Shown here: in pieces, positions 1 to 64,000 of the stretch
Layout of the letters: every line of letters begins with the position of its first letter
Position numbering within the stretch: the first letter of the stretch is position 1
Source of the DNA: Phreatobacter aquaticus
Lineage (GTDB): Bacteria; Pseudomonadota; Alphaproteobacteria; Rhizobiales; Phreatobacteraceae
Length of the DNA stretch: 64,000 nt
NCBI RefSeq assembly: GCF_005160265.1
Contig: NZ_CP039865.1
Span: 186,001-250,000 of the forward strand
Direction of reading: 5' to 3'
Made by a program: the position numbers and the translations under genes
Notes under the pieces: generated by a model
Told to the model about the DNA's origin: nothing
The model's database searches: none
Seen by the model: only the letters and a program-made list of their open reading frames with translations

Positions 1-90
1 CTCGTCACCAGCTTCGCGACAACGGCCGACGATGTCGACCGGTTCGTCGATATCGCGACACGTGCCGCCGGTCTGATCGCAGCAGAGTGA
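1..90 (+). CDS. C-terminal fragment of a PLP enzyme, probably low-specificity L-threonine aldolase
   Basis: An open frame enters from the left edge and ends at TGA 88-90, giving 29 residues beginning LVTSFATT and containing DDVDRFVDIA. That ending resembles the C-terminus of low-specificity threonine aldolases, which cleave threonine to glycine and acetaldehyde with pyridoxal phosphate. The active-site part lies outside the window, so the family call is a pattern match on the tail only. Other fold-type I PLP enzymes could end similarly. Confidence 0.45.
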   Translation, partial: LVTSFATTADDVDRFVDIATRAAGLIAAE

Positions 91-201
91 TACGAACGGG
101 CGCATAGCGGACGCCTCCCTGCCTCGAATTCGCCGTTCTCCTTGCCGAAAGCTTGACGCTTGAAGTGGGTCGGGGACCGCTGGGGAACAAGGACGCTCAT
201 C

Positions 202-1404
202 GTGCGCCAAAGCCTATTCATAACCGCCGCCGCAACCGCGCTCGCCTCCGGGCTTTCGGTCGCGCACGCCATGCCACTGGCACCCATTGAGGGGGCCGCG
301 CCCGCGCCGGCCCTTGAGCGGGTGCAATATTGGGGTGGCTGGGGCCCGCGGTACTATTACCGCGCGGAGCCGCGCTTCTATGAGCCTCCGGTCTATGCGC
401 CTCAGCCGCGCTATGCCGACCCGGAGGAGCGTATCGCCGCTCACGAGGCGGCCACCATCATGCGCTCGATGGGCTATCGCCCCACCTCCGCCGCAAGCTT
501 CGGCAATGGCGCCTGGGCGCTTGAGGGGCTCGACCGCGAGGGCCTCAGGGTCCGTGTCATCATCGACGCCTATTCGGGCCGCCCCATTCGGGTTCGCTAT
601 GTCGAGCGCCCCAATGGCGGCCAGAGGTTCGGCACGCCGCCGGTCTGGCCCGACGAGCGCCCGTCCTTCTATCCGCGCGACGGACGCCGGCCGGTACCGC
701 AGCGCGAGACGGAACTCGATCCCGACTGGGACCAGCCCCGGCCGACCGAACGGCCAGTTCGACCGGCCAGGCCCGAGCGCGACCGCACGGCCCGCGCCAT
801 GCCTGTTCCAACCCCGAGGCCCTATATCGAGGCGCCGGCCGAGCCGCAGCCACGGGTCGTCCCGCCGAACGACATGCCGCCGGCCGCGGCGGCGCCCATC
901 CCGCAGCCTCCCGCAGCGAGCCTTGCTCCCGATGCTCCGGCAGTGCCGGCAATCCGCGCCATCCCCTCGCCTCGTGTGGTGACGCCCCAGCCGGCCACCC
1001 CGCCGTTGTCGGTGGTACCCGAGCCGCCGGTCGCGGCCTTGCCCACGCGCCCGGATCCGGAACCGCCAACCCCGGTCGTACCACCAGTCGTGATAGAGCC
1101 CGACACCACGCCGCAGGCGGCCCCGATTGAGCCGCAACCAGCGCCGTCAGCGGCACTGCCGGTCGCGCCCGCTCCTGTTGAGGTCCAGCCCGCGGTTCCG
1201 CAGGTCCCTGCCGTCGTGCCGGAGCCGCCCGTCGTGGTCGCGCCGCTGTCCGTCCCCGAGGCCGCCGTTCCGCAGCCGGAACCCCAAGCGGCAGCAAAAC
1301 CGGACGAAGGCGTGATGGTCGATGGCCGATTCCTCGGCCCCAACGGGGAGACCTTGCCGGGGGCGCCGGCTGACCGTCCGGCGGTTCGGCGCGTCACCCC
1401 GTAA
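202..1404 (+). CDS. Secreted proline-rich protein with a PepSY-like module
   Basis: About 400 residues. I chose the GTG at 202 because AAGGA lies about ten bases upstream and translation from it begins directly with a signal peptide (MRQSLFITAA..., likely cleaved after AHA). Residues about 75-135 (from AHEAATIMRSMGY through RVRYVERPNG) resemble a PepSY-like fold. The remainder is a long low-complexity tail rich in Pro, Ala, Val and Glu, as expected for an extended periplasmic or wall-spanning segment. A related short module is in the protein at 2254. Function is unknown; a cell-envelope role is inference. A strong hairpin follows the stop. Confidence 0.7.
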   Translation: MRQSLFITAAATALASGLSVAHAMPLAPIEGAAPAPALERVQYWGGWGPRYYYRAEPRFYEPPVYAPQPRYADPEERIAAHEAATIMRSMGYRPTSAASFGNGAWALEGLDREGLRVRVIIDAYSGRPIRVRYVERPNGGQRFGTPPVWPDERPSFYPRDGRRPVPQRETELDPDWDQPRPTERPVRPARPERDRTARAMPVPTPRPYIEAPAEPQPRVVPPNDMPPAAAAPIPQPPAASLAPDAPAVPAIRAIPSPRVVTPQPATPPLSVVPEPPVAALPTRPDPEPPTPVVPPVVIEPDTTPQAAPIEPQPAPSAALPVAPAPVEVQPAVPQVPAVVPEPPVVVAPLSVPEAAVPQPEPQAAAKPDEGVMVDGRFLGPNGETLPGAPADRPAVRRVTP

Positions 1405-1443
1405 GGCCCCCGCCGGCTGTCGAAGCCGCCCCTTGAAAGACGA

Positions 1444-1471
1444 AACGCCCCGGTGGGCACACCGGGGCGTT
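1444..1471. terminator. Bidirectional hairpin terminator between convergent genes
   Basis: A perfect 12-bp stem (AACGCCCCGGTG with its complement) closes a GGCA tetraloop. It lies between the stop of the secreted protein (+) and the end of the Hsp20 gene (-). The T-run is short, but A/T bases flank the stem on both strands, which fits termination from either side. Confidence 0.65.
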
Positions 1472-1516
1472 CGCATGTCAGGAGAGCCGGTTGGAGCCCG
1501 GCGATTCAGGTGGAGG

Positions 1517-1996
1517 TCAGGCGGCCTTCTTCGCCGCCCTGCCCTCGATCGCCCGCGGTGCATCGCCGCTCGCGTTGATGGCAATCTGCCGGGGCTTCAT
1601 GGCTTCCGGAATTTCCCGGACGAGATCGACATGCAGCAGGCCGTGCTGAAGGGCGGCGCCCTTCACGAAGACATAGTCGGCCAGCTGGAACCGACGCTCG
1701 AAGGCCCGGGCAGCAATGCCCTGGTGGAGATATTCGGCTGTCCCGGCTTCGCGGGTCGCGACCTTTTCGCCACGGATGGTGAGCGTCTGCTCCTTCACCT
1801 CGATGGACAGGTCGTCCTCGGTGAAACCGGCCACCGCAACCGAGATCCGGTACGACGTGTCGCCGGTCTTCTCGATATTGTAGGGCGGATAGCTGGCAAC
1901 CGGGCCGTCAGGGCCGGCGCCCTGGTCGAGCAGCGAAAACAGGCGGTCGAAACCGACGGTGGAGCGATAAAGCGGAGCAAGATCGAACGTACGCAT
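1517..1996 (-). CDS. Small heat shock protein, Hsp20/IbpA family
   Basis: 159 residues with the alpha-crystallin domain at about 35-130. Visible hallmarks are the N-terminal MRTFDLAPLYRSTVGFDR of the IbpA/HspA class, YNIEK, the core VAGFTEDDLSIEVKEQTLTI, and FERRFQLAD. Such proteins are ATP-independent holdases that bind unfolding proteins as large oligomers in the cytoplasm. The ATG at 1996 is preceded by a strong AAGGAGG ribosome site. That site is embedded in a structure matching a ROSE RNA thermometer, so translation is expected to rise with heat. The C-terminus (RAAKKAA) lacks a clear I-X-I tail motif. Confidence 0.93.
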   Translation of the reverse strand: MRTFDLAPLYRSTVGFDRLFSLLDQGAGPDGPVASYPPYNIEKTGDTSYRISVAVAGFTEDDLSIEVKEQTLTIRGEKVATREAGTAEYLHQGIAARAFERRFQLADYVFVKGAALQHGLLHVDLVREIPEAMKPRQIAINASGDAPRAIEGRAAKKAA

Positions 1997-2087
1997 GGAT
2001 GTCCTCCTTCAAGCGACATCAGGGCCATGGCCCGCCGAAATGGCCGGGCCGGTTCTGGTCGTGCAGCCCTCTGGGCCTGCACTGATC
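1997..2087 (-). promoter_or_regulatory. ROSE-type RNA thermometer in the hsp20 leader
   Basis: Read on the minus strand just before the hsp20 start, the leader contains UCGCU (2016-2012), a UGA loop and AGGA (2008-2005). This is the UYGCU/AGGA core of ROSE elements, in which a G-G pair and a bulged pyrimidine loosely mask the ribosome site. The flanks GATGTC (2020-2015) and GACATC (2003-1998) are exact complements and can close the hairpin. Further upstream hairpins exist, for example GTGCAG/CTGCAC near 2062-2083. The length of about 90 nt and the position before an Hsp20 gene are as known for Rhizobiales ROSE elements. Confidence 0.8.
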
Positions 2088-2091
2088 AAGA

Positions 2092-2119
2092 GTTAGGAAG
2101 CGCTTCGGCGGTCCGCAAG
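2092..2119 (-). promoter_or_regulatory. Candidate heat-shock (RpoH-type) promoter of hsp20
   Basis: On the minus strand, CTTG (2119-2116) and CCTAAC (2097-2092) are separated by 18 bases. This is compatible with the CTTG / C-rich AT -10 pattern of alphaproteobacterial RpoH promoters. It would start transcription near 2085, giving the leader length expected of a ROSE element. It is a match by eye only. Confidence 0.45.
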
Positions 2120-2253
2120 TCCCCTCTGACCGGCTTGACGATGATGAAAACTGGCTGAACGGCCACTTCCGTATCGGTTCAGCCGGACGGGCTCATTGTC
2201 CTGGTCATGCTCGCCATTGTCCGCGGCATCGGCTCTCGCCGAAAGGTCTGTCC

Positions 2254-2625
2254 ATGCGTTCCTTCGATCGCCGCGATGCGGCTCCTTCGCGTCTGTTCCT
2301 CGCGGCGATTGCCGGGACGTCGACACTCGCCATCGCCTTCCTGCTGGTTGTGGGGGCAGGATCGTTCGCGCGTGCCGACGAGCCGCGAGAAAGCCAGGTC
2401 GAGCTTCCGTCCAGGACGTCGGAACTCGCCGCGCGCCTTGCTGCAAAAGGCTTTGCCGTCACCGAACCGATCATTCGCCGCGGCCAGACCTATCTCACCC
2501 ACGGAACCGACAAGCACGGCCAGCGTGTGCGTCTGGTTCTGGACGCCCGCAGCAGCGAGATCATTGGATTGCGCGTGGTGGAACCGCAAAGGACGGCCCG
2601 CGAGCGAACCGCCGCGCGCCCTTGA
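2254..2625 (+). CDS. Small secreted or membrane-anchored PepSY-like protein
   Basis: 123 residues with an N-terminal hydrophobic stretch (residues about 14-38, ending near FARADEP) acting as a signal peptide or anchor. Residues about 50-112 form a PepSY-like unit: a helix-like AARLAAKGFAV, then strands YLTHGTDKHGQRVRLVLDA and IIGLRVVE. The same pattern occurs in the protein at 202. PepSY modules are usually periplasmic and often restrain proteases or bind partners, but no partner is evident. It lies divergent from hsp20 and upstream of another secreted protein. Confidence 0.65.
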   Translation: MRSFDRRDAAPSRLFLAAIAGTSTLAIAFLLVVGAGSFARADEPRESQVELPSRTSELAARLAAKGFAVTEPIIRRGQTYLTHGTDKHGQRVRLVLDARSSEIIGLRVVEPQRTARERTAARP

Positions 2626-2702
2626 GGCTCTGACATTCAACCGTCTTTGCGCCATCATCCACCTGTGGAATGCTGTTCCCACGGGGCAAACGGAGATCAA
2701 GA

Positions 2703-3113
2703 ATGATCAAGGCACTCATTCTCGCGACCACGACGGTGCCGCTGTCGGCTGCGGCCATGGCCATGCCCGTCCAACCTCTGCCGGCGATGCCGCCCCAGGT
2801 TCTCGCCGTCCAGTTCGTGCCGCCAGACTATCCCTACGACCCTTGCCAGCCAGGCGCTCCGCCGATCCGCATGACACAGCGTGACGAATGGGGCAGGCCC
2901 TACCCTGTCCTGGTACCCGCCTATCGGTTCTGCCGCGGCGGCCCGGTCTATGCGCCGCCCCCGCCGCCGGTCTACGCCCCGCCTCCACCGCAGGTCTATG
3001 CGCCGCCGCCCCGTGGCTATGACGAATATGGCCGGCCGATCTACCGTCGCCCGCCGCCGCCAGGTTGGGAGCGCGACCCCTATACCGGCCGGGATACCCG
3101 CATCCTGCGATGA
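2703..3113 (+). CDS. Secreted Pro/Tyr-rich repeat protein
   Basis: 136 residues from ATG 2703, chosen because GGAGATCAAGA precedes it and the protein then starts with a signal peptide (MIKALILATTTVPLSAAAMA). The mature part has two Cys residues (DPCQPG, YRFCRGG), a repeated VYAPPPP unit at about 80-105, and two YGRP(I/Y) segments. This is typical of small extracytoplasmic proteins of Rhizobiales with no known function. No domain was recognised. Confidence 0.65.
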   Translation: MIKALILATTTVPLSAAAMAMPVQPLPAMPPQVLAVQFVPPDYPYDPCQPGAPPIRMTQRDEWGRPYPVLVPAYRFCRGGPVYAPPPPPVYAPPPPQVYAPPPRGYDEYGRPIYRRPPPPGWERDPYTGRDTRILR

Positions 3114-3192
3114 CCATGATGGCAGGGTCGTGCTAGGCGGTCTTTGGGCGCACCTCTGCGCTCATTGACCGATTCGCGGGACGCTGCCGCCA

Positions 3193-4143
3193 ATGGATCT
3201 TGTCGAACTGCCAGGCAGGCCAGTCCCAGAGGGCGTGCGCGCCGGGACGATCACCACCCCCGACGGGGTGCCGCTGCGCTATGCACGCTGGGATGCCATC
3301 GGCGCGCCCCGAAAGGGCACAGTCGTGGTGTGCCAGGGCCGGTCGGAGTTCATCGAGAAATATTTCGAGGTCATCGACGAGCTGCGCGCACGGGGGTTCG
3401 GCGTTCTCGCCTTCGACTGGCGCGGCCAGGGCGGATCGGGACGCCTGCTCTCGGAAATCCGCAAAGGTCACGTCCGCCGCTTTTCCGACTACCAGATCGA
3501 CCTGGAGACCATCATGTCCGTGGTGGCTCTGCCGGATTGCCGACCGCCCTTCTACGCCCTGGGGCATTCGATGGGTGGTTCGATCCTGATCGAAACGGCC
3601 CATGAGGGCCGAACCTGGTTTGACCGCATGGTGCTCACCGCACCGATGATCTCGCTGGCCCAGATCGCGTCCCCCGGCCTCTTGCGCGCCGTGATGACCG
3701 CGCTCTCGCTTGTCGGGCTCGGCGGATCGCTGATCCCCGGCGGATCGCTGAAGCCGACATCCAAGAAGCCATTCGAGGGCAACCCGGTGACCTCCGACGA
3801 GCAGCGCTACCGGCAGGCTGCCTCCTATTCGGATATCGACCCGCGGCTGGGCCTGGGTGCCCCGACGATCAGTTGGCTGCGCGAAGCGCTGAAGGTCACG
3901 GGCCGCTTCGCCGCCCCCTTCTATGCCGAGGACATCCGCCAGCCCATGCTGATCATCGCCTCGGCGAAGGACGGGCTCGTCTCGACCCCCAAGGTCGAGG
4001 CATTCGGCCGGCGCCTGAAGGGCGGCCATACCGTGGTCATTCCGGACGCGCGGCACGAGGTAATGATGGAGCGCGATGCGCTGCGCGCCGAGTTCTGGGG
4101 CGCCTTCGATGCCTTCGTTCCAGGCGAGCAGCCGTTTCTCTAG
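3193..4143 (+). CDS. Alpha/beta hydrolase, lysophospholipase (PldB) type
   Basis: 316 residues with a full alpha/beta hydrolase layout: oxyanion region VVCQGRSEFIEKY, nucleophile elbow GHSMGGS (Ser126), acid Asp260 (SAKDGLVS) and His288 (DARHEVMME). The WRGQGGSGR stretch after strand 4 is characteristic of the lysophospholipase / monoacylglycerol lipase group. No signal peptide is seen, so it is probably cytoplasmic. The natural ester substrate cannot be deduced. Its last four bases overlap the 3' end of the convergent hisN-like gene. Confidence 0.85.
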   Translation: MDLVELPGRPVPEGVRAGTITTPDGVPLRYARWDAIGAPRKGTVVVCQGRSEFIEKYFEVIDELRARGFGVLAFDWRGQGGSGRLLSEIRKGHVRRFSDYQIDLETIMSVVALPDCRPPFYALGHSMGGSILIETAHEGRTWFDRMVLTAPMISLAQIASPGLLRAVMTALSLVGLGGSLIPGGSLKPTSKKPFEGNPVTSDEQRYRQAASYSDIDPRLGLGAPTISWLREALKVTGRFAAPFYAEDIRQPMLIIASAKDGLVSTPKVEAFGRRLKGGHTVVIPDARHEVMMERDALRAEFWGAFDAFVPGEQPFL

Positions 4144-4922
4144 CCGTTGAGAACCGCCATGGCCTGTTCATGAACGCGCTTGTCGCCGGCTGCGAGGATG
4201 CGCCCGCCGGACGCGGCTGAACCGCCATCCCAACTCGTCACGATGCCGCCTGCTCCTTCGACGATCGGGATCAGCGCCATTATGTCATAGGGCTTGAGAC
4301 CCGCCTCCACCACGAGATCCACCTGGCCCGCCGCGACCATGCAATAGGCATAGCAATCCGCGCCGTAGCGATAGGTGCGGCACTGGGATTCGAGCGCGTC
4401 GAAGCGCGGCTTCTCGCTGGTTCCGAACAATTTCGGGGATGTCGTCATGATGGTGGCCGCGGCGAGCGTTTCACACGGCCTGACGCGCAGCAGGCGATCG
4501 CCGGCCGGCCCGGAATAATGGGCCTTTGCCCCGTCGCCCCAGAATTTTTCACGGGTGAAGGGCTGGTGCATCATGCCGAAGGCCGGCGCTCCCCCCTTGG
4601 CCAGCCCGATCAGTGTGCCCCAGACCGGGATGCCGGCGATGAAGGCGCGGGTCCCATCGATCGGATCAAGCACCCAGACATGCTCGGCTTCTTCGTTTTC
4701 CGCACCATACTCTTCGCCGACGATCCCATGGGCAGGAAAGGTCCGCTTGATCATCTGGCGCATGACCGCCTCGCCGGCGCGGTCACCCTCGGTGACGGGG
4801 TCGAACGAGCCGGGCGCGGCCTTGTTGTCGACGCCGATCGCCGAGCGAAAGAACGGCAGGATGGCCTCGCCTGACAGACGGGCGAGATCGTGGACGAAGG
4901 CTTCGATATCGACAGCGCTCAC
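4140..4922 (-). CDS. hisN: Histidinol-phosphatase, inositol monophosphatase family
   Basis: 260 residues, the usual size for the family. The metal-binding motifs are present: GEEYG, then WVLDPIDGTRAFIAG (the DP-I/L-DGT signature), and a late SWDGG-type Asp motif. The phrase GTRAFIAGIPVWGTLIGL is typical of the HisN subgroup, which removes phosphate from L-histidinol phosphate in histidine synthesis, rather than of SuhB or CysQ. Related substrates such as inositol phosphate cannot be excluded. It is divergent from the MFS gene and not in a his operon here. Confidence 0.85.
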   Translation of the reverse strand: MSAVDIEAFVHDLARLSGEAILPFFRSAIGVDNKAAPGSFDPVTEGDRAGEAVMRQMIKRTFPAHGIVGEEYGAENEEAEHVWVLDPIDGTRAFIAGIPVWGTLIGLAKGGAPAFGMMHQPFTREKFWGDGAKAHYSGPAGDRLLRVRPCETLAAATIMTTSPKLFGTSEKPRFDALESQCRTYRYGADCYAYCMVAAGQVDLVVEAGLKPYDIMALIPIVEGAGGIVTSWDGGSAASGGRILAAGDKRVHEQAMAVLNG

Positions 4923-5102
4923 GGGATGTCCTGTCAGGAAGGCACCAAGGTCGGCAAGGCGCGAGCTATAGCAGCGTCCGCGGGCGCCGCAACCATCCCT
5001 GCGCTACAGGGCGGACTGGGTGGCGGACGCCAGTCTTGTCGCAAGTGGAGCGAACAGGCAGGGTCCCGGCCGAGGAAACGATAACCAGAAAGTCAGGGCC
5101 GA

Positions 5103-6344
5103 GTGTCGGTGAAACCAGCCGCAATGGCGGCACTGGTGGGAGTGCTTGCCGCTGCCACCGCCATCAGCCAGTTCTTTCGAAATTCCGTCGGTGTCATTGC
5201 GACAACGCTGGCAGCCGAACTGCACCTGACCGCCGATCAGCTGGGCACGCTGACCTCCAGCTTCTTCCTGGTCTTCGCCATCTGCCAGATTCCCGTCGGC
5301 ATTGTGATTGACCGCTACGGACCGCGGGCAGCGATGCTTGGTTCGGCCCTGTTCGTGGTGGCAGGATCCGCGACATTCGCGATGGCCAGCAGCAATGGCG
5401 GGCTGATTCTCGGGCGCCTTCTGCTTGGAATTGGCTGTTCGACACTGCTGATGGCACCGCTGGTCATCTATTCGCGCGTCTTCCCGCCCCAGACCTTCGC
5501 AACTCTGGCAGGCATCCAGATTTCGCTGTCGAGCATCGGCACGCTGGTGGCAACGGCTCCCCTCGCCATCGTGACGGCCCAGTTCGGCTGGCGCTCGGCC
5601 TTCCTGGCCACGACGGGGCTCGCCATCATCCTGACCATCGCCGTGGCCGTGGTGACCCGCGGCCCGTCCGCGGGGCCACGGAGCGACGGCCCCCGCGAAA
5701 CCCTGCGCGCCACTCTCGATGGTGTCCGGCGTGCGATCCGGGTGAAGGGCGTCTGGCAGCTCTTTCTCATCCAGTTCGCAACCTATTCCACCTTCGGCCT
5801 GTTCATCGGCCTGTGGGGCGGCCCCTATCTCGCCCACATCCATGGCGCTGACCTCACGATGCAGGGTAACCTGCTGTTCGTCATGGCGGTCTGCCAGATC
5901 ATCGGAACGCTGTTCTGGGGCCTGGCGGATCGACTGGTTGCGGCCTATCGCCCCGTGACCCTGACCGCGGGGTTCCTGAGCGTTGCCGCCATGGGCGTTC
6001 TGATCCTTGCCGGGCACCGCCTTGATCTGTTCGGCATTGGCCTGGTCGTTGCTGTCCTCGGCTTCGTCTGCGCCTTCACACCCGTGATCCTCGCACACGG
6101 CAAATCGCTGTTTCCGCCTGATATCACGGGGCGCGGTATGGCCCTGCTCAACATGGGCACGATGAGCGGCAGCTTCATCACGCAATGGGTGACGGGGCTG
6201 GCCGTCAAAGCCGTCGCCGGAGATGCGCTGGTCTACCCGCTCCAGGCCTTCCAACTGGCCTTCACGCTCCAGACCATGCTTCTGATCGCAGCCCTCTGTG
6301 CCTATGCCAGCGCACCCGATCCCCGGCGCGGTTTGGGCAGCTGA
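5103..6344 (+). CDS. Major facilitator superfamily transporter
   Basis: 413 residues with about twelve hydrophobic segments in two halves. The first half carries the MFS loop 2-3 pattern (GIVIDRYGPRAAMLGSALF). The gene begins at GTG 5103, with an alternative GTG two codons later. Overall similarity is to the nitrate/cyanate/glycerol-phosphate-like MFS group (TSSFFLVFAICQIPVGI). The substrate cannot be predicted. It stands alone, divergent from hisN and followed by the small RNA gene. Confidence 0.85.
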   Translation: MSVKPAAMAALVGVLAAATAISQFFRNSVGVIATTLAAELHLTADQLGTLTSSFFLVFAICQIPVGIVIDRYGPRAAMLGSALFVVAGSATFAMASSNGGLILGRLLLGIGCSTLLMAPLVIYSRVFPPQTFATLAGIQISLSSIGTLVATAPLAIVTAQFGWRSAFLATTGLAIILTIAVAVVTRGPSAGPRSDGPRETLRATLDGVRRAIRVKGVWQLFLIQFATYSTFGLFIGLWGGPYLAHIHGADLTMQGNLLFVMAVCQIIGTLFWGLADRLVAAYRPVTLTAGFLSVAAMGVLILAGHRLDLFGIGLVVAVLGFVCAFTPVILAHGKSLFPPDITGRGMALLNMGTMSGSFITQWVTGLAVKAVAGDALVYPLQAFQLAFTLQTMLLIAALCAYASAPDPRRGLGS

Positions 6345-6375
6345 GGGCGACCTCGAAAAAAATGGGTCAGCCTTC

Positions 6376-6404
6376 TTGCCTTTTCCGGAGGAGCTAGGCA
6401 TATT
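6376..6404 (+). promoter_or_regulatory. Sigma-70-type promoter of the small RNA
   Basis: TTGCCT (6376-6381) and CATATT (6399-6404) are separated by 17 bases, an ideal spacing. A start near 6411 would yield a transcript of roughly 94 nt ending at the hairpin terminator. No coding gene starts in this interval. Confidence 0.5.
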
Positions 6405-6410
6405 GTTGCA

Positions 6411-6504
6411 GCGCGGTATCGCCTTCGCGGTGCCCCGCAGCCCTCCTTGGGCGTTTCCTCCCTAGACTTGGGCCGCTCACGAAAGTGAGCGGCCTCTTTC
6501 TTTT
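6411..6504 (+). ncRNA. Small trans-acting RNA, suhB / alpha-r8 (MmgR)-like
   Basis: The interval has a promoter, a 5' hairpin (GCGGTATCG pairing with CGGTGCCCCGC, 6413-6438), two unpaired pyrimidine-rich anti-ribosome-site stretches (CCCTCCTT about 6440-6448 and TTTCCTCCCT about 6454-6463), and a perfect 10-bp terminator stem GGCCGCTCAC/GTGAGCGGCC with a GAAA loop followed by TCTTTCTTTT (6471-6504). This architecture matches the rhizobial suhB/alpha-r8 RNAs, Hfq-dependent regulators that block ribosome sites of target mRNAs. The family assignment is from memory of the motif. The 5' end is inferred from the promoter. Confidence 0.7.
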
Positions 6505-6722
6505 CAGAACCTAAAATTCCCTATATATTTCAATTGTTTGGTCGCCGTATTCCGTGGCGCGTCAACCACCATCTTGCATACGTTCGTCATGCCGTCGGCG
6601 TCCGCCGAGCGTTGTGCGGTGCACCCTGTTCAATCGATCAGGACCGCGAAACATCTGACAAGTGGGAACTGGGAATCATCGTCGATTCGAAGAGCTATGC
6701 GCTCAGCGAATGGCTGACTGAG

Positions 6723-7613
6723 CTACTCTGCAGCAACCCGCCAGTCGCCTGGACGGTCGAGCGGGAGCCGCATCAAGGTCTCGGCGAGGACCATCAGATC
6801 GGCGCTGAGCGCGGCAAAGCCCGGTTGCCGGGCATAGGTCCGCTCGTCCATGTAGATCGCCCGGTTGATCTCGATCTGGATGGCGTGGATGCCGGTCTGG
6901 GGCTGCCCGTAATGCTCCGTGATGAAGCCACCGGCATAGGGCTTGTTGCGCAGGACATGATAGCCGCGGCCGCGCAGCACGGTCTCCACCACATCGCTCA
7001 CGACGGGCGAGCAGCTGGTGCCATAGCGGTCGCCGATCACGATATCGGCCCGCGGCCGGTCTTCGCGCAGCGGTGCCGATGACGGCATGGAATGGCAATC
7101 AACCAGCAAAACCTCGCCGAATGCACGGTGGGCGCCGGCGATCAGTTTCCTCAAGGCACGATGATAGGGCTTGTAGAGTCCGTCGATGCGGCTCAGCGCT
7201 TCGTCGATCGGCATCCGGCGCGCATAGATTTCCTGAGCTTCTCCGACCACCCGCGGCACCGTCCCCAGCCCGCCGGCAACGCGCATCGAACGCGTATTGG
7301 CGAAGGTCGGCAGCCGCCCGTCGAACATCCGGGGATCGAGTTCATAGGGCTCGCGATTGACGTCGACCATCGAGCGCGGGAAATGCGCGCGCAGCAACGG
7401 CATGCCACGTGCGACCACGCCCTCGAACAGCGCATCGACGTCGGTATCTTCCGAGCGGCGCAGCGTCTGAAGATCGAGCCTGACCTGGGCGAGGAACCGC
7501 TCGGGGTAGACGCAGCCCGAATGAGGCGAGTTGAACACGACAGGCGCGATGAGCTGCGCGGGCTCCAGCGCCTCGAAGGCGGGATCGAAATCGCCAATCC
7601 CGGCATCATTCAT
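6723..7613 (-). CDS. N-formylglutamate amidohydrolase
   Basis: 296 residues. ATG 7613 is preferred over GTG 7622 because AGGGGTG lies eight bases before it. Motifs of the family are clear: VVFNSPHSGCVYPERF with a metal-ligand-like His, LRRSEDTDVDALF, FPRSMVDVNREPYELDPRMF, VLLVDCHSMPSS (DCHS), and IEINRAIYMDERT. The family hydrolyses N-formylglutamate to glutamate and formate, usually at the end of histidine degradation. No other hut gene is nearby, so the physiological substrate may be another N-acyl amino acid. Confidence 0.88.
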   Translation of the reverse strand: MNDAGIGDFDPAFEALEPAQLIAPVVFNSPHSGCVYPERFLAQVRLDLQTLRRSEDTDVDALFEGVVARGMPLLRAHFPRSMVDVNREPYELDPRMFDGRLPTFANTRSMRVAGGLGTVPRVVGEAQEIYARRMPIDEALSRIDGLYKPYHRALRKLIAGAHRAFGEVLLVDCHSMPSSAPLREDRPRADIVIGDRYGTSCSPVVSDVVETVLRGRGYHVLRNKPYAGGFITEHYGQPQTGIHAIQIEINRAIYMDERTYARQPGFAALSADLMVLAETLMRLPLDRPGDWRVAAE

Positions 7614-7857
7614 CGCGGTCACACCCCTGCCTGGCCCGCCCGGTTCATCCAGGGCGGCCCCCCAATGTAGCGCTCAGCGCCCAGCTGTGAAGGGGCCGCA
7701 GCGCATCTTGGCCACGCCGCGCAAGGTTTTCGCATGGCTCAGCCGAACGTTCCAATTTTCACCGCATATTTACCCAACTCGGTCTTCATGAGGCACGAGT
7801 CGCGGCGCGCGTATAAACGAGCGCCGTCGACCATGGGATGAAGGACCGGACGCGCTG

Positions 7858-8223
7858 ATGGGCAAGATCCTGCTCGCTGAAGACGACAACGACATGCGCC
7901 GGTTCCTGGTGAAGGCGCTTCATAACGCGGGCTACGACGTTGCGTCGTTCGACAATGGCCTGTCGGCATATCATCGGCTGCGCGAGGAGCCGTTCGAACT
8001 GCTGCTGACCGACATCGTCATGCCGGAAATGGACGGCATCGAACTGGCGCGCCGCGCAACCGAACTCGATCCCGACATCAAGGTCATGTTCATCACGGGC
8101 TTTGCAGCCGTGGCCCTGCAGCCGGATTCGCAGGCCCCGAAGGATGCCAAGATCCTGTCCAAGCCGTTCCACCTCCGCGACCTCGTCAACGAGGTCGAGA
8201 AGATGCTGCAGCAGGCGGCATAA
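7858..8223 (+). CDS. cpdR: CpdR response regulator, adaptor control of ClpXP proteolysis
   Basis: 121 residues, a single receiver domain without an output domain. Acidic pocket residues Glu8-Asp9-Asp10, phospho-acceptor Asp52 (LLTDIVMPEMDG), Thr80 and Lys102 (LSKPF) are all present. The sequence MRRFLVKAL, the FITGFAAVAL stretch and the Ala-Ala C-terminus are specific to CpdR. In Caulobacter and Sinorhizobium, unphosphorylated CpdR directs ClpXP to cell-cycle substrates, and its own degradation needs the terminal Ala-Ala. About 240 bases upstream hold no other gene; no CtrA box was recognised there. Confidence 0.92.
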   Translation: MGKILLAEDDNDMRRFLVKALHNAGYDVASFDNGLSAYHRLREEPFELLLTDIVMPEMDGIELARRATELDPDIKVMFITGFAAVALQPDSQAPKDAKILSKPFHLRDLVNEVEKMLQQAA

Positions 8224-8302
8224 TTCCGCCTCCAACCGGTCTTGCACCGGCGAGCGTTCCCCACTATACGGAGCGCCTCGCATTCGCGGCCCCGGCCGCA
8301 TC

Positions 8303-8377
8303 GGGCGCGTAGCTCAGCGGGAGAGCACCTCGTTGACATCGAGGGGGTCACTGGTTCAATCCCAGTCGTGCCCACCA
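8303..8377 (+). tRNA. tRNA-Val (GAC)
   Basis: 75 nt with acceptor stem GGGCGCG, D arm AGCTCAGCGGGAGAGC, anticodon loop TTGACAT (anticodon GAC, 8335-8337), T arm GGTTCAATCC and an encoded CCA. It lies about 80 bases downstream of cpdR and is followed by a terminator. Confidence 0.96.
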
Positions 8378-8384
8378 TTTGAAG

Positions 8385-8418
8385 ACCCCGGCGAACCCAC
8401 AGGTTCCGCCGGGGTTTT
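8385..8418 (+). terminator. Rho-independent terminator after tRNA-Val
   Basis: ACCCCGGCGAACC (8385-8397) pairs with GGTT-C-CGCCGGGGT (8402-8415) with one bulged C, followed by TTTT. It sits directly after the tRNA and before the convergent LysR gene. Confidence 0.8.
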
Positions 8419-8441
8419 CGTTTGTGCCAGCCAATCTAGCC

Positions 8442-9362
8442 TTATGGTCCGGCTCCCCGCCCCGGAAGGGTCCGAGCCGAGAAGTCGCAGCACTGACTGG
8501 CGATGGTCGCCATGCGGCCACCGAGCGGCGACAGGTCCTGCGTGCGATAGACCGCGAAATAGCGGATGGGCGGGATGGCCGGCTCTGTCCGGATCACCCG
8601 CAGGACGCCAGCGCGGATTTCCGGTTCGAAGTAATTGGCCGTCAGAACGGTGACGCCGAGCCCCGCGGCGGCAAGCCCCGCCAGCACATTGAGGCTGTTG
8701 CACTGGACGATCTGGTTCGCCTGCATGCCGTTGGCCGCCGCCCAGTCGAGCACAAGGCGTTGAAGGCCCGACCCCTCCGCCTGGGTCAGGACCGGATATT
8801 GGGCGAGATCGATCAGAGGAATTAGGTCTTCTGCAGGTCCGAAGCCCGGCGCCGAAACCCATTCGAGCACCACGCTCTGAAGCGGAACCGCGGTCAGATC
8901 CGGCGACGCCGGCGGGTCGAGCGCGACCACAAGGTCGAGATCATTGGACACCAGCTTGGCGAACAGCTCGACACTTGGCGCCACTTCCGGCACCGGCACC
9001 AGATCCGGATGGGTCGACTTCATCGCCAGGATGAACGCCGGCAACCAGGTCAGCGCAACCAGTTCGGTCACGCCGAAGCGAAACGGACCGGAGAAGCCCG
9101 CCCCGCCGCCCGCCGCCTCCCGGAAGCGCAGCTCAAGCGCCAGGAGCTCCGAGCCCAGAGTGAGGCTCGCCCCGCCCGCCCGCGTCAGACGCAAGCTGCG
9201 GCTGGTCCGCTCGAACAATGGTCCGCCGATCACGTCCTCCAGTTCGAGGATGCGCTTAGACACCGTGGACTGCGCCAGGTTGAGCCGCTGGGCGGCTTCC
9301 ACGAACCCGCCAAGCGTCGCCGTCCAGTAGAAGGCCTCGACCTGTTTGAGGGTGACGGGCAT
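8442..9362 (-). CDS. LysR-family transcriptional regulator
   Basis: 306 residues. The N-terminal winged helix-turn-helix spans about 1-60 (LKQVEAFYWTATLGGFVEAAQRLNLAQSTVSKRILELE), followed by the linker and a periplasmic-binding-like effector domain at about 90-295. The gene is divergent from a cupin / TctC / RraA-like operon, with a long inverted repeat between them. It is the natural regulator of that operon, probably responding to a pathway intermediate. The effector is unknown. Confidence 0.88.
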   Translation of the reverse strand: MPVTLKQVEAFYWTATLGGFVEAAQRLNLAQSTVSKRILELEDVIGGPLFERTSRSLRLTRAGGASLTLGSELLALELRFREAAGGGAGFSGPFRFGVTELVALTWLPAFILAMKSTHPDLVPVPEVAPSVELFAKLVSNDLDLVVALDPPASPDLTAVPLQSVVLEWVSAPGFGPAEDLIPLIDLAQYPVLTQAEGSGLQRLVLDWAAANGMQANQIVQCNSLNVLAGLAAAGLGVTVLTANYFEPEIRAGVLRVIRTEPAIPPIRYFAVYRTQDLSPLGGRMATIASQCCDFSARTLPGRGAGP

Positions 9363-9393
9363 GGCACGGTCTCTCCACCAATCCGCAGGGCAT

Positions 9394-9444
9394 CAATGAA
9401 GGAAAGCGATTGGCCGCGGGAATTTTATTCGCTTTCTCTCATTG
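9394..9444. promoter_or_regulatory. Inverted repeat between lysR and the cupin operon
   Basis: CAATGAAGGAAAGCGA (9394-9409) and TCGCTTTCTCTCATTG (9429-9444) are inverted repeats with 14 of 16 positions paired and a 19-bp AT-leaning spacer. The position between divergent LysR regulator and target genes suggests the LysR binding region. It is not followed by a T-run and lies upstream of both starts, so it is unlikely to be a terminator. Confidence 0.5.
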
Positions 9445-9539
9445 AAGGGCAATCCCATATTTCACGTCGAGGCCATTCCGGGCAGCCGCAATCGGCGCCG
9501 GATCAGAAGAGCCCGTGACCCACAGGACAGGAAACCGAC

Positions 9540-9911
9540 ATGTCGCAGAAGGACGAGTTCCACAATCTCGACAACCCCGACGATGGCCTCTTCCGCGAGC
9601 TCGGCCCAGGCCTGACCACCCGCATCTTCGCAGGCGAGCACGCCATGCTGTCGGTGGTGACCATCGGGCCGAACGCCCAGGGCACTTTGCACCATCACCC
9701 TGAGGAACAATGGGGCGTCCTGCTCGACGGCAGTGCCGTGCGTATCCAGGGCGGCGAGGAGATCGCGGTCAAGAAGGGCGACTTCTGGCGCACCCCCGGC
9801 AATGTCCCGCACACCATGCGCGCAGGCCCGGACGGCGCCCGCGTGCTCGACATCTTCAGCCCGCCGCGGCCGGAATACCGCAAGCCCGGCTCCGGCTTCG
9901 CAAGTTCGTAA
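9540..9911 (+). CDS. Cupin-domain protein
   Basis: 123 residues forming a single beta-barrel cupin. Metal-binding motif 1 is LHHHPEEQWGVLLDG (His-His-His and Glu) and motif 2 is GDFWRTPGNVPHTM (final His). Start ATG 9540 has AGGA upstream. It is first in an operon with a TctC-type binding protein and an RraA-like aldolase, so it may act on the imported organic acid or bind it. The enzymatic reaction cannot be assigned from the sequence. Confidence 0.8.
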   Translation: MSQKDEFHNLDNPDDGLFRELGPGLTTRIFAGEHAMLSVVTIGPNAQGTLHHHPEEQWGVLLDGSAVRIQGGEEIAVKKGDFWRTPGNVPHTMRAGPDGARVLDIFSPPRPEYRKPGSGFASS

Positions 9912-9962
9912 TTGGCATCAAGACCAAGACGAAACGCCTCAGGAAACACCAAGGGAAACGCC

Positions 9963-10928
9963 ATGACCACACTCACCAGACGCACCGTCCTCGCGACGGC
10001 CGCGACACTGCCGCTTGCCCCGGCAATGGCGCAGCAACAACCGGGGATGACCACCCTCGTCGTTCCGTTCCCGCCCGGCGGCTCCACGGATGCCCTGGCC
10101 CGTCAGCTGCAGGTTGGTCTGCAGGCCCGCCTCGGCCGCACCATCGTGGTGGAGAACAAGCCGGGCGCCGCGGGTGCCCTGGGAGCCGTCACGGTCGCCA
10201 AGAGCCCGGCGGACGGATCATCCCTGCTGGTCACCTTCGATTCCCACGCCGTCATCCCGGCCATCCTCCAGCGCCCGCCGCTTGACGTCGAGAAGGACCT
10301 CGCACCGGTCCTGCTGGTCGGCACGGCGCCCTATGTCATCGCCACCAACGCCCAGCGCCCCTACCGGACCTTCGCCGACGTGGTGGCGGCCGCCAAGGAG
10401 AAGCCGAACACGATCACCTATGCCTCCGTCGGCGTCGGTACGATCGGCCACCTCGCCATGACGCTGCTCGCCAAGCGCGCCGGCATCGAGATCACCCACG
10501 TGCCCTACCGGGGCGGCGGCCCTGCCATCAACGACATCGTCGGCGGCCATGTCGATCTCATCTGCGGATCGGCCGCGCTGATCACGCCGCAGATCGCCGG
10601 CAACACGATCCGCCCGATCATGCAGACCGGGCACCAACGCCTGGCGGTGCTGAAGGATACCCAGATCGCCGCCGAAGCCGGCTTCGCCGACTTCGAGGCA
10701 CTGGCCTGGTGGGGTGTCTTCGCACCGGCCGGCACGCCTCAGCCGGTCGTCGACAGCCTGTCCAAGGCGATCAAGGACACGCTCTCGGAGCCGGCAGCGG
10801 TCAAGCACCTGCAGGAAACCCAGCAGATGACGCTGATCTTCGGCGGTCCACAGGACTTCTCGACGTTCTTCGCCCGACAGATCAAGCTCTGGGGTAGTGT
10901 CGTCCAGGACAACAACATCCGGGCCTGA
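9963..10928 (+). CDS. Tripartite tricarboxylate transporter binding protein (TctC/Bug family)
   Basis: 321 residues from ATG 9963, where an RR-containing signal peptide (MTTLTRRTVLATAATLPLAP...AMAQ) begins. The mature protein shows Bug-family blocks: VPFPPGGSTDALARQL, GRTIVVENKPGAAGALGA, a THVPYRGGGPAINDIVGGHVD segment and GVFAPAGTP. It is a periplasmic receptor for small carboxylates. No TctA or TctB membrane component is encoded nearby, so it must use permeases elsewhere or serve in sensing. It is in an operon with the cupin and the aldolase. Confidence 0.87.
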   Translation: MTTLTRRTVLATAATLPLAPAMAQQQPGMTTLVVPFPPGGSTDALARQLQVGLQARLGRTIVVENKPGAAGALGAVTVAKSPADGSSLLVTFDSHAVIPAILQRPPLDVEKDLAPVLLVGTAPYVIATNAQRPYRTFADVVAAAKEKPNTITYASVGVGTIGHLAMTLLAKRAGIEITHVPYRGGGPAINDIVGGHVDLICGSAALITPQIAGNTIRPIMQTGHQRLAVLKDTQIAAEAGFADFEALAWWGVFAPAGTPQPVVDSLSKAIKDTLSEPAAVKHLQETQQMTLIFGGPQDFSTFFARQIKLWGSVVQDNNIRA

Positions 10929-11032
10929 TGGTGACCGGTGCGGCGCCTGCTGCTCACCCGCGAGCAGGCGTCGCTCCCGGTGCCCTCACGCCCCCGCAAC
11001 CCCAACCTCCAGACGCACAGAACCGGAACCCC

Positions 11033-11686
11033 ATGTCCCTCATCGGCTCCCGCCTCAACGCCAGCGCGCCCACCGTCCCGGCGGCGACCCTCGACCTGTT
11101 CCGCGATGCGGCGGTTGCGATCATCTCCGACAACATGAACCGCCTGCACGGCACCAGGGGCCTCAAGCCCTATCATGGCTCGGCCAGGCTGCTGGGCACG
11201 GCGGTCACCATCAAGACCCGCCCCGGCGACAACCTGATGATCCACAAGGCCTATGACCTGCTGCGCCCAGGCGATGTGCTGGTGGTCGATGGCGGCGGCG
11301 ACCTCATCCAGGCGCTGGTCGGCGAGATCATGATGACGCGCGCCAAGGTGATGGGCGTGGCCGGCTTCGTCATCGACGGGGCGATCCGCGACGTGCCAGC
11401 CTTCGCGGCGGCGAGCTTCCCCTGCTACGCCCGCGGCGTCACCCATCGCGGCCCCTACAAGTCGGGCCCCGGCGAGATCAACGTGCCCGTCGCCATCGAC
11501 GGCATGGTGGTGATGCCGGGCGACATCGTGGTGGGCGACGATGACGGCGTCATTGCCTTCGCTCCGGCCCATGCCGAGGAACTGGCAGCCCTGGTTCGCA
11601 AGCAGGAGGCCCGCGAGGCCGAAGCGCTGGCCGCGATCATCGAGGGGCGCTTCGACAACTCCTACATTGGGGTCGGCAAGTCCTGA
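11033..11686 (+). CDS. RraA-like / 4-hydroxy-4-methyl-2-oxoglutarate aldolase family protein
   Basis: 217 residues from ATG 11033. The RraA/HMG aldolase fold is recognisable from DNMNRLHGTRGLKPYH, GTAVTIKTRPGDNLMIHKA, GDVLVVDGGGDLIQALVGEIM and the GAIRDVP stretch containing the catalytic Arg-Asp pair. Members either inhibit RNase E (RraA) or cleave HMG/oxaloacetate-type acids in aromatic degradation. Context with a carboxylate-binding protein and a LysR regulator favours the lyase role. The substrate is unknown. Confidence 0.82.
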   Translation: MSLIGSRLNASAPTVPAATLDLFRDAAVAIISDNMNRLHGTRGLKPYHGSARLLGTAVTIKTRPGDNLMIHKAYDLLRPGDVLVVDGGGDLIQALVGEIMMTRAKVMGVAGFVIDGAIRDVPAFAAASFPCYARGVTHRGPYKSGPGEINVPVAIDGMVVMPGDIVVGDDDGVIAFAPAHAEELAALVRKQEAREAEALAAIIEGRFDNSYIGVGKS

Positions 11687-11700
11687 GGCAACAGCACAGG

Positions 11701-11739
11701 CGGAGCCGGGCCGGACGTCCGCGGATTCGGCCGGCTCCG
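11701..11739 (+). terminator. Hairpin downstream of the aldolase operon
   Basis: CGGAGCCGG (11701-11709) is complementary to CCGGCTCCG (11731-11739), with further pairing possible inside. It comes 15 bases after the aldolase stop. There is no T-run, so termination by this hairpin alone is uncertain. Confidence 0.35.
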
Positions 11740-11941
11740 TACGGTCACCACGGCCTGCCAGACCACGCCCGCCAAGTGCTTGTTCGAATGGTCGATTCCG
11801 GCGGACGGCGAGCCTTTCGCCGTCTCCGCCATCGCGACATGTCGTGGAACAGGAGCGACGTCTCGCTCTGCCGGGCCTGTCGCCAGATCCCGGCCCCGGC
11901 GCCGCTTTTCGGCGCCTTCCTGCCCGGTCAGCCCGGCCAGA

Positions 11942-12082
11942 CTAGGCCAAAGCCATCACAAAAATCATGCCGACCGTGATGAGCACCAGACCGGCAACCA
12001 GCATGCGCACCAGGGTCTCACCCGGACGCAGGGCCACGGTCTCCGGCTTGCCGTCCCGATTGAGCGCCTCGACAATCATCAT
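11942..12082 (-). CDS. Small single-pass membrane protein, 46 residues
   Basis: The frame starts at ATG ATG (12082-12077), with a GAGGAG ribosome site six bases upstream on the minus strand, and ends at TAG 11942. The product begins MMIVEALNRDGKPETVALRP and ends with one hydrophobic helix (LVRMLVAGLVLITVGMIFVM). Good ribosome-site spacing and the polar-then-hydrophobic layout suggest a real gene. No function or relative was recognised. Neighbours are the aldolase operon and the DUF1127 gene. Confidence 0.55.
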   Translation of the reverse strand: MMIVEALNRDGKPETVALRPGETLVRMLVAGLVLITVGMIFVMALA

Positions 12083-12528
12083 CTTGCTCCTCTGATATGG
12101 CCAGAGCGCGGCAAAGCCGCCTGGCCGGTGTCACGCCTGCGGACCAGCCGTCTGCGCCAGATCATGTGCGAAGGCCATCAGACAGGGTTTAAGAAACGCT
12201 CATATTGCGCTGCAACATTCATCATCTCCGGCTCTGCTGATTTTTCGGGCAAATCGCCTTGCTTTTGTGCATCGCAGCCAAGCACCAACTGCATGCATTT
12301 CCTGGCTTTTGAAACTTTCCTTCGCGCAGACACCGCGCTGCAACACGAATATTGCGTCGCACCATGGGAAATCGGCAATTTCCCGAAGCCCATGGCTTCA
12401 GTGATCCAAGGCTTCGATTATTTTGATGAGTTGAATCAAACACTTTTCACAATTCAGGCCTATCTCCCCCCTGACGCGGGCACCGAACAGGTCCCGGCCC
12501 ACGCCACACCACCACTTTGGAGATTCCC
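12083..12528 (+). other. Long AT-richer leader region before the DUF1127 gene, with nested palindromes
   Basis: No protein gene is supported in these 446 bases, and composition is visibly lower in GC than the flanks. CCATGGG (12362-12368) and CCCATGG (12389-12395) are inverted repeats. Overlapping inside them, GGGAAAT (12366-12372) pairs with ATTTCCC (12378-12384). The two stems share the GGG, so they are partly exclusive. This could be an operator or a switching leader for the downstream gene. A promoter was not identified with confidence. Confidence 0.4.
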
Positions 12529-12750
12529 ATGACCTTTATGAACGCAGGCACAGCCACCTCTGCCCAAATGTCGGGCACCGGCTTCTTTGCTCATCTGATG
12601 AGCGCCCTCTCGCAGACCGTCGCCAACTACCGCGCCGCCCGCGCCATCGACCTCGCTGTCGCCGAACTGCACGGCATGAACGACCACATGCTGCGCGACA
12701 TCGGTGTCAGCCGCTCCGAGATCAGCCACGCCGTCCGTTACGGCCGCTGA
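12529..12750 (+). CDS. DUF1127 (YjiS-like) small protein
   Basis: 73 residues. ATG 12529 is chosen because GGAG lies seven bases upstream. The C-terminal half carries the DUF1127 pattern: an ELHGMNDHMLRDIGVSRSEIS helix pair followed by AVRYGR. Such small Arg-containing proteins are common in alphaproteobacteria. In some species they have been linked to RNA binding and phosphate or carbon regulation, but the role here is unknown. A hairpin follows the stop. Confidence 0.85.
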   Translation: MTFMNAGTATSAQMSGTGFFAHLMSALSQTVANYRAARAIDLAVAELHGMNDHMLRDIGVSRSEISHAVRYGR

Positions 12751-12765
12751 ATGTCGACGCACAAT

Positions 12766-12799
12766 CCCACCGGAGACGCGATCTAGCGTCACCGGTGGG
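12766..12799 (+). terminator. Hairpin after the DUF1127 gene
   Basis: CCCACCGG-A-GACGC (12766-12779) pairs with GCGTC-A-CCGGTGGG (12786-12799), a 13-bp stem with one A-A mismatch. It begins 16 bases after the stop codon. No strong T-run follows. Confidence 0.5.
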
Positions 12800-12932
12800 C
12801 TGTCCCGCCCGCCGGATAGCCGGCGGCGCACGCCCTGATGGCGCGATGAACGCTCTCGCGCACAACGATCATGTCCCGGCGGCTCGCGCCGGAAGCCTTC
12901 GGCCCTGGAATACCAATCCCCTATAATGCCTT

Positions 12933-13589
12933 TCAGCCCGCCCGGCTGAGCACCCGCACGAGATCGGTGCGCACCACCTCGATATGCCGGGCAAGGAAGC
13001 GCCCGGCCTCCTCGAAGGCACCCTGGCGGCACAGCTCGATCAACTCACCATGTTCGCGCTCGGCGCGCTCCATCGCCTCGGGCCGCGACAGCTGCACGCG
13101 CGTGTAGCGGTCGCTCGTCTGCAACAGGCCGGCGACGATCGACAGCGTGCGCGGCAGGCGGGCGCGGGCATAGAGCGCCATGTGGAAATCGGCGTTCAGC
13201 ACGCCCCAGCGGCTGACATCCCGGGCGGCGATCGCCGCCTCGAACTGGCCCTGAATCGCGTCGAGTTCGGCGAAATCCTCATTCGTGAAATGGGGCGCGG
13301 AACCCGCCAGCAGCCGCGGCTCCAGCAGCGCGCGCAGGTCGAACACATCGTGGATCTCGTCAAGCGACAGTTCCGAGACGATCGCGCCCTTGTGCGGCAC
13401 GATGCGCACCAGGCCCTCGGCCTCCAGCTGGAACAGGGCCTCCCGGACCGGAATGCGGCTGACGCCATAGGTCTCGGCCAGCGCATCCTGGCGCAGCTGC
13501 GTGCCCGATGGCTGGCTGCCGTCGAGTATCGACTGGCGCAGCCGCTCGACGATGGCTGCCGACAGGGTCCGATGCTTGAGGGCGCTCAT
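12933..13589 (-). CDS. GntR-family regulator, FadR/FCD subgroup
   Basis: 218 residues from ATG 13589 (GGAG upstream). The N-terminal winged helix is at about 5-70 (LSAAIVERLRQSILDG, LAETYGVSRIPVREAL, LEAEGLVRIVPHKG). The FCD ligand domain follows at about 80-210, with acidic/His residues (DLRALLEP, FHMALY). Such regulators usually repress neighbouring catabolic operons and release DNA when a carboxylate binds a metal in the FCD pocket. It is divergent from the TRAP/AcnX operon, whose promoter carries a candidate operator. Confidence 0.88.
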   Translation of the reverse strand: MSALKHRTLSAAIVERLRQSILDGSQPSGTQLRQDALAETYGVSRIPVREALFQLEAEGLVRIVPHKGAIVSELSLDEIHDVFDLRALLEPRLLAGSAPHFTNEDFAELDAIQGQFEAAIAARDVSRWGVLNADFHMALYARARLPRTLSIVAGLLQTSDRYTRVQLSRPEAMERAEREHGELIELCRQGAFEEAGRFLARHIEVVRTDLVRVLSRAG

Positions 13590-13724
13590 GCGGGCTCCAG
13601 AGGGGCGGCAGCGGGCTTGGTGGGGTCTGCGCGATGGAGGAGGTCCGTCGCCCATGCCCACTGGCTCGTCGCAAGAATGCTGACCTGCGCGCAAGGATCG
13701 ATAGCCACAAAAGCGCGCAGCAAA

Positions 13725-13864
13725 CCCTCTCCCCGCTCACGGGGAGAGGGAAGGGTGAGGGGCCACGCCCCGCTGGAACCACCGGTGATCGGACGAGCGG
13801 AACGATGCCCCTCACCCGTCCGAGGCTTGGCGTCGTCCGATCTCTCCCCGCAGGCGGGGAGAGG
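13725..13864. repeat. Pair of palindromic repeats (REP-like)
   Basis: CCCTCTCCCC/GGGGAGAGGG (13725-13750) and TCTCTCCCCG/CGGGGAGAGG (13841-13863) are two palindromes. Each is bordered by a related GGGTGAGGGG or CCCCTCACCC box (about 13753-13762 and 13808-13817), so the whole block is a large inverted arrangement. Similar G/C-rich palindromes lie at 51644-51780. They are typical non-coding repeats of Hyphomicrobiales genomes. The rest of 13589-14026 holds nothing recognisable. Confidence 0.7.
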
Positions 13865-14026
13865 TGAGCGCGGCACCATCGCGCGTCGAGGACGGAGATG
13901 CGTCACGGGGCTGCCCTGCGCCGAACGCCCCGGCGCCCGGCCCACGTGCAGGCCCGCCTCACTCCATACTGCCTTGCAACCCGCCATATCCGCTCAATCC
14001 CGTATGGGAAATCCAGTTCCCTACGC

Positions 14027-14056
14027 TTGACTCCCAGATTGTATAAAATCTACGAT
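14027..14056 (+). promoter_or_regulatory. Promoter with candidate GntR operator for the TRAP operon
   Basis: TTGACT (14027-14032) and TACGAT (14051-14056) form a sigma-70 promoter with an 18-bp spacer. Within the spacer lies AGATTGTATAAAATCT (14036-14051), an inverted repeat AGATT-N6-AATCT with a TTGTATAAA core like those bound by FadR/VanR-type GntR proteins. Binding there would block RNA polymerase. The regulator encoded at 12933 is the obvious candidate. Confidence 0.55.
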
Positions 14057-14099
14057 CTGTGAAATCCAGAGCAGACTTCACCCCTCAGCGAGATTTCCG

Positions 14100-14726
14100 A
14101 TGGTCGACCAGACCATAGCAACCCACACGCCCCTTGCCCGGCCGTACCGGCTGATCCTCGCCGCATCGACGCGGCTGCTGGCGGTCGAGCGTCTGCTGAT
14201 CATGGGGTTCATGTACCTCCTGACCGCTCTGATCCTGCTCAACGTGGCGACCCGCTATGCCAGGGTGCCGATCTACTGGATCGACGAATCGGCGGTCTAT
14301 TCGGTGGTCTGGCTCACCTTCATCGGAGCCTCCGCCATGACGCGCCTGAGGCTCGACTTCGCCGTCAGCATGCTGACCGAGCGGCTGTCGGAACGGGGGG
14401 CAATGATCGCGAAAGTGCTGTCGACCCTCGCGGTGATCATCTTCGGCCTGGCCCTGATGACCATGTGCTGGCTCTGGATGGACCCGGTCGGCCTCGCCCG
14501 CGCCGGCTTCGATGCCCGCGAGTTTGCCGGTCAGACCTTCAATTTCCTCTACACCGAACGCACCCAGACGCTGGGCTGGCCGACCTGGTCGCTCTACCTG
14601 ATCATGCCGATCTTCGCGGTGTCGATGACCATTCACGGCCTTGCCAACCTCATCGAGGATCTCGAGCTGGCGCCGAAGGCATCGCATCCGAGCTTCGTGC
14701 TCTCGGCCGTCGACGGAGTGAACTGA
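14100..14726 (+). CDS. TRAP transporter small permease (DctQ type)
   Basis: 208 residues with four predicted membrane helices: about 35-58 (LLIMGFMYLLTALILLNVA), 70-90, 110-130 and 160-180. The DctQ hallmark WIDESAVYSVVWLTFIGASAMTR is present. It forms the membrane complex with the large subunit and works with the periplasmic receptor encoded at 16027. First gene of the operon; the large-subunit gene begins one base after its stop. Confidence 0.9.
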   Translation: MVDQTIATHTPLARPYRLILAASTRLLAVERLLIMGFMYLLTALILLNVATRYARVPIYWIDESAVYSVVWLTFIGASAMTRLRLDFAVSMLTERLSERGAMIAKVLSTLAVIIFGLALMTMCWLWMDPVGLARAGFDAREFAGQTFNFLYTERTQTLGWPTWSLYLIMPIFAVSMTIHGLANLIEDLELAPKASHPSFVLSAVDGVN

Positions 14727-14727
14727 C

Positions 14728-15993
14728 ATGCTGACCGGTGCGGCCTTCATGGTGGTGATGCTGGTCGGCGTGCCGATCGGCCTGTGCCTCTGCATTGCAG
14801 CGATCGTCTATGTCATGGCATCGGGCAATCCTCTGCTGTTCCAGTCCTATCCGCTGCAGATGTTCGGCGGCGTCGACAGCTATGGGCTGATCGCCATTCC
14901 GCTGTTCATCCTGATCGGCGAGATCATGAACGGCGGCGGCATCACCAAGCGCATCGTCGACCTCGCCATGGCCTTCGTCGGCTCACTGAAGGGCGGGCTG
15001 GCCTATGTGAACATCCTCGCCAATATGTTCGTCTCCTCCATCCTCGGCTCGGCCACCGCCCAGGTGGCGATCATGGCGCAGATCATGGTCCCGGAAATGG
15101 AGAAGAAGGGCTACGACAAGACCTTCGCCGCGGGGCTCACGGCGTACGGCGGCATGCTCGGGCCGATCATCCCGCCCTCGGTCATGTTCGTCGTCTATTC
15201 CGTGATGGCGCAGGTCTCGGTCTCGGACATGCTGATCGCCGGCATCGTGCCCGGCGTCATCCTCACAGTCCTGTTCTGCCTGGTCATCGCGCTGATGGGC
15301 TATATCTACAATTACCCCCGCGCCGACTATCAGACGCCGCGCCAGCGCATCGCCACCATCCTGTCGACCGCGCCCACAATGCTGATCCCGATCGTCATTG
15401 TCGGTTCGATCCTCGGCGGCCTCGCCAATGCGACAGAGGCCGCAGCTGTCGGCGCCATCGCCGCCATCATCGTCGGCAAATACTGGACCCGCGAGTTCCA
15501 GTTCGCCCAGCTGCCGCAGATGATGCTGCGCGCCGGCATCTATTCGGCCATCGTGCTGTTCCTGGTGGCGGCCGCCGCCGTGTTCTCCTGGGTGCTGATC
15601 TTCGGCAAGGTTCCGCAGGACACCGCCGCCTGGATCCAGACGGTCGCCAAGGATCCGGTCAGCTTCATGCTGCTCACCAACGTGATCCTGCTGATCATCG
15701 GCACCGTCATCGACGGCGTTCCCGGCCTGATCATGACCGTGCCGATCCTGCTGCCGATCGCCACCGAGATCTATGGCATCGACCCCCGCCAGTTCGGCGT
15801 GGTGGTGGTGGTGAACCTCGTGCTCGGCCTGCTCTCGCCGCCGGTTGGCCTCTGCTTCTTCGTCGCCGCCGCCGTCACCGGTGCCAAGCCCGGCAAGATG
15901 TTCGTGGTCACGCTGCCGTTCTTTGGCGTGTCCTGCATCCTCCTGATCCTGCTGTCGCTCTACCCTGCCCTGTCCCTCATCCTCATCAAGTAA
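14728..15993 (+). CDS. TRAP transporter large permease (DctM type)
   Basis: 421 residues, about twelve membrane segments, and the conserved DctM motifs GLIAIPLFILIGEIMN, GGLAYVNILANMFVSSILGSATA and AYGGMLGPIIPPSVMFV. It drives sodium- or proton-coupled uptake of the organic acid or amino acid delivered by DctP. The TRAP family often serves hydroxyproline, sugar acids and keto acids. The genes downstream favour a hydroxyproline-type substrate here. Confidence 0.92.
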   Translation: MLTGAAFMVVMLVGVPIGLCLCIAAIVYVMASGNPLLFQSYPLQMFGGVDSYGLIAIPLFILIGEIMNGGGITKRIVDLAMAFVGSLKGGLAYVNILANMFVSSILGSATAQVAIMAQIMVPEMEKKGYDKTFAAGLTAYGGMLGPIIPPSVMFVVYSVMAQVSVSDMLIAGIVPGVILTVLFCLVIALMGYIYNYPRADYQTPRQRIATILSTAPTMLIPIVIVGSILGGLANATEAAAVGAIAAIIVGKYWTREFQFAQLPQMMLRAGIYSAIVLFLVAAAAVFSWVLIFGKVPQDTAAWIQTVAKDPVSFMLLTNVILLIIGTVIDGVPGLIMTVPILLPIATEIYGIDPRQFGVVVVVNLVLGLLSPPVGLCFFVAAAVTGAKPGKMFVVTLPFFGVSCILLILLSLYPALSLILIK

Positions 15994-16026
15994 GCCAACC
16001 CCTCAGTGAACCTCGGAGAGACCAAG

Positions 16027-17010
16027 ATGACCCTCAGCCGCCGCCATCTGATCGCCGCAGGCGCCACCCTGCCGCTGGCCGCCCCCTCCCTCGCACTCGC
16101 CCAGGCCAAGGAATTCCGCCTCGGCCTGATCACGCCGAACGGCCATTCCTGGAACAAGGCCGCGCTCAAGCTCGCCGACCGGCTGAAGGCGGAGACGAAC
16201 GGCCGCCTGACGATGACCGTGTTCCATTCCGGCCAGCTCGGCAACGAGCCGGCAATGATGCAGCAGCTGCAGTCGGGCGCACTCGACATGGGCTTCATCC
16301 AGGCCGCCGAGCTTGGCTCGCGCGTCGACTCGATCGCCGCCATCAACGCGCCCTACATCGTGCGCTCGACCGATGCGGTGGCAAAGTTCGTCCGTCACCC
16401 CGCTGCCGAAAAGCTCTTCGACGTGTTGCCGCGCGAAACGGGCACGATCGGCCTCGGTTGGGGCATCACGGGCATGCGCGCGATCTTCGCCGCGAAGGTG
16501 CTGAACGGCCTCGCCGACATCCGCGGCATGAAGCTGCGCATCAATCCGACGCCGGTCTATCGCGACTTCTATTCCTCGCTCGGCGCCGCCCCGACGCCGA
16601 TCCCGACCCCGCAGGTCTTCGACGCCATGTCGAACGGCCAGGTCGACGGTCTGGAGGCCGATCTCGAATTCTCCTGGAACCAGCGCTTCGACAAGGTGTC
16701 GAAGTCGATCCTGCAGATGAACGCGGTCTTCATGCCGATGGCGGCGGTCGTCTCGGGACGGGTGTGGCAGACCCTCAGCCCGGCGGACCGTGAGCTTATC
16801 ACCAAGGCGGTCAAGGCGATCCTCAATGACCAGATCAACGAGCTCGCAGCCGGCGAGCCGCAGCTGATCGAGAACCTCAAGGGCACGGGCTTGCCGATCC
16901 GGCAGGTCGCGGTTGCAGACACCGAGGCGGTCATTGCCGAATTCGACAAGATCTGGCTGCCGAAGGCGCCGATTCTGGCCGAGCTGCGCAAGGTCGGCGC
17001 GACGCTCTGA
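16027..17010 (+). CDS. TRAP transporter substrate-binding protein (DctP type)
   Basis: 327 residues from ATG 16027, preceded by GGAGAGACCAAG. A signal peptide with a twin-arginine-like start (MTLSRRHLIAAGATLPLAAP...LALAQ) is followed by the DctP fold: GLITPNGHSWNKAALKLAD, the QLGNEPAMMQQLQSGALDMG region and MKLRINPTPVYRDFYSSLGA. The Arg in LRINPTP normally binds the carboxylate of the ligand. It completes the TRAP system encoded immediately upstream. Confidence 0.92.
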   Translation: MTLSRRHLIAAGATLPLAAPSLALAQAKEFRLGLITPNGHSWNKAALKLADRLKAETNGRLTMTVFHSGQLGNEPAMMQQLQSGALDMGFIQAAELGSRVDSIAAINAPYIVRSTDAVAKFVRHPAAEKLFDVLPRETGTIGLGWGITGMRAIFAAKVLNGLADIRGMKLRINPTPVYRDFYSSLGAAPTPIPTPQVFDAMSNGQVDGLEADLEFSWNQRFDKVSKSILQMNAVFMPMAAVVSGRVWQTLSPADRELITKAVKAILNDQINELAAGEPQLIENLKGTGLPIRQVAVADTEAVIAEFDKIWLPKAPILAELRKVGATL

Positions 17011-17070
17011 CACCGGACACGTCACCGACAATCAGCCGCCGGGACAGCCCGGCGGCTCCGAGTCACGGCC

Positions 17071-17171
17071 GTCACCCCCGGCGAGCGAAGCGAGGGAAGG
17101 GATCCAGGAGCCACCGGATGAACGGCCCCTGGATCCCCTTCCCTCGGCGCTGTGCGCCTCGCCGGCGATGA
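17071..17171. repeat. Large inverted repeat between dctP and the DapA-family gene
   Basis: The arm starting GTCACCCCCGGCGAGCGAAG (17071) and ending GGATCCAGGAGCC (17100-17112) is mirrored by GGCCCCTGGATCC (17124-17136) through CGCCGGCGATGAC (17159-17171). The arms are about 40-48 bases long and imperfect. It would form a long hairpin in the mRNA between the transporter and enzyme genes, possibly making their expression unequal. It belongs to a dispersed intergenic repeat type common in this order. Confidence 0.65.
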
Positions 17172-17260
17172 CGACAGAACGCGAACCGCGACCATCGCGC
17201 TTCACTTCAACATCCCCAGGGCGACACAACGCCCGCACCAGCCCATCTGGAGAAAACCCC

Positions 17261-18190
17261 ATGGCACCCCGTATTTCCTGGGAAGGCGTCTTCCCGGCCG
17301 TCACCACCCAGTTCCACGACGACCTCTCGCTTGACATCGACGCCACCGCCAAGGTGATGGACAATCTGATCAAGGACGGCGTGTCCGGCCTCATCGTCTG
17401 CGGTTCGGTCGGTGAGAACACCTCGCTCGAGCGCCGCGAGAAGGTCCAGATCATGGAGACGGCCAAGGCTGTGTCCGCAGGCCGCGTGCCCGTGCTCTCG
17501 GGCATCGCCGAGTTCACCACTGCCTTCGCGGTCGAAACGGCGAAGGAAGCCGCTCGCGTCGGCATCGATGGCGTCATGGTCATGCCGGCGCTGGTCTATT
17601 CGTCCAAGCCGCACGAGACCGCCGCCCATTTCCGCGCCGTCGCCTCGGCCACCGACCTGCCGGTCATGCTCTACAACAACCCGCCGATCTACAAGAACGA
17701 CGTGACGCCGGACATTCTCGTCACGCTGGCCGATGTCGACACGGTGGTCTGCTTCAAGGATTCCTCCGGCGACACCCGCCGCTTCATCGACACCCGCAAC
17801 ATGGTGGGTGACCGCTTCGTGCTGTTCGCAGGCCTTGACGACGTGATCGTCGAGAGCGTTGCCATGGGCGCGGTCGGCTGGGTCTCCGGCATGTCCAACG
17901 CCTTCCCGCGCGAGGGCGAGACGCTGTTCCGCCTTGCCAAGGCCGGCCGCTTCGCCGAGGCCATGCCGCTCTACGAATGGTTCATGCCGCTGCTCCATCT
18001 CGATGCCCGCCCGGACCTCGTCCAGTGCATCAAGCTCTGCGAGCACATCATGGGCCGCGGCACCGCCCTCACCCGCCCGCCGCGCCTGGCACTCCTGCCG
18101 CACGAGAAGGCCGAGGTCGAGGCCATGATGGCCAAGGCGCTGAAGAACCGGCCAATTCTGCCGGATGTCGGCCTGCGCGCCGCCGCCTGA
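17261..18190 (+). CDS. Dihydrodipicolinate synthase (DapA) family lyase/deaminase
   Basis: 309 residues from ATG 17261. The DapA/NAL TIM barrel shows the Schiff-base Lys166 ([10 protein letters not shown]), Tyr138 (MLYNNPP) and the GSVGE loop in place of the usual GTTGE. The C-terminus ends [13 protein letters not shown]. Because it is the only such gene in a catabolic operon with aconitase X and pyrroline-2-carboxylate reductase, a likely role is a pyrroline-4-hydroxy-2-carboxylate deaminase (LhpC-like) or a related lyase, not lysine synthesis. This is inference from context. Its last 90 bases are duplicated at 21045-21134. Confidence 0.82.
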
Positions 18191-18291
18191 CGCAAGGCGA
18201 ACTTACGCGCCCGGTCGGGAGGGCATCCCGCCCTCCCGGCTCTTTCCGCCAAGCGAATAGCGCCCGCAGCACAGGCGCCGGAAACCGTCGC

Positions 18292-20013
18292 ATGTCCGAC
18301 ATCCGCCCCTTGCAAGCGCAGACGGTCCTCGGTGGTGAGGCCGCCGGCCCGATCGTCGCGACCGACGAGGCGCTGAGCTTCTGGGGTGGCATCGATCCCG
18401 CCACTGGCCTTGTCATCGACGTGCATCACCCCCTCCACGGGACGAGCATCACGGGGGCCATCCTCATGATGCCGACGAGCCGGGGATCCTGCACGGGCTC
18501 GGGCGTCCTTCTCGATCTGATCCTGAGCGGACGCGGCCCGGCGGCACTGATCTTCCGCGAGGCGGAGGATGTGCTCACCCTCGGGGCGATGATCGCGTCC
18601 GTGCTGTTCGACGCGCCGCTGCCGGTGGTGCGGGCGGATGCGGAAACGTTCCAGGCGCTGTCGACACGACCGGACCTCACAATCTCCGCCGAGGCCATCC
18701 GTGCCGGCGACCTCCATCTGCCGCTCGCCGCGGCTGCGGCCGGAGCGCTGGAACTCACCGACGAAGACCGCCGCCTGCTCGCCGGCGGATCGGGGCGGGC
18801 CGCCGCCCACGCCATGGACATCATCTGCCGGATGGCCGTGCAGCAGGGAGCGACTGAGCTCGTCGACGTCACGCGCGGACATATCGACGGCTGCATCTAT
18901 GCGAGCCCAGCCAATCTGGTGTTCGCCGAGAAGATGGCCGATCTCGGCGCGAGGGTCACGATCCCCACCACGATGAACGCCATTTCCGTGGATTGGTCGA
19001 ACTGGCGCGCACAGGGCGTGCCGGAGAGCTTCGGTCATCCCGCGGCGCGCCTTGCCGACGCCTATGTTCGCATGGGGTGCCGTCCGACCTTCACGTGCTC
19101 GCCCTATCTCTTGGCCGATGCACCGGGACCGGGCGAGGCGATCGCTTGGGCCGAATCCAACGCGGTGATCTTCGCCAACACGGTGCTCGCCGCGCGGACC
19201 GCGAAGCATCCAGACTTCCTCGATCTCTGCATCGCCCTCACCGGCCGGGCGCCACTCTCCGGCGTCTATCTCGACGCCCACCGCAAGGCCCAGCGCGTCA
19301 TCGACTTCGCCCTGCCGGACGCTCCCGACGATTCCTTCTGGCCGCTCGTCGGCTATCTCGCCGGCAAGGCCTCGCCGGACCGCATTCCCCTTTTGCGCGG
19401 GCTCGCTGGCGGCCAGCCCGACCGCGACGACCTGAAGGCGCTCTGCGCCGCCTTCGGCACGACCTCGGCGGCACCCATGCTGCATATCGAGGGGGTCACG
19501 CCCGAAGCCGAAGGCTGTCTCGCGGTGGAGGCCGACCACGTCGCATTCGGGCTCGATGCGATGGCGGATGCCTGGCGGGCGCTCAATGCCGGCCCCGAAG
19601 AGGTCGAACTGGTGGCGATCGGCAGTCCGCACGCCTCGCTCGAGGAATGTCGGGCCCTGGCCGACCGCCTCGACGGCCGGCCGAAACACACTGTTGTCGA
19701 GGCCATCGTGACGGCCGGGCAGGCCGTCATCGCGGCGGCGGAACGGGAGGGAATTCTCGGGCGCCTCGCGGCGAGTGGCATCAGGGTGCTGCCGGATCTC
19801 TGCTGGTGCTCGATCTCCGAGCCGGTCTTCCCGACAAGGACGAAGGTGGTCCTGACCAATTCGGGCAAATATGCCCATTACGGCCCGGGCCTCTCGGGGC
19901 GAACGGTGCGCTTCGGCAGTCTGGCCGATTGCGTGATGGCCATCCTGACGGGCCGGGCTGCCCCTCGCGGGCCGGGCTGGCGCGTGGCCGCGCCGTCGAG
20001 CCCTTCGGCATGA
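18292..20013 (+). CDS. Aconitase X, probable cis-3-hydroxy-L-proline dehydratase
   Basis: 573 residues in one chain. The swivelling DUF126 domain covers about 1-145, with the catalytic-type SRGSCTGSG loop at 63-71, and the DUF521 catalytic domain covers about 150-573. Candidate Fe-S ligands are Cys263, Cys269 ([12 protein letters not shown]) and Cys504/506 (PDLCWCS). Fused bacterial members dehydrate cis-3-hydroxy-L-proline to pyrroline-2-carboxylate; archaeal relatives act on phosphomevalonate. The next gene encodes the matching pyrroline-2-carboxylate reductase, starting inside the stop codon (ATGA), which strongly supports the hydroxyproline role. Confidence 0.88.
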
Positions 20014-21020
20014 TCGACGTCGCGCTGTCCCTCAACGAACTGCGCGCCCTCTGTCTGGAGGTGCTGCTCGGCAACGGGTTCGAAGCGCAGCAGGCCGAGC
20101 CCATCGCCGACGTGATCGTCCGCGCCGAAGCCGATGCCTGCCGCTCGCACGGCCTCTACCGTCTGCCGGGCTATGTCGCCTCGGTATCGAGCGGGCGCGC
20201 CAACGGCCGGGCCGTGCCGAAAATCACGCAGCCCACCTCCGCCATCATCCGCGTGGATGCGGACAAGGGCTTCGGTCCGGCCGCCTCCGAGTCGGCCCGG
20301 CCCGCGCTGATCGCCGCGGCGCGCCGTCACGGAATCGCGGCCATGGCCATGGGCAACGGCCACCATTTCCACGCCCTCTGGGCCGATATCGAACCGCTGA
20401 CGCAGGCCGGCCTCGCATGCTGGGCCTTCGTCATCGGCCAGCTCAGCGTCGCCCCGCATGGCGGGACACGCAAGCTGATGGGCACCAATCCCGTGAGCTT
20501 CGGCTGGCCGCGTCGGGACGCGCCGGCGTTCATCTTCGACTTTGCCACCAGCATGGCGGCACGCGGCGAGGTTGAGCTGAAGCGTCTGGCGGGCGAGGCT
20601 CTGCCGGCCGGCTGGGGCATCGACCCCGCAGGCCTGCCGACCACCGATCCCGCCATGGCTCTCGCCGGTGCCATGCTGCCGTTCGGCGGCCACAAGGGGT
20701 CGGCCTTGTCGATGATGGTCGAACTGATCGCCGGACCGCTGATCGGCGAAATGACCAGCCACTCGGTGGCCAACAAGGTCGCCATCGCCGATAGCGGCCC
20801 GCCGCCGGGTGGCCAGCTCGTCATCGCACTCGATCCGGCAGCCTTCGCGCCGCAGGCCGTGGGCGAGGCCGAGGCCGAGACATTCTTCGCCAATGCGCGG
20901 GCCCAGCCCGGCCTCCGGCTCGCCTCCGACCGCCGCCATGCCGCCCGCGAGGAGGCGCACCGGCACGGCGTGAACATCTCGCGCGACCTGATGGACAGGG
21001 TGCGCCGCCTGCTCCCGTGA
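20010..21020 (+). CDS. Pyrroline-2-carboxylate / piperideine-2-carboxylate reductase (Ldh2 family)
   Basis: 336 residues of the malate/L-lactate dehydrogenase 2 family, which has an unusual NAD(P) fold. Conserved elements are the [14 protein letters not shown] region, the [11 protein letters not shown] block (the paired His of the active site), [28 protein letters not shown] and [17 protein letters not shown]. Members reduce cyclic imino acids to L-proline or pipecolate with NADPH. Coupled translation with aconitase X (4-base overlap) indicates conversion of its product to L-proline. Plain malate dehydrogenase activity is less likely in this context. Confidence 0.87.
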
Positions 21021-21044
21021 CCGCCTAGCCGCGTGTTGCTGCTG

Positions 21045-21134
21045 CATGAGAAGGCCGAGGTCGAGGCCATGATGGCCCGGGCGCTGAAGAACCGCCCAAT
21101 TCTGCCGGATGTCGGCCTGCGCGCCGCTGCCTGA
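21045..21134 (+). pseudogene. Remnant copy of the 3' end of the DapA-family gene
   Basis: These 90 bases match 18101-18190 at about 85 positions and keep the frame and stop: [20 protein letters not shown], then PDVGLRAAA. The only residue change within the block is Lys to Arg. Homology breaks up just upstream, so only the tail exists here, without a start or ribosome site. Together with the intact gene it forms direct repeats around the aconitase X and reductase genes. Confidence 0.85.
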
Positions 21135-21320
21135 CCCACCCTGCAACACGATCCACCGGCCTGATGGCGGCCGGATCAAGGTCCGCGCATGGGGCTTGTC
21201 CTGAAACAAGGCCGCGAGTGTCGAATAGGTCTAAAGAGGAGTGGCACAGTTGGGGAAACGGCGTGCGCAGCCTGGCCCAAATCGGCTATGCACCTTTCCC
21301 GAAGGAAAGGCGAACCAGTC

Positions 21321-21791
21321 ATGGCACTTCAACTGGTCACCGACGACATGTCCCGCACGCAGATGCTCAAGGTCGCCTATGCGGCCTGGGCCAGGGGGGA
21401 CGCCAGCAACCTGCTCTCGCTTGCCTCCGACGATTGCGAGTTCACGCTGATGGGCAATCTGGCCCTCAATCCGCATTCGGGAACCCGGCTGGGCGTTGGC
21501 GGCCTGACCCAGGCACTGAAGGATTTCCACAACGAGTTCACCATGCTCGACATGGTTGTCGAGAAGATCATCGTCGACGGCGATGATGCCGCGGTCCTCT
21601 GGCATGCCCGCATCGAGGTGAGGAGCACTGGCCGCGTGTTTGACGGCGAGCGGTTCGACTGTCTGGAATTTCGTGGCGACAAGGTCGTCAAGGTCCGCGG
21701 CTTCTTCGATTCCGCCACCATGGCCTTGCTGACCGGCCGGGCGAGCGTCGCCAAGCCGCCGGAACCCATCGAAAGAAAATCCCGCACCTGA
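21321..21791 (+). CDS. NTF2-like / SnoaL-like protein
   Basis: 156 residues from ATG 21321. The cone-shaped NTF2/SnoaL fold is suggested by MLKVAYAAWARGDASNLLSL, DDCEFTLMGN, the DFHNEFTMLDMVVEKIIVDGD segment and WHARIEVRSTGRVFDGERFD. This family covers ketosteroid isomerases, cyclases and many uncharacterised lyases or binding proteins. No catalytic assignment is possible. It follows the hydroxyproline operon but has its own upstream region. Confidence 0.72.
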   Translation: MALQLVTDDMSRTQMLKVAYAAWARGDASNLLSLASDDCEFTLMGNLALNPHSGTRLGVGGLTQALKDFHNEFTMLDMVVEKIIVDGDDAAVLWHARIEVRSTGRVFDGERFDCLEFRGDKVVKVRGFFDSATMALLTGRASVAKPPEPIERKSRT

Positions 21792-21924
21792 CCCGATGGC
21801 GCCCCGCCGCATCCCTTGCCAGCGGCCTTAGGGGTTCATGCGGATAGGCGGCTGATGGCTTTGGCCTACCGTGTCGGCAACCGGTCGTAGAACCGGCTCC
21901 ACGACATGAGGGACCAGACGCACC

Positions 21925-22341
21925 ATGATCAGCCGCCGCATCTTTGCCTCCTGCGCCATCTGCGCCGTCACCGGCTTCGCCGCAACCGAAGTCTCCGCGC
22001 AGGGCGCACCGCCCGCCGCCGCCACCGGCATCACCCGCAAGGTCCTCTCCCAGACCGATGGCCCGGCACCCGGCTATGTCACCATCATCGCCGAAGTGGA
22101 GATCGCGCCGGGCGTCGTTGCCGGTCGCCACACCCATCCCGGCATCGAGACCGGCTATGTGCTGGAAGGCTCTTTCGACCTGCCGATCGCGGGCCGTCCG
22201 ACTGTCACGCTGAAGCCCGGCGATGCGTTCCAGGTGCCGCCCGAAACCGCCCATGCCGGTGGCCCGGCCAGCCCGTCCAAGATCCGCCTGATCAGCACAT
22301 TCGTCGTCGAGAAGGCCAAGCCGCTCGCGACGCCGGCCTAA
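21925..22341 (+). CDS. Exported cupin-domain protein
   Basis: 138 residues with a signal peptide (MISRRIFASCAICAVTGFAA...VSAQ) followed by a single cupin. Motif 1 is GRHTHPGIETGYVLEG (two His and Glu) and motif 2 is LKPGDAFQVPPETAHAG (His). It is probably a periplasmic metal-binding cupin. It is unlike the cytoplasmic cupin at 9540 in having an export signal. Function is unknown. Confidence 0.78.
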   Translation: MISRRIFASCAICAVTGFAATEVSAQGAPPAAATGITRKVLSQTDGPAPGYVTIIAEVEIAPGVVAGRHTHPGIETGYVLEGSFDLPIAGRPTVTLKPGDAFQVPPETAHAGGPASPSKIRLISTFVVEKAKPLATPA

Positions 22342-22433
22342 TTATATCCGGGTAAAATTGACAAGCCCATGGTTCCGCCCTATGTCACCGGCGGCCGGCA
22401 CATTCCGTGGCGGTCGCTGGAAGGCATGAGGAC

Positions 22434-22769
22434 ATGACGACATTGGACCGAAAGGCTGCGATTGCCGCCTACAAGGAGCGGAAAGCCAGCATTGGCATCT
22501 TTGCCGTGCGCTGCGCGTCGACCGGGCAGACCTGGGTTGGTGGCAGCCGCCATCTCGACAACCATCGCAACGGATTGTGGTTCTCGCTAAAGAGCGGCAG
22601 CTTCCCGAACCGCGCCCTGCAGGCGGAATGGAACCGGCACGGAGAAGCCGCATTCACCTTCGAAGCACTCGAGCAGTTCGGCGAGATCGACACCCCCTAC
22701 CTCCAGCAGGCAAAGCTTCAAGAACGCGCCGAATTCTGGCGAAATCGGCTCTCCGCCGAGCGTACGTGA
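22434..22769 (+). CDS. GIY-YIG nuclease family protein
   Basis: 111 residues from ATG 22434. The GIY-like strand (IGIFAVRC) and the YIG-like strand (TWVGGSRHLDNHRNGLWF) are spaced as in GIY-YIG domains, followed by the HGEAAFTFEALEQF helix and a final EFWRNR. Single-domain members of this type are widespread in proteobacteria and uncharacterised. Nuclease activity is not assured, because the usual second Tyr is Trp here. Confidence 0.7.
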   Translation: MTTLDRKAAIAAYKERKASIGIFAVRCASTGQTWVGGSRHLDNHRNGLWFSLKSGSFPNRALQAEWNRHGEAAFTFEALEQFGEIDTPYLQQAKLQERAEFWRNRLSAERT

Positions 22770-22904
22770 AATCTCTCCGCTGATTTTGACATTAAATTGA
22801 AGCAAATGCTGCATCAGCGTTAGCCATACCGCAGTGCAGCGCGGTGGTATTAACCTGCCGTTGACTCGCGATCGGTCTATTCCCCCCAACCGGGGATGAG
22901 ACCC

Positions 22905-24137
22905 ATGCATAGCGATTCCGCCGTTTACAGCCGGCCCAGCTGGCGGCTGACCAATTGGCTGGCCGAGGCCCCCGCCGGCACCCCCGACGACGTGCGCGTG
23001 GATCTTCTGTCCCAGATGTTCGGCAGCCTGCCGGTGTTCATCGGCGGGATCTGCGCCACCCTGCTCCTGCCTGTCGTCGTCAACATCGTCAGCCCGCGCC
23101 CCGCCTTCCTGGCCTGGCTGATCATCGAGCTCCTGATCAATATCAGCCGCCTGGTCGTCCTGGTCCACGCCCGCCGGGCCGCGGCGCTTGGCCGGCCGAC
23201 CGCCTCGAACTTGCACGTCCTCCTGTCGCTGGCCTGGAGCGCCAGCGTCGGTCTCGGCGGGTTGCTGGCCATCATGTCGGGCGACTGGATGCTGGCGACG
23301 CTGGTCTGCGTACCCGCTGCCGCCATGGTGGGTGGCATCTGCTTCCGCAACTTCCCGACACCGCGCCTGGCTAGCGTCATGATGCTGATGAGCCTCGGCC
23401 CGATTTCTCTCGGTGCCGCCCTGTCCGGCCACGAGGTGATGATCGTCGTTGCCGCCCTGCTGCCGCTCTACATCATCAGCATGACGCTCGCTGCCTATCA
23501 GCTGAACCGGATGCTCGTCACCAGCATGGTGGCCGAGCGTGAGAACGGCCACAGGGCGCGCCACGACGACCTGACCGGCCTCGCCAACCGCGCCAATCTG
23601 ACCAGCCAGATGAACGATCGGCTCAGGCGTGCGGGCCGGGATCAGTCCGGTCATGCCGTGCTCTATCTCGATCTCGACGGTTTCAAGCGGGTGAATGACA
23701 CCCACGGCCACGCCACCGGCGACCGGGTGCTCCAGATGGTCGCCGACCGCCTCAATGCGTTGGTGCGCATCGGCGACGTGACCGCACGGCTCGGCGGCGA
23801 CGAGTTCGTGGTTCTGATCGACAGCCTGACCGAGGCGAATGCGGTGGAGTTTGCCGAACGCCTGGTCACCAAGATCGCGCGGACCTACGATGTCGATGGC
23901 ATCCCCTGCGAGATCGGTGTCAGCGTCGGCATCGCCTGTTCGCCCCAGCACGGCACCGATGTCCGCATGCTGCTGGCGGCCGCCGATGCCGCTCTCTATT
24001 CGGCCAAGGCGCTCGGCCGGTGCCGGGTCGCACTCGCAACCGTGCCGCAGACGGCCATCAATCCGCTGGCGCCTCCGCTTGCTCCCGACGACATGAGCGG
24101 CGATCTCGCCCCGCGCCAGCTTCGCGCCAGCACCTGA
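22905..24137 (+). CDS. Membrane-bound diguanylate cyclase (GGDEF)
   Basis: 410 residues. ATG 22905 is preferred because GGGGATGAG sits just upstream. About six membrane helices fill residues 38-200. The GGDEF domain spans about 215-380, with the intact active site GGDEF at 297-301, metal/substrate segments DLDGFKRVND and HDDLTGLANR, and an inhibitory I-site RIGD at 288-291, exactly five residues before GGDEF. It should make cyclic di-GMP and be product-inhibited. The membrane part is the probable sensor. The epimerase gene follows. Confidence 0.92.
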   Translation: MHSDSAVYSRPSWRLTNWLAEAPAGTPDDVRVDLLSQMFGSLPVFIGGICATLLLPVVVNIVSPRPAFLAWLIIELLINISRLVVLVHARRAAALGRPTASNLHVLLSLAWSASVGLGGLLAIMSGDWMLATLVCVPAAAMVGGICFRNFPTPRLASVMMLMSLGPISLGAALSGHEVMIVVAALLPLYIISMTLAAYQLNRMLVTSMVAERENGHRARHDDLTGLANRANLTSQMNDRLRRAGRDQSGHAVLYLDLDGFKRVNDTHGHATGDRVLQMVADRLNALVRIGDVTARLGGDEFVVLIDSLTEANAVEFAERLVTKIARTYDVDGIPCEIGVSVGIACSPQHGTDVRMLLAAADAALYSAKALGRCRVALATVPQTAINPLAPPLAPDDMSGDLAPRQLRAST

Positions 24138-24208
24138 TCGCCCGGCGGGTTGCGCATCTGAAAACTCCGCAGCATACCGGACAGGCTCAAGCTGTCTGGA
24201 TCAGGCCC

Positions 24209-25216
24209 ATGCCCCGCACCACCTTCTTCTGCATTGACGGCCACACCTGCGGCAATCCGGTGCGCGTCGTCACCGGCGGCTCGATCCCGCAGCTCGCCGG
24301 CGCCACCATGTTCGACCGGCGCCAGGATTTCCTCGCCCATCACGATTGGATCCGCACCGGCCTGATGTTCGAGCCGCGCGGCCACGACATGATGTCGGGC
24401 TCCATCCTCTATCCGCCGACACGGCCCGATTGCGATGTCGGCATCCTGTTCATCGAGACCTCGGGCTGCCTGCCCATGTGCGGCCACGGCACGATCGGCA
24501 CGGTGACCACGATCATTGAGCACGGCCTGGTGACGCCAAAGGTGCCGGGGCTCCTGATGCTCGACACGCCGGCAGGTCTGGTGGAAGCGCGCTATGTCCA
24601 GAACGGTCCCTATGTGGAGAGCGTCAGGCTCACCAATGTGCCGTCCTTCCTGCTCGGGCGCGGCTATGAGGTGGACCTGCCCGGCTTTGGCAGCCTGACG
24701 GTCGACGTCGCCTATGGCGGCAATTTCTATGCGATCGTCGAGCCGCAGCCAGGCTATGGCGACCTCGACGACCTCCAGCCATCGGACGTGCTCAGGCTAT
24801 CGCCGCTGCTGCGCAAGGCGTTCAACGCCCGCCACGCCATCGTGCACCCGGAAAATCCTGCCTTGAACAGCCTGACCCACGTGATGTGGACCGGCGCGCC
24901 CCGCAATGGCGGCACGGCGCGCAACGCCGTCTTCTATGGCGACAAGGCGATCGACCGCTCGCCCTGCGGCACGGGGACATCGGCCCGCATGGCGCAACTC
25001 GCCGCGACGGGCCGCCTGAAGCCCGGCGACGCCTTCGTGCATGAATCGATCATCGGCTCGAAATTCACCGGCAGGATCGAAGGCACGGCGAAAGTCGGCA
25101 CCCTCGACGCCATCATCCCCTCGATCGAGGGCTGGGCGAGGGTGACCGGGACCTCGACCATCACGATCGACGATCGCGATCCCTATTGGGCGGGGTTCCA
25201 GGTGGCAGATCGCTGA
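24209..25216 (+). CDS. Hydroxyproline 2-epimerase / proline racemase family
   Basis: 335 residues. Both catalytic cysteines are present, Cys91 (LPMCGHGTIG) and Cys253 (RSPCGTGTSA), so it is an epimerase or racemase rather than a trans-3-hydroxyproline dehydratase, where the second Cys is Thr. Bacterial members with this pattern invert C2 of trans-4- (and trans-3-) hydroxy-L-proline. The reaction fits the hydroxyproline genes 3-10 kb upstream. The D-hydroxyproline dehydrogenase expected next in the pathway is not in the window. Confidence 0.88.
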   Translation: MPRTTFFCIDGHTCGNPVRVVTGGSIPQLAGATMFDRRQDFLAHHDWIRTGLMFEPRGHDMMSGSILYPPTRPDCDVGILFIETSGCLPMCGHGTIGTVTTIIEHGLVTPKVPGLLMLDTPAGLVEARYVQNGPYVESVRLTNVPSFLLGRGYEVDLPGFGSLTVDVAYGGNFYAIVEPQPGYGDLDDLQPSDVLRLSPLLRKAFNARHAIVHPENPALNSLTHVMWTGAPRNGGTARNAVFYGDKAIDRSPCGTGTSARMAQLAATGRLKPGDAFVHESIIGSKFTGRIEGTAKVGTLDAIIPSIEGWARVTGTSTITIDDRDPYWAGFQVADR

Positions 25217-25223
25217 GCCGCAC

Positions 25224-25301
25224 TCAGGCGAAATAGACCGCCAGACCCGCGACCAGCAGGGCGATGATCGTTGCGATATCGATGCCGGGGCTCTGGGCCA
25301 T
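25224..25301 (-). CDS. Possible 25-residue membrane peptide
   Basis: A short frame MAQSPGIDIATIIALLVAGL...VYFA starts 20 bases after the stop of the secreted protein gene on the same strand and consists almost wholly of one hydrophobic helix. There is no good ribosome site, so it would depend on coupling to the upstream gene. The composition argues for a real membrane peptide, but evidence is thin. Confidence 0.35.
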   Translation of the reverse strand: MAQSPGIDIATIIALLVAGLAVYFA

Positions 25302-25321
25302 CGGGAGAGGGCTGCCTGCGC

Positions 25322-25690
25322 TCAGTTCGGCGCCACGACCGGATGGACCGGCGTGAACGGCTCGATGCGCACGATACCCGCGGCGAACACGCCGATGCGC
25401 GCCACAGGCGCCATCACCAGAGCGCCATTGGCGCCGCGCTGAACCGAATATTGCCAGAGCGACAGCTGACCATCGGCGGCCACCTTGCGGGCGATCGCCT
25501 CGGCGGGCGCACCCTGGCCCATGGCGGCGAGATCGGCGGCCGGCACGCCGACGAAGATCTCGTCACGCGGGCTGATCACCTTGAACATGGTCACGGCATC
25601 GGCGGCCGAGGCCTTGGCGGCGAAACCAATCGCCATGGCGGCAAGGGTGGTCGCCATGATGAAGCGGCGCGGCAGGGACTTGTTGGACAT
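25322..25690 (-). CDS. Small secreted protein divergent from the TonB receptor
   Basis: 122 residues, with ATG 25690 preceded by AAGGAG. A signal peptide is clear (SLPRRFIMATTLAAMAIGFA...ASA). The mature part contains a DAVTMFKVISPRDEIFVGVP segment and LSLWQYSVQRGANGALVMAP, with no Cys and few His. I do not recognise the family. The shared intergenic region with the TonB receptor, containing one palindrome, suggests co-regulation and a role in the same uptake process. Confidence 0.62.
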   Translation of the reverse strand: MSNKSLPRRFIMATTLAAMAIGFAAKASAADAVTMFKVISPRDEIFVGVPAADLAAMGQGAPAEAIARKVAADGQLSLWQYSVQRGANGALVMAPVARIGVFAAGIVRIEPFTPVHPVVAPN

Positions 25691-25925
25691 GGGTCGGCTC
25701 CTTGGATCGGCATGCGCCGGGGCGTCCGGCGGTGTCAGTGGCGCAGCGTCTCCGGACGAGCCTTCATTGGCGCTCTCCAGCACTGCGGTTGACCGGACAA
25801 TGTGCGGCAGGTGTTTCAATCGAACCCCTTGGCCTGCGCCTCGCGTTTCATGCTTTGCAGCCAGGCCCACCAGGGCTTTCTCCCGGGGTCCGGTCGCCGG
25901 AGAGGTTGACATCGGCACATCCAAT

Positions 25926-25946
25926 TGATGTAACGTTATTACATCA
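25926..25946. promoter_or_regulatory. Perfect palindromic operator, Zur-like candidate
   Basis: TGATGTAA and TTACATCA are exact inverted repeats around CGTTA, giving 16 paired positions in 21. It lies 34 bases before the TonB receptor start and between divergent genes. The AT-rich ATGTAA...TTACAT form resembles Fur-superfamily (Zur) sites, and the receptor looks ZnuD-like, so zinc repression is the leading hypothesis. No match to a published alphaproteobacterial consensus could be checked. Confidence 0.6.
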
Positions 25947-25979
25947 CTTATGCCGCCACTGGCGGACCGGAGCCTTTGC

Positions 25980-28085
25980 ATGTCCCCTCGCCGTCTCGCG
26001 CGCCCCCGCCTTCTCGGGCTCGCCGCCCTGGTGCTTCTGCCCGCTTCCGCTTCGGCCCAGACCGCGCTTCCGGAAATCCTGATCGAGGCGCCCCGTCGCC
26101 CGGCCGATGCCGGTCCCGACCTTGCCCTCACCCCCGGCCAACTGCAGGTGATCGATCGCGCCTTCGTGCCGGTGACCGTGGTCAACGAGGCCGACATCCA
26201 GCGCAATGGCGGCTCCTCGCTCGGCGATCAGTTGTTCACCCTGCCGGGCATCACCGGCAACAGTTTCGCGCCCGGTTCCGCCAATCGCCCGGTGATCCGG
26301 GGCCTCGACAATGCCCGCGTGCGCATCCAGGAAAACGGCCTCGGCTCGGCCGATGTCTCCGATCTCTCGGAAGATCACGCGGTGCCGATCGACCCGCTCG
26401 CGGCCGAGCGGATCGAGGTCATCCGCGGGCCGGCCGCGCTGCGCTTCGGCTCGGCGGCGATCGGCGGCGTGGTCAATGTCACCAATGAGCGCATCCCGAC
26501 CCGGCTTGGTCCGGAGGGCGTATCCGGCCAGATCCGCGGCTCGTTCAATTCGGGCGACAACGGCCACGACGGCGCGGCGCAGGTGCGCGGCCGCTCGGGC
26601 AACTGGGCCTATTCCGCCGACATCTACGCCCGCAGCGCCGGCGACTATGCGACCCCGCATGGCCGCCAAGCCAATTCCTATTCCCAGACCTATGGCGGCT
26701 CGTTCGGCGCCTCATACTTCTTCAACAACGGCTTCATCGGAGCCAGCATCTCGCAGTTCAATGCGCTCTACGGCATGCCGGGCGTCGAGCCCGCCGCAAA
26801 CCGCACCCGCATCGACATGATCCAGACCCGGATCGCCTCCAAGGGCGAGTTCCGCTTCGACGGCGGCCCGCTCGATGCTGTCCGCTTCTGGCTCGGTGGC
26901 TCGCTCTACCGCCACAACGAGCAGAGCCTAGTCGGGTCCAGCTTCGAGACCGCCGCGACCTTCCGCAACCAGGAGCTGGAGGGCCGCGTCGAGACGGCGT
27001 TCAAGCCGCTGACGACCCCGATCGGCACGCTGTCGTCGGTCTTCGGCGTCCAGCTCGGGGCGCAGAATCTCGGAACCTCCGGCGAAGCTGGCGGCCTGCT
27101 GTCGCCTGCCAATACCCGCACCGCCGCGGCCTTCCTGTTCAACGAACTGGCCTTCACGCCGGAAACCCGCATGCAGGCGGCGTTCCGCATCGAGCAGGCC
27201 CGCATCACCGGGACGGCCTCGACCTTCCCGGCCGATTACCTCGGTCCGACCCTGCCGAATGAATTCGGCGCGACGCGCGCCTTCACCCCGATGAGCGCCA
27301 GCCTCGGCTTCCTGCAGAACCTGCCCTTCGGCTTTGTGGGCTCCATCACGGGCCAATATGTCGAGCGTGCGCCGCGCGCCCAGGAGCTGTTCTCCAAGGG
27401 ACCGCACGAGGCTTCCGGCACGTTCGAGATCGGCAATCCGAACCTGCGCAAGGAGGCCGCCACCACTTTCGAGCTCGGACTGAGGCGCGCGCAGGGCCCC
27501 TGGCGGGTCGACGCCTCCGCCTATTACACGCGCTATTCCGGCTTCATCTACAAGCGCCTGACCGGCGTCACCTGCGACGACGACTTCGCCAGCTGCGGCA
27601 CCGGCGGCACCGAACTGCAGCAGGTCGTCTTCGGCCAGCAGGATGCGACCTTCTATGGTGCCGAGCTGCGCTCGCAATATGACATCGGCCAGCTCGGCTC
27701 CGGCACAATCGGCGTCGAGGGCCAGTATGACTTCGTGCGCGCCCGGTTCGCCGACGGCACCAATGTGCCGCGCATTCCGCCGCATCGCCTGGGTGGCGGC
27801 GTCTACTGGCGCGATGCCAACTGGTTCGCCAGGATGACGCTGCTCCACGCCTTCTCCCACACCGAGACCGCGCCGAACGAAACGCGCACAGCCGGCTACA
27901 ACCTGCTCAATGCCGAACTCAGCTACCGCATGGCCCTGCGCGGCTCGGCGTTCAAGGAGATGACTGTCGGCCTGACCGGCACCAACCTGCTCAACGAGGA
28001 CATCCGCAACTCGGTCTCGTTCCGTAAGGACGAGGTCCTGATGCCCGGCCGCACGGTCCGGTTCTTCACCAGCGTCAAGTTCTGA
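25980..28085 (+). CDS. TonB-dependent outer-membrane receptor, ZnuD-like
   Basis: 701 residues from ATG 25980 (GGAG upstream) with a signal peptide ending near SASAQ. The plug domain occupies about 45-165: VTVVNEADIQRNGGSSLGDQ, RPVIRGLDNARVRIQENG, DVSDLSEDHAVPIDPLAAER and IEVIRGPAALRFGSAAIGGV. The barrel runs to a terminal Phe (FFTSVKF). The SEDHAV...VEVIRGPAAL pattern is like ZnuD zinc receptors, but other TonB substrates remain possible. Energy comes from TonB-ExbBD encoded elsewhere. A palindrome upstream suggests metal repression. Confidence 0.87.
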   Translation: MSPRRLARPRLLGLAALVLLPASASAQTALPEILIEAPRRPADAGPDLALTPGQLQVIDRAFVPVTVVNEADIQRNGGSSLGDQLFTLPGITGNSFAPGSANRPVIRGLDNARVRIQENGLGSADVSDLSEDHAVPIDPLAAERIEVIRGPAALRFGSAAIGGVVNVTNERIPTRLGPEGVSGQIRGSFNSGDNGHDGAAQVRGRSGNWAYSADIYARSAGDYATPHGRQANSYSQTYGGSFGASYFFNNGFIGASISQFNALYGMPGVEPAANRTRIDMIQTRIASKGEFRFDGGPLDAVRFWLGGSLYRHNEQSLVGSSFETAATFRNQELEGRVETAFKPLTTPIGTLSSVFGVQLGAQNLGTSGEAGGLLSPANTRTAAAFLFNELAFTPETRMQAAFRIEQARITGTASTFPADYLGPTLPNEFGATRAFTPMSASLGFLQNLPFGFVGSITGQYVERAPRAQELFSKGPHEASGTFEIGNPNLRKEAATTFELGLRRAQGPWRVDASAYYTRYSGFIYKRLTGVTCDDDFASCGTGGTELQQVVFGQQDATFYGAELRSQYDIGQLGSGTIGVEGQYDFVRARFADGTNVPRIPPHRLGGGVYWRDANWFARMTLLHAFSHTETAPNETRTAGYNLLNAELSYRMALRGSAFKEMTVGLTGTNLLNEDIRNSVSFRKDEVLMPGRTVRFFTSVKF

Positions 28086-28093
28086 CCTGCGTG

Positions 28094-28166
28094 CCAAGAG
28101 TCGGAACGGTCTAGACCATCGGGCCGAATGTCTCTTGCTCCATACAAAGCCTAACCTGACTCTTGG
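28094..28166. promoter_or_regulatory. Symmetric region upstream of the RND pump operon
   Basis: CCAAGAGTC (28094-28102) and GACTCTTGG (28158-28166) are exact inverted repeats, and between them lies the 10-bp palindrome GGTCTAGACC (28108-28117). The region starts just after the TonB gene and lies 57 bases before the adaptor gene. It could be an operator for a repressor encoded elsewhere or a hairpin separating the two units. Confidence 0.45.
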
Positions 28167-28222
28167 GAAACCGGGCCATGGCGGACTGTGTCCGCAGTCC
28201 GGCGCCCAGGAGGACAGGGCCG

Positions 28223-29455
28223 ATGCTCAGGATCGTCATCGTTTTCGGGCTTCTCGCCATTGTCGGCGGCATCGCCACCTGGCGGCCGGATCTCGCCGAA
28301 CAGGCCTATGTGAAGGCACAGAGCCTGATCGGCGCCAGCAAGCCCGGTGGAACCCAGACGGCGGGAACGCCGCGCCCGGCCCCGGGCGCCCAGCCGCAGC
28401 GTGCTGCTCCCCCCGCCGTGCCGGTCAATCTCGCGCGTGTCGAAAAGCGCAGCATGCCGATCGTGGTCGACGCCGTCGGCACGGTCCAGGCGATGGCTTC
28501 GATCCAGATCAAGCCGCGCATCGACACCCAGGTGGCCCAGGTCCACGTCTCGGAAGGCGCTCAGGTCAAGCAGGGCGACCTCTTGTTCACCCTCGACGAC
28601 CGGACCCTGAAGGCCCAGCTGGCCCAGCTTGAGGCCCAGATCGAGCGGACCAAGGCCCAGATCGAGCAGGCCACCCGCGACCGCGACCGCACCACTGACC
28701 TGTTCCGCCGCGGCGTCGGCACCGAAGTCGCCCGCGACAATGCGATTTCCTCGCTGCGCGCGCTCGAGGCCCAGCTGGTCGCCGACAACGCCAATCGCGA
28801 CAATATCACAACCCAGATCAGCTTCACCGTCATCCGGGCGCCGGTCTCGGGCCGGATCGGCTCGATCTCGACCAAGCCGGGCGCGCTCGTGCGTTCTGCC
28901 GATGTCGCCGCCATGGCGACCGTCAACCAGATGGACCCGATCTACATCGCCTTCGCGGTGCCCCAGGCGACCTTCTACGAGCTCCGTTCGGCACTCGGCA
29001 CCGATCCGACCCAGATCAAGGTCGATGCCAATGTTGGTGGCCAGACGGCCCATGGGACGGTCGCGTTCATCGAGAACCAGGTGGATCTCGCCACCGGCAC
29101 GGTGACCGCCAAGGCCCGCATGGTGAACGGCACGGAAGTGCTGTGGCCGGGCGCCTATGTGCCCGTGAAGATCACGCTCGGCTTCCAGGCCGATGCCATC
29201 GTCATTCCGACCTCGGCGCTCCAGGTCGGGCAGAACGGCAGCTATGTGTTCACGGCCAGGGACGGCCGCGCGGCGGTGGCGAATGTCACGGTGGCGCGCA
29301 CTCTGGGCGACCAGGCGATCATCGCCTCCGGACTGGTCGGCGGCGAGGACGTGATCACGTCCGGCCAGCTGCGGCTGACCAACGGCATCGCGGTGGTTCC
29401 GCGACCGACCGGGGCCGCGGCCAATGACACCCCGCCCCGCGGCCGGCAGAGCTGA
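28223..29455 (+). CDS. RND efflux periplasmic adaptor (membrane fusion protein)
   Basis: 410 residues. ATG 28223 has a very strong AGGAGGA site eight bases upstream. An N-terminal anchor (LRIVIVFGLLAIVGGIATW) is followed by a Pro/Ala linker, the lipoyl half-motifs (VQAMASIQIKPRIDTQVAQV; FTVIRAPVSGRIG), a coiled-coil hairpin at about 130-195 and beta-barrel domains. It links the inner-membrane pump to an outer-membrane channel. No channel gene is next to it, so a TolC-type protein from elsewhere is needed. Confidence 0.92.
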   Translation: MLRIVIVFGLLAIVGGIATWRPDLAEQAYVKAQSLIGASKPGGTQTAGTPRPAPGAQPQRAAPPAVPVNLARVEKRSMPIVVDAVGTVQAMASIQIKPRIDTQVAQVHVSEGAQVKQGDLLFTLDDRTLKAQLAQLEAQIERTKAQIEQATRDRDRTTDLFRRGVGTEVARDNAISSLRALEAQLVADNANRDNITTQISFTVIRAPVSGRIGSISTKPGALVRSADVAAMATVNQMDPIYIAFAVPQATFYELRSALGTDPTQIKVDANVGGQTAHGTVAFIENQVDLATGTVTAKARMVNGTEVLWPGAYVPVKITLGFQADAIVIPTSALQVGQNGSYVFTARDGRAAVANVTVARTLGDQAIIASGLVGGEDVITSGQLRLTNGIAVVPRPTGAAANDTPPRGRQS

Positions 29456-29467
29456 GGGATCTGAACC

Positions 29468-32400
29468 ATGCTCTCGGAACTCTGCATCCGCCGTCCCGTC
29501 ATGACCATCCTGCTGATGGTCTCCTTCGTCGCCGCGGGACTGTTCGGCTACCGGCAATTGCCGGTCTCGGCCCTGCCGCGCGTCGAGTTCCCGACCATCC
29601 AGGTGACGGCGCAGCTGCCGGGCGCCAGCCCCGAGACCATGGCCTCGTCGGTGGCCCTCGTGCTCGAGAAGCAGTTCTCGACCATCGCGGGCATCGCCTC
29701 GATGACCTCGACCTCGTCCTACGGCAACACCTCGATCGTGCTGCAGTTCGATCTCGCCCGGAACATCGACGGCGCGGCGCTTGACGTTCAGTCGCAGATT
29801 TCCACCGCCATGCGCCGCCTGCCGGCCGATCTGACGACGCCGCCGAGCTTCCGGAAAGTGAACCCGGCTGACCAGCCGGTGATGTTCCTCGCCGTGTCGT
29901 CTGACCTGGCGCGCCTCTCCGACGTCGACCGCTTCGCCAACTCGTCGATCCTGCCCCGCATCGCGACCCTTCCCGGCATTGCCCAGGTGCTGATCTTCGG
30001 CACCCAGAAATATGCCGTCCGCATCCGCGCCGACCTCGACCAGTTGACCTCGCGCGGCATGACGCTGACCGACCTGCAGACGGCCCTGGCTGCTGCCAAT
30101 TCCAACCGTCCGGTCGGCTCGGTCAACGAGGGGCCGCGCTCGGCGATCCTCGACGCCACCGGCCCGCTGATGCGGGCGGCCGACTATGCGCCGATCATCG
30201 TCTCCTACCAGAACGGCTCGCCGGTTCGCCTCAGCGATGTCGCCACCCCGACCGACAGCGTTGAGAACGACCGCATTGCCGCCTGGCTCGACGGCAAGCG
30301 CGCCATCGTGCTCGCGGTCTATCGCCAGCCGGACGCCAATACGGTCGAGGTCGTCGACCGCATCCGTGCCCTTCTGCCGCAGATCACCAGCGAAGCCCCG
30401 GCCGCCTACAACATCCAGGTGCTGAACGATCGCTCGCTGACGATCCGCGAATCGGTTGCCGATGTGCAGTTCACGCTGGCTCTGGCCGGCCTGCTGGTGA
30501 TCATCGTCATCTGGTTCTTCCTGAAGAGCTGGCGCGCCACCCTCATTCCGGCCATCGCCCTGCCGATCTCGGTCATCGGCACCTTCGCCGGCATGTATGT
30601 GCTGGGCTATTCGATCGACAACATCTCCCTGCTCGCCCTGACGCTGGCGGTCGGCTTCGTCGTCGACGACGCCATCGTCATGCTCGAGAACATCATGCGC
30701 CATATCGAGGAGGGCATGGATCCGTTCCAGGCCGCCCTCGTCGGCTCGCGCGAGGTGGGCTTCACCATCGTGTCGATGACCATCTCGCTCTGCGCGGTGT
30801 TCATCCCCGTCCTGTTCATGGGCGGCGTCGTCGGACGCATGTTCGCCCAGTTCGGCGTCGTCATCTCCATGGCGATCCTGATCTCGGGCATCGTCTCGCT
30901 GACGCTGACGCCCATGCTGTGCTCGCGCACGCTCAAGCCCCATGACCCGCATCACCGCCCGTTCTTCCTGCTGCGCTGGTTCGAGAGCTTCTTCACCGGT
31001 CTGACCAAGAGCTATGCCTGGGCGGTCCGAAAGGTCGTCGGCATCCCGCTGATCATGCTCGGCGTCACGGCGGCAACCTTCGTCTTCACCTTCATCCTGT
31101 TCCGCGACATTCCCAAGGGCTTCTTCCCCCAGGAGGACAACGGCCTGATCACGGCGGCGACACTCGGGCCCGACGATGCGTCCTTCGAGGCCATGGTGGT
31201 GCGCTCGCGCGAGCTAGGCGCGGTCATCGGGCGCGATCCCGACGTCGTCTCGGTGATGGTCAATGTCGGCGGCGGCAATGCCGCCAACACGCAGAATTCC
31301 GGCCGCCTCTTCATCACGTTGCGCCAGAAGCCGGAGCGCACCGCGAGCGCCACGGAAGTGATCCAGCGCCTGCGTCGCGCCGCGGCCGGCGTGGTCGGCA
31401 TCCAGGCCTTCTTCCAGGCGATCCAGACCATCAATGTCGGCGGCGTGCAGAGCCGCAGCCAGTACCAGTACACGCTGCAGTCACCCGATCTCGAGGGCCT
31501 GCGGACCTTCGCCCCGATCCTGGAGGCCAAGATCCGGACGCTTCCTGGCATTCTGGACGTCAATTCCGACCTGCAGATGCGCGCCCGCTCCACCATGGTG
31601 GATGTCGATCGCGATGCCGCCTCGAGGCTCGGCGTCAATGCCGACGCGATCCGCAACGTGCTCTACTCGGCCTTCGGCGTGCGTCAGGTCTCGACCATCT
31701 ACGCACCGGAGGACACCTATCAGGTGATCCTCGAGGCCGATCCGAAATACAGCGACACCACCAACATGCTGCGGCGACTGTCGGTGCGCTCCAGCACGGG
31801 CATGATCGTGCCGCTCGATGCCGTGGCCAAGCTGCGCGAGACCCCGACCGCGCTCACCGTCGGCCATCTCGCCCAGCTGCCGGCCGTCACCATCTCGTTC
31901 AACCTGCCACCGGGCGTCGCCCTGTCACAGGCCGTCGAGCGGATCGAGGCGGCGGCCCGCGAGGTCGGCCTGCCGGCAACGGTCGCGACATCCTTCCAGG
32001 GCACCGCGCAGGTGTTCCAGCAGGCGGTGGCGAACCAGGGCTTGCTGCTGTTTGCCGCCGTGCTGGTGATCTACATCATCCTCGGCATTCTCTATGAAAG
32101 CTTCATCCACCCGCTGACCATTCTGTCAGGCCTGCCGTCGGCCGGCATCGGCGCGCTGCTCACCCTGCAGCTCACCGGCTTCGATCTCTCGGTCATCGCC
32201 ATGATTGGCATCGTCATGCTGATCGGCATCGTGAAGAAGAACGCCATCATGATGGTCGACTTCGCAATCGAGCGGAAAAGCCACGGGGTCTCCGCCAAGG
32301 AGGCGATCATCGAAGCCTGCGTGCTGCGCTTCCGGCCGATCATGATGACGACGCTCTGCGCCATTCTGGGCGCCGTCCCGATCGCCATCGGCCATGGCGC

Positions 32401-32590
32401 CGGCGCCGAGCTCCGTCAGCCCCTCGGCATGGCGGTGGTCGGCGGCCTGATCGTCTCTCAGCTGCTCACCCTGTTCATCACGCCGGTCGTCTACCTGATG
32501 TTCGATCGGCTGAGCGAATGGATCGGCAGCCGCGGCTCGGTGAAGAAGACCGCCAACGAAACCGTGCCGCACGGCACGCCGGCCGAATGA
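29468..32590 (+). CDS. RND multidrug efflux permease (HAE1, MdtB/AcrB type)
   Basis: 1040 residues, the normal length. N-terminus LSELCIRRPVMTILLM, twelve membrane helices in two halves with large periplasmic loops after helices 1 and 7. Proton-relay residues are visible: the Asp pair in helix 4 (VGFVVDDAIVMLEN) and Lys in helix 10 (GIVKKNAIMMVDFA). Loop segments such as LPGASPETMASSV fit the MdtB/C-like HAE1 pumps that export hydrophobic or amphipathic toxins. It follows the adaptor by 12 bases in one operon. Confidence 0.93.
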   Translation: MLSELCIRRPVMTILLMVSFVAAGLFGYRQLPVSALPRVEFPTIQVTAQLPGASPETMASSVALVLEKQFSTIAGIASMTSTSSYGNTSIVLQFDLARNIDGAALDVQSQISTAMRRLPADLTTPPSFRKVNPADQPVMFLAVSSDLARLSDVDRFANSSILPRIATLPGIAQVLIFGTQKYAVRIRADLDQLTSRGMTLTDLQTALAAANSNRPVGSVNEGPRSAILDATGPLMRAADYAPIIVSYQNGSPVRLSDVATPTDSVENDRIAAWLDGKRAIVLAVYRQPDANTVEVVDRIRALLPQITSEAPAAYNIQVLNDRSLTIRESVADVQFTLALAGLLVIIVIWFFLKSWRATLIPAIALPISVIGTFAGMYVLGYSIDNISLLALTLAVGFVVDDAIVMLENIMRHIEEGMDPFQAALVGSREVGFTIVSMTISLCAVFIPVLFMGGVVGRMFAQFGVVISMAILISGIVSLTLTPMLCSRTLKPHDPHHRPFFLLRWFESFFTGLTKSYAWAVRKVVGIPLIMLGVTAATFVFTFILFRDIPKGFFPQEDNGLITAATLGPDDASFEAMVVRSRELGAVIGRDPDVVSVMVNVGGGNAANTQNSGRLFITLRQKPERTASATEVIQRLRRAAAGVVGIQAFFQAIQTINVGGVQSRSQYQYTLQSPDLEGLRTFAPILEAKIRTLPGILDVNSDLQMRARSTMVDVDRDAASRLGVNADAIRNVLYSAFGVRQVSTIYAPEDTYQVILEADPKYSDTTNMLRRLSVRSSTGMIVPLDAVAKLRETPTALTVGHLAQLPAVTISFNLPPGVALSQAVERIEAAAREVGLPATVATSFQGTAQVFQQAVANQGLLLFAAVLVIYIILGILYESFIHPLTILSGLPSAGIGALLTLQLTGFDLSVIAMIGIVMLIGIVKKNAIMMVDFAIERKSHGVSAKEAIIEACVLRFRPIMMTTLCAILGAVPIAIGHGAGAELRQPLGMAVVGGLIVSQLLTLFITPVVYLMFDRLSEWIGSRGSVKKTANETVPHGTPAE

Positions 32591-32682
32591 AGAAAATTTA
32601 ACCCGCTCTGACGCGGGTTTGACCGGTGGCGGCCCGGCCTGACGTTGACACTTGGCCGGGCGGGGCCTTACCCCTGTCGGTC

Positions 32683-33327
32683 ATGTCTCGCCGTACCGCC
32701 GTGATTGCCGACGACCATGGAATGTACCGGATGGGCCTGGCCTTCACGTTGAAGGACAGGCTCGGCTTCGACGACGTCGAGGAGGCGGGATCGCTTGACG
32801 AGGCATTGGCCCGTCTCGGCGAGAATGGCGACATAGCCCTCGCCCTGTTCGATCTCTCCATGCCGGGAATGGCGAGCGCCGCGAGCCTCGCCGCCGTGCG
32901 CGAATGCTATCCCGATCTGCCGATCGCGGTTGTCAGTGCCTCCGAGAACCGCAACGACGTGCTGGAGGCGCTGGCCGCCGGCGTCAACGGCTTCGTGCCG
33001 AAGCGGCTGGTCGATGCCGACCTCGTGGCAGCGCTCCAGGCCATTGTCGATGGCGCGATCTTCGTGCCGTCCAGCATGGCGCTGGGAGCCGCCGGCCGAA
33101 CCGCGCCGCCCGCCGCCCATGTCATCGACCTGACCCGCCTGACGCCGCGCCAGCGCGACGTGCTCGGCCTGTTGGTCCAGGGCAGATCCAACAAGGAAAT
33201 CGCCCGCGCGCTCGACCTCGGCCACGGCACGGTGAAGATCCACCTCGCCGCCCTGTTCCGCCATCTGGGTGTGCACAACCGCGCTGCCGCCGTCGCCGCC
33301 GCAGCCCCCCTGCTCGCCAAGCTCTAG
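32683..33327 (+). CDS. LuxR/NarL-type response regulator
   Basis: 214 residues. The receiver domain covers about 5-120, with Asp10-Asp11, phospho-acceptor Asp57 (LALFDLSMPGM) and Lys near 104. The C-terminal LuxR helix-turn-helix is at about 150-205 (LTPRQRDVLGLLVQGRSNKEIARALDLGHGTVKIH). ATG 32683 begins the conserved receiver start SRRTAVIADDH. Its stop lies four bases from the stop of the convergent hybrid kinase, which is the likely partner. Targets are unknown; the neighbouring DUF2855/AidB genes are candidates. Confidence 0.9.
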   Translation: MSRRTAVIADDHGMYRMGLAFTLKDRLGFDDVEEAGSLDEALARLGENGDIALALFDLSMPGMASAASLAAVRECYPDLPIAVVSASENRNDVLEALAAGVNGFVPKRLVDADLVAALQAIVDGAIFVPSSMALGAAGRTAPPAAHVIDLTRLTPRQRDVLGLLVQGRSNKEIARALDLGHGTVKIHLAALFRHLGVHNRAAAVAAAAPLLAKL

Positions 33328-33331
33328 GCGA

Positions 33332-35635
33332 TCAGGCGGCGACCATTTCGGCGACCTTGGCGCGCAAGGCCGGCACCGCCACCGGCTTGGTCATCCAGGC
33401 AATGCCGCTCGACTGAAGGCGGGCCAGCGTCGTCGGATCAGTCGACCCCGTGACGATCAGCATCGGCAGACCGCGGCCGCCCTCCGTCCGCCAGCCATGG
33501 GCAAGCTCAAGACCGTCGACACCATGGTCGAGCTGCAGATCGATCACCGCGAGATCAAAGGCGGCCCCGTCGGCGGCCAGCGCCCGGGTCGCCTCCTCGG
33601 CGCTGCCGGTTGCGGTGACATCGGCGCCATCATCGCGCAGGGTGCGGGCCAGCGCGTCGACGATCATTGGCTCGTCGTCCAGCACGAGGATCCGCCGACC
33701 GGCCAGCGACGGCTCGGCCGCCACCGCCGCGGGGGCCGGCAGCAGCACGACATCGGCCACCGGCAGCTCGACCCGGAACACGGTGCCATGGCCCTTGTGG
33801 CTGGCGACGCTGACCGGGTGGTCGAGCAGGTTGCACAGGCGCTTGACGATCGACAGGCCGAGACCGAGGCCGTCATTCTGGCCATGGGCCGCGTGTTTGG
33901 ACCGCTCGAACTCCTCGAAGATGCGGTCGCGATCCTCCACCGCGACGCCGGGCCCCGTATCGTGGATTTCCAGGATGGCCGTGTCGCCGCGTCGCCGGAC
34001 GCCGACCAAGACCCCACCCCGCTCGGTGAACTTCAGCGCATTGCCGACGAGATTGCGCAGCACCGTCTCGATCAGGATCGGATCGCTGACCACGGCGAGG
34101 CGCGAGGGCACAAGCCGGAACTCCAGGCCGTGCGCTCCGGCCTGGGCCCGGAACCCGGCCGCCACACGCTCCAGCAGGTCGCCGATGACGAAGACGCGCT
34201 TGTCCGCCTCCACGATGCCGGCATCGAGCCTGGACACGTCGAGCAGCGCGTTGAACATGTCCTGCAGCGAGCCGAGCGTCGTCTCCATATTGGCGACGAG
34301 GCGGCGCGGCTCGTCCCCGGAGACCCGGCGGGCCAGCGCATTGGCGAACAACGAGAGCGCATGCAGCGGCTGGCGCAGATCATGGCTGGCAGCCGCCAGG
34401 AAGCGCGACTTGGCGGCAGTCGCGGCAACCGCATCGTCGCGCGCAGCCGACAGCGCCCGGTTTGCCGCCTCGAGCTCGGCAGTGCGATCGACAACCCGGA
34501 GTTCCAGCGTATTGGCGAGATGCTTCAGCGCCTCCTCGTTATCCGCCAGGCGATCGATCATCCCCTGCAGCGAGGCCGCAAGCGACACCACTTCCTTTGA
34601 CGAGGATTGCGGCACCTCGATCACCACGCCATCCAGCGCATCGGCGAGACCGACGCGGTCGGCGCGCGCGGCGATCGCCTGAAGCGGACTGGCGATGCGC
34701 CCGGCCACCCACCAGCCGGCGGCGAGCACCATCAGGCCGACAATGCCGCCGGCCGCGATGATCTGCCGGCGCAATGTATCGACTGGGGCGAAGGCCACGG
34801 CGGCGCTGGAGGCCACCACGATCTGCCAGCCCAAGCCCTCGATACCACGCCCGCCGGCGGCCCTGCTTGTGCCGATCAGCAGGGCGCGGCCATCGGCTGA
34901 TTTCTCGATCTCGTAGCCGTCCGAACGCCGGGCAACGACGGCGGCAAGACTGCCGAGAATATTCGGATCGCCGATGACGATCCGCCCGTCTCGGTCGAGC
35001 ACCAGCACCTCGAGATCGGATTGCCGGTCGCGCGAGCGGTCGATCAGCGAGCGCCGGAGATGGCCGAGCCAGTCCCAGTTGACCAGGAGGCCGAGCGTGC
35101 CGATCACCTCGCCATTGGCATCGCGCACATTGGTGCCGATCTCCACCACGCGCTCGCCCGCCGGTGCCTGCGACTGCCCCTGCAGATCGTTGGAACTGGA
35201 CGAGCGCAAGCGCGCGGCGCGATACCACAGGCGGTTGCTGACATCGCTGCCTTCGCCCACCCCGCCAGATGCCGACACCACCCGGCCATTGGCATCGGCG
35301 AAGCCGATCCAGACCACCTCCTCCACATTCACCTTGAGGCGGTCGAGGATGGACCGTTGCTGCCGGTAGCTGCTGTTCGGATCGACGAAGGCCTGCAGCG
35401 TGGCAACGGTCCGCAGCTGGCGCCAGCGCTCGTAGACGTCGCTTTCCAGCGCCTCGCGCATATAGGCCGAGAGATCGGCCAGCGACCGGCCGATGGAGCG
35501 CTGCGCTTCGCGGGTGGCGGTCCACACCACCACCGCGGTCACCGAGAAGATCAGCGCCGCGATCAGCACCAGCAGCGTGCCGGTGAGGATGCCGCGCAGA
35601 CCGGGCCGGGTGATCGATTTCGAGGACAGGACCAT
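33332..35635 (-). CDS. Hybrid sensor histidine kinase
   Basis: 767 residues: membrane helix about 17-39, periplasmic dCache-like sensor about 45-290, second helix about 291-311, HAMP about 312-365, coiled coil to 400, HisKA with phospho-acceptor His418 (AASHDLRQPLHAL), ATPase domain about 520-635 (NLVGNALKFTERGG, DTGPG, GLGLGLSIVKRL) and a C-terminal receiver about 647-767 with Asp699 and TKP Lys. The SHDLRQPLHALSLFANAL block is typical of kinases paired with NarL-type regulators. The ligand of the sensor is unknown. Confidence 0.92.
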   Translation of the reverse strand: MVLSSKSITRPGLRGILTGTLLVLIAALIFSVTAVVVWTATREAQRSIGRSLADLSAYMREALESDVYERWRQLRTVATLQAFVDPNSSYRQQRSILDRLKVNVEEVVWIGFADANGRVVSASGGVGEGSDVSNRLWYRAARLRSSSSNDLQGQSQAPAGERVVEIGTNVRDANGEVIGTLGLLVNWDWLGHLRRSLIDRSRDRQSDLEVLVLDRDGRIVIGDPNILGSLAAVVARRSDGYEIEKSADGRALLIGTSRAAGGRGIEGLGWQIVVASSAAVAFAPVDTLRRQIIAAGGIVGLMVLAAGWWVAGRIASPLQAIAARADRVGLADALDGVVIEVPQSSSKEVVSLAASLQGMIDRLADNEEALKHLANTLELRVVDRTAELEAANRALSAARDDAVAATAAKSRFLAAASHDLRQPLHALSLFANALARRVSGDEPRRLVANMETTLGSLQDMFNALLDVSRLDAGIVEADKRVFVIGDLLERVAAGFRAQAGAHGLEFRLVPSRLAVVSDPILIETVLRNLVGNALKFTERGGVLVGVRRRGDTAILEIHDTGPGVAVEDRDRIFEEFERSKHAAHGQNDGLGLGLSIVKRLCNLLDHPVSVASHKGHGTVFRVELPVADVVLLPAPAAVAAEPSLAGRRILVLDDEPMIVDALARTLRDDGADVTATGSAEEATRALAADGAAFDLAVIDLQLDHGVDGLELAHGWRTEGGRGLPMLIVTGSTDPTTLARLQSSGIAWMTKPVAVPALRAKVAEMVAA

Positions 35636-35679
35636 GCGCCAGTGTCGCGCGTTGGACGCTGTGCGTCAAAGCGGCATCG

Positions 35680-36780
35680 CTACGGATGGAGCGACAGGAC
35701 GAGGCCGGCATGGGGCGGCACGCGGCCTTCCAGCGTGTCGCGATAGGCCGTCTCGACAGCAGAAGCCCCCTGCCCCTCGCGCACCTCCAGCCAGGTGCCG
35801 ACCGAGCCGGTCAAGGCCTCCCAGGCGCCGGAAAAGCGCTGTTCCAGGCCACCCGGTCCCCAGTCACCGTGACGCTTCTGGATCTGGGCCGGCGCGAAGA
35901 AGAATTTCGGCCGCGCGCCCGGCAGGTCCATGCGACCGGCGAGCCCCTCCCAATGGGTGCCGCCGACGCGGCAGGAATGGACGAGGTTGTCGCCGAAATG
36001 CTGGTGCACCTTGGTCAGGATATCGGCGCTGCCGGCCATGTCGACATAGGCCGTCGGCACCGCCGGATCGAGGCTGGCTATGGCGTCGTAGGTCGCGACC
36101 GCGTCGAAATAGCCGACGCTCTCGACGAAGGCGCGATTGCCCGGCGAGGTCAGGCCGACCGAGCGGATCCCGTTCGCGCCAAGGCGGCCAAGGCAGAAGC
36201 CGAGGCCGAGCGAGGTCTTGGACGAGGCGCTCGACACCAGCACCTGGCGCGCGCCGAAGAAGCCGTTGTCGTCGAGGAAGTCCGCGATCAGGAACGAGGT
36301 CATGACCAGCGGCTTCAGGATCATCTGGGCGTTTTCGCGCGCCCGCGCATCGCCCGGATCGGCCGAGACGCGATCATAGGAATTGTAGACGGGCGGCAGC
36401 TCGCGCCGATGCGCCGCGCCATCGACGAAGCGCTTCGGCGACAGCTTCACCGGTTCGACGACGAGATGCGACGCCATCGGAAAATAGCCATAGATCCGCT
36501 CGCCGACAGCAAGGCCTTCAACGCCCGAGGCCACCACGTCGGCAAAGCCCCAAACGGGGATCCGCCCATAGCCGTCTCCGGCCGGGAAGAAGGCCCAATA
36601 GGACATCTGGTCGCCAAAGGCGGCATAGGTGATGTTGTTGGCGGTCAGCGCGAAACGGTCAATGGCGAGCACGGCCCTGCCGGCCGCAACCTCCGCCGCC
36701 TCATCGATCACGCCGGTCGCCATGCGGGTTTGCCGGAGGTCGTCGCGACGGACGTCGAATGCGATGTTCGTGATGCTCAT
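35680..36780 (-). CDS. DUF2855 family protein
   Basis: 366 residues. The start codon overlaps the stop of the upstream acyl-CoA dehydrogenase gene (ATGA), so the two are translationally coupled. The protein resembles the medium-chain reductase layout (RFALTANNITYAAFGD, PVWGFADVVASGVEGLAVGERIYGYFPM, a SASSKTSLGLGFCL cofactor-like region) but is classed as DUF2855, with no proven reaction. Pairing with an AidB-like protein suggests a lipid or acyl-thioester related oxidoreduction. Confidence 0.8.
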   Translation of the reverse strand: MSITNIAFDVRRDDLRQTRMATGVIDEAAEVAAGRAVLAIDRFALTANNITYAAFGDQMSYWAFFPAGDGYGRIPVWGFADVVASGVEGLAVGERIYGYFPMASHLVVEPVKLSPKRFVDGAAHRRELPPVYNSYDRVSADPGDARARENAQMILKPLVMTSFLIADFLDDNGFFGARQVLVSSASSKTSLGLGFCLGRLGANGIRSVGLTSPGNRAFVESVGYFDAVATYDAIASLDPAVPTAYVDMAGSADILTKVHQHFGDNLVHSCRVGGTHWEGLAGRMDLPGARPKFFFAPAQIQKRHGDWGPGGLEQRFSGAWEALTGSVGTWLEVREGQGASAVETAYRDTLEGRVPPHAGLVLSLHP

Positions 36781-38414
36781 GCCGCCACCCGCCCGACAAT
36801 GGTTTCGATTGCCGCGCCACGCGGCAACACACCGTAGCTGCGGCCGCCTTCGCCGCCCAGCCGCGTCGCGATGAACATGTCGGCTACCTCGGCGGGCGCG
36901 TGCCGCACCAGCAGGCTCGCCTGCAGGGTCAGCGCCATGGTCTCGGCAATGCGGCGCGCATCGGCCTCCTGCGGCAGGGTCCGCACGGCGTTGCCAAGAT
37001 CGTCGATCGCCTGATCGAGCAGGCGGTTGCCGCCGCGCGCAAGATTGAGCTCCGCCATGAAGATCGCCAGCGCAGCCGGTTCCCTGGACAGGGTGCGCAG
37101 CACGTCCAGCGCGATGACATTGCCCGAGCCCTCCCAGATCGCATTGAGCGGGCTCTCGCGGAACAGCCGCGGCAACGGGCTTTCCTCCACATAGCCGGCG
37201 CCGCCATGGCACTCCATGCACTCATAGACGAAGTTCGGATTGCGCTTGGTGAGCCAGTATTTGCCGACCGCCACCGCCAGCCGCGCAAAGGACCTCGCCT
37301 CCTCGCCCGCCTCGCCGAAAGCCCGCGCCACCCGCATGGTGAGTGCCGCAGCCGCCTCGTAGTCGAGGGCGAGATCGGCGATCACCGCCCGCATGGCCGG
37401 CTGGTCGATCAGCGTCTTCTGGAAGGCGCGCCGGTTCGACACGTGATGATGGGCCTGCGCCAGCGCCATGCGCATCATGCCGAGCGTGCCGGCCATGGTG
37501 TCGAGGCGGGTATGATGGACCATGTCGATGATGGTCGAAACGCCGCGCCCCTCCTCGCCAACGAGGCGGGCATAGGTGTCGTGATACTCGATCTCGCTGG
37601 AGGCGTTGGACTTGTTGCCGAGCTTGTCCTTCAGCCGCATTACATGGAAGCTGTTGCGCTCGCCGTCCGGCTTGATCCGCGGCACGAGGAAGCACGAAAG
37701 GCCCCGCTCGGTATTGGCGAGTGTCAGGAAGGCATCCGACATCGGCGCCGAGCAGAACCATTTGTGCCCGACGAGCCGGAACGCATCGCCTTCGGCATAG
37801 GCGCGTGTGGTGTTGGCGCGCACGTCGCTGCCGCCCTGCTTCTCCGTCATCGCCATGCCGACCGTGACGCCGGCCTTGTCCGCAATGGGCTTCAGCGCGG
37901 CTTCATAGGTGCCGTCGATGATCTTCGGCACCCACTCGGCTGAAATCTCCGGTGAATGGCGCAGCGCCGGCACGGCGGCATAGGTCATGGAGATCGGACA
38001 CATCGTGCCCTGCTCGCATTCGGTGGCGAGCGCCAGCATCGCAGCATGGGCCACATGGGCGCCCGGACGGTTTTCCGCCCAAGCGATCGAATGGATGCGG
38101 TGGCGCATCGCCAGCTCCATCAGCCGGTGATAGCTCGGATGGAACCGCGCCTCGTCGATGCGCCGGCCATAGCGGTCGAAGACGGTGAGCTCCGGCGGGA
38201 AGCGATTGGCCTCCTCGCCCCAGGCGAGCGCCTCTTCGGACCCGACATCGGCGCCCAGCGCGGCGAGCGGCTGGTCCACCCAGTCACCGCCCTCGCGGCA
38301 CGCCGCCTCGCGCAGCACGGGATCGGACAGATAGAGATTGCGCCCGGCAAAGTCGGGCGGCTGGTTGGTCACCTCATGGGTGAGGAGCTGGGTCGATGGC
38401 GCGTGGCGAGGCAT
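36777..38414 (-). CDS. Acyl-CoA dehydrogenase, AidB-like
   Basis: 545 residues from ATG 38414 (GGAG seven bases upstream), longer than ordinary acyl-CoA dehydrogenases because of the AidB-type N- and C-terminal extensions. Recognisable blocks are VGMAMTEKQGGSDVRANTT, GHKWFCSAPMSD, and the catalytic/FAD region YECMECHGGAGYVEESPLPR followed by LNAIWEGSGNV. AidB is tied to alkylation-damage responses and binds FAD and DNA; other members oxidise acyl-CoAs. It is coupled to DUF2855 downstream. Confidence 0.88.
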   Translation of the reverse strand: MPRHAPSTQLLTHEVTNQPPDFAGRNLYLSDPVLREAACREGGDWVDQPLAALGADVGSEEALAWGEEANRFPPELTVFDRYGRRIDEARFHPSYHRLMELAMRHRIHSIAWAENRPGAHVAHAAMLALATECEQGTMCPISMTYAAVPALRHSPEISAEWVPKIIDGTYEAALKPIADKAGVTVGMAMTEKQGGSDVRANTTRAYAEGDAFRLVGHKWFCSAPMSDAFLTLANTERGLSCFLVPRIKPDGERNSFHVMRLKDKLGNKSNASSEIEYHDTYARLVGEEGRGVSTIIDMVHHTRLDTMAGTLGMMRMALAQAHHHVSNRRAFQKTLIDQPAMRAVIADLALDYEAAAALTMRVARAFGEAGEEARSFARLAVAVGKYWLTKRNPNFVYECMECHGGAGYVEESPLPRLFRESPLNAIWEGSGNVIALDVLRTLSREPAALAIFMAELNLARGGNRLLDQAIDDLGNAVRTLPQEADARRIAETMALTLQASLLVRHAPAEVADMFIATRLGGEGGRSYGVLPRGAAIETIVGRVAA

Positions 38415-38502
38415 CTCGTCTCTCCGCGGAAGCGTTTCCGCCGCCCAGAGTGACATGCACACGCCTCGCGGCAAGCCCGGCAATCGGCGGGTGGGGCGCT
38501 CA

Positions 38503-38808
38503 TCACCCTTGCGATGCCCGCCAGTTCGCCTCCAGCAGATCGCGCGCTTCCGGGTGGTCGGCGAAATGGCGGGCGAAGAACGGGCAGAGCGGAATGACTT
38601 TCAGGCCCCGCTCGCGGGCAGCCGCCAGCCCGGCCTTCACCAGCGCCTTGCCGATCCCACGGCCGCCAAGCTCCGGCGGCACCAGCGTGTGGGTAAAGGT
38701 GATCGTGCCGTCGCCCAGGACATATTCGGCAACGGCCACCTGATCGCCGATCACCGCCTCGAACCTCTTGGCGCCCGGATTGTCCACCACCGTCACATCA
38801 CCGCTCAT
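38503..38808 (-). CDS. GNAT-like N-acetyltransferase (YjdJ/NATD1 type)
   Basis: 101 residues from ATG 38808. The short GNAT fold contains the acetyl-CoA loop LVPPELGGRGIGKALV and the typical ending LCPFFARHFADHPEARDLL seen in the small YjdJ/NATD1 group. Substrates of this group are unknown. It precedes the AidB-like gene on the same strand, with about 90 bases between them. Confidence 0.85.
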   Translation of the reverse strand: MSGDVTVVDNPGAKRFEAVIGDQVAVAEYVLGDGTITFTHTLVPPELGGRGIGKALVKAGLAAARERGLKVIPLCPFFARHFADHPEARDLLEANWRASQG

Positions 38809-39002
38809 CTGATCCACCCCTGTTCGTGAGACCGGCATATCGCCATCCGCACGGCATTCCGCCACGCATGGCGGCTTCCCGTTGCAAGGGCGTGCGCCGA
38901 TCGCCACATTGAGTTCCAGTTACCGTCCCGATTCCCCATCACAAACGCACACGACGTCCGGCACTCGCCCGGAGACGCGCCGGCGTTCCGTCCGGATTTG
39001 CC

Positions 39003-40868
<1,866 letters not shown>

Positions 40869-40904
40869 GCGGCCTGCGATCGTCATCGAGGGATGGAGAG
40901 CCGC

Positions 40905-42497
40905 TCAGGCGCGACGCTCGATGTTCCACATCACCGGGAAGCCGAAGTCGATCACACCCTGCAGCTCGGTGCGCCAGACGGCCGGGCTGCGGAACTGGCC
41001 GGCGATCGGGAAGGTTGCCGCATCGATCGCCAGAGCCTGCAGCTCCTTGGCGAGTTCCTTGCGCTTGGCCGGATCGCTCTCGGCCTCGAACTGCGCGATG
41101 ACCGGCGACATCTTCTGATCGCAATAGCCCCAGGGCTGATTGCCGGTGCAGTTGAAGCCGACGCCCAGATTGGACAGGGGGTCCGACATGTCGAAGCCGG
41201 TATAGACCACCGGCACGACGCTCCAGCCGCCCTGTTCCAGCGGGTTCTTCTGCACCCAGCGCTGGGCGATGGCCGACCATTCCAGGCCCTGCACATCGAC
41301 ATTGAAGCCAGCCTTCTTCATCCGGTCGATCAGCACGCTGCCGAACGGATTGAGCAGCGGGCTGTCAAGCGGATGCATGACGACGATCTTCTCGCCCTTG
41401 TAGCCGGCTTCCGCCAGCAGGGCCTTGGCCTTGTCGATGCTCGGCGCGGCAATCGCGGCGCTGCCGCCATTGTTCTCGAACGTGGCGCCGCACATGAACA
41501 TGGACGTGCAGTCCGGACGGCCGAGTTCGCCGCCAAAGCCGGCGCCGCCGAGGATTTCCGCGCGGTCGAGGCACTGGGCCAGAGCCCGGCGCACCAGGAC
41601 ATTGTCCATCGGCGCCTGGAAATGGTTGATCGACACCCCATACATCAGCTCGGCCATGCCGGAGGCCTTGGCGAAGACGAGGTTGCGGTCGCGCTGCATG
41701 CGCGGGATGAGATCGACCGGGGCATATTCGAGATAATCGACCTCGCCGCGCGACAGCGCCGCGAAGCGCAGCGCGATGTCCGGCATGGTCAGCATCTCGA
41801 TGCGCTCGATCTTGGCGATCTTGCCGCCGGCGAGACCGTCAGCCGGCTCGTTGCGCGGGACATATTTGGGATTGCGCCGGAAATGGGCGCGGTCTCCCGG
41901 CACCCATTCGTCGCGCAGGAAGATATAGGGGCCCGAGCCGACGACTTCCGGCACCTGCTGGGTCGGCGGGGTGGCATTGGCGATGCGCGCCGGCATGATC
42001 ATCGGCACATGGACCGAGGGCTTGCCGAGCGCCTCGATGACGCCGCCGAAGGGACGCGACAGCTTCAGCGTGAAGGCATTGGCGCCGTCCGGCGTGAGTT
42101 CGGCGGTGGCGGCCATCAGGCGGCGACCGATCGAGTCGCGGCCGCCCCAGCGCTTCAGCGAGGCGATCACGTCCTCCGAAGTCACCGGCTTGCCGTCGTG
42201 GAATTCAAGGCCCGAGCGCAGGCGGAACTTCCAGGTCAGACGGTCGGGACTGATGTCCCAGCCTTCCAGCATCTGCGGGCGGTACTGGCCCTTGCTGTCG
42301 AGGGAGACCAGCGTGTCATAGACGAGATAGGCAAAGTTGCGCGTCACGAAGGACGGGCTGGCGACGGGGTCGAGGTTCTGCAGGCCCACATTGACCACGA
42401 AGCGCAACGGCCGGTCGCGCGACTGCGCGCGGGCAACCAGGGGCGCGGCCATGAGGGCGCCCGCAGCCAGCAGACCCTGTCGACGAGTGATGCGCAT
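40905..42497 (-). CDS. ABC transporter substrate-binding protein, peptide/nickel family 5
   Basis: 530 residues from ATG 42497. A twin-arginine-like signal (MRITRRQGLLAAGALMAA...ARAQ) leads into the DppA/OppA-type fold: NLDPVASPSFVTRNFAYLVY, EGWDISPDRLTWKFRLRSG, FHDGKPVTSEDVIASLKRW and a C-terminal NCTGNQPWGYCD segment with two Cys. No permease or ATPase gene accompanies it. It could feed a transporter encoded elsewhere; the ligand is unknown. Confidence 0.88.
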   Translation of the reverse strand: MRITRRQGLLAAGALMAAPLVARAQSRDRPLRFVVNVGLQNLDPVASPSFVTRNFAYLVYDTLVSLDSKGQYRPQMLEGWDISPDRLTWKFRLRSGLEFHDGKPVTSEDVIASLKRWGGRDSIGRRLMAATAELTPDGANAFTLKLSRPFGGVIEALGKPSVHVPMIMPARIANATPPTQQVPEVVGSGPYIFLRDEWVPGDRAHFRRNPKYVPRNEPADGLAGGKIAKIERIEMLTMPDIALRFAALSRGEVDYLEYAPVDLIPRMQRDRNLVFAKASGMAELMYGVSINHFQAPMDNVLVRRALAQCLDRAEILGGAGFGGELGRPDCTSMFMCGATFENNGGSAAIAAPSIDKAKALLAEAGYKGEKIVVMHPLDSPLLNPFGSVLIDRMKKAGFNVDVQGLEWSAIAQRWVQKNPLEQGGWSVVPVVYTGFDMSDPLSNLGVGFNCTGNQPWGYCDQKMSPVIAQFEAESDPAKRKELAKELQALAIDAATFPIAGQFRSPAVWRTELQGVIDFGFPVMWNIERRA

Positions 42498-42717
42498 GAC
42501 CGATACTCCCTGTTGGCCCGCCGGCTCGCTGCGGGATGCGCAGCCGAAACGCGGGCGTTGCCCAAACGGAACGTCAGTCTGCCCTGAACTTCCGTGGGAA
42601 CAAGGCCTCTCACCGCATTCCATGGAAGATCAGATCTGCTACGCAAAACCCATGTATCGGAGAACGATACAGCCGGTTCGAGAAAGCTTGGCGGTCACCG
42701 CGCCCGCCCGCCCGCCT

Positions 42718-43314
42718 TCAAGGACCCGGCACCTCGGCCAGCCGCTTCTGCAAGGTGGCGAGGTCCCGGCGAAAAGCCTCGCCATCGCCGTAGTCGACAA
42801 AGTCCTGATAGCGCGCATGAGCCCCGAGCACGCGGCGCGCATGCTTGATCGGGCACCAATATTGTTCCGTACGGGCGGCGATCTCGCGGGCATAGGCGAT
42901 CACCCCATTGCCATAGCTGCAATAGGCGCAGTTCACCTTTTCGATCAGGTTGAGATAGGGCAGGCGCGACCGGTCGAAGACGAGGTAGTCGGAGCGCCGG
43001 ACCTTGGCGATGCCATAGACCGGAAAGCAGATCGCCTGGTAGATCGTCACGCCGAGGTCGAGGATCACGAAGGCGATGATCAGCGCATAGATCACCGGCG
43101 CGGTGATGATCATCAGGGGATGGGCGCCAACGATGTAACGGAGCGTCGAGCGCTTCAGGGCGCGCTGACGGGCCTTGAGCTCCTGGCGGAACTCCTCGGT
43201 GTGTTCCTGAAGCGCCAGCTGCATCTCGGCGAAGTGGCGCGCGCTCTCCACCTCCAGTTCGGCCTCCAACGCCTTGATCTTGTCGACCAGAGCCGTCAAT
43301 CGCTCGTCCATCAT
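42718..43314 (-). CDS. Uncharacterised coiled-coil membrane protein with conserved-looking Cys
   Basis: 198 residues from the ATG ATG at 43314/43311 (GGGAG upstream favours the second). Residues about 1-50 are a charged coiled coil (DKIKALEAELEVESARHF, EEFRQELKARQRALKR). A hydrophobic stretch of about 30 residues follows (MIITAPVIYALIIAFVILDL). The soluble part has VNCAYCSYGNGVIAYAREIA and EQYWCPIKHA, a CxxC plus a third Cys that might bind metal. I do not recognise a named family. It stands alone between two unrelated minus-strand genes. Confidence 0.7.
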   Translation of the reverse strand: MMDERLTALVDKIKALEAELEVESARHFAEMQLALQEHTEEFRQELKARQRALKRSTLRYIVGAHPLMIITAPVIYALIIAFVILDLGVTIYQAICFPVYGIAKVRRSDYLVFDRSRLPYLNLIEKVNCAYCSYGNGVIAYAREIAARTEQYWCPIKHARRVLGAHARYQDFVDYGDGEAFRRDLATLQKRLAEVPGP

Positions 43315-43412
43315 GGGCTCCCTGGCCGCTGGGATGTGCATGGCACACCGCCTGGCCAGAAGGCGCCCCGACCTGTGCTTTGGCAAGCGCGCAGGGCGTG
43401 CATCGCACGCCG

Positions 43413-46106
43413 TCAGAGCGTCAGAACGGCCTTCTGCAGCGAGCTGTCGTCGGGATCCGTCGCCACCTTGAAGCCTAGCTCGCGGGCCAGCGCCAGCATC
43501 TTGACGTTCTCGTTGAGGATCTGCCCGTAGATGCGCTTGGTGCCCTGGGTCCGGCCGTAATCGATGATCAACTTCATGAGTGTGAGGCCCAGCCCCTTGC
43601 CCTGCAGGTCGGAGCGCACGAAGGCGGCATATTCGGCCAGGTCGTTGTCGGGGTCCGAATGGAGCCTCACCGCGCCGAGCATTTCCTCGCTGTCGGCGGC
43701 AAGCGCCACCAGCACCATCGAGCGCGCATAGTCGATCTGGCAGAGCTTGGCGACGAAGGCGTGGCTGAACTCCTTGATCGGCGAGAAGAACCGCTGGCGG
43801 ATATCGTTGGGATGGACGCGCTCGAGGAACGTGCGGAACATGTCCTCGTCCTCCGGCCGGACCGGGCGCACCTTGAAATGGAAGCCCTGCTCGGTCTCCA
43901 CCAGCCGCTCCCATTCCTTCGGATAGGGACGGATGGCGAAGCGGGGATGGCCACCGGCAACCAGACCCTTGGCGCGCGGCGCACCGACGGCGATCCGCGC
44001 ATCCAGCGCCAGCACACCGGATTGATCGGCGAGCAGCGGGTTGATGTCGATCTCCGCGATCTCCGGCAGGTCGGCGGCCAGTTGCGACAGGCGCACCAGC
44101 ACTTCCGCCACCTTGGCGCCGTCAACCGGCGGCACGTCGCGATAGCCCGCCATCTGCTTGGCGATGCGGGTGCGGGCGATCATGTCGCGGGCAATCCGCA
44201 TGTCGAGCGGCGGCAGCGCCAGCGCGCGATCCTTGATCAGCTCGACGGCCTTGCCGCCACGGCCGAACAGCATGACCGAGCCGAAGGTCGGATCATCGGC
44301 AAGACCCGCGATCAGCTCGATCGCACCGGGCCGGAGGATGGTCGGCTGGATCATGACCCCGTCGATCCGCGCATTCGGGCTGAGCTTCGGGATGCGGGTC
44401 AGCATGTCCCGCGTCACCTCTTCCACCTGCGCCTTGCTGGTGAGCCCGAGCCGGACGCCACCGACATCGGACTTGTGGGTGATGTCGGGCGACAGGATCT
44501 TCACCGCCACGCCCTTGCCGATGGCGAGGAACGCCTCGGCGGCCGCACCGGCCTCTTCCGGCGTCGTCGCGGCGGCGATCGGCACGGTCGGAATGCCATA
44601 GGCGCGCAAGATGCGATCGACCAGGATCGGGTCGAGCCAGCGGCGCTTGGCCTTCACTTCGGCGCTGATCGCGGCGCGCAGCTCCGCGAGATCGTCCGGG
44701 GAAACGATATCCGCCGTCTCCGGCGTCTCCATCAGCGCATCCTGGCCGCGCCGGTATTCCACCATATGCATGAAGCCGCGGGTCGCTTCCGCCTCTGTCG
44801 GGTAGCTCGGCAGGCCGGCCTTGGCGAAGATGCCGGTCGCTTCCTCCTGGTCGCCCAGCCAGACCGACAGGACCGGCTTGACCCGGTCGCCCCGCTTGCG
44901 CCGCTTGGTCACGACCTCGACGACGGCCTCTGCTGCTTCTCGGCTCGGCAGCAGGGCCGTCGGACAGTTCATCACCAGAACCGCATCGATATGGGGATCG
45001 TCGAGGGCGGCCTCCATGGCCGACGCATAGCGAGCCGCATCGGCGTCGCCGATGATGTCGATCGGATTGGCCCTGGACCAGGTCGCCGGCATGGTCTTGT
45101 CGAGCAGCGAGACGGTGTCGGCCGAGAGCGTCGCAAGCTTGCCGGAGAGATCCATCAGGCTGTCGACGGCGAGCACGCCGAGGCCGCCGCCATTGGTCAC
45201 GATCCCGAGCCGGTCGCCATGGAACAGGTTGAAGCGCGACAGCGTCTCGGCCGCGGCGATCAGTTCGTCGAGATCGCGGGCCCGCACCAGGCCCGCACGG
45301 CGGAAGGCCGCAGCATAGACATCATCGGCGCCGGCGAGCGCACCGGTATGGGATCGCGCGGCGGTGGCGGCGGCGGCATGGCGGCCGGATTTCAGCACCA
45401 CCACCGGCTTGGAGCGGGCGGCGGCCCTGACCGAGGCCATGAACTTGCGCACATCGGTAACCGCCTCGACATAGAGCAGGATCGCACGCGTGCGGTAATC
45501 CGCGGCGAAATAGTCGACGCAGTCGCCGAGATCGACATCGAGCTGGTCGCCAAGCGTCACCACGCCGGAAAAGCCGATCTGCCGGCGCTCAGCCCATTCC
45601 AGCAGGGTCGCGGCAATGGCGCCCGACTGGGAGATGAAGGCGAGCGGTCCAGGCCGGGCCCCACGGGAGGCAAAGCTCGCATCCACCTTGCCATGCGGCG
45701 CGATCACCCCGAAGCAGTTGGGACCGACGATGCGCATGCCATGGGCGCGCGCGATGGCATTCATCTTCGCGCCGGTCTTGGCGGCGGTTGAGCGCTCCAG
45801 CGCCGAGATGACAACGGCGGCGGGAAAGCCCCGCTCGGCGGCTTCGGCGACCAGGCCAGGGATGGTTGCGGCCGGCGTCGCCAGGACCACCAGATCCGGC
45901 GTCTCCGGGAGGGCCGCCAGCGAGGGATAGGACTTCAGCCCGGCCAGGACGTCGTGCTTGGGATTGACCGGATAGAGCCGGCCGTCAAATCCGGCGCGCT
46001 GCATGTTGGCCAGCAGCGCCTGTCCCATGGACCGCGTTCGGTCCGTCGCGCCGACAATGGCGACGGAGCCGGGCGTGAAATAGCGATCGAGACGATAGAG
46101 GCTCAA
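43413..46106 (-). CDS. Fused NDP-forming acyl-CoA synthetase and GNAT acetyltransferase (Pat-like)
   Basis: 897 residues from TTG 46106, preferred because GGAG lies seven bases upstream and homologues begin MS-x-YRLD; GTG 46115 is the alternative. The N-terminal CoA-binding/ligase domains span about 1-450 ([33 protein letters not shown]), the ATP-grasp domain about 480-700, and a GNAT domain about 730-897 ([18 protein letters not shown]). Such fusions are protein lysine acetyltransferases (Pat) whose ligase part senses acetyl/propionyl-CoA or cAMP. They often modify acyl-CoA synthetases. Confidence 0.9.
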
Positions 46107-46242
46107 GGCGCGCACTCCGGCTTTGGCGACGCAGATGCGGATCGATATTGCACTGCAACAAGACAGGCATGTTGCAGGCGATCATCCAGCCCGCCTTGCG
46201 CCGGATCAAGGCGCACGGTTTGGCGGCCGCCGCGAGGAGGCC

Positions 46243-46866
46243 TTACGCCGCACCGGCCTCATGCTTGTCCAGAAAATCGCCGATCGACAGCGTGCGGAAA
46301 TCCGGCAGCGCACGGCGCAGCCGCTCGTGATCCCAGTCCCACCAGGCCAGTTGCAGCAGCCGCTCGGCCGTCGCCTCGTCGAACCGGCGGCGGATCGGAC
46401 GCGCCGGATTGCCGCCAACGATCGTGTAGGGCTCGACATCCTTGGTGACGATGGCGCCAGCGGCAACCACCGCCCCCGTTCCGACCGTCCGGCCGGCGAG
46501 GATCACGGCGCCATGGCCGACCCAGATGTCGTGGCCAAGCGTCACCCAGTTGGAGCGCCGCCAGTCGAAGAAGCCCGCCTCGTCCGGCTCGCCATCGAAA
46601 TAACGGGATGCGCGATAGAGAAAGTGGCTCTGGCTTGCCCGTTCCATCGGATGGTTGCCGGGATTGATCCGGACATGGGAGGCGATCGAGCAGAACTTGC
46701 CGATGGTCGCCATGTCGATCTGGCCATCCTGCACGATGTAGGAATAGTCGCCCATCGTGGTCTCGGAAATGACCGTCCTTGCGCCGACTTCGGTATAGGC
46801 GCCGAACCGGCTGTCGCGGATGATCGCTGCCGGATGGATGGACGGTTCGAGACCGAGATTGCTCAT
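46243..46866 (-). CDS. Hexapeptide-repeat acetyltransferase of phosphonate clusters
   Basis: 207 residues. Left-handed beta-helix repeats fill about 10-160: [73 protein letters not shown] and [20 protein letters not shown]. The C-terminus ([20 protein letters not shown]) is the signature of the family found beside phosphonate genes. It probably acetylates an aminoalkylphosphonate or a pathway intermediate. It is divergent from phnC. Confidence 0.88.
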
Positions 46867-46996
46867 GAAAAGACCTGCTGCCTGGCTTCGCTGCGGAATG
46901 AGATGCCCTAGTCTTGGGCATATGACGAATTCACGACAGGCAGACGACAATCCACAGTAAAGGCGCGCGTCCTGGCCGCAGGTTGCACTGTCGTGA

Positions 46997-47013
46997 TTGT
47001 CACAAAAGTGTAG
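46997..47013 (+). promoter_or_regulatory. Shared phn motif upstream of phnC
   Basis: TTGTCACAAAAGTGTAG lies 73 bases before phnC. The same sequence with two changes (TTGTCATAAAAGTATAG) precedes phnG at 52594-52610 on the same strand. It is a candidate site for PhnF or for phosphate-dependent control. It is not a canonical Pho box, because the 11-bp repeated TGTCA is missing. Confidence 0.5.
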
Positions 47014-47086
47014 CAGCCATCGCCTAGAGCCGAGACGAGAACAGGCAGCCCTTCCCGGCGCCTGATCCCGTGCGTGGTGAGGCCCG

Positions 47087-47893
47087 ATGCTGACCATTGA
47101 TCGCGTTACTCGACGGTTCGGCGCCAAGGCGGCGGTCGAGGACGTGTCTCTCGAAGTGGCCCCCGGCGCCTTCGTGGGCGTAATCGGGCGCTCTGGCGCC
47201 GGCAAGTCGACGCTTCTGCGCATGATCAACCGGCTGCAGGAACCCTCCGAGGGCCGCATCCTGTTCGAAGGCCGCAACGTGACGACGCTCACCGGCGCGG
47301 ACCTCCGCGACTGGCGTCAGTCCTGCGCCATGATCTTCCAGCAGTTCAACCTCGTCGGCCGGCTCGACGTGATGACCAATGTGCTGATGGGCCGCCTGAA
47401 CCATGTCGGCACCGCACGCGCCCTGTTCAAACTCTGGTCGATCGACGACCGGGCCATCGCGCTCTCCGCTCTGGAACAGTTCGACATCGCAACCCTTGCT
47501 GCCCAGCGGGCCGAAAGCCTCTCCGGCGGCCAGCAGCAGCGCGTGGCAATTGCCCGCGCCCTGGTGCAGGAGCCCAAGATCATCCTCGCCGACGAGCCGA
47601 TCGCCTCGCTCGACCCGCGCAACACCCGCATCGTCATGGATGCGCTGCAGCGCATCAACAAGCATTACGGCATCACGATCATCTGCAATCTGCACTCGCT
47701 CGACATTGCCCGCACCTATTGCGACCGGCTGGTGGGAATGGCGCAGGGCCGCATCGTGTTCGACGGTGCGCCGGAAGCTCTGACCGACGATGCCGCCCGC
47801 GACCTCTACGGCATCGAGGCTGGTGACGTGCTGGACGGCCACACACCCGTGCCGGCGCCGGCCGCGCAGATGCCAAGCCCCGCCTTCGCCTGA
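47087..47893 (+). CDS. phnC: Phosphonate ABC transporter ATPase
   Basis: 268 residues with all ABC motifs: Walker [11 protein letters not shown]-loop [13 protein letters not shown], signature LSGGQQQR, Walker [13 protein letters not shown] and switch His in CNLHSLD. The QFNLV...VLMGRL stretch is specific to PhnC. It powers uptake of alkylphosphonates with PhnD and PhnE. First gene of the five-gene importer unit. Confidence 0.94.
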
Positions 47894-47955
47894 CCCAAGT
47901 CCTGCATGAGGCCGGCTGGGACCGGCCTTCGCCTTTTCAACCGGAGATGAAACCC

Positions 47956-48873
47956 ATGTTCGATCGCCGCCAGATTGTCACCGGCCTCGCCGGCCTGCCC
48001 TTCGCCGCCTCCGTAGCGGGTGCCCAGGGCGCCTGGCAGAGCCGCTATCCGGAGTTGGTCTTCGCTGTGATCCCGGCCGAGAACGCGTCCGGCACTGTGG
48101 AACGCTACACGCCCTTCATCGAATATCTCGGCCGCGAACTCGGCGTGAAGGTCACGCTGCGCGTCGCCAATGACTATGCGGCCGTCATCGAAGGCCAGCG
48201 GGCCGGCAACATCCATATCGGCTTCTACGGCCCCTCGTCCTATGTCCGCGCCCACAGTGTGACCCAGGGCGGCGTCGAGCCCTTCGTGGTGGAAGTGCTG
48301 CAGGACGGCTCGGTCGGTTATTATTCGGTCGCCTATGTCCGCGCCAACAACCCGGCGACCCGGATCGAGGACCTGCGCGGCAAGAACCTCTGCCTCGTCG
48401 ATCCCAACTCGACCTCGGGCAACAATGTCCCGCGCTTCGCGATGTCCAAGCTCGGCATTGGAACGCCCGATCAGTTCTTCGGCCGCGTCGTCTATGCCGG
48501 CAGCCACGAGAACGCGGTGACCGCCGTGCTTCAGGGCACCTGCGATGTCGCCTTCAACTGGTGGAACTCCGAGACGGATTCCAACCTGGCCCGGATGGCT
48601 TCGAAGAACATGGTGAAGTCCGAAGACTTCAAGATGATCTTCAAGTCCGACCTGATCGCCGGTTCGCCGGTTGCCTATCTGACCTCGCTCCCCGCCGACC
48701 TGAAGGCTGCCATCACCAAGGCCTTCGTCGAGGCGCCTGTGAAGGCCAAGGCGGCCTTCGACCGCTGGTCCGACGGCAAGAACCAGGGCTTCAGGCCGAC
48801 GACCCATGCCGACTACAAGGCGATCGTCGACCTCCAGGCCTTCGTCGACCAGCTCCGCCGCCAGCGTTCCTGA
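47956..48873 (+). CDS. phnD: Phosphonate-binding periplasmic protein 1
   Basis: 305 residues. ATG 47956 is chosen over 47947 because GGAG is nine bases before it. Twin-arginine-like signal (MFDRRQIVTGLAGLPFAASV). PhnD blocks: PFIEYLGRELGVKVTLRVAN, DYAAVIEGQRAGNIHIGFYG, LVDPNSTSGNNVPRFAMSKL and a GTCDVAFNWWNSE loop. It captures phosphonates for PhnCE. It is closely related to the next gene product, so this is a tandem duplication. Confidence 0.92.
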   Translation: MFDRRQIVTGLAGLPFAASVAGAQGAWQSRYPELVFAVIPAENASGTVERYTPFIEYLGRELGVKVTLRVANDYAAVIEGQRAGNIHIGFYGPSSYVRAHSVTQGGVEPFVVEVLQDGSVGYYSVAYVRANNPATRIEDLRGKNLCLVDPNSTSGNNVPRFAMSKLGIGTPDQFFGRVVYAGSHENAVTAVLQGTCDVAFNWWNSETDSNLARMASKNMVKSEDFKMIFKSDLIAGSPVAYLTSLPADLKAAITKAFVEAPVKAKAAFDRWSDGKNQGFRPTTHADYKAIVDLQAFVDQLRRQRS

Positions 48874-48927
48874 TCGAGACGGGCGGCATCGGCTTCCCGA
48901 CGCCGCCCCATCCGGAGGCCATTGGCC

Positions 48928-49833
48928 ATGCTTCGCCGTCTGTTCCTGACATTGGTCTGCCTGTTCGCGGCCGGCACCATGGCCACAGCCCAGGACTGGC
49001 GCCAGCGCTATCCAGAGCTCGTCTTCTCGGTCACGCCTTCGGAAAATGCCGGGGGCGTGACCGACCGTTTCGAACCGTTCCTCGCCTATCTCTCGCGCGA
49101 GCTCGGCGTCCGCGTGACCCTGCGCATCGCCAATGATTATGCAGCCGTTATCGAGGCTCTGCGCACCGGCCAGGTCCAGTTCGCGCATTTCGGCCCGGCC
49201 GCCTATGCCCGCGCTCTCGTCGTCACCAATGGCGGCGTCGAGCCGCTGGTGACGCTCGCCAATTCAGCCGGCGCCGTCGGCTATTTCTCGGTCCTCTATG
49301 TCCGCGCCGGCGATCCCGCCCAGTCCATCACCGACCTGCGTGGCCGCAACATCTGCCTCGTCGATCCCAATTCGGCCTCCGGCAACAACGTGCCGCGCTT
49401 CACGATGAACAAGCTCGGCATTGACCCCGAACAGTTCTTCGGCCGCGTGGTCTATGCCGGCAGCCACGAGAATGCGGTGATGGGCCTGATCCAGGGCACA
49501 TGCGACGGTGCCTTCAACTGGTGGAACACCGAGCGGGAATCCAACCTGTTGCGCATGGCCGCCAAGAACATGGTCAAGGCCGAGGATGTCCGCATCATTC
49601 TGAAATCGACCCTGATTCCGGGCTCGCCGGTCGCTGTCATGAGCAGCCTGCCCGTGGAGCTTCGCGAACGGATCCGACAGGCCTTCCTCGATGCCGCCGC
49701 CAAGGATCCGGCAGCCTTCCAGCGGATCAGCGACGGTCAGGCCACCAGCTATGTCCGCGCCAATGCCGAAGATTACCAGGTGATGCAGGAACTCCTGCAA
49801 TTCGTCGACCAGATGCGGCGTCGCAGGAGCTGA
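48928..49833 (+). CDS. phnD: Phosphonate-binding periplasmic protein 2 (tandem paralogue)
   Basis: 301 residues from ATG 48928 (GGAGG ten bases upstream), with an ordinary Sec signal (MLRRLFLTLVCLFAAGTMAT). It repeats the blocks of the first PhnD: RELGVRVTLRIANDYAAVIE, LVDPNSASGNNVPRFTMNKL, FFGRVVYAGSHENAV and CDGAFNWWNTE. Differences cluster at GFYGPSSYVRA versus HFGPAAYARA, near the expected ligand pocket. The pair may bind different phosphonates. The signal peptide type also differs from the first copy. Confidence 0.92.
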   Translation: MLRRLFLTLVCLFAAGTMATAQDWRQRYPELVFSVTPSENAGGVTDRFEPFLAYLSRELGVRVTLRIANDYAAVIEALRTGQVQFAHFGPAAYARALVVTNGGVEPLVTLANSAGAVGYFSVLYVRAGDPAQSITDLRGRNICLVDPNSASGNNVPRFTMNKLGIDPEQFFGRVVYAGSHENAVMGLIQGTCDGAFNWWNTERESNLLRMAAKNMVKAEDVRIILKSTLIPGSPVAVMSSLPVELRERIRQAFLDAAAKDPAAFQRISDGQATSYVRANAEDYQVMQELLQFVDQMRRRRS

Positions 49834-49840
49834 TCCGTCC

Positions 49841-50737
49841 ATGAATGCTGCAACCACCCGCCTGCCCGAAGCACAGCTTGCGCCGCTGATGGCGGCCTAT
49901 GAGCAGGCGATGGCAGCCAAGCGTCGGCAGGTCTGGATCGGCTTCGCCATTCTGGTCGCCGTCACCCTGCTCGCAGGTTTTGTCGCCGAGGTACGGCCCG
50001 GCACCTTCTTCACCAACCTCTACCGCTTCACCGACTACCTCGGCCGCATCTTCACCCTCGACAACGGCCCGGCCTCCGGCCGCTTCGTGCTGGTCGACGT
50101 GGTCGAATGGATGTGGGGCTTCGACAAGTGGATGAAGCTCCTCGCCGAGACCCTGCTGATCGCCTATGTCGGCACGATCATGGGGGCGGTCGGCGGCTTC
50201 TGCCTGGCTTTCGTCGCCGCGCGCAACCTCGCCCCCACCTCATGGATGCGGTTTGCCGCCAAGCGCGTTCTCGAATTCTGCCGCACCGTGCCGGAGATCG
50301 TCTTCGCGCTGATCTTCGTGGTCGCCTTTGGCCTTGGACCCGTGCCGGGCGTGCTGGCTATTGCCATCCATACATTCGGTGCGCTCGGCAAGCAGTTCGC
50401 GGAAGTTGCCGAGAATATCGACATGAAGCCGATCGACGGCCTGACCGCCACCGGCGCGACCTGGATCGAGCGCATGCGCTTTGCCGCCCTGCCCCAGGTC
50501 ACCTCCAACTTCGTCAGCTATGCGCTGCTGCGCTTCGAGATCAATGTGCGCGGTGCCGCCGTCATGGGCTTCGTCGGCGCGGGCGGCATTGGCCAGGACC
50601 TCGTGGAGGCGATCCGCAAGTTCTACTATGCCGACGTCTCCGCCATTCTCGTCCTGATCATCGCAACCGTCATGGTCATCGACCTTGCCACCGAGCGTGT
50701 GCGCCACGCCCTGATCGGACTGGAGCACCGTCAATGA
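49841..50737 (+). CDS. phnE: Phosphonate ABC transporter permease 1
   Basis: 298 residues with about six membrane helices and the ABC permease coupling segment (TATGATWIERMRFAALPQVTSN), plus the PhnE phrases FCRTVPEIVFALIFVVAFGLG and GAAVMGFVGAGGIGQDL. It forms the channel with the second PhnE. Its stop overlaps the next start (ATGA). Confidence 0.92.
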   Translation: MNAATTRLPEAQLAPLMAAYEQAMAAKRRQVWIGFAILVAVTLLAGFVAEVRPGTFFTNLYRFTDYLGRIFTLDNGPASGRFVLVDVVEWMWGFDKWMKLLAETLLIAYVGTIMGAVGGFCLAFVAARNLAPTSWMRFAAKRVLEFCRTVPEIVFALIFVVAFGLGPVPGVLAIAIHTFGALGKQFAEVAENIDMKPIDGLTATGATWIERMRFAALPQVTSNFVSYALLRFEINVRGAAVMGFVGAGGIGQDLVEAIRKFYYADVSAILVLIIATVMVIDLATERVRHALIGLEHRQ

Positions 50738-51621
50738 CCACCGCGACCGATCCCAACCATCCCGTGGTCGCCGATGCCCTGGCTGGCCGCGCTGAGATGA
50801 TCATGCGCTATCCCGCGATCTTCGCGCCCTCCTCCGCGGGCCGCCTGAAGGCCGTGGCCGTCACCCTGGCATTGCTTGGCCTGTTCATCTTCGGCATGAT
50901 CGAACTCGGCTTTTCGCTGACCAGGATGATCACCGGCCTTGGCCAGCTCGGCGTCACCATCGCGCACATGATGCCGCCCTCCACCGGGACTTGGACGAAG
51001 TTCTTCATCTACCTTCATGCCCTGGCCGAGACCGTCGCCATCGCATTTCTCGGCGTGATGGTGGCGGCAATCCTGGCGCTGCCCTTCGGCTTCCTCGCCG
51101 CCAAGAACGTCATCCCCAACTGGATCGTCCATGTGCTGGCGCGCCGCTTCCTCGACACGGTCAGGGGCGTGGATGAACTGATCTGGGCGCTGATCTGGGT
51201 CGGCGTGGTGGGGCTTGGACCCTTTGCCGGCGTGCTGGCGCTGGTGACCGCCAATTTCGGCGCCTTTGGTAAGCTCTTTTCCGAGGCCATCGAGACGGCC
51301 GACCGCAGGGCCGGCGAAGGCATCCTGTCGACAGGGGGAAACAACCTCCACGTTGCGCGCTTCGCGCTCCTGCCGCAGATCCTGCCGGTCATCGGCAGTC
51401 AGGTCCTCTACTATTTCGAGAGCAACACCAGGTCTGCCACCATCATCGGCATTGTCGGCGCCGGCGGCATCGGCCTGCATCTCGCCGAGCAGATCCGCGT
51501 GCTGGAATTCCAGCACGTCTCGGCCCTGATCCTGATGATCCTCGTCACCGTCGCCGCCATCGACCAGGTGTCGAGCCGCCTGCGGTTTGCGCTGATCGGC
51601 GAGGCCGGACAGGCCCGCTGA
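50734..51621 (+). CDS. phnE: Phosphonate ABC transporter permease 2
   Basis: 295 residues. ATG 50734 overlaps the stop of the first permease. Six-helix ABC permease with the coupling segment STGGNNLHVARFALLPQILP and the typical FLDTVRGVDELIWALIWVGV and SATIIGIVGAGGIGLHLAEQ. The two permeases differ enough to act as a heterodimer, the common arrangement for phosphonate importers of this order. Last gene of the importer unit; a large palindromic repeat follows. Confidence 0.92.
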   Translation: MTTATDPNHPVVADALAGRAEMIMRYPAIFAPSSAGRLKAVAVTLALLGLFIFGMIELGFSLTRMITGLGQLGVTIAHMMPPSTGTWTKFFIYLHALAETVAIAFLGVMVAAILALPFGFLAAKNVIPNWIVHVLARRFLDTVRGVDELIWALIWVGVVGLGPFAGVLALVTANFGAFGKLFSEAIETADRRAGEGILSTGGNNLHVARFALLPQILPVIGSQVLYYFESNTRSATIIGIVGAGGIGLHLAEQIRVLEFQHVSALILMILVTVAAIDQVSSRLRFALIGEAGQAR

Positions 51622-51643
51622 TCAGCTACACGCCATTGGGAGG

Positions 51644-51780
51644 CCCCACCCCAACCCTCCCCGCAAGCGGGGAGGGGGCCAAATGCGCTCACGGCATGAT
51701 CACGCCGAATTCCCGGTGAAATCGCTAGCTTCGCTGGCGGGCTGAGCCCCCTCCCCGTTGCGGGGAGGGTTGGGGTGGGG
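51644..51780. repeat. Palindromic repeat pair between phnE2 and phnF
   Basis: The arm CCCCACCCCAACCCTCCCCG (starting 51644, ending near 51679) is mirrored by one ending CGGGGAGGGTTGGGGTGGGG (about 51746-51780), each with its own inner CCCCGC/GCGGGG hairpin. About 65 bases of unique DNA lie between. It occupies the gap between two convergent genes and may act as a termination or insulation element. It resembles the block at 13725-13864. Confidence 0.7.
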
Positions 51781-51820
51781 TTCCTGCCAATCTCACAAGG
51801 TCGCTTTCAGCGCTTCTGCC

Positions 51821-52540
51821 CTATCCCCCGACCGTGATCCGCACGCGATCCGCGGAGAAATGCGAGCGCGCCCACTGGATCGGCAGGCCATCGGGATCGA
51901 CATTGACGCTCTCGATCACCAGAACCGGCCGGCCCGCAGCGATTTCCAGCTGCTCGGCATCGCGCTCATCGGCGATGGCTGCCCCGACATGGGTGCGGGC
52001 ACGGCGATAATCCGGCACACCGCAAGCCGCCAGCGCGGCCGAGATCGATCCCGTTGCCGCATAGACCTCGGGCACACGAGCGAAGCGCGGAAGTGGAAAA
52101 GCCGTCACCGCCCATGAGATCGGCACGCCATCGGCAAAATGGCCGCTTTCGACCAGCACGACCGGATCCTCCGGCGACAATCCCAGCGCCTCCGCGATCT
52201 CCTCACTGGCGCCGGTCTCGCGAAAGCCCAGCAGCTTGCCGGCGGGATCTCGCGCTTGGCCCACCACGATCTCGGAGAACCGTGTGCGGACGCCGATCGG
52301 ATAGGTCAGCGGCTTGGCTTCGACATAGGTGCCGGAGCCCTGCGTCACGCGGACCAGTCCCTTGTCGACCAGCGATTTCACCGCCTGCCTGACGGTGTGG
52401 CGATTGACGCCGAAGCGCTCGGTCAATTGCGCTTCCGTCGGCAGTTTCGCGCCCGCCGGCAATCCACCGCCGGCGATCTCGGCCTCCAGCGTCTCCGCGA
52501 TCTGCCGCCAGACGGTGACCCCGCCCCCTCGTGCCAGCAT
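51821..52540 (-). CDS. phnF: GntR/HutC-type regulator of phosphonate genes
   Basis: 239 residues. The winged helix-turn-helix is at about 5-72 (VWRQIAETLEAEIAGGGLPA, LTERFGVNRHTVRQAVKSLV) and a UTRA effector domain at about 90-235 (SEIVVGQARDPAGKLLGFRE, VLVIESVNVDPDGLPIQWAR). The PhnF class represses phosphonate uptake and degradation genes until substrate or phosphate shortage relieves it. It is divergent from the phnG operon across a 93-bp region. Confidence 0.9.
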   Translation of the reverse strand: MLARGGGVTVWRQIAETLEAEIAGGGLPAGAKLPTEAQLTERFGVNRHTVRQAVKSLVDKGLVRVTQGSGTYVEAKPLTYPIGVRTRFSEIVVGQARDPAGKLLGFRETGASEEIAEALGLSPEDPVVLVESGHFADGVPISWAVTAFPLPRFARVPEVYAATGSISAALAACGVPDYRRARTHVGAAIADERDAEQLEIAAGRPVLVIESVNVDPDGLPIQWARSHFSADRVRITVGG

Positions 52541-52593
52541 GGCTGCCCCGTCATTCCCGTGTCACGCGCTTCAGGCTTGATCCCGAAGGCGTG

Positions 52594-52623
52594 TTGTCAT
52601 AAAAGTATAGTCATCTAGACGAA
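52594..52623. promoter_or_regulatory. Candidate PhnF/phosphate control region upstream of phnG
   Basis: TTGTCATAAAAGTATAG (52594-52610) repeats the motif upstream of phnC. Directly after it, GTATAG (52605-52610) and CTAGAC (52615-52620) are inverted repeats with one mismatch, a form like HutC-type GntR sites. It lies between phnF and phnG and starts 40 bases before phnG. The promoter elements within it could not be assigned with confidence. Confidence 0.5.
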
Positions 52624-52633
52624 TAAACAAGCC

Positions 52634-53098
52634 ATGATGACCAGCACGCCAGAATCACCCAGTCTTCAAAGCGCTCGCAAGGCCGCCATGGCGATCATGG
52701 CCCGCGCCACGACCGTCGAACTGGCTGCCATGGACGACATTGCGCCCATGTCCGAGCTTCGCACGTTGCGCGCCCCGGAAATAGGTCTCGTCATGGTGCG
52801 CGGACGCATCGGCGGCGACGGCGCCCCCTTCAATCTGGGCGAAACAACCGTCAGCCGCGCGGCCGTCGCGCTCACCTCCGGCGAAGTCGGCTTCGGCCAT
52901 GTGCTGGGGCGCGACACCGAGAAGGCCCGGCTCGCGGCCATCGCCGATGCGCTCTGGCAGAACGCGGCGCATCGCCCGGCCGTGGAGGCGCTGCTCGCAC
53001 CGATCCGCGCGCGGATCGCCGCCGAGACGACCATGTCCGCCGAGCGCACCGCCGCCACCCGCGTCGACTTCTTTACCCTGGTCCGCGGAGAAGACTGA
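52634..53098 (+). CDS. phnG: C-P lyase core subunit PhnG
   Basis: 154 residues. PhnG features include RATTVELAAM, an LRAPEIGLVMVRGRIGGDGA block, FNLGETTVSRAAVALTSGEV and GFGHVLGRDTEKARLAAIAD. With PhnH, PhnI and PhnJ it forms the core complex that first joins phosphonate to ATP (displacing adenine) and then breaks the carbon-phosphorus bond. First gene of the lyase operon. Its stop overlaps the phnH start by one base. Confidence 0.94.
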   Translation: MMTSTPESPSLQSARKAAMAIMARATTVELAAMDDIAPMSELRTLRAPEIGLVMVRGRIGGDGAPFNLGETTVSRAAVALTSGEVGFGHVLGRDTEKARLAAIADALWQNAAHRPAVEALLAPIRARIAAETTMSAERTAATRVDFFTLVRGED

Positions 53099-53688
53099 TG
53101 GCCATCGCAACCGCCTTCGCCGATCCCGTTCACGAATCGCAGGCCGCCTTTCGCGCGGTGATGAATGCGCTGGCACGCCCAGGCACGATCCAGCCGGTTG
53201 CCGGCCTCGCCGAGGCACCCACGCCCCTGTCTCCCGTGGCAGCCGCCGTGGCCCTCGCGCTCGCGGATTACGAAACGCCGGTCTTTCTCGACGCGCCCCT
53301 CGCCGCCTCTGCCGAGATCGCGGCCTATCTGACCTTCCACACGGGTGCCCGCACGACGCCCGAGCCCAGTCTCGCGGCCTTCGCGTTGATCGCCGATCCG
53401 GCGCGTCTGACCTCGCTGGAGGGCTTCGCGCTCGGCACCGACATCTACCCGGACCGGTCGACGACCTTGATCCTGCAGGTCGAAGGCTTCGGCTCGGGCA
53501 AGGCCCTCATCCTCCAGGGCCCCGGCATCAAGGGCGAGAGCAGCCTCTCGGTCAGCGGCCTGCCCGCGGGCATTGTCGCCATGCTGGCTGACAACCGCGC
53601 GCTGTTTCCGCGCGGGGTGGATCTGGTGCTGGCCGGCCCCGACGGGGTCGCGGCCCTGCCCCGCACCACCCGCGTCAGGGAGGCTTGA
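53098..53688 (+). CDS. phnH: C-P lyase core subunit PhnH
   Basis: 196 residues, typical length. PhnH phrases: ESQAAFRAVMNALARPGTIQ, LALADYETPVFLDAPLA, YLTFHTGART, LEGFALGTDIYPDRSTTLIL and LPAGIVAMLADNRALFPRGV. It is a structural subunit of the core complex, without its own catalytic motif. Read in a tightly packed operon (TGATG junction with phnG, three bases before phnI). Confidence 0.94.
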   Translation: MAIATAFADPVHESQAAFRAVMNALARPGTIQPVAGLAEAPTPLSPVAAAVALALADYETPVFLDAPLAASAEIAAYLTFHTGARTTPEPSLAAFALIADPARLTSLEGFALGTDIYPDRSTTLILQVEGFGSGKALILQGPGIKGESSLSVSGLPAGIVAMLADNRALFPRGVDLVLAGPDGVAALPRTTRVREA

Positions 53689-53691
53689 GCC

Positions 53692-54792
53692 ATGTATGTT
53701 GCGGTCAAGGGCGGCGAACGCGCCATCGACAATGCCCATGCGCTGATGGCTCATGCCCGGCGCGGCGATCCCTCCGTCCCCGAACTCACAGCCGCACAGA
53801 TCCGCGAGCAGCTCCAGCTCTCGGTCGACCGCGTGATGACCGAGGGCTCGCTCTACGATCGCGATCTGGCGGCGCTGGCCATCAAGCAGGCGCGCGGCGA
53901 CCTGGTGGAAGCGGCCTTCCTTGTGAGGGCCTTCCGCACCACCCTGCCCCGTTTCGGCGCGAGCGAACCGCTCGACACGGCCGAGATGGACGTGCGCCGG
54001 CGCATTTCGGCGGCCTTCAAGGACCTGCCCGGCGGCCAGGTGCTCGGCCCTACCTTCGACTATACCCACCGCCTCATCGATTTCCTGCTGGAGGCGGGCG
54101 CACCAATTCCGGAACCCGCCACCGCTCCGGCAACGCAGGACAATTTCCCGCGCGTTACCGATCTTCTGGGACAGGACGACCTGATCGAGCGCAACCCGCT
54201 GCCCGACGCGGATGCACCGGTCGGTGACCTTACCCGCGCGCCCCTCAATCTGCCGGCCGATCGCGATCTGCGGCTTCAGAATCTGGCACGCTCGGACGAA
54301 GGCTTCCTGCTGGCGCTCGGCTATTCGACCCAGCGTGGCTTCGGTCGCTCGCACCCGTTCGCCGGCGAGATCCGGCTGGGCGAGGTCGAGATCGAGTTCG
54401 TCGCCGAAGATGTCGGCTTCGCCGTGCCGCTTGGCACGATCACCGTCACCGAATGCCAGATGGTCAACCAGTTCAAGGGCTCGGCCACCGAGGCGCCCCG
54501 CTTCACCCGCGGCTACGGCCTCGCCTTCGGCCATTGCGAGCGCAAGACCATGGCCATGGCGCTGGTCGACCGGTCGCTCCGCGCCCGCGAACTCGGCGAG
54601 GAGATCAAGGCCCCGGCTCAGGACGAGGAATTCGTGCTGATGCATTCCGACAATGTGCAGGCGACCGGCTTCGTCGAGCACCTGAAACTGCCGCACTATG
54701 TCGACTTCCAGTCCGAGCTCGAGCTGATCCGCAAGATCCGCCGCGACGTCGAGGCGCGGCAGGCGGAACCTCTGAAGGACGCCGCCGAATGA
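53692..54792 (+). CDS. phnI: C-P lyase core subunit PhnI (nucleosidase component)
   Basis: 366 residues. Signature sequences: YVAVKGGERAIDNAHALM, RVMTEGSLYDRDLAALAIKQ, ARGDLVEAAFLVRAFRTTLP, RVTDLLGQDDLIER and GFGRSHPFAGEIRLGEVEIE. PhnI with G and H exchanges the adenine of ATP for the phosphonate, giving ribose triphosphate phosphonate. Four-base overlap with phnJ. Confidence 0.95.
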   Translation: MYVAVKGGERAIDNAHALMAHARRGDPSVPELTAAQIREQLQLSVDRVMTEGSLYDRDLAALAIKQARGDLVEAAFLVRAFRTTLPRFGASEPLDTAEMDVRRRISAAFKDLPGGQVLGPTFDYTHRLIDFLLEAGAPIPEPATAPATQDNFPRVTDLLGQDDLIERNPLPDADAPVGDLTRAPLNLPADRDLRLQNLARSDEGFLLALGYSTQRGFGRSHPFAGEIRLGEVEIEFVAEDVGFAVPLGTITVTECQMVNQFKGSATEAPRFTRGYGLAFGHCERKTMAMALVDRSLRARELGEEIKAPAQDEEFVLMHSDNVQATGFVEHLKLPHYVDFQSELELIRKIRRDVEARQAEPLKDAAE

Positions 54793-55676
54793 CCCAGCAG
54801 TACAATTTCGCCTATCTGGACGAGCAGACCAAGCGGATGATCCGCCGCGCCATCCTGAAGGCCATCGCGATCCCCGGCTATCAGGTCCCCTTCGCCTCGC
54901 GGGAAATGCCCATGCCCTATGGCTGGGGGACCGGCGGTGTGCAGGTGACGGCCGCGATCCTCGGCCAACACGACGTGCTCAAGGTGATCGACCAGGGCGC
55001 CGACGACACGACCAATGCGGTGTCGATCCGCAAGTTCTTCGAGAAGACCTCGGGCGTCGCGACCACCACCCATACCGCCGATGCGACCGTCATCCAGACG
55101 CGCCATCGTATCCCCGAGCGCACGCTGACCGAGGATCAGGTTCTGGTCTATCAGGTGCCGATCCCCGAGCCGCTGCGCTTCCTCGAGCCGCGCGAGACCG
55201 AGACGCGGGTGATGCACGCGCTCGAAGATTACGGGCTCATGCATGTGAAGCTCTACGAGGACATCGCCACCCACGGCCATATCGCCACCGCCTATGCCTA
55301 TCCGGTGAAGGTTGAGGGCCGCTATGTGATGGACCCCTCGCCGACGCCGAAATTCGACAATCCCAAGATGGACGACTGCGCCGCGCTGCAATTGTTCGGC
55401 GCCGGCCGCGAGAAGCGCATCTATGCCGTGCCGCCGCATTCAAGCGTCGTCTCGCTCGACTTCGAGGATCATCCCTTCGAAGCCTCCAAGGCCGATCACG
55501 CCTGCGATCTCTGCGGCGCGACCCACACCTATCTCGACGAGGTGATCACGGATGATCGCGGCGGGCGGATGTTCGTCTGCTCCGACACCGACCATTGCGA
55601 GGAGCGCCGCGCCGAGGGCCATGCGGGGCCGCTTCTGGCGACCGCCCCGAAGGTGATAGCGGGAGAGGCGGCATGA
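54789..55676 (+). CDS. phnJ: C-P lyase radical SAM subunit PhnJ
   Basis: 295 residues. The atypical radical SAM Cys motif is C-X2-C-X21-C (Cys239, Cys242, Cys264), with the extra Cys270 thought to form the thiyl intermediate. The glycyl region PGYQVPFASREM is near residue 30. This subunit uses S-adenosylmethionine to cleave the C-P bond, releasing the hydrocarbon and a ribose cyclic phosphate. ATG 54789 overlaps the phnI stop, and its own stop overlaps phnK. Confidence 0.96.
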   Translation: MTQQYNFAYLDEQTKRMIRRAILKAIAIPGYQVPFASREMPMPYGWGTGGVQVTAAILGQHDVLKVIDQGADDTTNAVSIRKFFEKTSGVATTTHTADATVIQTRHRIPERTLTEDQVLVYQVPIPEPLRFLEPRETETRVMHALEDYGLMHVKLYEDIATHGHIATAYAYPVKVEGRYVMDPSPTPKFDNPKMDDCAALQLFGAGREKRIYAVPPHSSVVSLDFEDHPFEASKADHACDLCGATHTYLDEVITDDRGGRMFVCSDTDHCEERRAEGHAGPLLATAPKVIAGEAA

Positions 55677-56449
55677 CCGAGACCCCGCTCCTCACCGCCG
55701 AGAATCTCTCCAAGTTCTACGGATCGCGCGTCGGCTGCCGCGACATCGGCTTCGAGATCCATGCTGGCGAAGTGCTGGCGGTGGTCGGCGAGTCCGGTTC
55801 CGGCAAGTCGACACTGCTGAAGCTCCTGTCAGGCCAGTTGGAACCCTCGGCCGGCCGCGTGCTCTATGCCATGCGCGACGGCGTCACCCGGGACATCCTC
55901 ACGCTTTCCGAAGCCGAGCGGCGTTTCCTGTTCCGCACCGACTGGGGCTTCGTCCACCAGCATGCCGAACTCGGTCTGCGCATGGGCGTGTCCGCTGGCG
56001 CCAATGTCGGCGAGCGGCTGATGGCGGTCGGCTGGCGCCACTATGGGAAGATCCGCCACGAGGCCGAGACCTGGCTGGAGCGCGTGGAGATCGATGCGGA
56101 ACGCATCGACGACAAGCCCACCGCCTATTCCGGCGGCATGCGCCAGCGTCTGCAGATCGCCCGTAACCTCGTCACCTCGCCGCGTCTTGTCTTCATGGAC
56201 GAACCGACCGGCGGCCTCGATGTCTCGGTGCAGGCCCGCCTGCTCGACCTCATGCGCGGTCTGGTTGCCGATCTGGGACTTGCTGCCATCGTCGTGACCC
56301 ATGATCTCGCGGTCGCGCGCCTCCTGTCGCATCGCATCCTCGTCATGAAGGACGGCCGGGCCATCGAGACCGGCCTCACCGACCAGGTGCTGGACGATCC
56401 CAGAGAGCCCTATACCCAGCTCCTCGTCTCCTCGATCCTGACGCCGTGA
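55673..56449 (+). CDS. phnK: C-P lyase associated ABC ATPase PhnK
   Basis: 258 residues, ABC-type ATPase with Walker A GESGSGKST, an extended insert after the Walker A (VLYAMRDGVTRDILTLSEAE), Q-loop FVHQHAELGLRMGVS, signature YSGGMRQRLQ and Walker B LVFMDEPTGGLD. PhnK docks on the PhnGHIJ core and is not a transporter component. The start overlaps the phnJ stop. Confidence 0.95.
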   Translation: MTETPLLTAENLSKFYGSRVGCRDIGFEIHAGEVLAVVGESGSGKSTLLKLLSGQLEPSAGRVLYAMRDGVTRDILTLSEAERRFLFRTDWGFVHQHAELGLRMGVSAGANVGERLMAVGWRHYGKIRHEAETWLERVEIDAERIDDKPTAYSGGMRQRLQIARNLVTSPRLVFMDEPTGGLDVSVQARLLDLMRGLVADLGLAAIVVTHDLAVARLLSHRILVMKDGRAIETGLTDQVLDDPREPYTQLLVSSILTP

Positions 56450-56456
56450 GGACCCG

Positions 56457-57161
56457 ATGACCGCCATCCTCAAGCTCCACGACGTCGGCAAGACCTTCAC
56501 CATGCACCTGCAGGGCGGGCTCACCATTCCCGTCGTCTCCGGCGTCTCGCTGGAGGTCGCGGCCGGCGAATGCGTCGTGCTCGGCGGCCCCTCGGGCGCC
56601 GGCAAGTCGTCGATCCTCAAGATGATCTATGGCAATTACCGCACCGACCGGGGTTCTATCCGGGTCGTCGCCGAGACCGACGAGACCGTCGACATTGCCA
56701 GCGCCGCCCCGCGCAAGGTGCTGGCGCTGAGGCGCACCACCATCGGCTATGTCTCGCAGTTCCTGCGGGTGATCCCGCGCGTCCCGGCGCTGGCTGTTGT
56801 GGCGGAAGCCGCCACCGCCTTCGGCATCGAACCATCCGAAGCCGAGCGCCGCGCGCGCCACCTGCTGACCACGCTCAATGTGCCGGAGCGTCTGTGGTCG
56901 CTGCCGCCCGCGACCTTCTCCGGCGGCGAACAGCAGCGCGTGAACATCGCCCGCGGCTTCATCGCCGACCATCCGATCCTGCTGCTCGACGAACCCACCG
57001 CCTCGCTGGACGCAAAGAACCGCGCGGCTGTCGTCGATCTCATCGAAACCAAGAAGCGGAACGGCACGGCCATTGTCGGCATCTTCCACGACGACGACGT
57101 TCGCGAACGTGTCGCGTCCCGCGTGGTAGACGTCACGGCCTTCGCTGCCCGCGCCGCATGA
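56457..57161 (+). CDS. phnL: C-P lyase associated ABC ATPase PhnL
   Basis: 234 residues with Walker A GPSGAGKSS, Q-loop TIGYVSQFLRVIPRV (the PhnL phrase), signature FSGGEQQR and Walker B ILLLDEPTASLD. Like PhnK it joins the lyase complex, and it is required in vivo for phosphonate use. It follows phnK by eight bases. Confidence 0.95.
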   Translation: MTAILKLHDVGKTFTMHLQGGLTIPVVSGVSLEVAAGECVVLGGPSGAGKSSILKMIYGNYRTDRGSIRVVAETDETVDIASAAPRKVLALRRTTIGYVSQFLRVIPRVPALAVVAEAATAFGIEPSEAERRARHLLTTLNVPERLWSLPPATFSGGEQQRVNIARGFIADHPILLLDEPTASLDAKNRAAVVDLIETKKRNGTAIVGIFHDDDVRERVASRVVDVTAFAARAA

Positions 57162-57175
57162 GGAATGACCCGTCC

Positions 57176-58345
57176 ATGAGCACCAATCCCCCCGCCACCG
57201 ACGACAAGGGCTCCATCGCGCTGTTCTCCCGCCGCGTCGTGCTGGCAAACCGCGAGGTGGCGGCAACCGTCGTCGTCGAGGATGGCCTGATCGTTGAGAT
57301 CGACGAAGAGAGCCAGCGCCCGGACGCCATCGACCTCGGCGACGACCTGCTCATCCCCGGCCTGGTTGAACTGCACACCGATCATCTCGAACCGCATTAT
57401 GCGCCGCGCCCGAAGGTCTATTGGGATCCGCTGTCGGCTGTTTTCGCCTATGACGCCCAGATCGCTGCCTCCGGCATTACCACTGTGTTCGACAGCCTGC
57501 GCGTCGGCCGCGACGATGACCGCTTCTCGGTCTCCAATGCGCTTCTGGATCTCTCCGAGGCCATCGAGACCGCCAAGGGCACCGGCCTTCTGCGCGCCGA
57601 TCACCATACCCATCTGCGCTGCGAGATCCCCTCGACAGGCGTGGTCGAGGAAGCCGCCGACTATCTCGCCCGCTTCGACGTCCGCCTGATGTCGCTGATG
57701 GACCACACGCCGGGACAGCGGCAGTTCCGCGACGAGGAGAAGCTCAGGACCTATTACCGCGGCAAGACCGGCCTGTCGGAAAACGATCTCGACAAGCTGT
57801 TCGACAACCGTCGCGCCCGCGCCGCCTCCATTGGCGAGCCCAACAAGCGCGGCCTTGTCGCCCTTGCCCACGGCCGCAATATCGCGCTCGCCAGCCACGA
57901 CGACACGCTGGAGGACCACGTTACCGAGTCGCTCGCCGACCGCGTGTCGATTGCCGAATTCCCCACCACGGTGGAGGCGGCCACCGCGTCGCACGCCGCC
58001 GGCATTTCCGTGCTCATGGGCGCCCCCAACGTCGTGCGCGGCGGCTCCCATTCCGGCAATGTCTCGGCGGTGGAACTGGCGGAAGCCGGTGTGCTCGACA
58101 TCCTCTCGTCCGACTATGTGCCGATCAGCCTGATTCAGGGCGCCTTCGGGATTGCCCATGTCCCCGCCATGGGTGGCCTCGCCGGCGCGATCCAGACGGT
58201 CACGCTGAAACCCGCCCGCGCCACCGGCATGACGGATCGTGGCGAGATCGCTGTCGGCAAGCGCGGCGATCTCGTGCGCGTGGCCATGGTCGGCCAGCAG
58301 CCGATCGTCCGGCAGGTCTGGCGCACTGGCGCACGGATCTCCTGA
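57176..58345 (+). CDS. phnM: PhnM, ribose triphosphate phosphonate diphosphatase
   Basis: 389 residues from ATG 57176. ATG 57158, which overlaps the phnL stop, is an alternative adding six residues; a GAGGA lies between the two. Amidohydrolase fold with metal ligands in LHTDHLEPHY and ADHHTHLRCE and the late ALASHDDTLEDH, plus SLMDHTPGQRQF. It removes pyrophosphate from the PhnI product to give 5-phosphoribosyl phosphonate, the PhnJ substrate. Confidence 0.94.
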   Translation: MSTNPPATDDKGSIALFSRRVVLANREVAATVVVEDGLIVEIDEESQRPDAIDLGDDLLIPGLVELHTDHLEPHYAPRPKVYWDPLSAVFAYDAQIAASGITTVFDSLRVGRDDDRFSVSNALLDLSEAIETAKGTGLLRADHHTHLRCEIPSTGVVEEAADYLARFDVRLMSLMDHTPGQRQFRDEEKLRTYYRGKTGLSENDLDKLFDNRRARAASIGEPNKRGLVALAHGRNIALASHDDTLEDHVTESLADRVSIAEFPTTVEAATASHAAGISVLMGAPNVVRGGSHSGNVSAVELAEAGVLDILSSDYVPISLIQGAFGIAHVPAMGGLAGAIQTVTLKPARATGMTDRGEIAVGKRGDLVRVAMVGQQPIVRQVWRTGARIS

Positions 58346-58347
58346 CG

Positions 58348-58938
58348 ATGGGCGGCGCGGGACCAAGCGAGGGACCTTTGCAGGCGCCGCGCCGGGTCGG
58401 ACCCGGTCGGCTGGTGCTGGTCGTCGGCCCGAGCGGCGCTGGCAAGGACACGCTCATCGACCGCGCTCGCGACGAACTCGCAGGCGACGCCTCGATCCTG
58501 TTTCCCAACCGGCTGGTCACCCGCCCGCCTTCGTCCGCGGAAGCCAATACCGAGATCGACGCCTCGACCTTCCGGATTATCGCGGAAGCCGGCGGCTTCG
58601 CCCTGTCCTGGACGGCACACGGCCTCCACTACGGCATTCCCTCGGCCATCGACCATGCGCTCTACGAAGGCCGGACCGTCGTCTGCAACGTCTCCCGCAG
58701 CATCGTCGAGGCCGCGCGCGGCCGCTACGACACAGTGACGGTGGTTGAGGTCACAGCACCGCCGGAGGTTCTCGCCGAGCGGGTCGCCGGGCGTGGCCGC
58801 GATACCGACGGCGATGTTTCCCTGCGTATCGCCCGCGCCGTTGAGCTGCCCTGTGCACCCGACGTCACCATCGTCAATGACGGTCCGGTGGAGCCGGCGG
58901 CGCGACGGTTCATGGCGGTCCTGACCGGTCGGGGCTGA
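58348..58938 (+). CDS. phnN: Ribose 1,5-bisphosphokinase PhnN
   Basis: 196 residues of the guanylate-kinase-like fold: P-loop VGPSGAGKD, ILFPNRLVTRPPS, FALSWTAHGLHYGIP and a CNVSRSIVEAARGRYDTVTV stretch. It phosphorylates ribose 1,5-bisphosphate to PRPP, recycling the sugar released from phosphonates. Starts two bases after phnM. No phnP or phnO gene is adjacent, so the cyclic phosphodiesterase must lie elsewhere. Confidence 0.93.
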   Translation: MGGAGPSEGPLQAPRRVGPGRLVLVVGPSGAGKDTLIDRARDELAGDASILFPNRLVTRPPSSAEANTEIDASTFRIIAEAGGFALSWTAHGLHYGIPSAIDHALYEGRTVVCNVSRSIVEAARGRYDTVTVVEVTAPPEVLAERVAGRGRDTDGDVSLRIARAVELPCAPDVTIVNDGPVEPAARRFMAVLTGRG

Positions 58939-58964
58939 GGCCGAGCGCATCCTTTCGGCATGAC

Positions 58965-59060
58965 CGATACATCGTCATGGCAGGCCCTGTGCCTGCCATC
59001 GACGTCCTTGCATGTCCGAGATGATCAAGACGTGCATGCCCGCCACAAGGGCGGACATGA
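58965..59060. repeat. Palindromic intergenic repeats after phnN
   Basis: ATGGCAGGC-N5-GCCTGCCAT (about 58977-58999) and CCCGCC-acaa-GGGCGG (about 59040-59055) are perfect hairpins in the style of rhizobial intergenic mosaic elements (the CATGGCCGGG / CCCGCCACAAGGGCGG type). No gene is supported in this gap. Confidence 0.6.
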
Positions 59061-59118
59061 CGCGGAAAGACCTGAGCACAGAATGGGCCTGACCTCAGGC
59101 GACAAGTGGCCCCAACGA

Positions 59119-59148
59119 AAAAGGCCCGGGTCGCGCCGGGCCTTTCCG
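59119..59148. terminator. Bidirectional terminator between phnN and the phytase-like gene
   Basis: AAAGGCCCGG (59121-59130) pairs with CCGGGCCTTT (59137-59146), closing a GTCGCG loop. A-runs precede and T-bases follow the stem, so each strand sees a hairpin plus T-run. It lies between convergent genes. Confidence 0.75.
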
Positions 59149-59165
59149 CATTCAGATGCCTCGCC

Positions 59166-60506
59166 TCACCGCGCGCGGAGGAATTCCGGCACGCGCAGCA
59201 ACACCATCTCGTTGTCGTCGGCCTTGTTCGGATCGCGGCTCGACGAGAAGGGCAGGTTGTTGTCGTTGCCGACGATGATGTGATCGGCATCCACCACATC
59301 GACATTCTCGATGGTGAAGAACGGGAACTGGAAGTTGCCGCCCGACAGCGGAACGCGCGAACGGTTGTTCGGATCGCGGATCTTCAGGAGATCGATGAAG
59401 CCGATCTTGCGCACGGCGCCGCCGGCATTCGCATCGGTCATCTCGATCTTCCAGATGCGCTTGATGCGCGGCAAGGCATGGAAGCAGGTCTCGGCCCGCT
59501 GTCCGGCCGGGCAGGCCCGCTCGGCCACACCCTCATTGTCGTCGCGCTCGATGATCAGGCCGGTCGTGGCGTCGATCATGTTGAAATCGCCGATCGACAG
59601 GCCGTTCTCGTCGAGGACGTACTTCCAGTGGCGGCCGGTATAACGGCCGGCCTGCACATCGAATTCAAGGATGCGCAGGTACTGCTTGCCATCGACCATC
59701 TCCAGGCCGGTGCCGGCCGCGTCGACCAGGGCACCTTCCAGCAGCGGATAGAGGAAGCGACCATCGGGCGAAGCCGCCATGCCCTCGAAACCCTTCGAAC
59801 GGCGCACGCGGAACTGCACCGGCGTCGACGGCAGGGCCGGCGTGGTGACCGCCGGATGGTCGGGCGAGCGCACGACCTGGCCATCGACCATGGTCTCGAA
59901 CACGGCTTCCACCTTGCCGGTCATGTCGACCCGGATGAGGAAGGGCCCAAGTTCGTCGCCGATCCAGATCTTGCCGCCGATGATCTGGAAGCTCTCGGTG
60001 TCGAAATCGGAGCCGGTCAGGTAGCGCCGTTCGGTGCCCTCGTTGGCGATGCGGAACGGCACCTTCTTGTCGGGATCCGACAGGAAGATGGTCTCGAGAC
60101 GCTCGAACGTGCCCTTGTCGAAATCGATCCGGTAGCGGTTGAGATAGAGCATCGAATCCGGCGAATTGGCCTTGGAACCGAAGCCATTGTCGGTCAGCAC
60201 CCAATAGGTGCCGTCCGCCATGCGGCGAATGCCGGAATGGCCCTGCACCGGCTGGCCACGGAACGGCGTGGACAGACCGGTCGGGCGACCGGCTGAACGG
60301 CCCATCACGGTGCCCACCTGGTCGACGCGGCCCATGGGGGCCAGGAACTTGCCGGAGGTCTGCAGATCGGCAGGCGCATCCGCTGGCGGCGTCAGCATTG
60401 TATTGGCCGGCAGCAGCGCATGACCGGCCAATGTCGCCGGGAATTCCTGTTGGGCGAAGGCGGGAGTGGCCGCAAGCAAAGCGGCGGCAAAGATCAACGG
60501 GCGCAT
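59166..60506 (-). CDS. Exported phytase-like esterase domain protein
   Basis: 446 residues from ATG 60506 (GGAG six bases upstream). Signal peptide MRPLIFAAALLAATPAFAQQ. The mature protein carries the esterase-like phytase fold: HSGIRRMADGTYWVLTDNGF, GSDFDTESFQIIGGKIWIGD, FEGMAASPDGRFLYPLLEGA and a VDADHIIVGNDNNLPFSSSR ending. Members hydrolyse phosphate or other esters outside the membrane. Its place next to the phosphonate operon may reflect phosphate scavenging, but the substrate is unproven. Confidence 0.85.
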   Translation of the reverse strand: MRPLIFAAALLAATPAFAQQEFPATLAGHALLPANTMLTPPADAPADLQTSGKFLAPMGRVDQVGTVMGRSAGRPTGLSTPFRGQPVQGHSGIRRMADGTYWVLTDNGFGSKANSPDSMLYLNRYRIDFDKGTFERLETIFLSDPDKKVPFRIANEGTERRYLTGSDFDTESFQIIGGKIWIGDELGPFLIRVDMTGKVEAVFETMVDGQVVRSPDHPAVTTPALPSTPVQFRVRRSKGFEGMAASPDGRFLYPLLEGALVDAAGTGLEMVDGKQYLRILEFDVQAGRYTGRHWKYVLDENGLSIGDFNMIDATTGLIIERDDNEGVAERACPAGQRAETCFHALPRIKRIWKIEMTDANAGGAVRKIGFIDLLKIRDPNNRSRVPLSGGNFQFPFFTIENVDVVDADHIIVGNDNNLPFSSSRDPNKADDNEMVLLRVPEFLRAR

Positions 60507-60698
60507 CGGGAGCTCCGAAATGAAACAACCGGAGTTCCTTGCGGCTTGGACATGACACATGGGTCACGGCTGGGCGACAATCCGGTTAAGCCATCGCGCG
60601 CGATGTCGCAGGCTCGCCGCACCGTCGCGCATGAAACGATCTCGACAGGATCGCCCGACCGGTCGACAAAGCATCATGAGTCTCACCGGGATGAAGCT

Positions 60699-62123
60699 GT
60701 GACCGAATCGCTTTCCGTCGACGTCTGCGTCATCGGCGCCGGATCGGGCGGCCTTACCGTCGCTGCCTTCTGCGCCATGCTCGGCGCGCCCGTCGTCCTC
60801 ATCGAAAAGGGCGAGATGGGCGGCGATTGCCTGAATGTCGGCTGCGTACCGTCGAAGGCCCTGATCGCGGCGGCCCGGCGCGCCGAGGACATCCGCACAG
60901 CGCGCGCCTTCGGCATAGGACCAACAGTTCCGCAGATCGATTTCGCCGCCGTCCAGGCCCATGTCCGCGAGACCGTTGCCACCATCGCGCCAACCGATTC
61001 GGTTGCGCGATTCACGGCGCTGGGCGTCCGGGTGATCCGGGGAGCGGCTCGCTTTACCGGGCCGAAGACGGTCGAGGTCGGCGGAACGACGGTCACCGCC
61101 CGCCGCTTCGTCATCGCCACCGGCTCCAGTCCGGCAGTCCCAGCCATCGACGGCCTCGATACCGTGCCCTTCCTCACCAACGAGACGATTTTCGGCCTGG
61201 CCGAATGTCCGGCTCATCTCGCAGTCCTCGGCGGTGGAGCGGTGGGCCTCGAACTCGCCCAGGCGTTCCGCAGGCTTGGCGCCGCGGTGACCGTGTTCGA
61301 GCGCGACCGCATCCTGGCGAAGGAGGATGCGGAAATGACCGATGTGATCAGGCGGCGGCTGATTGCCGATGGCGTCACGATCCACGAGGGCAGCGAGGTC
61401 AGCCGCGTCGAGCATGACGGCGCCGATATAAGGGTTCATGCCATCAAGGCTGGCGAGGAGGGCGCGATCGGCGTGAGCCATGTGCTGGTGGCGCTCGGAC
61501 GCAAGGCGAATGTCGACAATCTCGGCCTGGAGGCGGCCGGCATCGCCTTCACTCCGCGTGGCGTCACCGTCGACAAGGCCCTGCGCACCACCAACAAGCG
61601 TGTCTATGCCATTGGCGACGTCACTGGCGAGGCAGGCTTCACCCATGTGGCCGGCTGGCAGGGTTCACTGGTGGCCCAGAACATCCTGTTCCGCCGGCCC
61701 ATCCGCACCGACCGCACGGCCGTGCCCCGCGTCACCTATACCGACCCCGAACTGGCCCATATCGGACTGTCGGAAGCGGAAGCGCGCGCAACCGATCCCA
61801 AGGCCCGTGTGCTGCGCTGGCCCTTTGCCGAGAACGACCGCGCTGTCGCGACGCGCCGGCGAGACGGTCATGTGAAACTGGTTGTCGGCCACAAGGGCGC
61901 CATCCTCGGCTGCTCCATTGCCGGTCCTGAGGCTGGCGATCTGATCGCGCCCTATGCGGTTGCAATCGCCAAGGGCATGACGGTGAGCGACCTCTCGGGC
62001 ATCATCCTGCCCTATCCGACCCTTTCCGAGGCTGGTAAACGCGCCGCCGGTACCTATTTCGTGTCCAGCCTGTCCAACCCCTGGATCGGCCGCATTGTCC
62101 GCTTCCTCAGGCGTTTCGGCTGA
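60699..62123 (+). CDS. FAD-dependent pyridine nucleotide-disulfide oxidoreductase
   Basis: 474 residues from GTG 60699. FAD-binding GAGSGGLTVA, redox-active disulfide Cys44/Cys49 (GGDCLNVGCVPSKA), NAD-binding GGGAVGLELAQAFRRLGAAV and the second FAD motif VYAIGDVTGE. The C-terminal dimer segment reads LPYPTLSEAGKRAA, with Tyr where lipoamide dehydrogenase and glutathione reductase have the catalytic His. It is therefore not a standard lipoamide dehydrogenase; the electron acceptor is unknown. A sensor kinase gene follows 31 bases later. Confidence 0.86.
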   Translation: MTESLSVDVCVIGAGSGGLTVAAFCAMLGAPVVLIEKGEMGGDCLNVGCVPSKALIAAARRAEDIRTARAFGIGPTVPQIDFAAVQAHVRETVATIAPTDSVARFTALGVRVIRGAARFTGPKTVEVGGTTVTARRFVIATGSSPAVPAIDGLDTVPFLTNETIFGLAECPAHLAVLGGGAVGLELAQAFRRLGAAVTVFERDRILAKEDAEMTDVIRRRLIADGVTIHEGSEVSRVEHDGADIRVHAIKAGEEGAIGVSHVLVALGRKANVDNLGLEAAGIAFTPRGVTVDKALRTTNKRVYAIGDVTGEAGFTHVAGWQGSLVAQNILFRRPIRTDRTAVPRVTYTDPELAHIGLSEAEARATDPKARVLRWPFAENDRAVATRRRDGHVKLVVGHKGAILGCSIAGPEAGDLIAPYAVAIAKGMTVSDLSGIILPYPTLSEAGKRAAGTYFVSSLSNPWIGRIVRFLRRFG

Positions 62124-62154
62124 GGCGAGTGCAACCCCGAGCCGTACGGACCTG

Positions 62155-63702
62155 ATGTCGAAGAAGACGCCGCCCGATCAGACCAGGGGTGCCGCCCCAG
62201 CCGGCCAGGACGGCGCGTTCGGCACGGGCGTGATCGATCCGCAAGCGCTGGACGAGGCGGCGCCGAAGCCCTCGCGCGGCATCGGCCTCTCCGGCAAGCT
62301 CCTGATCCTCACCGTTCTCTTCGTGATGCTGGCGGAAGTCTTCATCTACGTGCCCTCGATCGCCAATTTTCGGCGGAGCTGGCTCGACGACCGTCTGGCG
62401 GCCGGCCGCACCGCTGCCCTGGTTCTGGAGGCAGCCCCCAGCGGCATGGTGCCTGAAGCGCTGGTGCGCGAACTGCTCGACAGCGCGGGCGCGCAGGCCG
62501 TGGCGCTGAAGACCGGACCGGCCCGCCGCCTGCTGGCCGTCTCCGACCAGCCACCCATGGTCGATGCCACCGTCGACATGCGCGATCAGACCGCCATGGA
62601 GGCGATCTCGGAGGCCTTCGCCACCCTGATGGCGCGCGAGGGCCGGACGATCCGGGTCATGGGCAATGCGCGGCGCGCCGGCGATTTCGTCGAGATCGTC
62701 ATGGACGAGACACCGCTGAAGAAGGCCATGCTTGCCTTCTCGCGCAACATCCTGGTCCTGTCGCTTTTCATTTCCGGCCTGACTGCGGCGCTCGTCTATG
62801 TGACGCTCAACCTGATCTTCGTGCGCCCCATGCGGCGGCTGACCGAGACGATGATCGCCTTCCGCGAGAATCCGGAGGACCTGTCGCGCGCCATCGTGCC
62901 GACCGGCCGCAAGGACGAGGTGGGCGTTGCCGAGTTCGAGCTGCAGACCATGCAGCACTCCCTGCACGACATGCTCGCGCAGAAATCGCGGCTGGCCGCC
63001 CTCGGCCTCGCGGTGTCCAAGATCAACCATGACCTGCGCAATCTGCTGGCCTCCGTGCAGCTGTTCTCGGACCGCCTCGCCAATATTCCGGACCCGACCG
63101 TCCAGCGCTTCGCCCCGAAAATGATCCAGGCGCTCGACCGTGCCATCGCCTTCTGCCAGGCGACGCTCTCCTACGGCCGAGCGCAGGAAGCGCCGCCGCA
63201 ACGCCTCTCGGTGCCGCTGACCGACCTGGTAGACGACGTCCGCGAGACGATGGGCCTTGGGCCGGAGGCACCGATCGGCTTCGTCAACGCGGTCGCAGGT
63301 GACATCTTGGTCGATGCCGACCCTGACCACCTGTTCCGCGTGCTGCTCAATCTTGCCCGCAATGCCCAGCAGGCGCTGGAGACCCGCGCACCCAACGATC
63401 CCACCCGCGACCAGATCCGAATCACTGGTCGCCGCGAGGGCTCGGTCGCGGTGATCGAGGTCTCGGATACCGGTCCAGGCCTGCCGGAAAAGGCAAGGGC
63501 TCACCTGTTCGATGCGTTCCAGGGTTCGACCCGGCCGGGCGGCACGGGTCTTGGCCTCGCCATAGCCTCCGAACTTGTCCGCGCCCATGGCGGCGCCATC
63601 ACGCTGGCCGACGGCACGCTCGGCGCGACGTTCCGAATCTCGATACCGGACCGTCCGATCGACCTTGCTGATGCCCGCAAGCGCCAGAAGAAGCGCGCCT
63701 GA
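62155..63702 (+). CDS. Membrane sensor histidine kinase
   Basis: 515 residues. First membrane helix about 46-67, periplasmic sensor about 70-195, second helix about 198-222, HAMP about 223-275, HisKA-like region with His292 (SKINHDLRNLLASVQLF) and ATPase domain about 365-495 (NLARNAQQALETRA, DTGPGLP, GGTGLGLAIASELVRAHGG). No cognate response regulator is encoded next to it in the window. Likely co-transcribed with the oxidoreductase. Confidence 0.9.
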   Translation: MSKKTPPDQTRGAAPAGQDGAFGTGVIDPQALDEAAPKPSRGIGLSGKLLILTVLFVMLAEVFIYVPSIANFRRSWLDDRLAAGRTAALVLEAAPSGMVPEALVRELLDSAGAQAVALKTGPARRLLAVSDQPPMVDATVDMRDQTAMEAISEAFATLMAREGRTIRVMGNARRAGDFVEIVMDETPLKKAMLAFSRNILVLSLFISGLTAALVYVTLNLIFVRPMRRLTETMIAFRENPEDLSRAIVPTGRKDEVGVAEFELQTMQHSLHDMLAQKSRLAALGLAVSKINHDLRNLLASVQLFSDRLANIPDPTVQRFAPKMIQALDRAIAFCQATLSYGRAQEAPPQRLSVPLTDLVDDVRETMGLGPEAPIGFVNAVAGDILVDADPDHLFRVLLNLARNAQQALETRAPNDPTRDQIRITGRREGSVAVIEVSDTGPGLPEKARAHLFDAFQGSTRPGGTGLGLAIASELVRAHGGAITLADGTLGATFRISIPDRPIDLADARKRQKKRA

Positions 63703-63850
63703 GGTCGCTGACGCAGGGGCCGAGGGGCCGCGCCGCGCCGTCTGTCGGAATGGATGATTTGTCCCCGCAGATGCTCTTGCAATCCTCGGCGAAACAGCTT
63801 AATTGACCGCCTCCCGCCCGACGGCCTCACCGGTTTGTCGAGCGCGGCGC

Positions 63851-63927
63851 GCGCCCGTAGCTCAGCTGGATAGAGCATCAGACTACGAATCTGAGGGTCA
63901 GAGGTTCGAATCCTTTCGGGCGCGCCA
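63851..63927 (+). tRNA. tRNA-Arg (ACG)
   Basis: 77 nt: acceptor GCGCCCG, D arm AGCTCAGCTGGATAGAGC, anticodon loop CTACGAA (anticodon ACG, 63885-63887), variable and T arms ending GGTTCGAATCC, encoded CCA. Its A34 is normally edited to inosine to read CGN codons. The 148 bases between the kinase and the tRNA hold nothing recognisable. Confidence 0.96.
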
Positions 63928-64000
63928 TTCTTCTCGATGCCATAGCCCATCGCGAGACTAGGCGGAGGATGCCCGCGAGCGCCCACTGCCCATGGTGGCA

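Follow-up and report, generated by a model that had tools for sequence, protein, structure and literature searches.

The lineage of the Phreatobacter strain studied here gained DNA directly behind a DapA-family gene (dapA), and a short second copy of the end of that gene is most plausibly the scar of a recombination, a product of ordinary genome evolution. As the best explanation we favor, with moderate confidence, an insertion near the end of dapA that left this scar and that included an added hydroxyproline branch. Throughout, "the window" is the whole 64-kb stretch of DNA that was analysed.

The end of dapA occurs twice

The last 90 bases of dapA (copy 1, 18101-18190, plus strand) and a remnant at 21045-21134 on the same strand (copy 2) were identical at 85 of 90 positions in an ungapped comparison. 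Both copies have one reading frame and one stop codon (TGA), and the five differences bring a single amino-acid change, from K to R. Since the next best 90-mer on the plus strand of the window matched at only 48 of 90 positions, and the best reverse-complement 90-mer at 47, chance is excluded as the source of the repeat. A search of the entire genome (4,974,952 bases) with the 90-base tail found these two places only (E<=0.001), the second carrying the tail without the remainder of the gene. The repeat is thus as a sequence-only reading of this DNA had described it, down to the five differences, the preserved frame and stop and the missing gene body.

The two copies are set apart by five positions, while 10 to 33 positions separate copy 1 from the dapA tail in each of 24 relatives (eight tails from genomes of family f35 are one codon shorter and were compared with one codon gap). 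At the K/R position, the AAG codon of copy 1 was present in 18 of the 24 relatives and the CGG codon of copy 2 in none. The shuffles weakly support a match that may extend leftwards in the same frame as far as 21021, directly after the reductase stop codon; this extension would add 24 bases with 9 differences. Of 1000 dinucleotide-preserving shuffles, 14 were equally good jointly against the dapA tails of 11 congeners and 67 against the window's own dapA; with single-base shuffles, the numbers per 1000 were 0 to 84 for single relatives and 23 for the window's own dapA. Divergence of the remnant is uneven, at 9/24 in the extension and 5/90 in the core (Fisher p 0.0002).

The gained DNA extends beyond the remnant

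A GGDEF gene (22896-24137 in the window, plus strand; NCBIfam GGDEF) comes immediately after dapA in all 11 congeners, with no acnX, reductase or remnant in between, and the window's lineage therefore gained DNA here. When the remnant and its flanks were used as a query, they hit the tail of the complete gene in 10 of the 11 congeners and nothing in G007, with one further short, weak place each in G001 and G008. Given a real repeat and this uniform adjacency, the earlier proposal of a past recombination at the dapA end is upheld, as is its expectation that relatives would have dapA directly before the downstream genes without acnX. Nor is the remnant common to all relatives along with the gene order, a pattern that would have pointed to an old local duplication instead of a mobile cassette.

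The extra block is well supported as running from about 18242 to about 22849, and contains acnX, the reductase, the remnant and genes for a SnoaL-like, a cupin and a GIY-YIG-like protein. The ancestral dapA-GGDEF spacer resumes at 22850-22895 (plus strand), where local alignment to the G008 and G003 spacers was matched by none of 200 shuffles for either genome; the other nine congener spacers were not significant. At the opposite end, folding revealed a terminator-like 12-bp hairpin after the dapA stop (18213-18241, plus strand; MFE -33.4 and z -3.1 for the region 18191-18260), which a terminator pattern scan did not list. Among three congener spacers folded, two form a strong hairpin immediately behind dapA (z -2.7 and -4.6) and the third a weaker one (z -1.5). 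The hairpin in the window is probably the native dapA terminator, kept by dapA. The block looks larger than the bracket formed by the two dapA tails, with the remnant inside it. The repeat does flank acnX and the reductase, as had been noted, but to call the pair bracketed is misleading, since the extra DNA continues past the remnant.

Spacer matches were judged by 200 single-base shuffles each, in 33 comparisons. A native spacer after copy 2 found no significant match among the 11 congener spacers. After copy 1, one of the 11 (G002) beat all 200 shuffles at a low score of 20, which we took as chance among the 33 comparisons. The outer junction regions of the block had no common word of 8 bases or more; the junctions are not placed to the base, and words under 8 bases are uninformative.

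Three small genes follow the remnant, all on the plus strand and none at this place in congeners. The SnoaL-like gene (21321-21791; Pfam SnoaL_2) has relatives of up to 55% elsewhere in congener genomes, and it is followed by the cupin gene (21925-22341; Pfam Cupin_2). The product of the third (22434-22769) had no Pfam match, but its predicted structure (mean pLDDT 82) matched the catalytic domain of I-TevI (Foldseek E 1.2e-4, TM 0.66/0.75); its modelled fold is that of a nuclease, not a recombinase. One of the 11 congeners has a relative of this gene, at another place, and no relative was confirmed in viral contigs.

The block joins a conserved locus

Around the block lies a locus that the congeners have in common. 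Its upstream end is a GntR/FCD regulator (12936-13694, minus strand; Pfam GntR, FCD), present at 74-78% identity in 10 of 11 congeners, followed on the plus strand by the TRAP transporter genes dctQ (14100-14726; Pfam DctQ), dctM (14728-15993; Pfam DctM) and dctP (16027-17010; Pfam DctP), whose order upstream of dapA is kept in the same proportion; in the remaining genome, G003, the contig begins at dapA. The intact dapA (17261-18190, plus strand; Pfam DHDPS) is 91-94% identical in congeners, with G009 split over two contig pieces (91 and 95%), and 90-95% identical in eight f35 genomes. Beyond the GGDEF gene lies a 4-hydroxyproline epimerase gene (24203-25216, plus strand; NF010578, 560 bits against a cut-off of 376), which supplies the locus with the proline racemase family epimerase of a hydroxyproline cluster. 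Judging from this neighbourhood, the DapA-family protein is probably the imino-acid deaminase of the hydroxyproline pathway, and the substrate of the TRAP transporter may follow from the same reading. The source organism is a freshwater bacterium.

When rows were selected by bit score and trees built with care, the conserved genes put the window between its genus and f35. Placement on the genus side was found for dctQ (100/100), dctM (100/98) and dapA (98/98). For dctP, the window joined f35 at 100/100 and also the genus side at 93/99, both of which an unrooted tree allows. The trees did not reject a grouping with f35 for dctQ (p 0.35) or dapA (p 0.17), and dctM did not exclude it either. The strain had fairly long end branches, and none of the 12 family genomes compared was a close sister strain. 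A transfer of dctM and dctP from f35 had been suggested by quick trees, of which the dctM tree contained an erroneous row, G271, with a branch length of about 5; we treat such a transfer as possible but do not claim it.

acnX and the reductase encode a predicted cis-3-hydroxyproline branch

The first block gene is acnX (18292-20013, plus strand; NF051439, 894 bits against a cut-off of 700; Pfam AcnX, AcnX_swivel_put). Its 573-aa product has AcnX_swivel_put (28-104) and AcnX (153-548) in a single chain and retains all 15 AtAcnX active-site residues checked in an ungapped alignment to 7cnp, with numbering anchored by reading the SCT motif as Ser70-Cys71-Thr72. The reductase gene (20010-21020, plus strand; Pfam Ldh_2) overlaps acnX by ATGA. 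The closest solved chain to its product was 1wtj, a delta1-piperideine-2-carboxylate reductase (E 1.2e-66; next 1.1e-38), and no NCBIfam model reached its cut-off. Membership in the Ldh_2 family together with closeness to a characterised ketimine reductase suggests a probable delta1-pyrroline-2-carboxylate reductase of the Ldh_2 (MLD2) superfamily. From their sequences, the two genes probably add a branch from cis-3-hydroxyproline, a rare hydroxyproline, to proline near the 4-hydroxyproline epimerase gene; this enzyme reading also draws on PMC5144071 and PMC4113996. GC content (0.69 for acnX and 0.71 for the reductase, 0.61-0.69 in 15 other genes) differs mildly and decides nothing.

Relatives of the two genes were then compared. 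Three of the 11 congeners have acnX copies at 61-62%, placed elsewhere and forming a separate clade, and a fourth has one at 27%; the reductase has no close congener relative (best 40%). The nearest acnX found was at 73% and the nearest reductase at 63%, and no donor of the pair emerged among the sequences searched. Plasmid searches with the reductase and dapA likewise gave no close donor (at most 63% and 74%, respectively). In quick trees on thinned rows (41 of 93 for acnX, 29 of 70 for the reductase, long branches flagged in both), the two genes grouped with different sets of relatives. Among the best 80 acnX loci in other genomes, two had a reductase within 500 bases, neither in the window's order.

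Discussion

From the repeat, the congener gene order and the enzyme families, we infer a route, a number of steps and a set of activities as follows. On the branch to this strain, the dapA-GGDEF spacer would have grown by about 4.6 kb, which brought acnX and the Ldh_2 reductase together with a non-functional duplicate of the dapA tail and three further small genes. The incoming DNA may have carried a dapA end derived from this lineage or one very near to it. Recombination close to the end of the resident dapA, through a single crossover or with one homologous and one illegitimate end, would then have left a second, dead tail. Single-crossover insertion leaves a partial duplication. A further step would be needed, because one crossover predicts native spacer after copy 2 and no match was found there; the other block genes may have arrived in the recombination at dapA or after it. 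AcnX would dehydrate cis-3-hydroxy-L-proline to delta1-pyrroline-2-carboxylate, from which the reductase would then make L-proline, and this new branch would join the locus of TRAP transporter, DapA and 4-hydroxyproline epimerase. Standing against an insertion are the lack of a donor, of a junction word of 8 or more and of a sister strain, and the uneven divergence of the remnant.

A tentative second possibility is that a tandem dapA came first, and that acnX and the reductase then landed between its two copies or displaced the bulk of the second, of which only the tail is left. The remnant keeps frame and stop, as a truncated second copy would, and at the sole altered amino acid the change appears to lie in copy 2. 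Against this, the two full dapA copies that the sequence-only reading suggested looking for appear in no genome: 36 of 397 genomes of the order have this dapA (E<=1e-110), with one match each. The tandem history also needs one event more. That reading had offered insertion of the pair into a dapA-ended operon or a mostly deleted tandem copy; the gain of the pair beside dapA stands, while the two alternatives are not distinguished.

It is rather improbable that an unsampled close relative put the entire block together and passed it on by homologous replacement of the locus. The long end branches, the missing sister and the grouping of dctP with f35 would suit such an arrival, although dctP also falls on the genus side. 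The dctQ, dctM and dapA trees are genus-side, as expected without replacement, a weak argument because none of the three rules out a grouping with f35.

Elements that integrate at a gene 3' end are known to leave that end intact on one flank and a displaced copy of it on the opposite flank, and the dapA ends here fit this signature. The sequence-only reading held that the pair can move as a cassette; as a mobile element it would use the end of dapA for attachment, like islands at gene 3' ends. This idea is largely refuted and very improbable. No integrase, transposase or resolvase was found among the five block genes (Pfam and NCBIfam, E<=0.001; PHROGs, E<=0.01), the arrangement was seen once, the dapA ends of 24 relatives are ordinary, and acnX and the reductase have different nearest relatives. 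Judging from the hairpin that follows copy 1 and the return of the old spacer at 22850, the repeats do not seem to be the ends of the extra DNA; copy 2 lies inside it, assuming that the SnoaL, cupin and small genes belong to the same gain. A tRNA insertion site was also discarded, the only two tRNA genes of the window being at 8303 and 63851, neither near, and no Rfam match reached the gathering score in 12000-26000. There is equally little to suggest that the free-standing GIY-YIG-fold protein cut near dapA like homing nucleases, so that neighbouring DNA was captured and a duplicated tail left; if true, metabolic genes would have been picked up through nuclease-driven insertion.

Returning to insertion near the dapA end, homology-facilitated illegitimate recombination similarly joins foreign DNA beside a stretch of homology; its products usually have a deletion and junction micro-homology (PMC3240628), with homology expected at one end and 3-10 bases of micro-homology at the other. 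The outer junctions here have no common word of 8 or more, and shorter words are uninformative at their present resolution. Topic searches for gene insertion with partial duplication found only unrelated work, as did those joining hydroxyproline, TRAP transporter, transfer and DHDPS.

PMC5144071 describes the lhp cluster (LhpI is AcnX Type I), which resembles the window in having acnX, a probable pyrroline-2-carboxylate reductase and a DHDPS-family gene close together, with a proline racemase family epimerase, transporter and regulator also near, but its transporter is ABC-type rather than TRAP. The window's acnX-reductase order and overlap are absent from the best 80 acnX loci compared. A plasmid of Paracoccus denitrificans (NZ_CP035092.1, 101475-120464) has 4-hydroxyproline epimerase, small and large TRAP permeases, binding protein, reductase and aconitase X in a row. 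Its Ldh family reductase is 62.5% identical to that of the window; in the L174 record acnX is 67% and dctQMP 60-75% identical. In contrast to the window, the reductase precedes acnX, and no DapA-family gene is among the 17 annotated features or between reductase and acnX.

The duplication of the dapA end opens no long-standing question. It leaves a recognisable scar and corrects the idea of the pair as a cassette, which should help annotators. The TRAP type found with acnX and an Ldh_2 reductase, here and in Paracoccus, is a lead for the transporter substrate that specialists in hydroxyproline metabolism could follow. The case illustrates clearly how catabolic loci grow: a block particular to one lineage set probable cis-3-hydroxyproline enzymes next to an older locus of the 4-hydroxyproline type.

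Origin and extent of the dapA remnant

The last 90 bases of the intact DapA-family gene, dapA (17261-18190, forward strand; tail at 18101-18190), occur a second time at 21045-21134, with five differences and with frame and stop codon kept. This repeat, first reported by the sequence-only reading, is real: no third match was found at E ≤ 0.001 in the whole 4,974,952-base genome, and the runner-up 90-mer on the window's forward strand is identical at 48/90. The five differences between the copies compare with 10 to 33 between the dapA end and the tails of 24 relatives, and with 14 to 35 between the remnant and the same tails. Since the two tails are closer to each other than to those of the relatives, duplication within the window's lineage, or one very near to it, is indicated. 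At the single changed amino acid, the AAG of dapA is found in 18/24 relatives and the CGG of the remnant in none, so the remnant is the altered copy at that residue. In-frame homology of the remnant may reach back to 21021, just past the reductase stop codon. This 24-base extension, with nine differences, is weakly supported: shuffled sequences equalled it in 14/1000 trials when scored jointly against 11 congeners, and in 67/1000 when scored against dapA of the window. If homologous, these first 24 bases are far more diverged (9/24 changed) than the remainder (5/90), a difference that could stem from homology ending earlier or from gene conversion between the copies.

The family sample comprised 12 genomes of a single genus, the window genome and 11 congeners (G001 to G011). 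The congener gene order is GntR, dctQ, dctM, dctP, dapA, one or two GGDEF genes, 4-hydroxyproline epimerase, a small gene and a TonB receptor; the G001 contig stops within the GGDEF gene, the G003 contig begins at dapA and its epimerase had no match in the search, the G004 stretch stops short of the TonB gene, and dapA of G009 is divided between two contigs. The sequence-only reading had proposed looking in related genomes for dapA followed directly by downstream genes without acnX, and this is the arrangement in 11/11 congeners: a GGDEF gene lies directly 3' of dapA, and no acnX, reductase, SnoaL, cupin or small gene of the window's kind was seen in their dapA-locus stretches. A query of the remnant with its flanks returned the full dapA end in 10/11 congeners and no match in G007; G001 and G008 each gave one extra short, weak match elsewhere. 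Outside the genus, dapA of the window type is present in 24 of the order genomes searched, and acnX was seen in 0/13 dapA-centred 20-kb stretches from these genomes (eight from f35, a family outside the genus, and five others). A single GGDEF gene separates dapA from the epimerase or small gene in the window, as it does in G003, G005, G008 and G011; G002, G004, G006, G007, G009 and G010 have two, and G001 was left out of this count because its contig ends too early.

At 18213-18241, downstream of dapA, the window has a 12-bp hairpin (z -3.1), which casts doubt on dapA and acnX sharing one transcript. Three of the 11 congener spacers were folded: two have a strong hairpin 3' of dapA (z -2.7 and -4.6), and in the third the hairpin is weaker (z -1.5; 14/200 shuffles as good). 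The spacers of G008 and G003 resume in the window at 22850 (0/200 shuffles as good for either), ahead of the GGDEF gene (22896-24137, forward strand); the remaining nine gave no significant match there. We read the window as dapA with its own putative terminator, followed by about 4.6 kb of extra DNA inside the old spacer, which holds acnX (18292-20013), the Ldh_2 reductase (20010-21020), the remnant, SnoaL (21321-21791), cupin (21925-22341) and a small protein (22434-22769). The repeat had been taken as a recombination scar bracketing acnX and the reductase. The scar stands, but because dapA appears to keep its terminator and the spacer resumes at 22850, the DNA gained, in one step or several, extends beyond the bracket and has the remnant inside it.

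For the small protein, a Pfam search with the cut-off relaxed to E 10 gave nothing, and PHROGs gave a weak match to a homing endonuclease (E 0.0047). Its predicted model (two-sequence alignment, mean pLDDT 82) matches the I-TevI GIY-YIG catalytic domain. One of the 11 congeners has a relative at another place (L223), with GIY...WVG where the window protein has GIF...WVG. Position alone ties the protein to the recombination event.

Two routes to the remnant fit the arrangement, and no intermediate of either was found. Insertion may have been aided by homology at the dapA end, by a single crossover or by one homologous and one illegitimate end (PMC3240628). Alternatively, a tandem dapA copy may have been mostly lost, leaving its tail. 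Partial duplications are known to arise during transformation (PMC3784515). A plain single crossover predicts native spacer 3' of the remnant; no match to the spacer was found there, so this version needs at least one further step.

The acnX-reductase pair as a mobile unit

The sequence-only reading also held that the pair can move as a cassette, which is not supported: no recombinase was found in profile searches of the block genes, close pairing is rare and its order unmatched, and the two genes have different relatives. Among the best 80 (66-73% identity) of at least 557 acnX loci confirmed by scan, 68 have an Ldh_2 relative (E < 1e-30) in the fetched stretch and two have one within 500 bases, neither in the window's order. 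The closest reductases (58-63%) belong to Paracoccus (P. denitrificans and P. pantotrophus plasmids), an uncultured Hyphomicrobiales genome and a further genome, G086; in the acnX tree, the window's gene groups weakly with a Rhizobiaceae sequence (89), apart from the reductase's relatives. The reductase was found in 2/397 order-sample genomes (E ≤ 1e-100) and acnX in 20/397 (E ≤ 1e-200), the window's included in both counts, and the reductase in 1/385 class-sample genomes (E ≤ 1e-95), the window's own. Three of the 11 congeners carry a different acnX elsewhere (L090, L091 and L092; 61-62% to the window's), and the stretches covered there, of 9 to 19 kb, gave no relative of the window's reductase. 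The repeat and its reading as a scar are right, the mobile cassette goes too far, and the event is an ordinary one.

A putative hydroxyproline branch

The protein of solved structure closest to the reductase is delta1-piperideine-2-carboxylate reductase. PMC4113996 includes proline ketimine reducers in the Ldh_2 superfamily and describes the 4-hydroxyproline pathway deaminase as a DHDPS-family member, and PMC5144071 names L-hydroxyproline clusters as a frequent home of AcnX genes. The window epimerase scores above its NCBIfam cut-off; DapA passed no NCBIfam cut-off. In P. denitrificans, the uncultured Hyphomicrobiales genome and G086, the Ldh_2 reductase adjoins a TRAP transporter with a DctM that shares 74-76% identity with that of the window; acnX is also near in the first two. 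The recurrent feature is a looser grouping of the window's TRAP type, an Ldh_2 reductase and acnX, as on the P. denitrificans plasmid. By analogy with these neighbourhoods, the window TRAP transporter (14100-17010) is a candidate hydroxyproline importer. Gene families and neighbourhood suggest that acnX and the reductase form a probable cis-3-hydroxyproline branch joined to a hydroxyproline-type locus.
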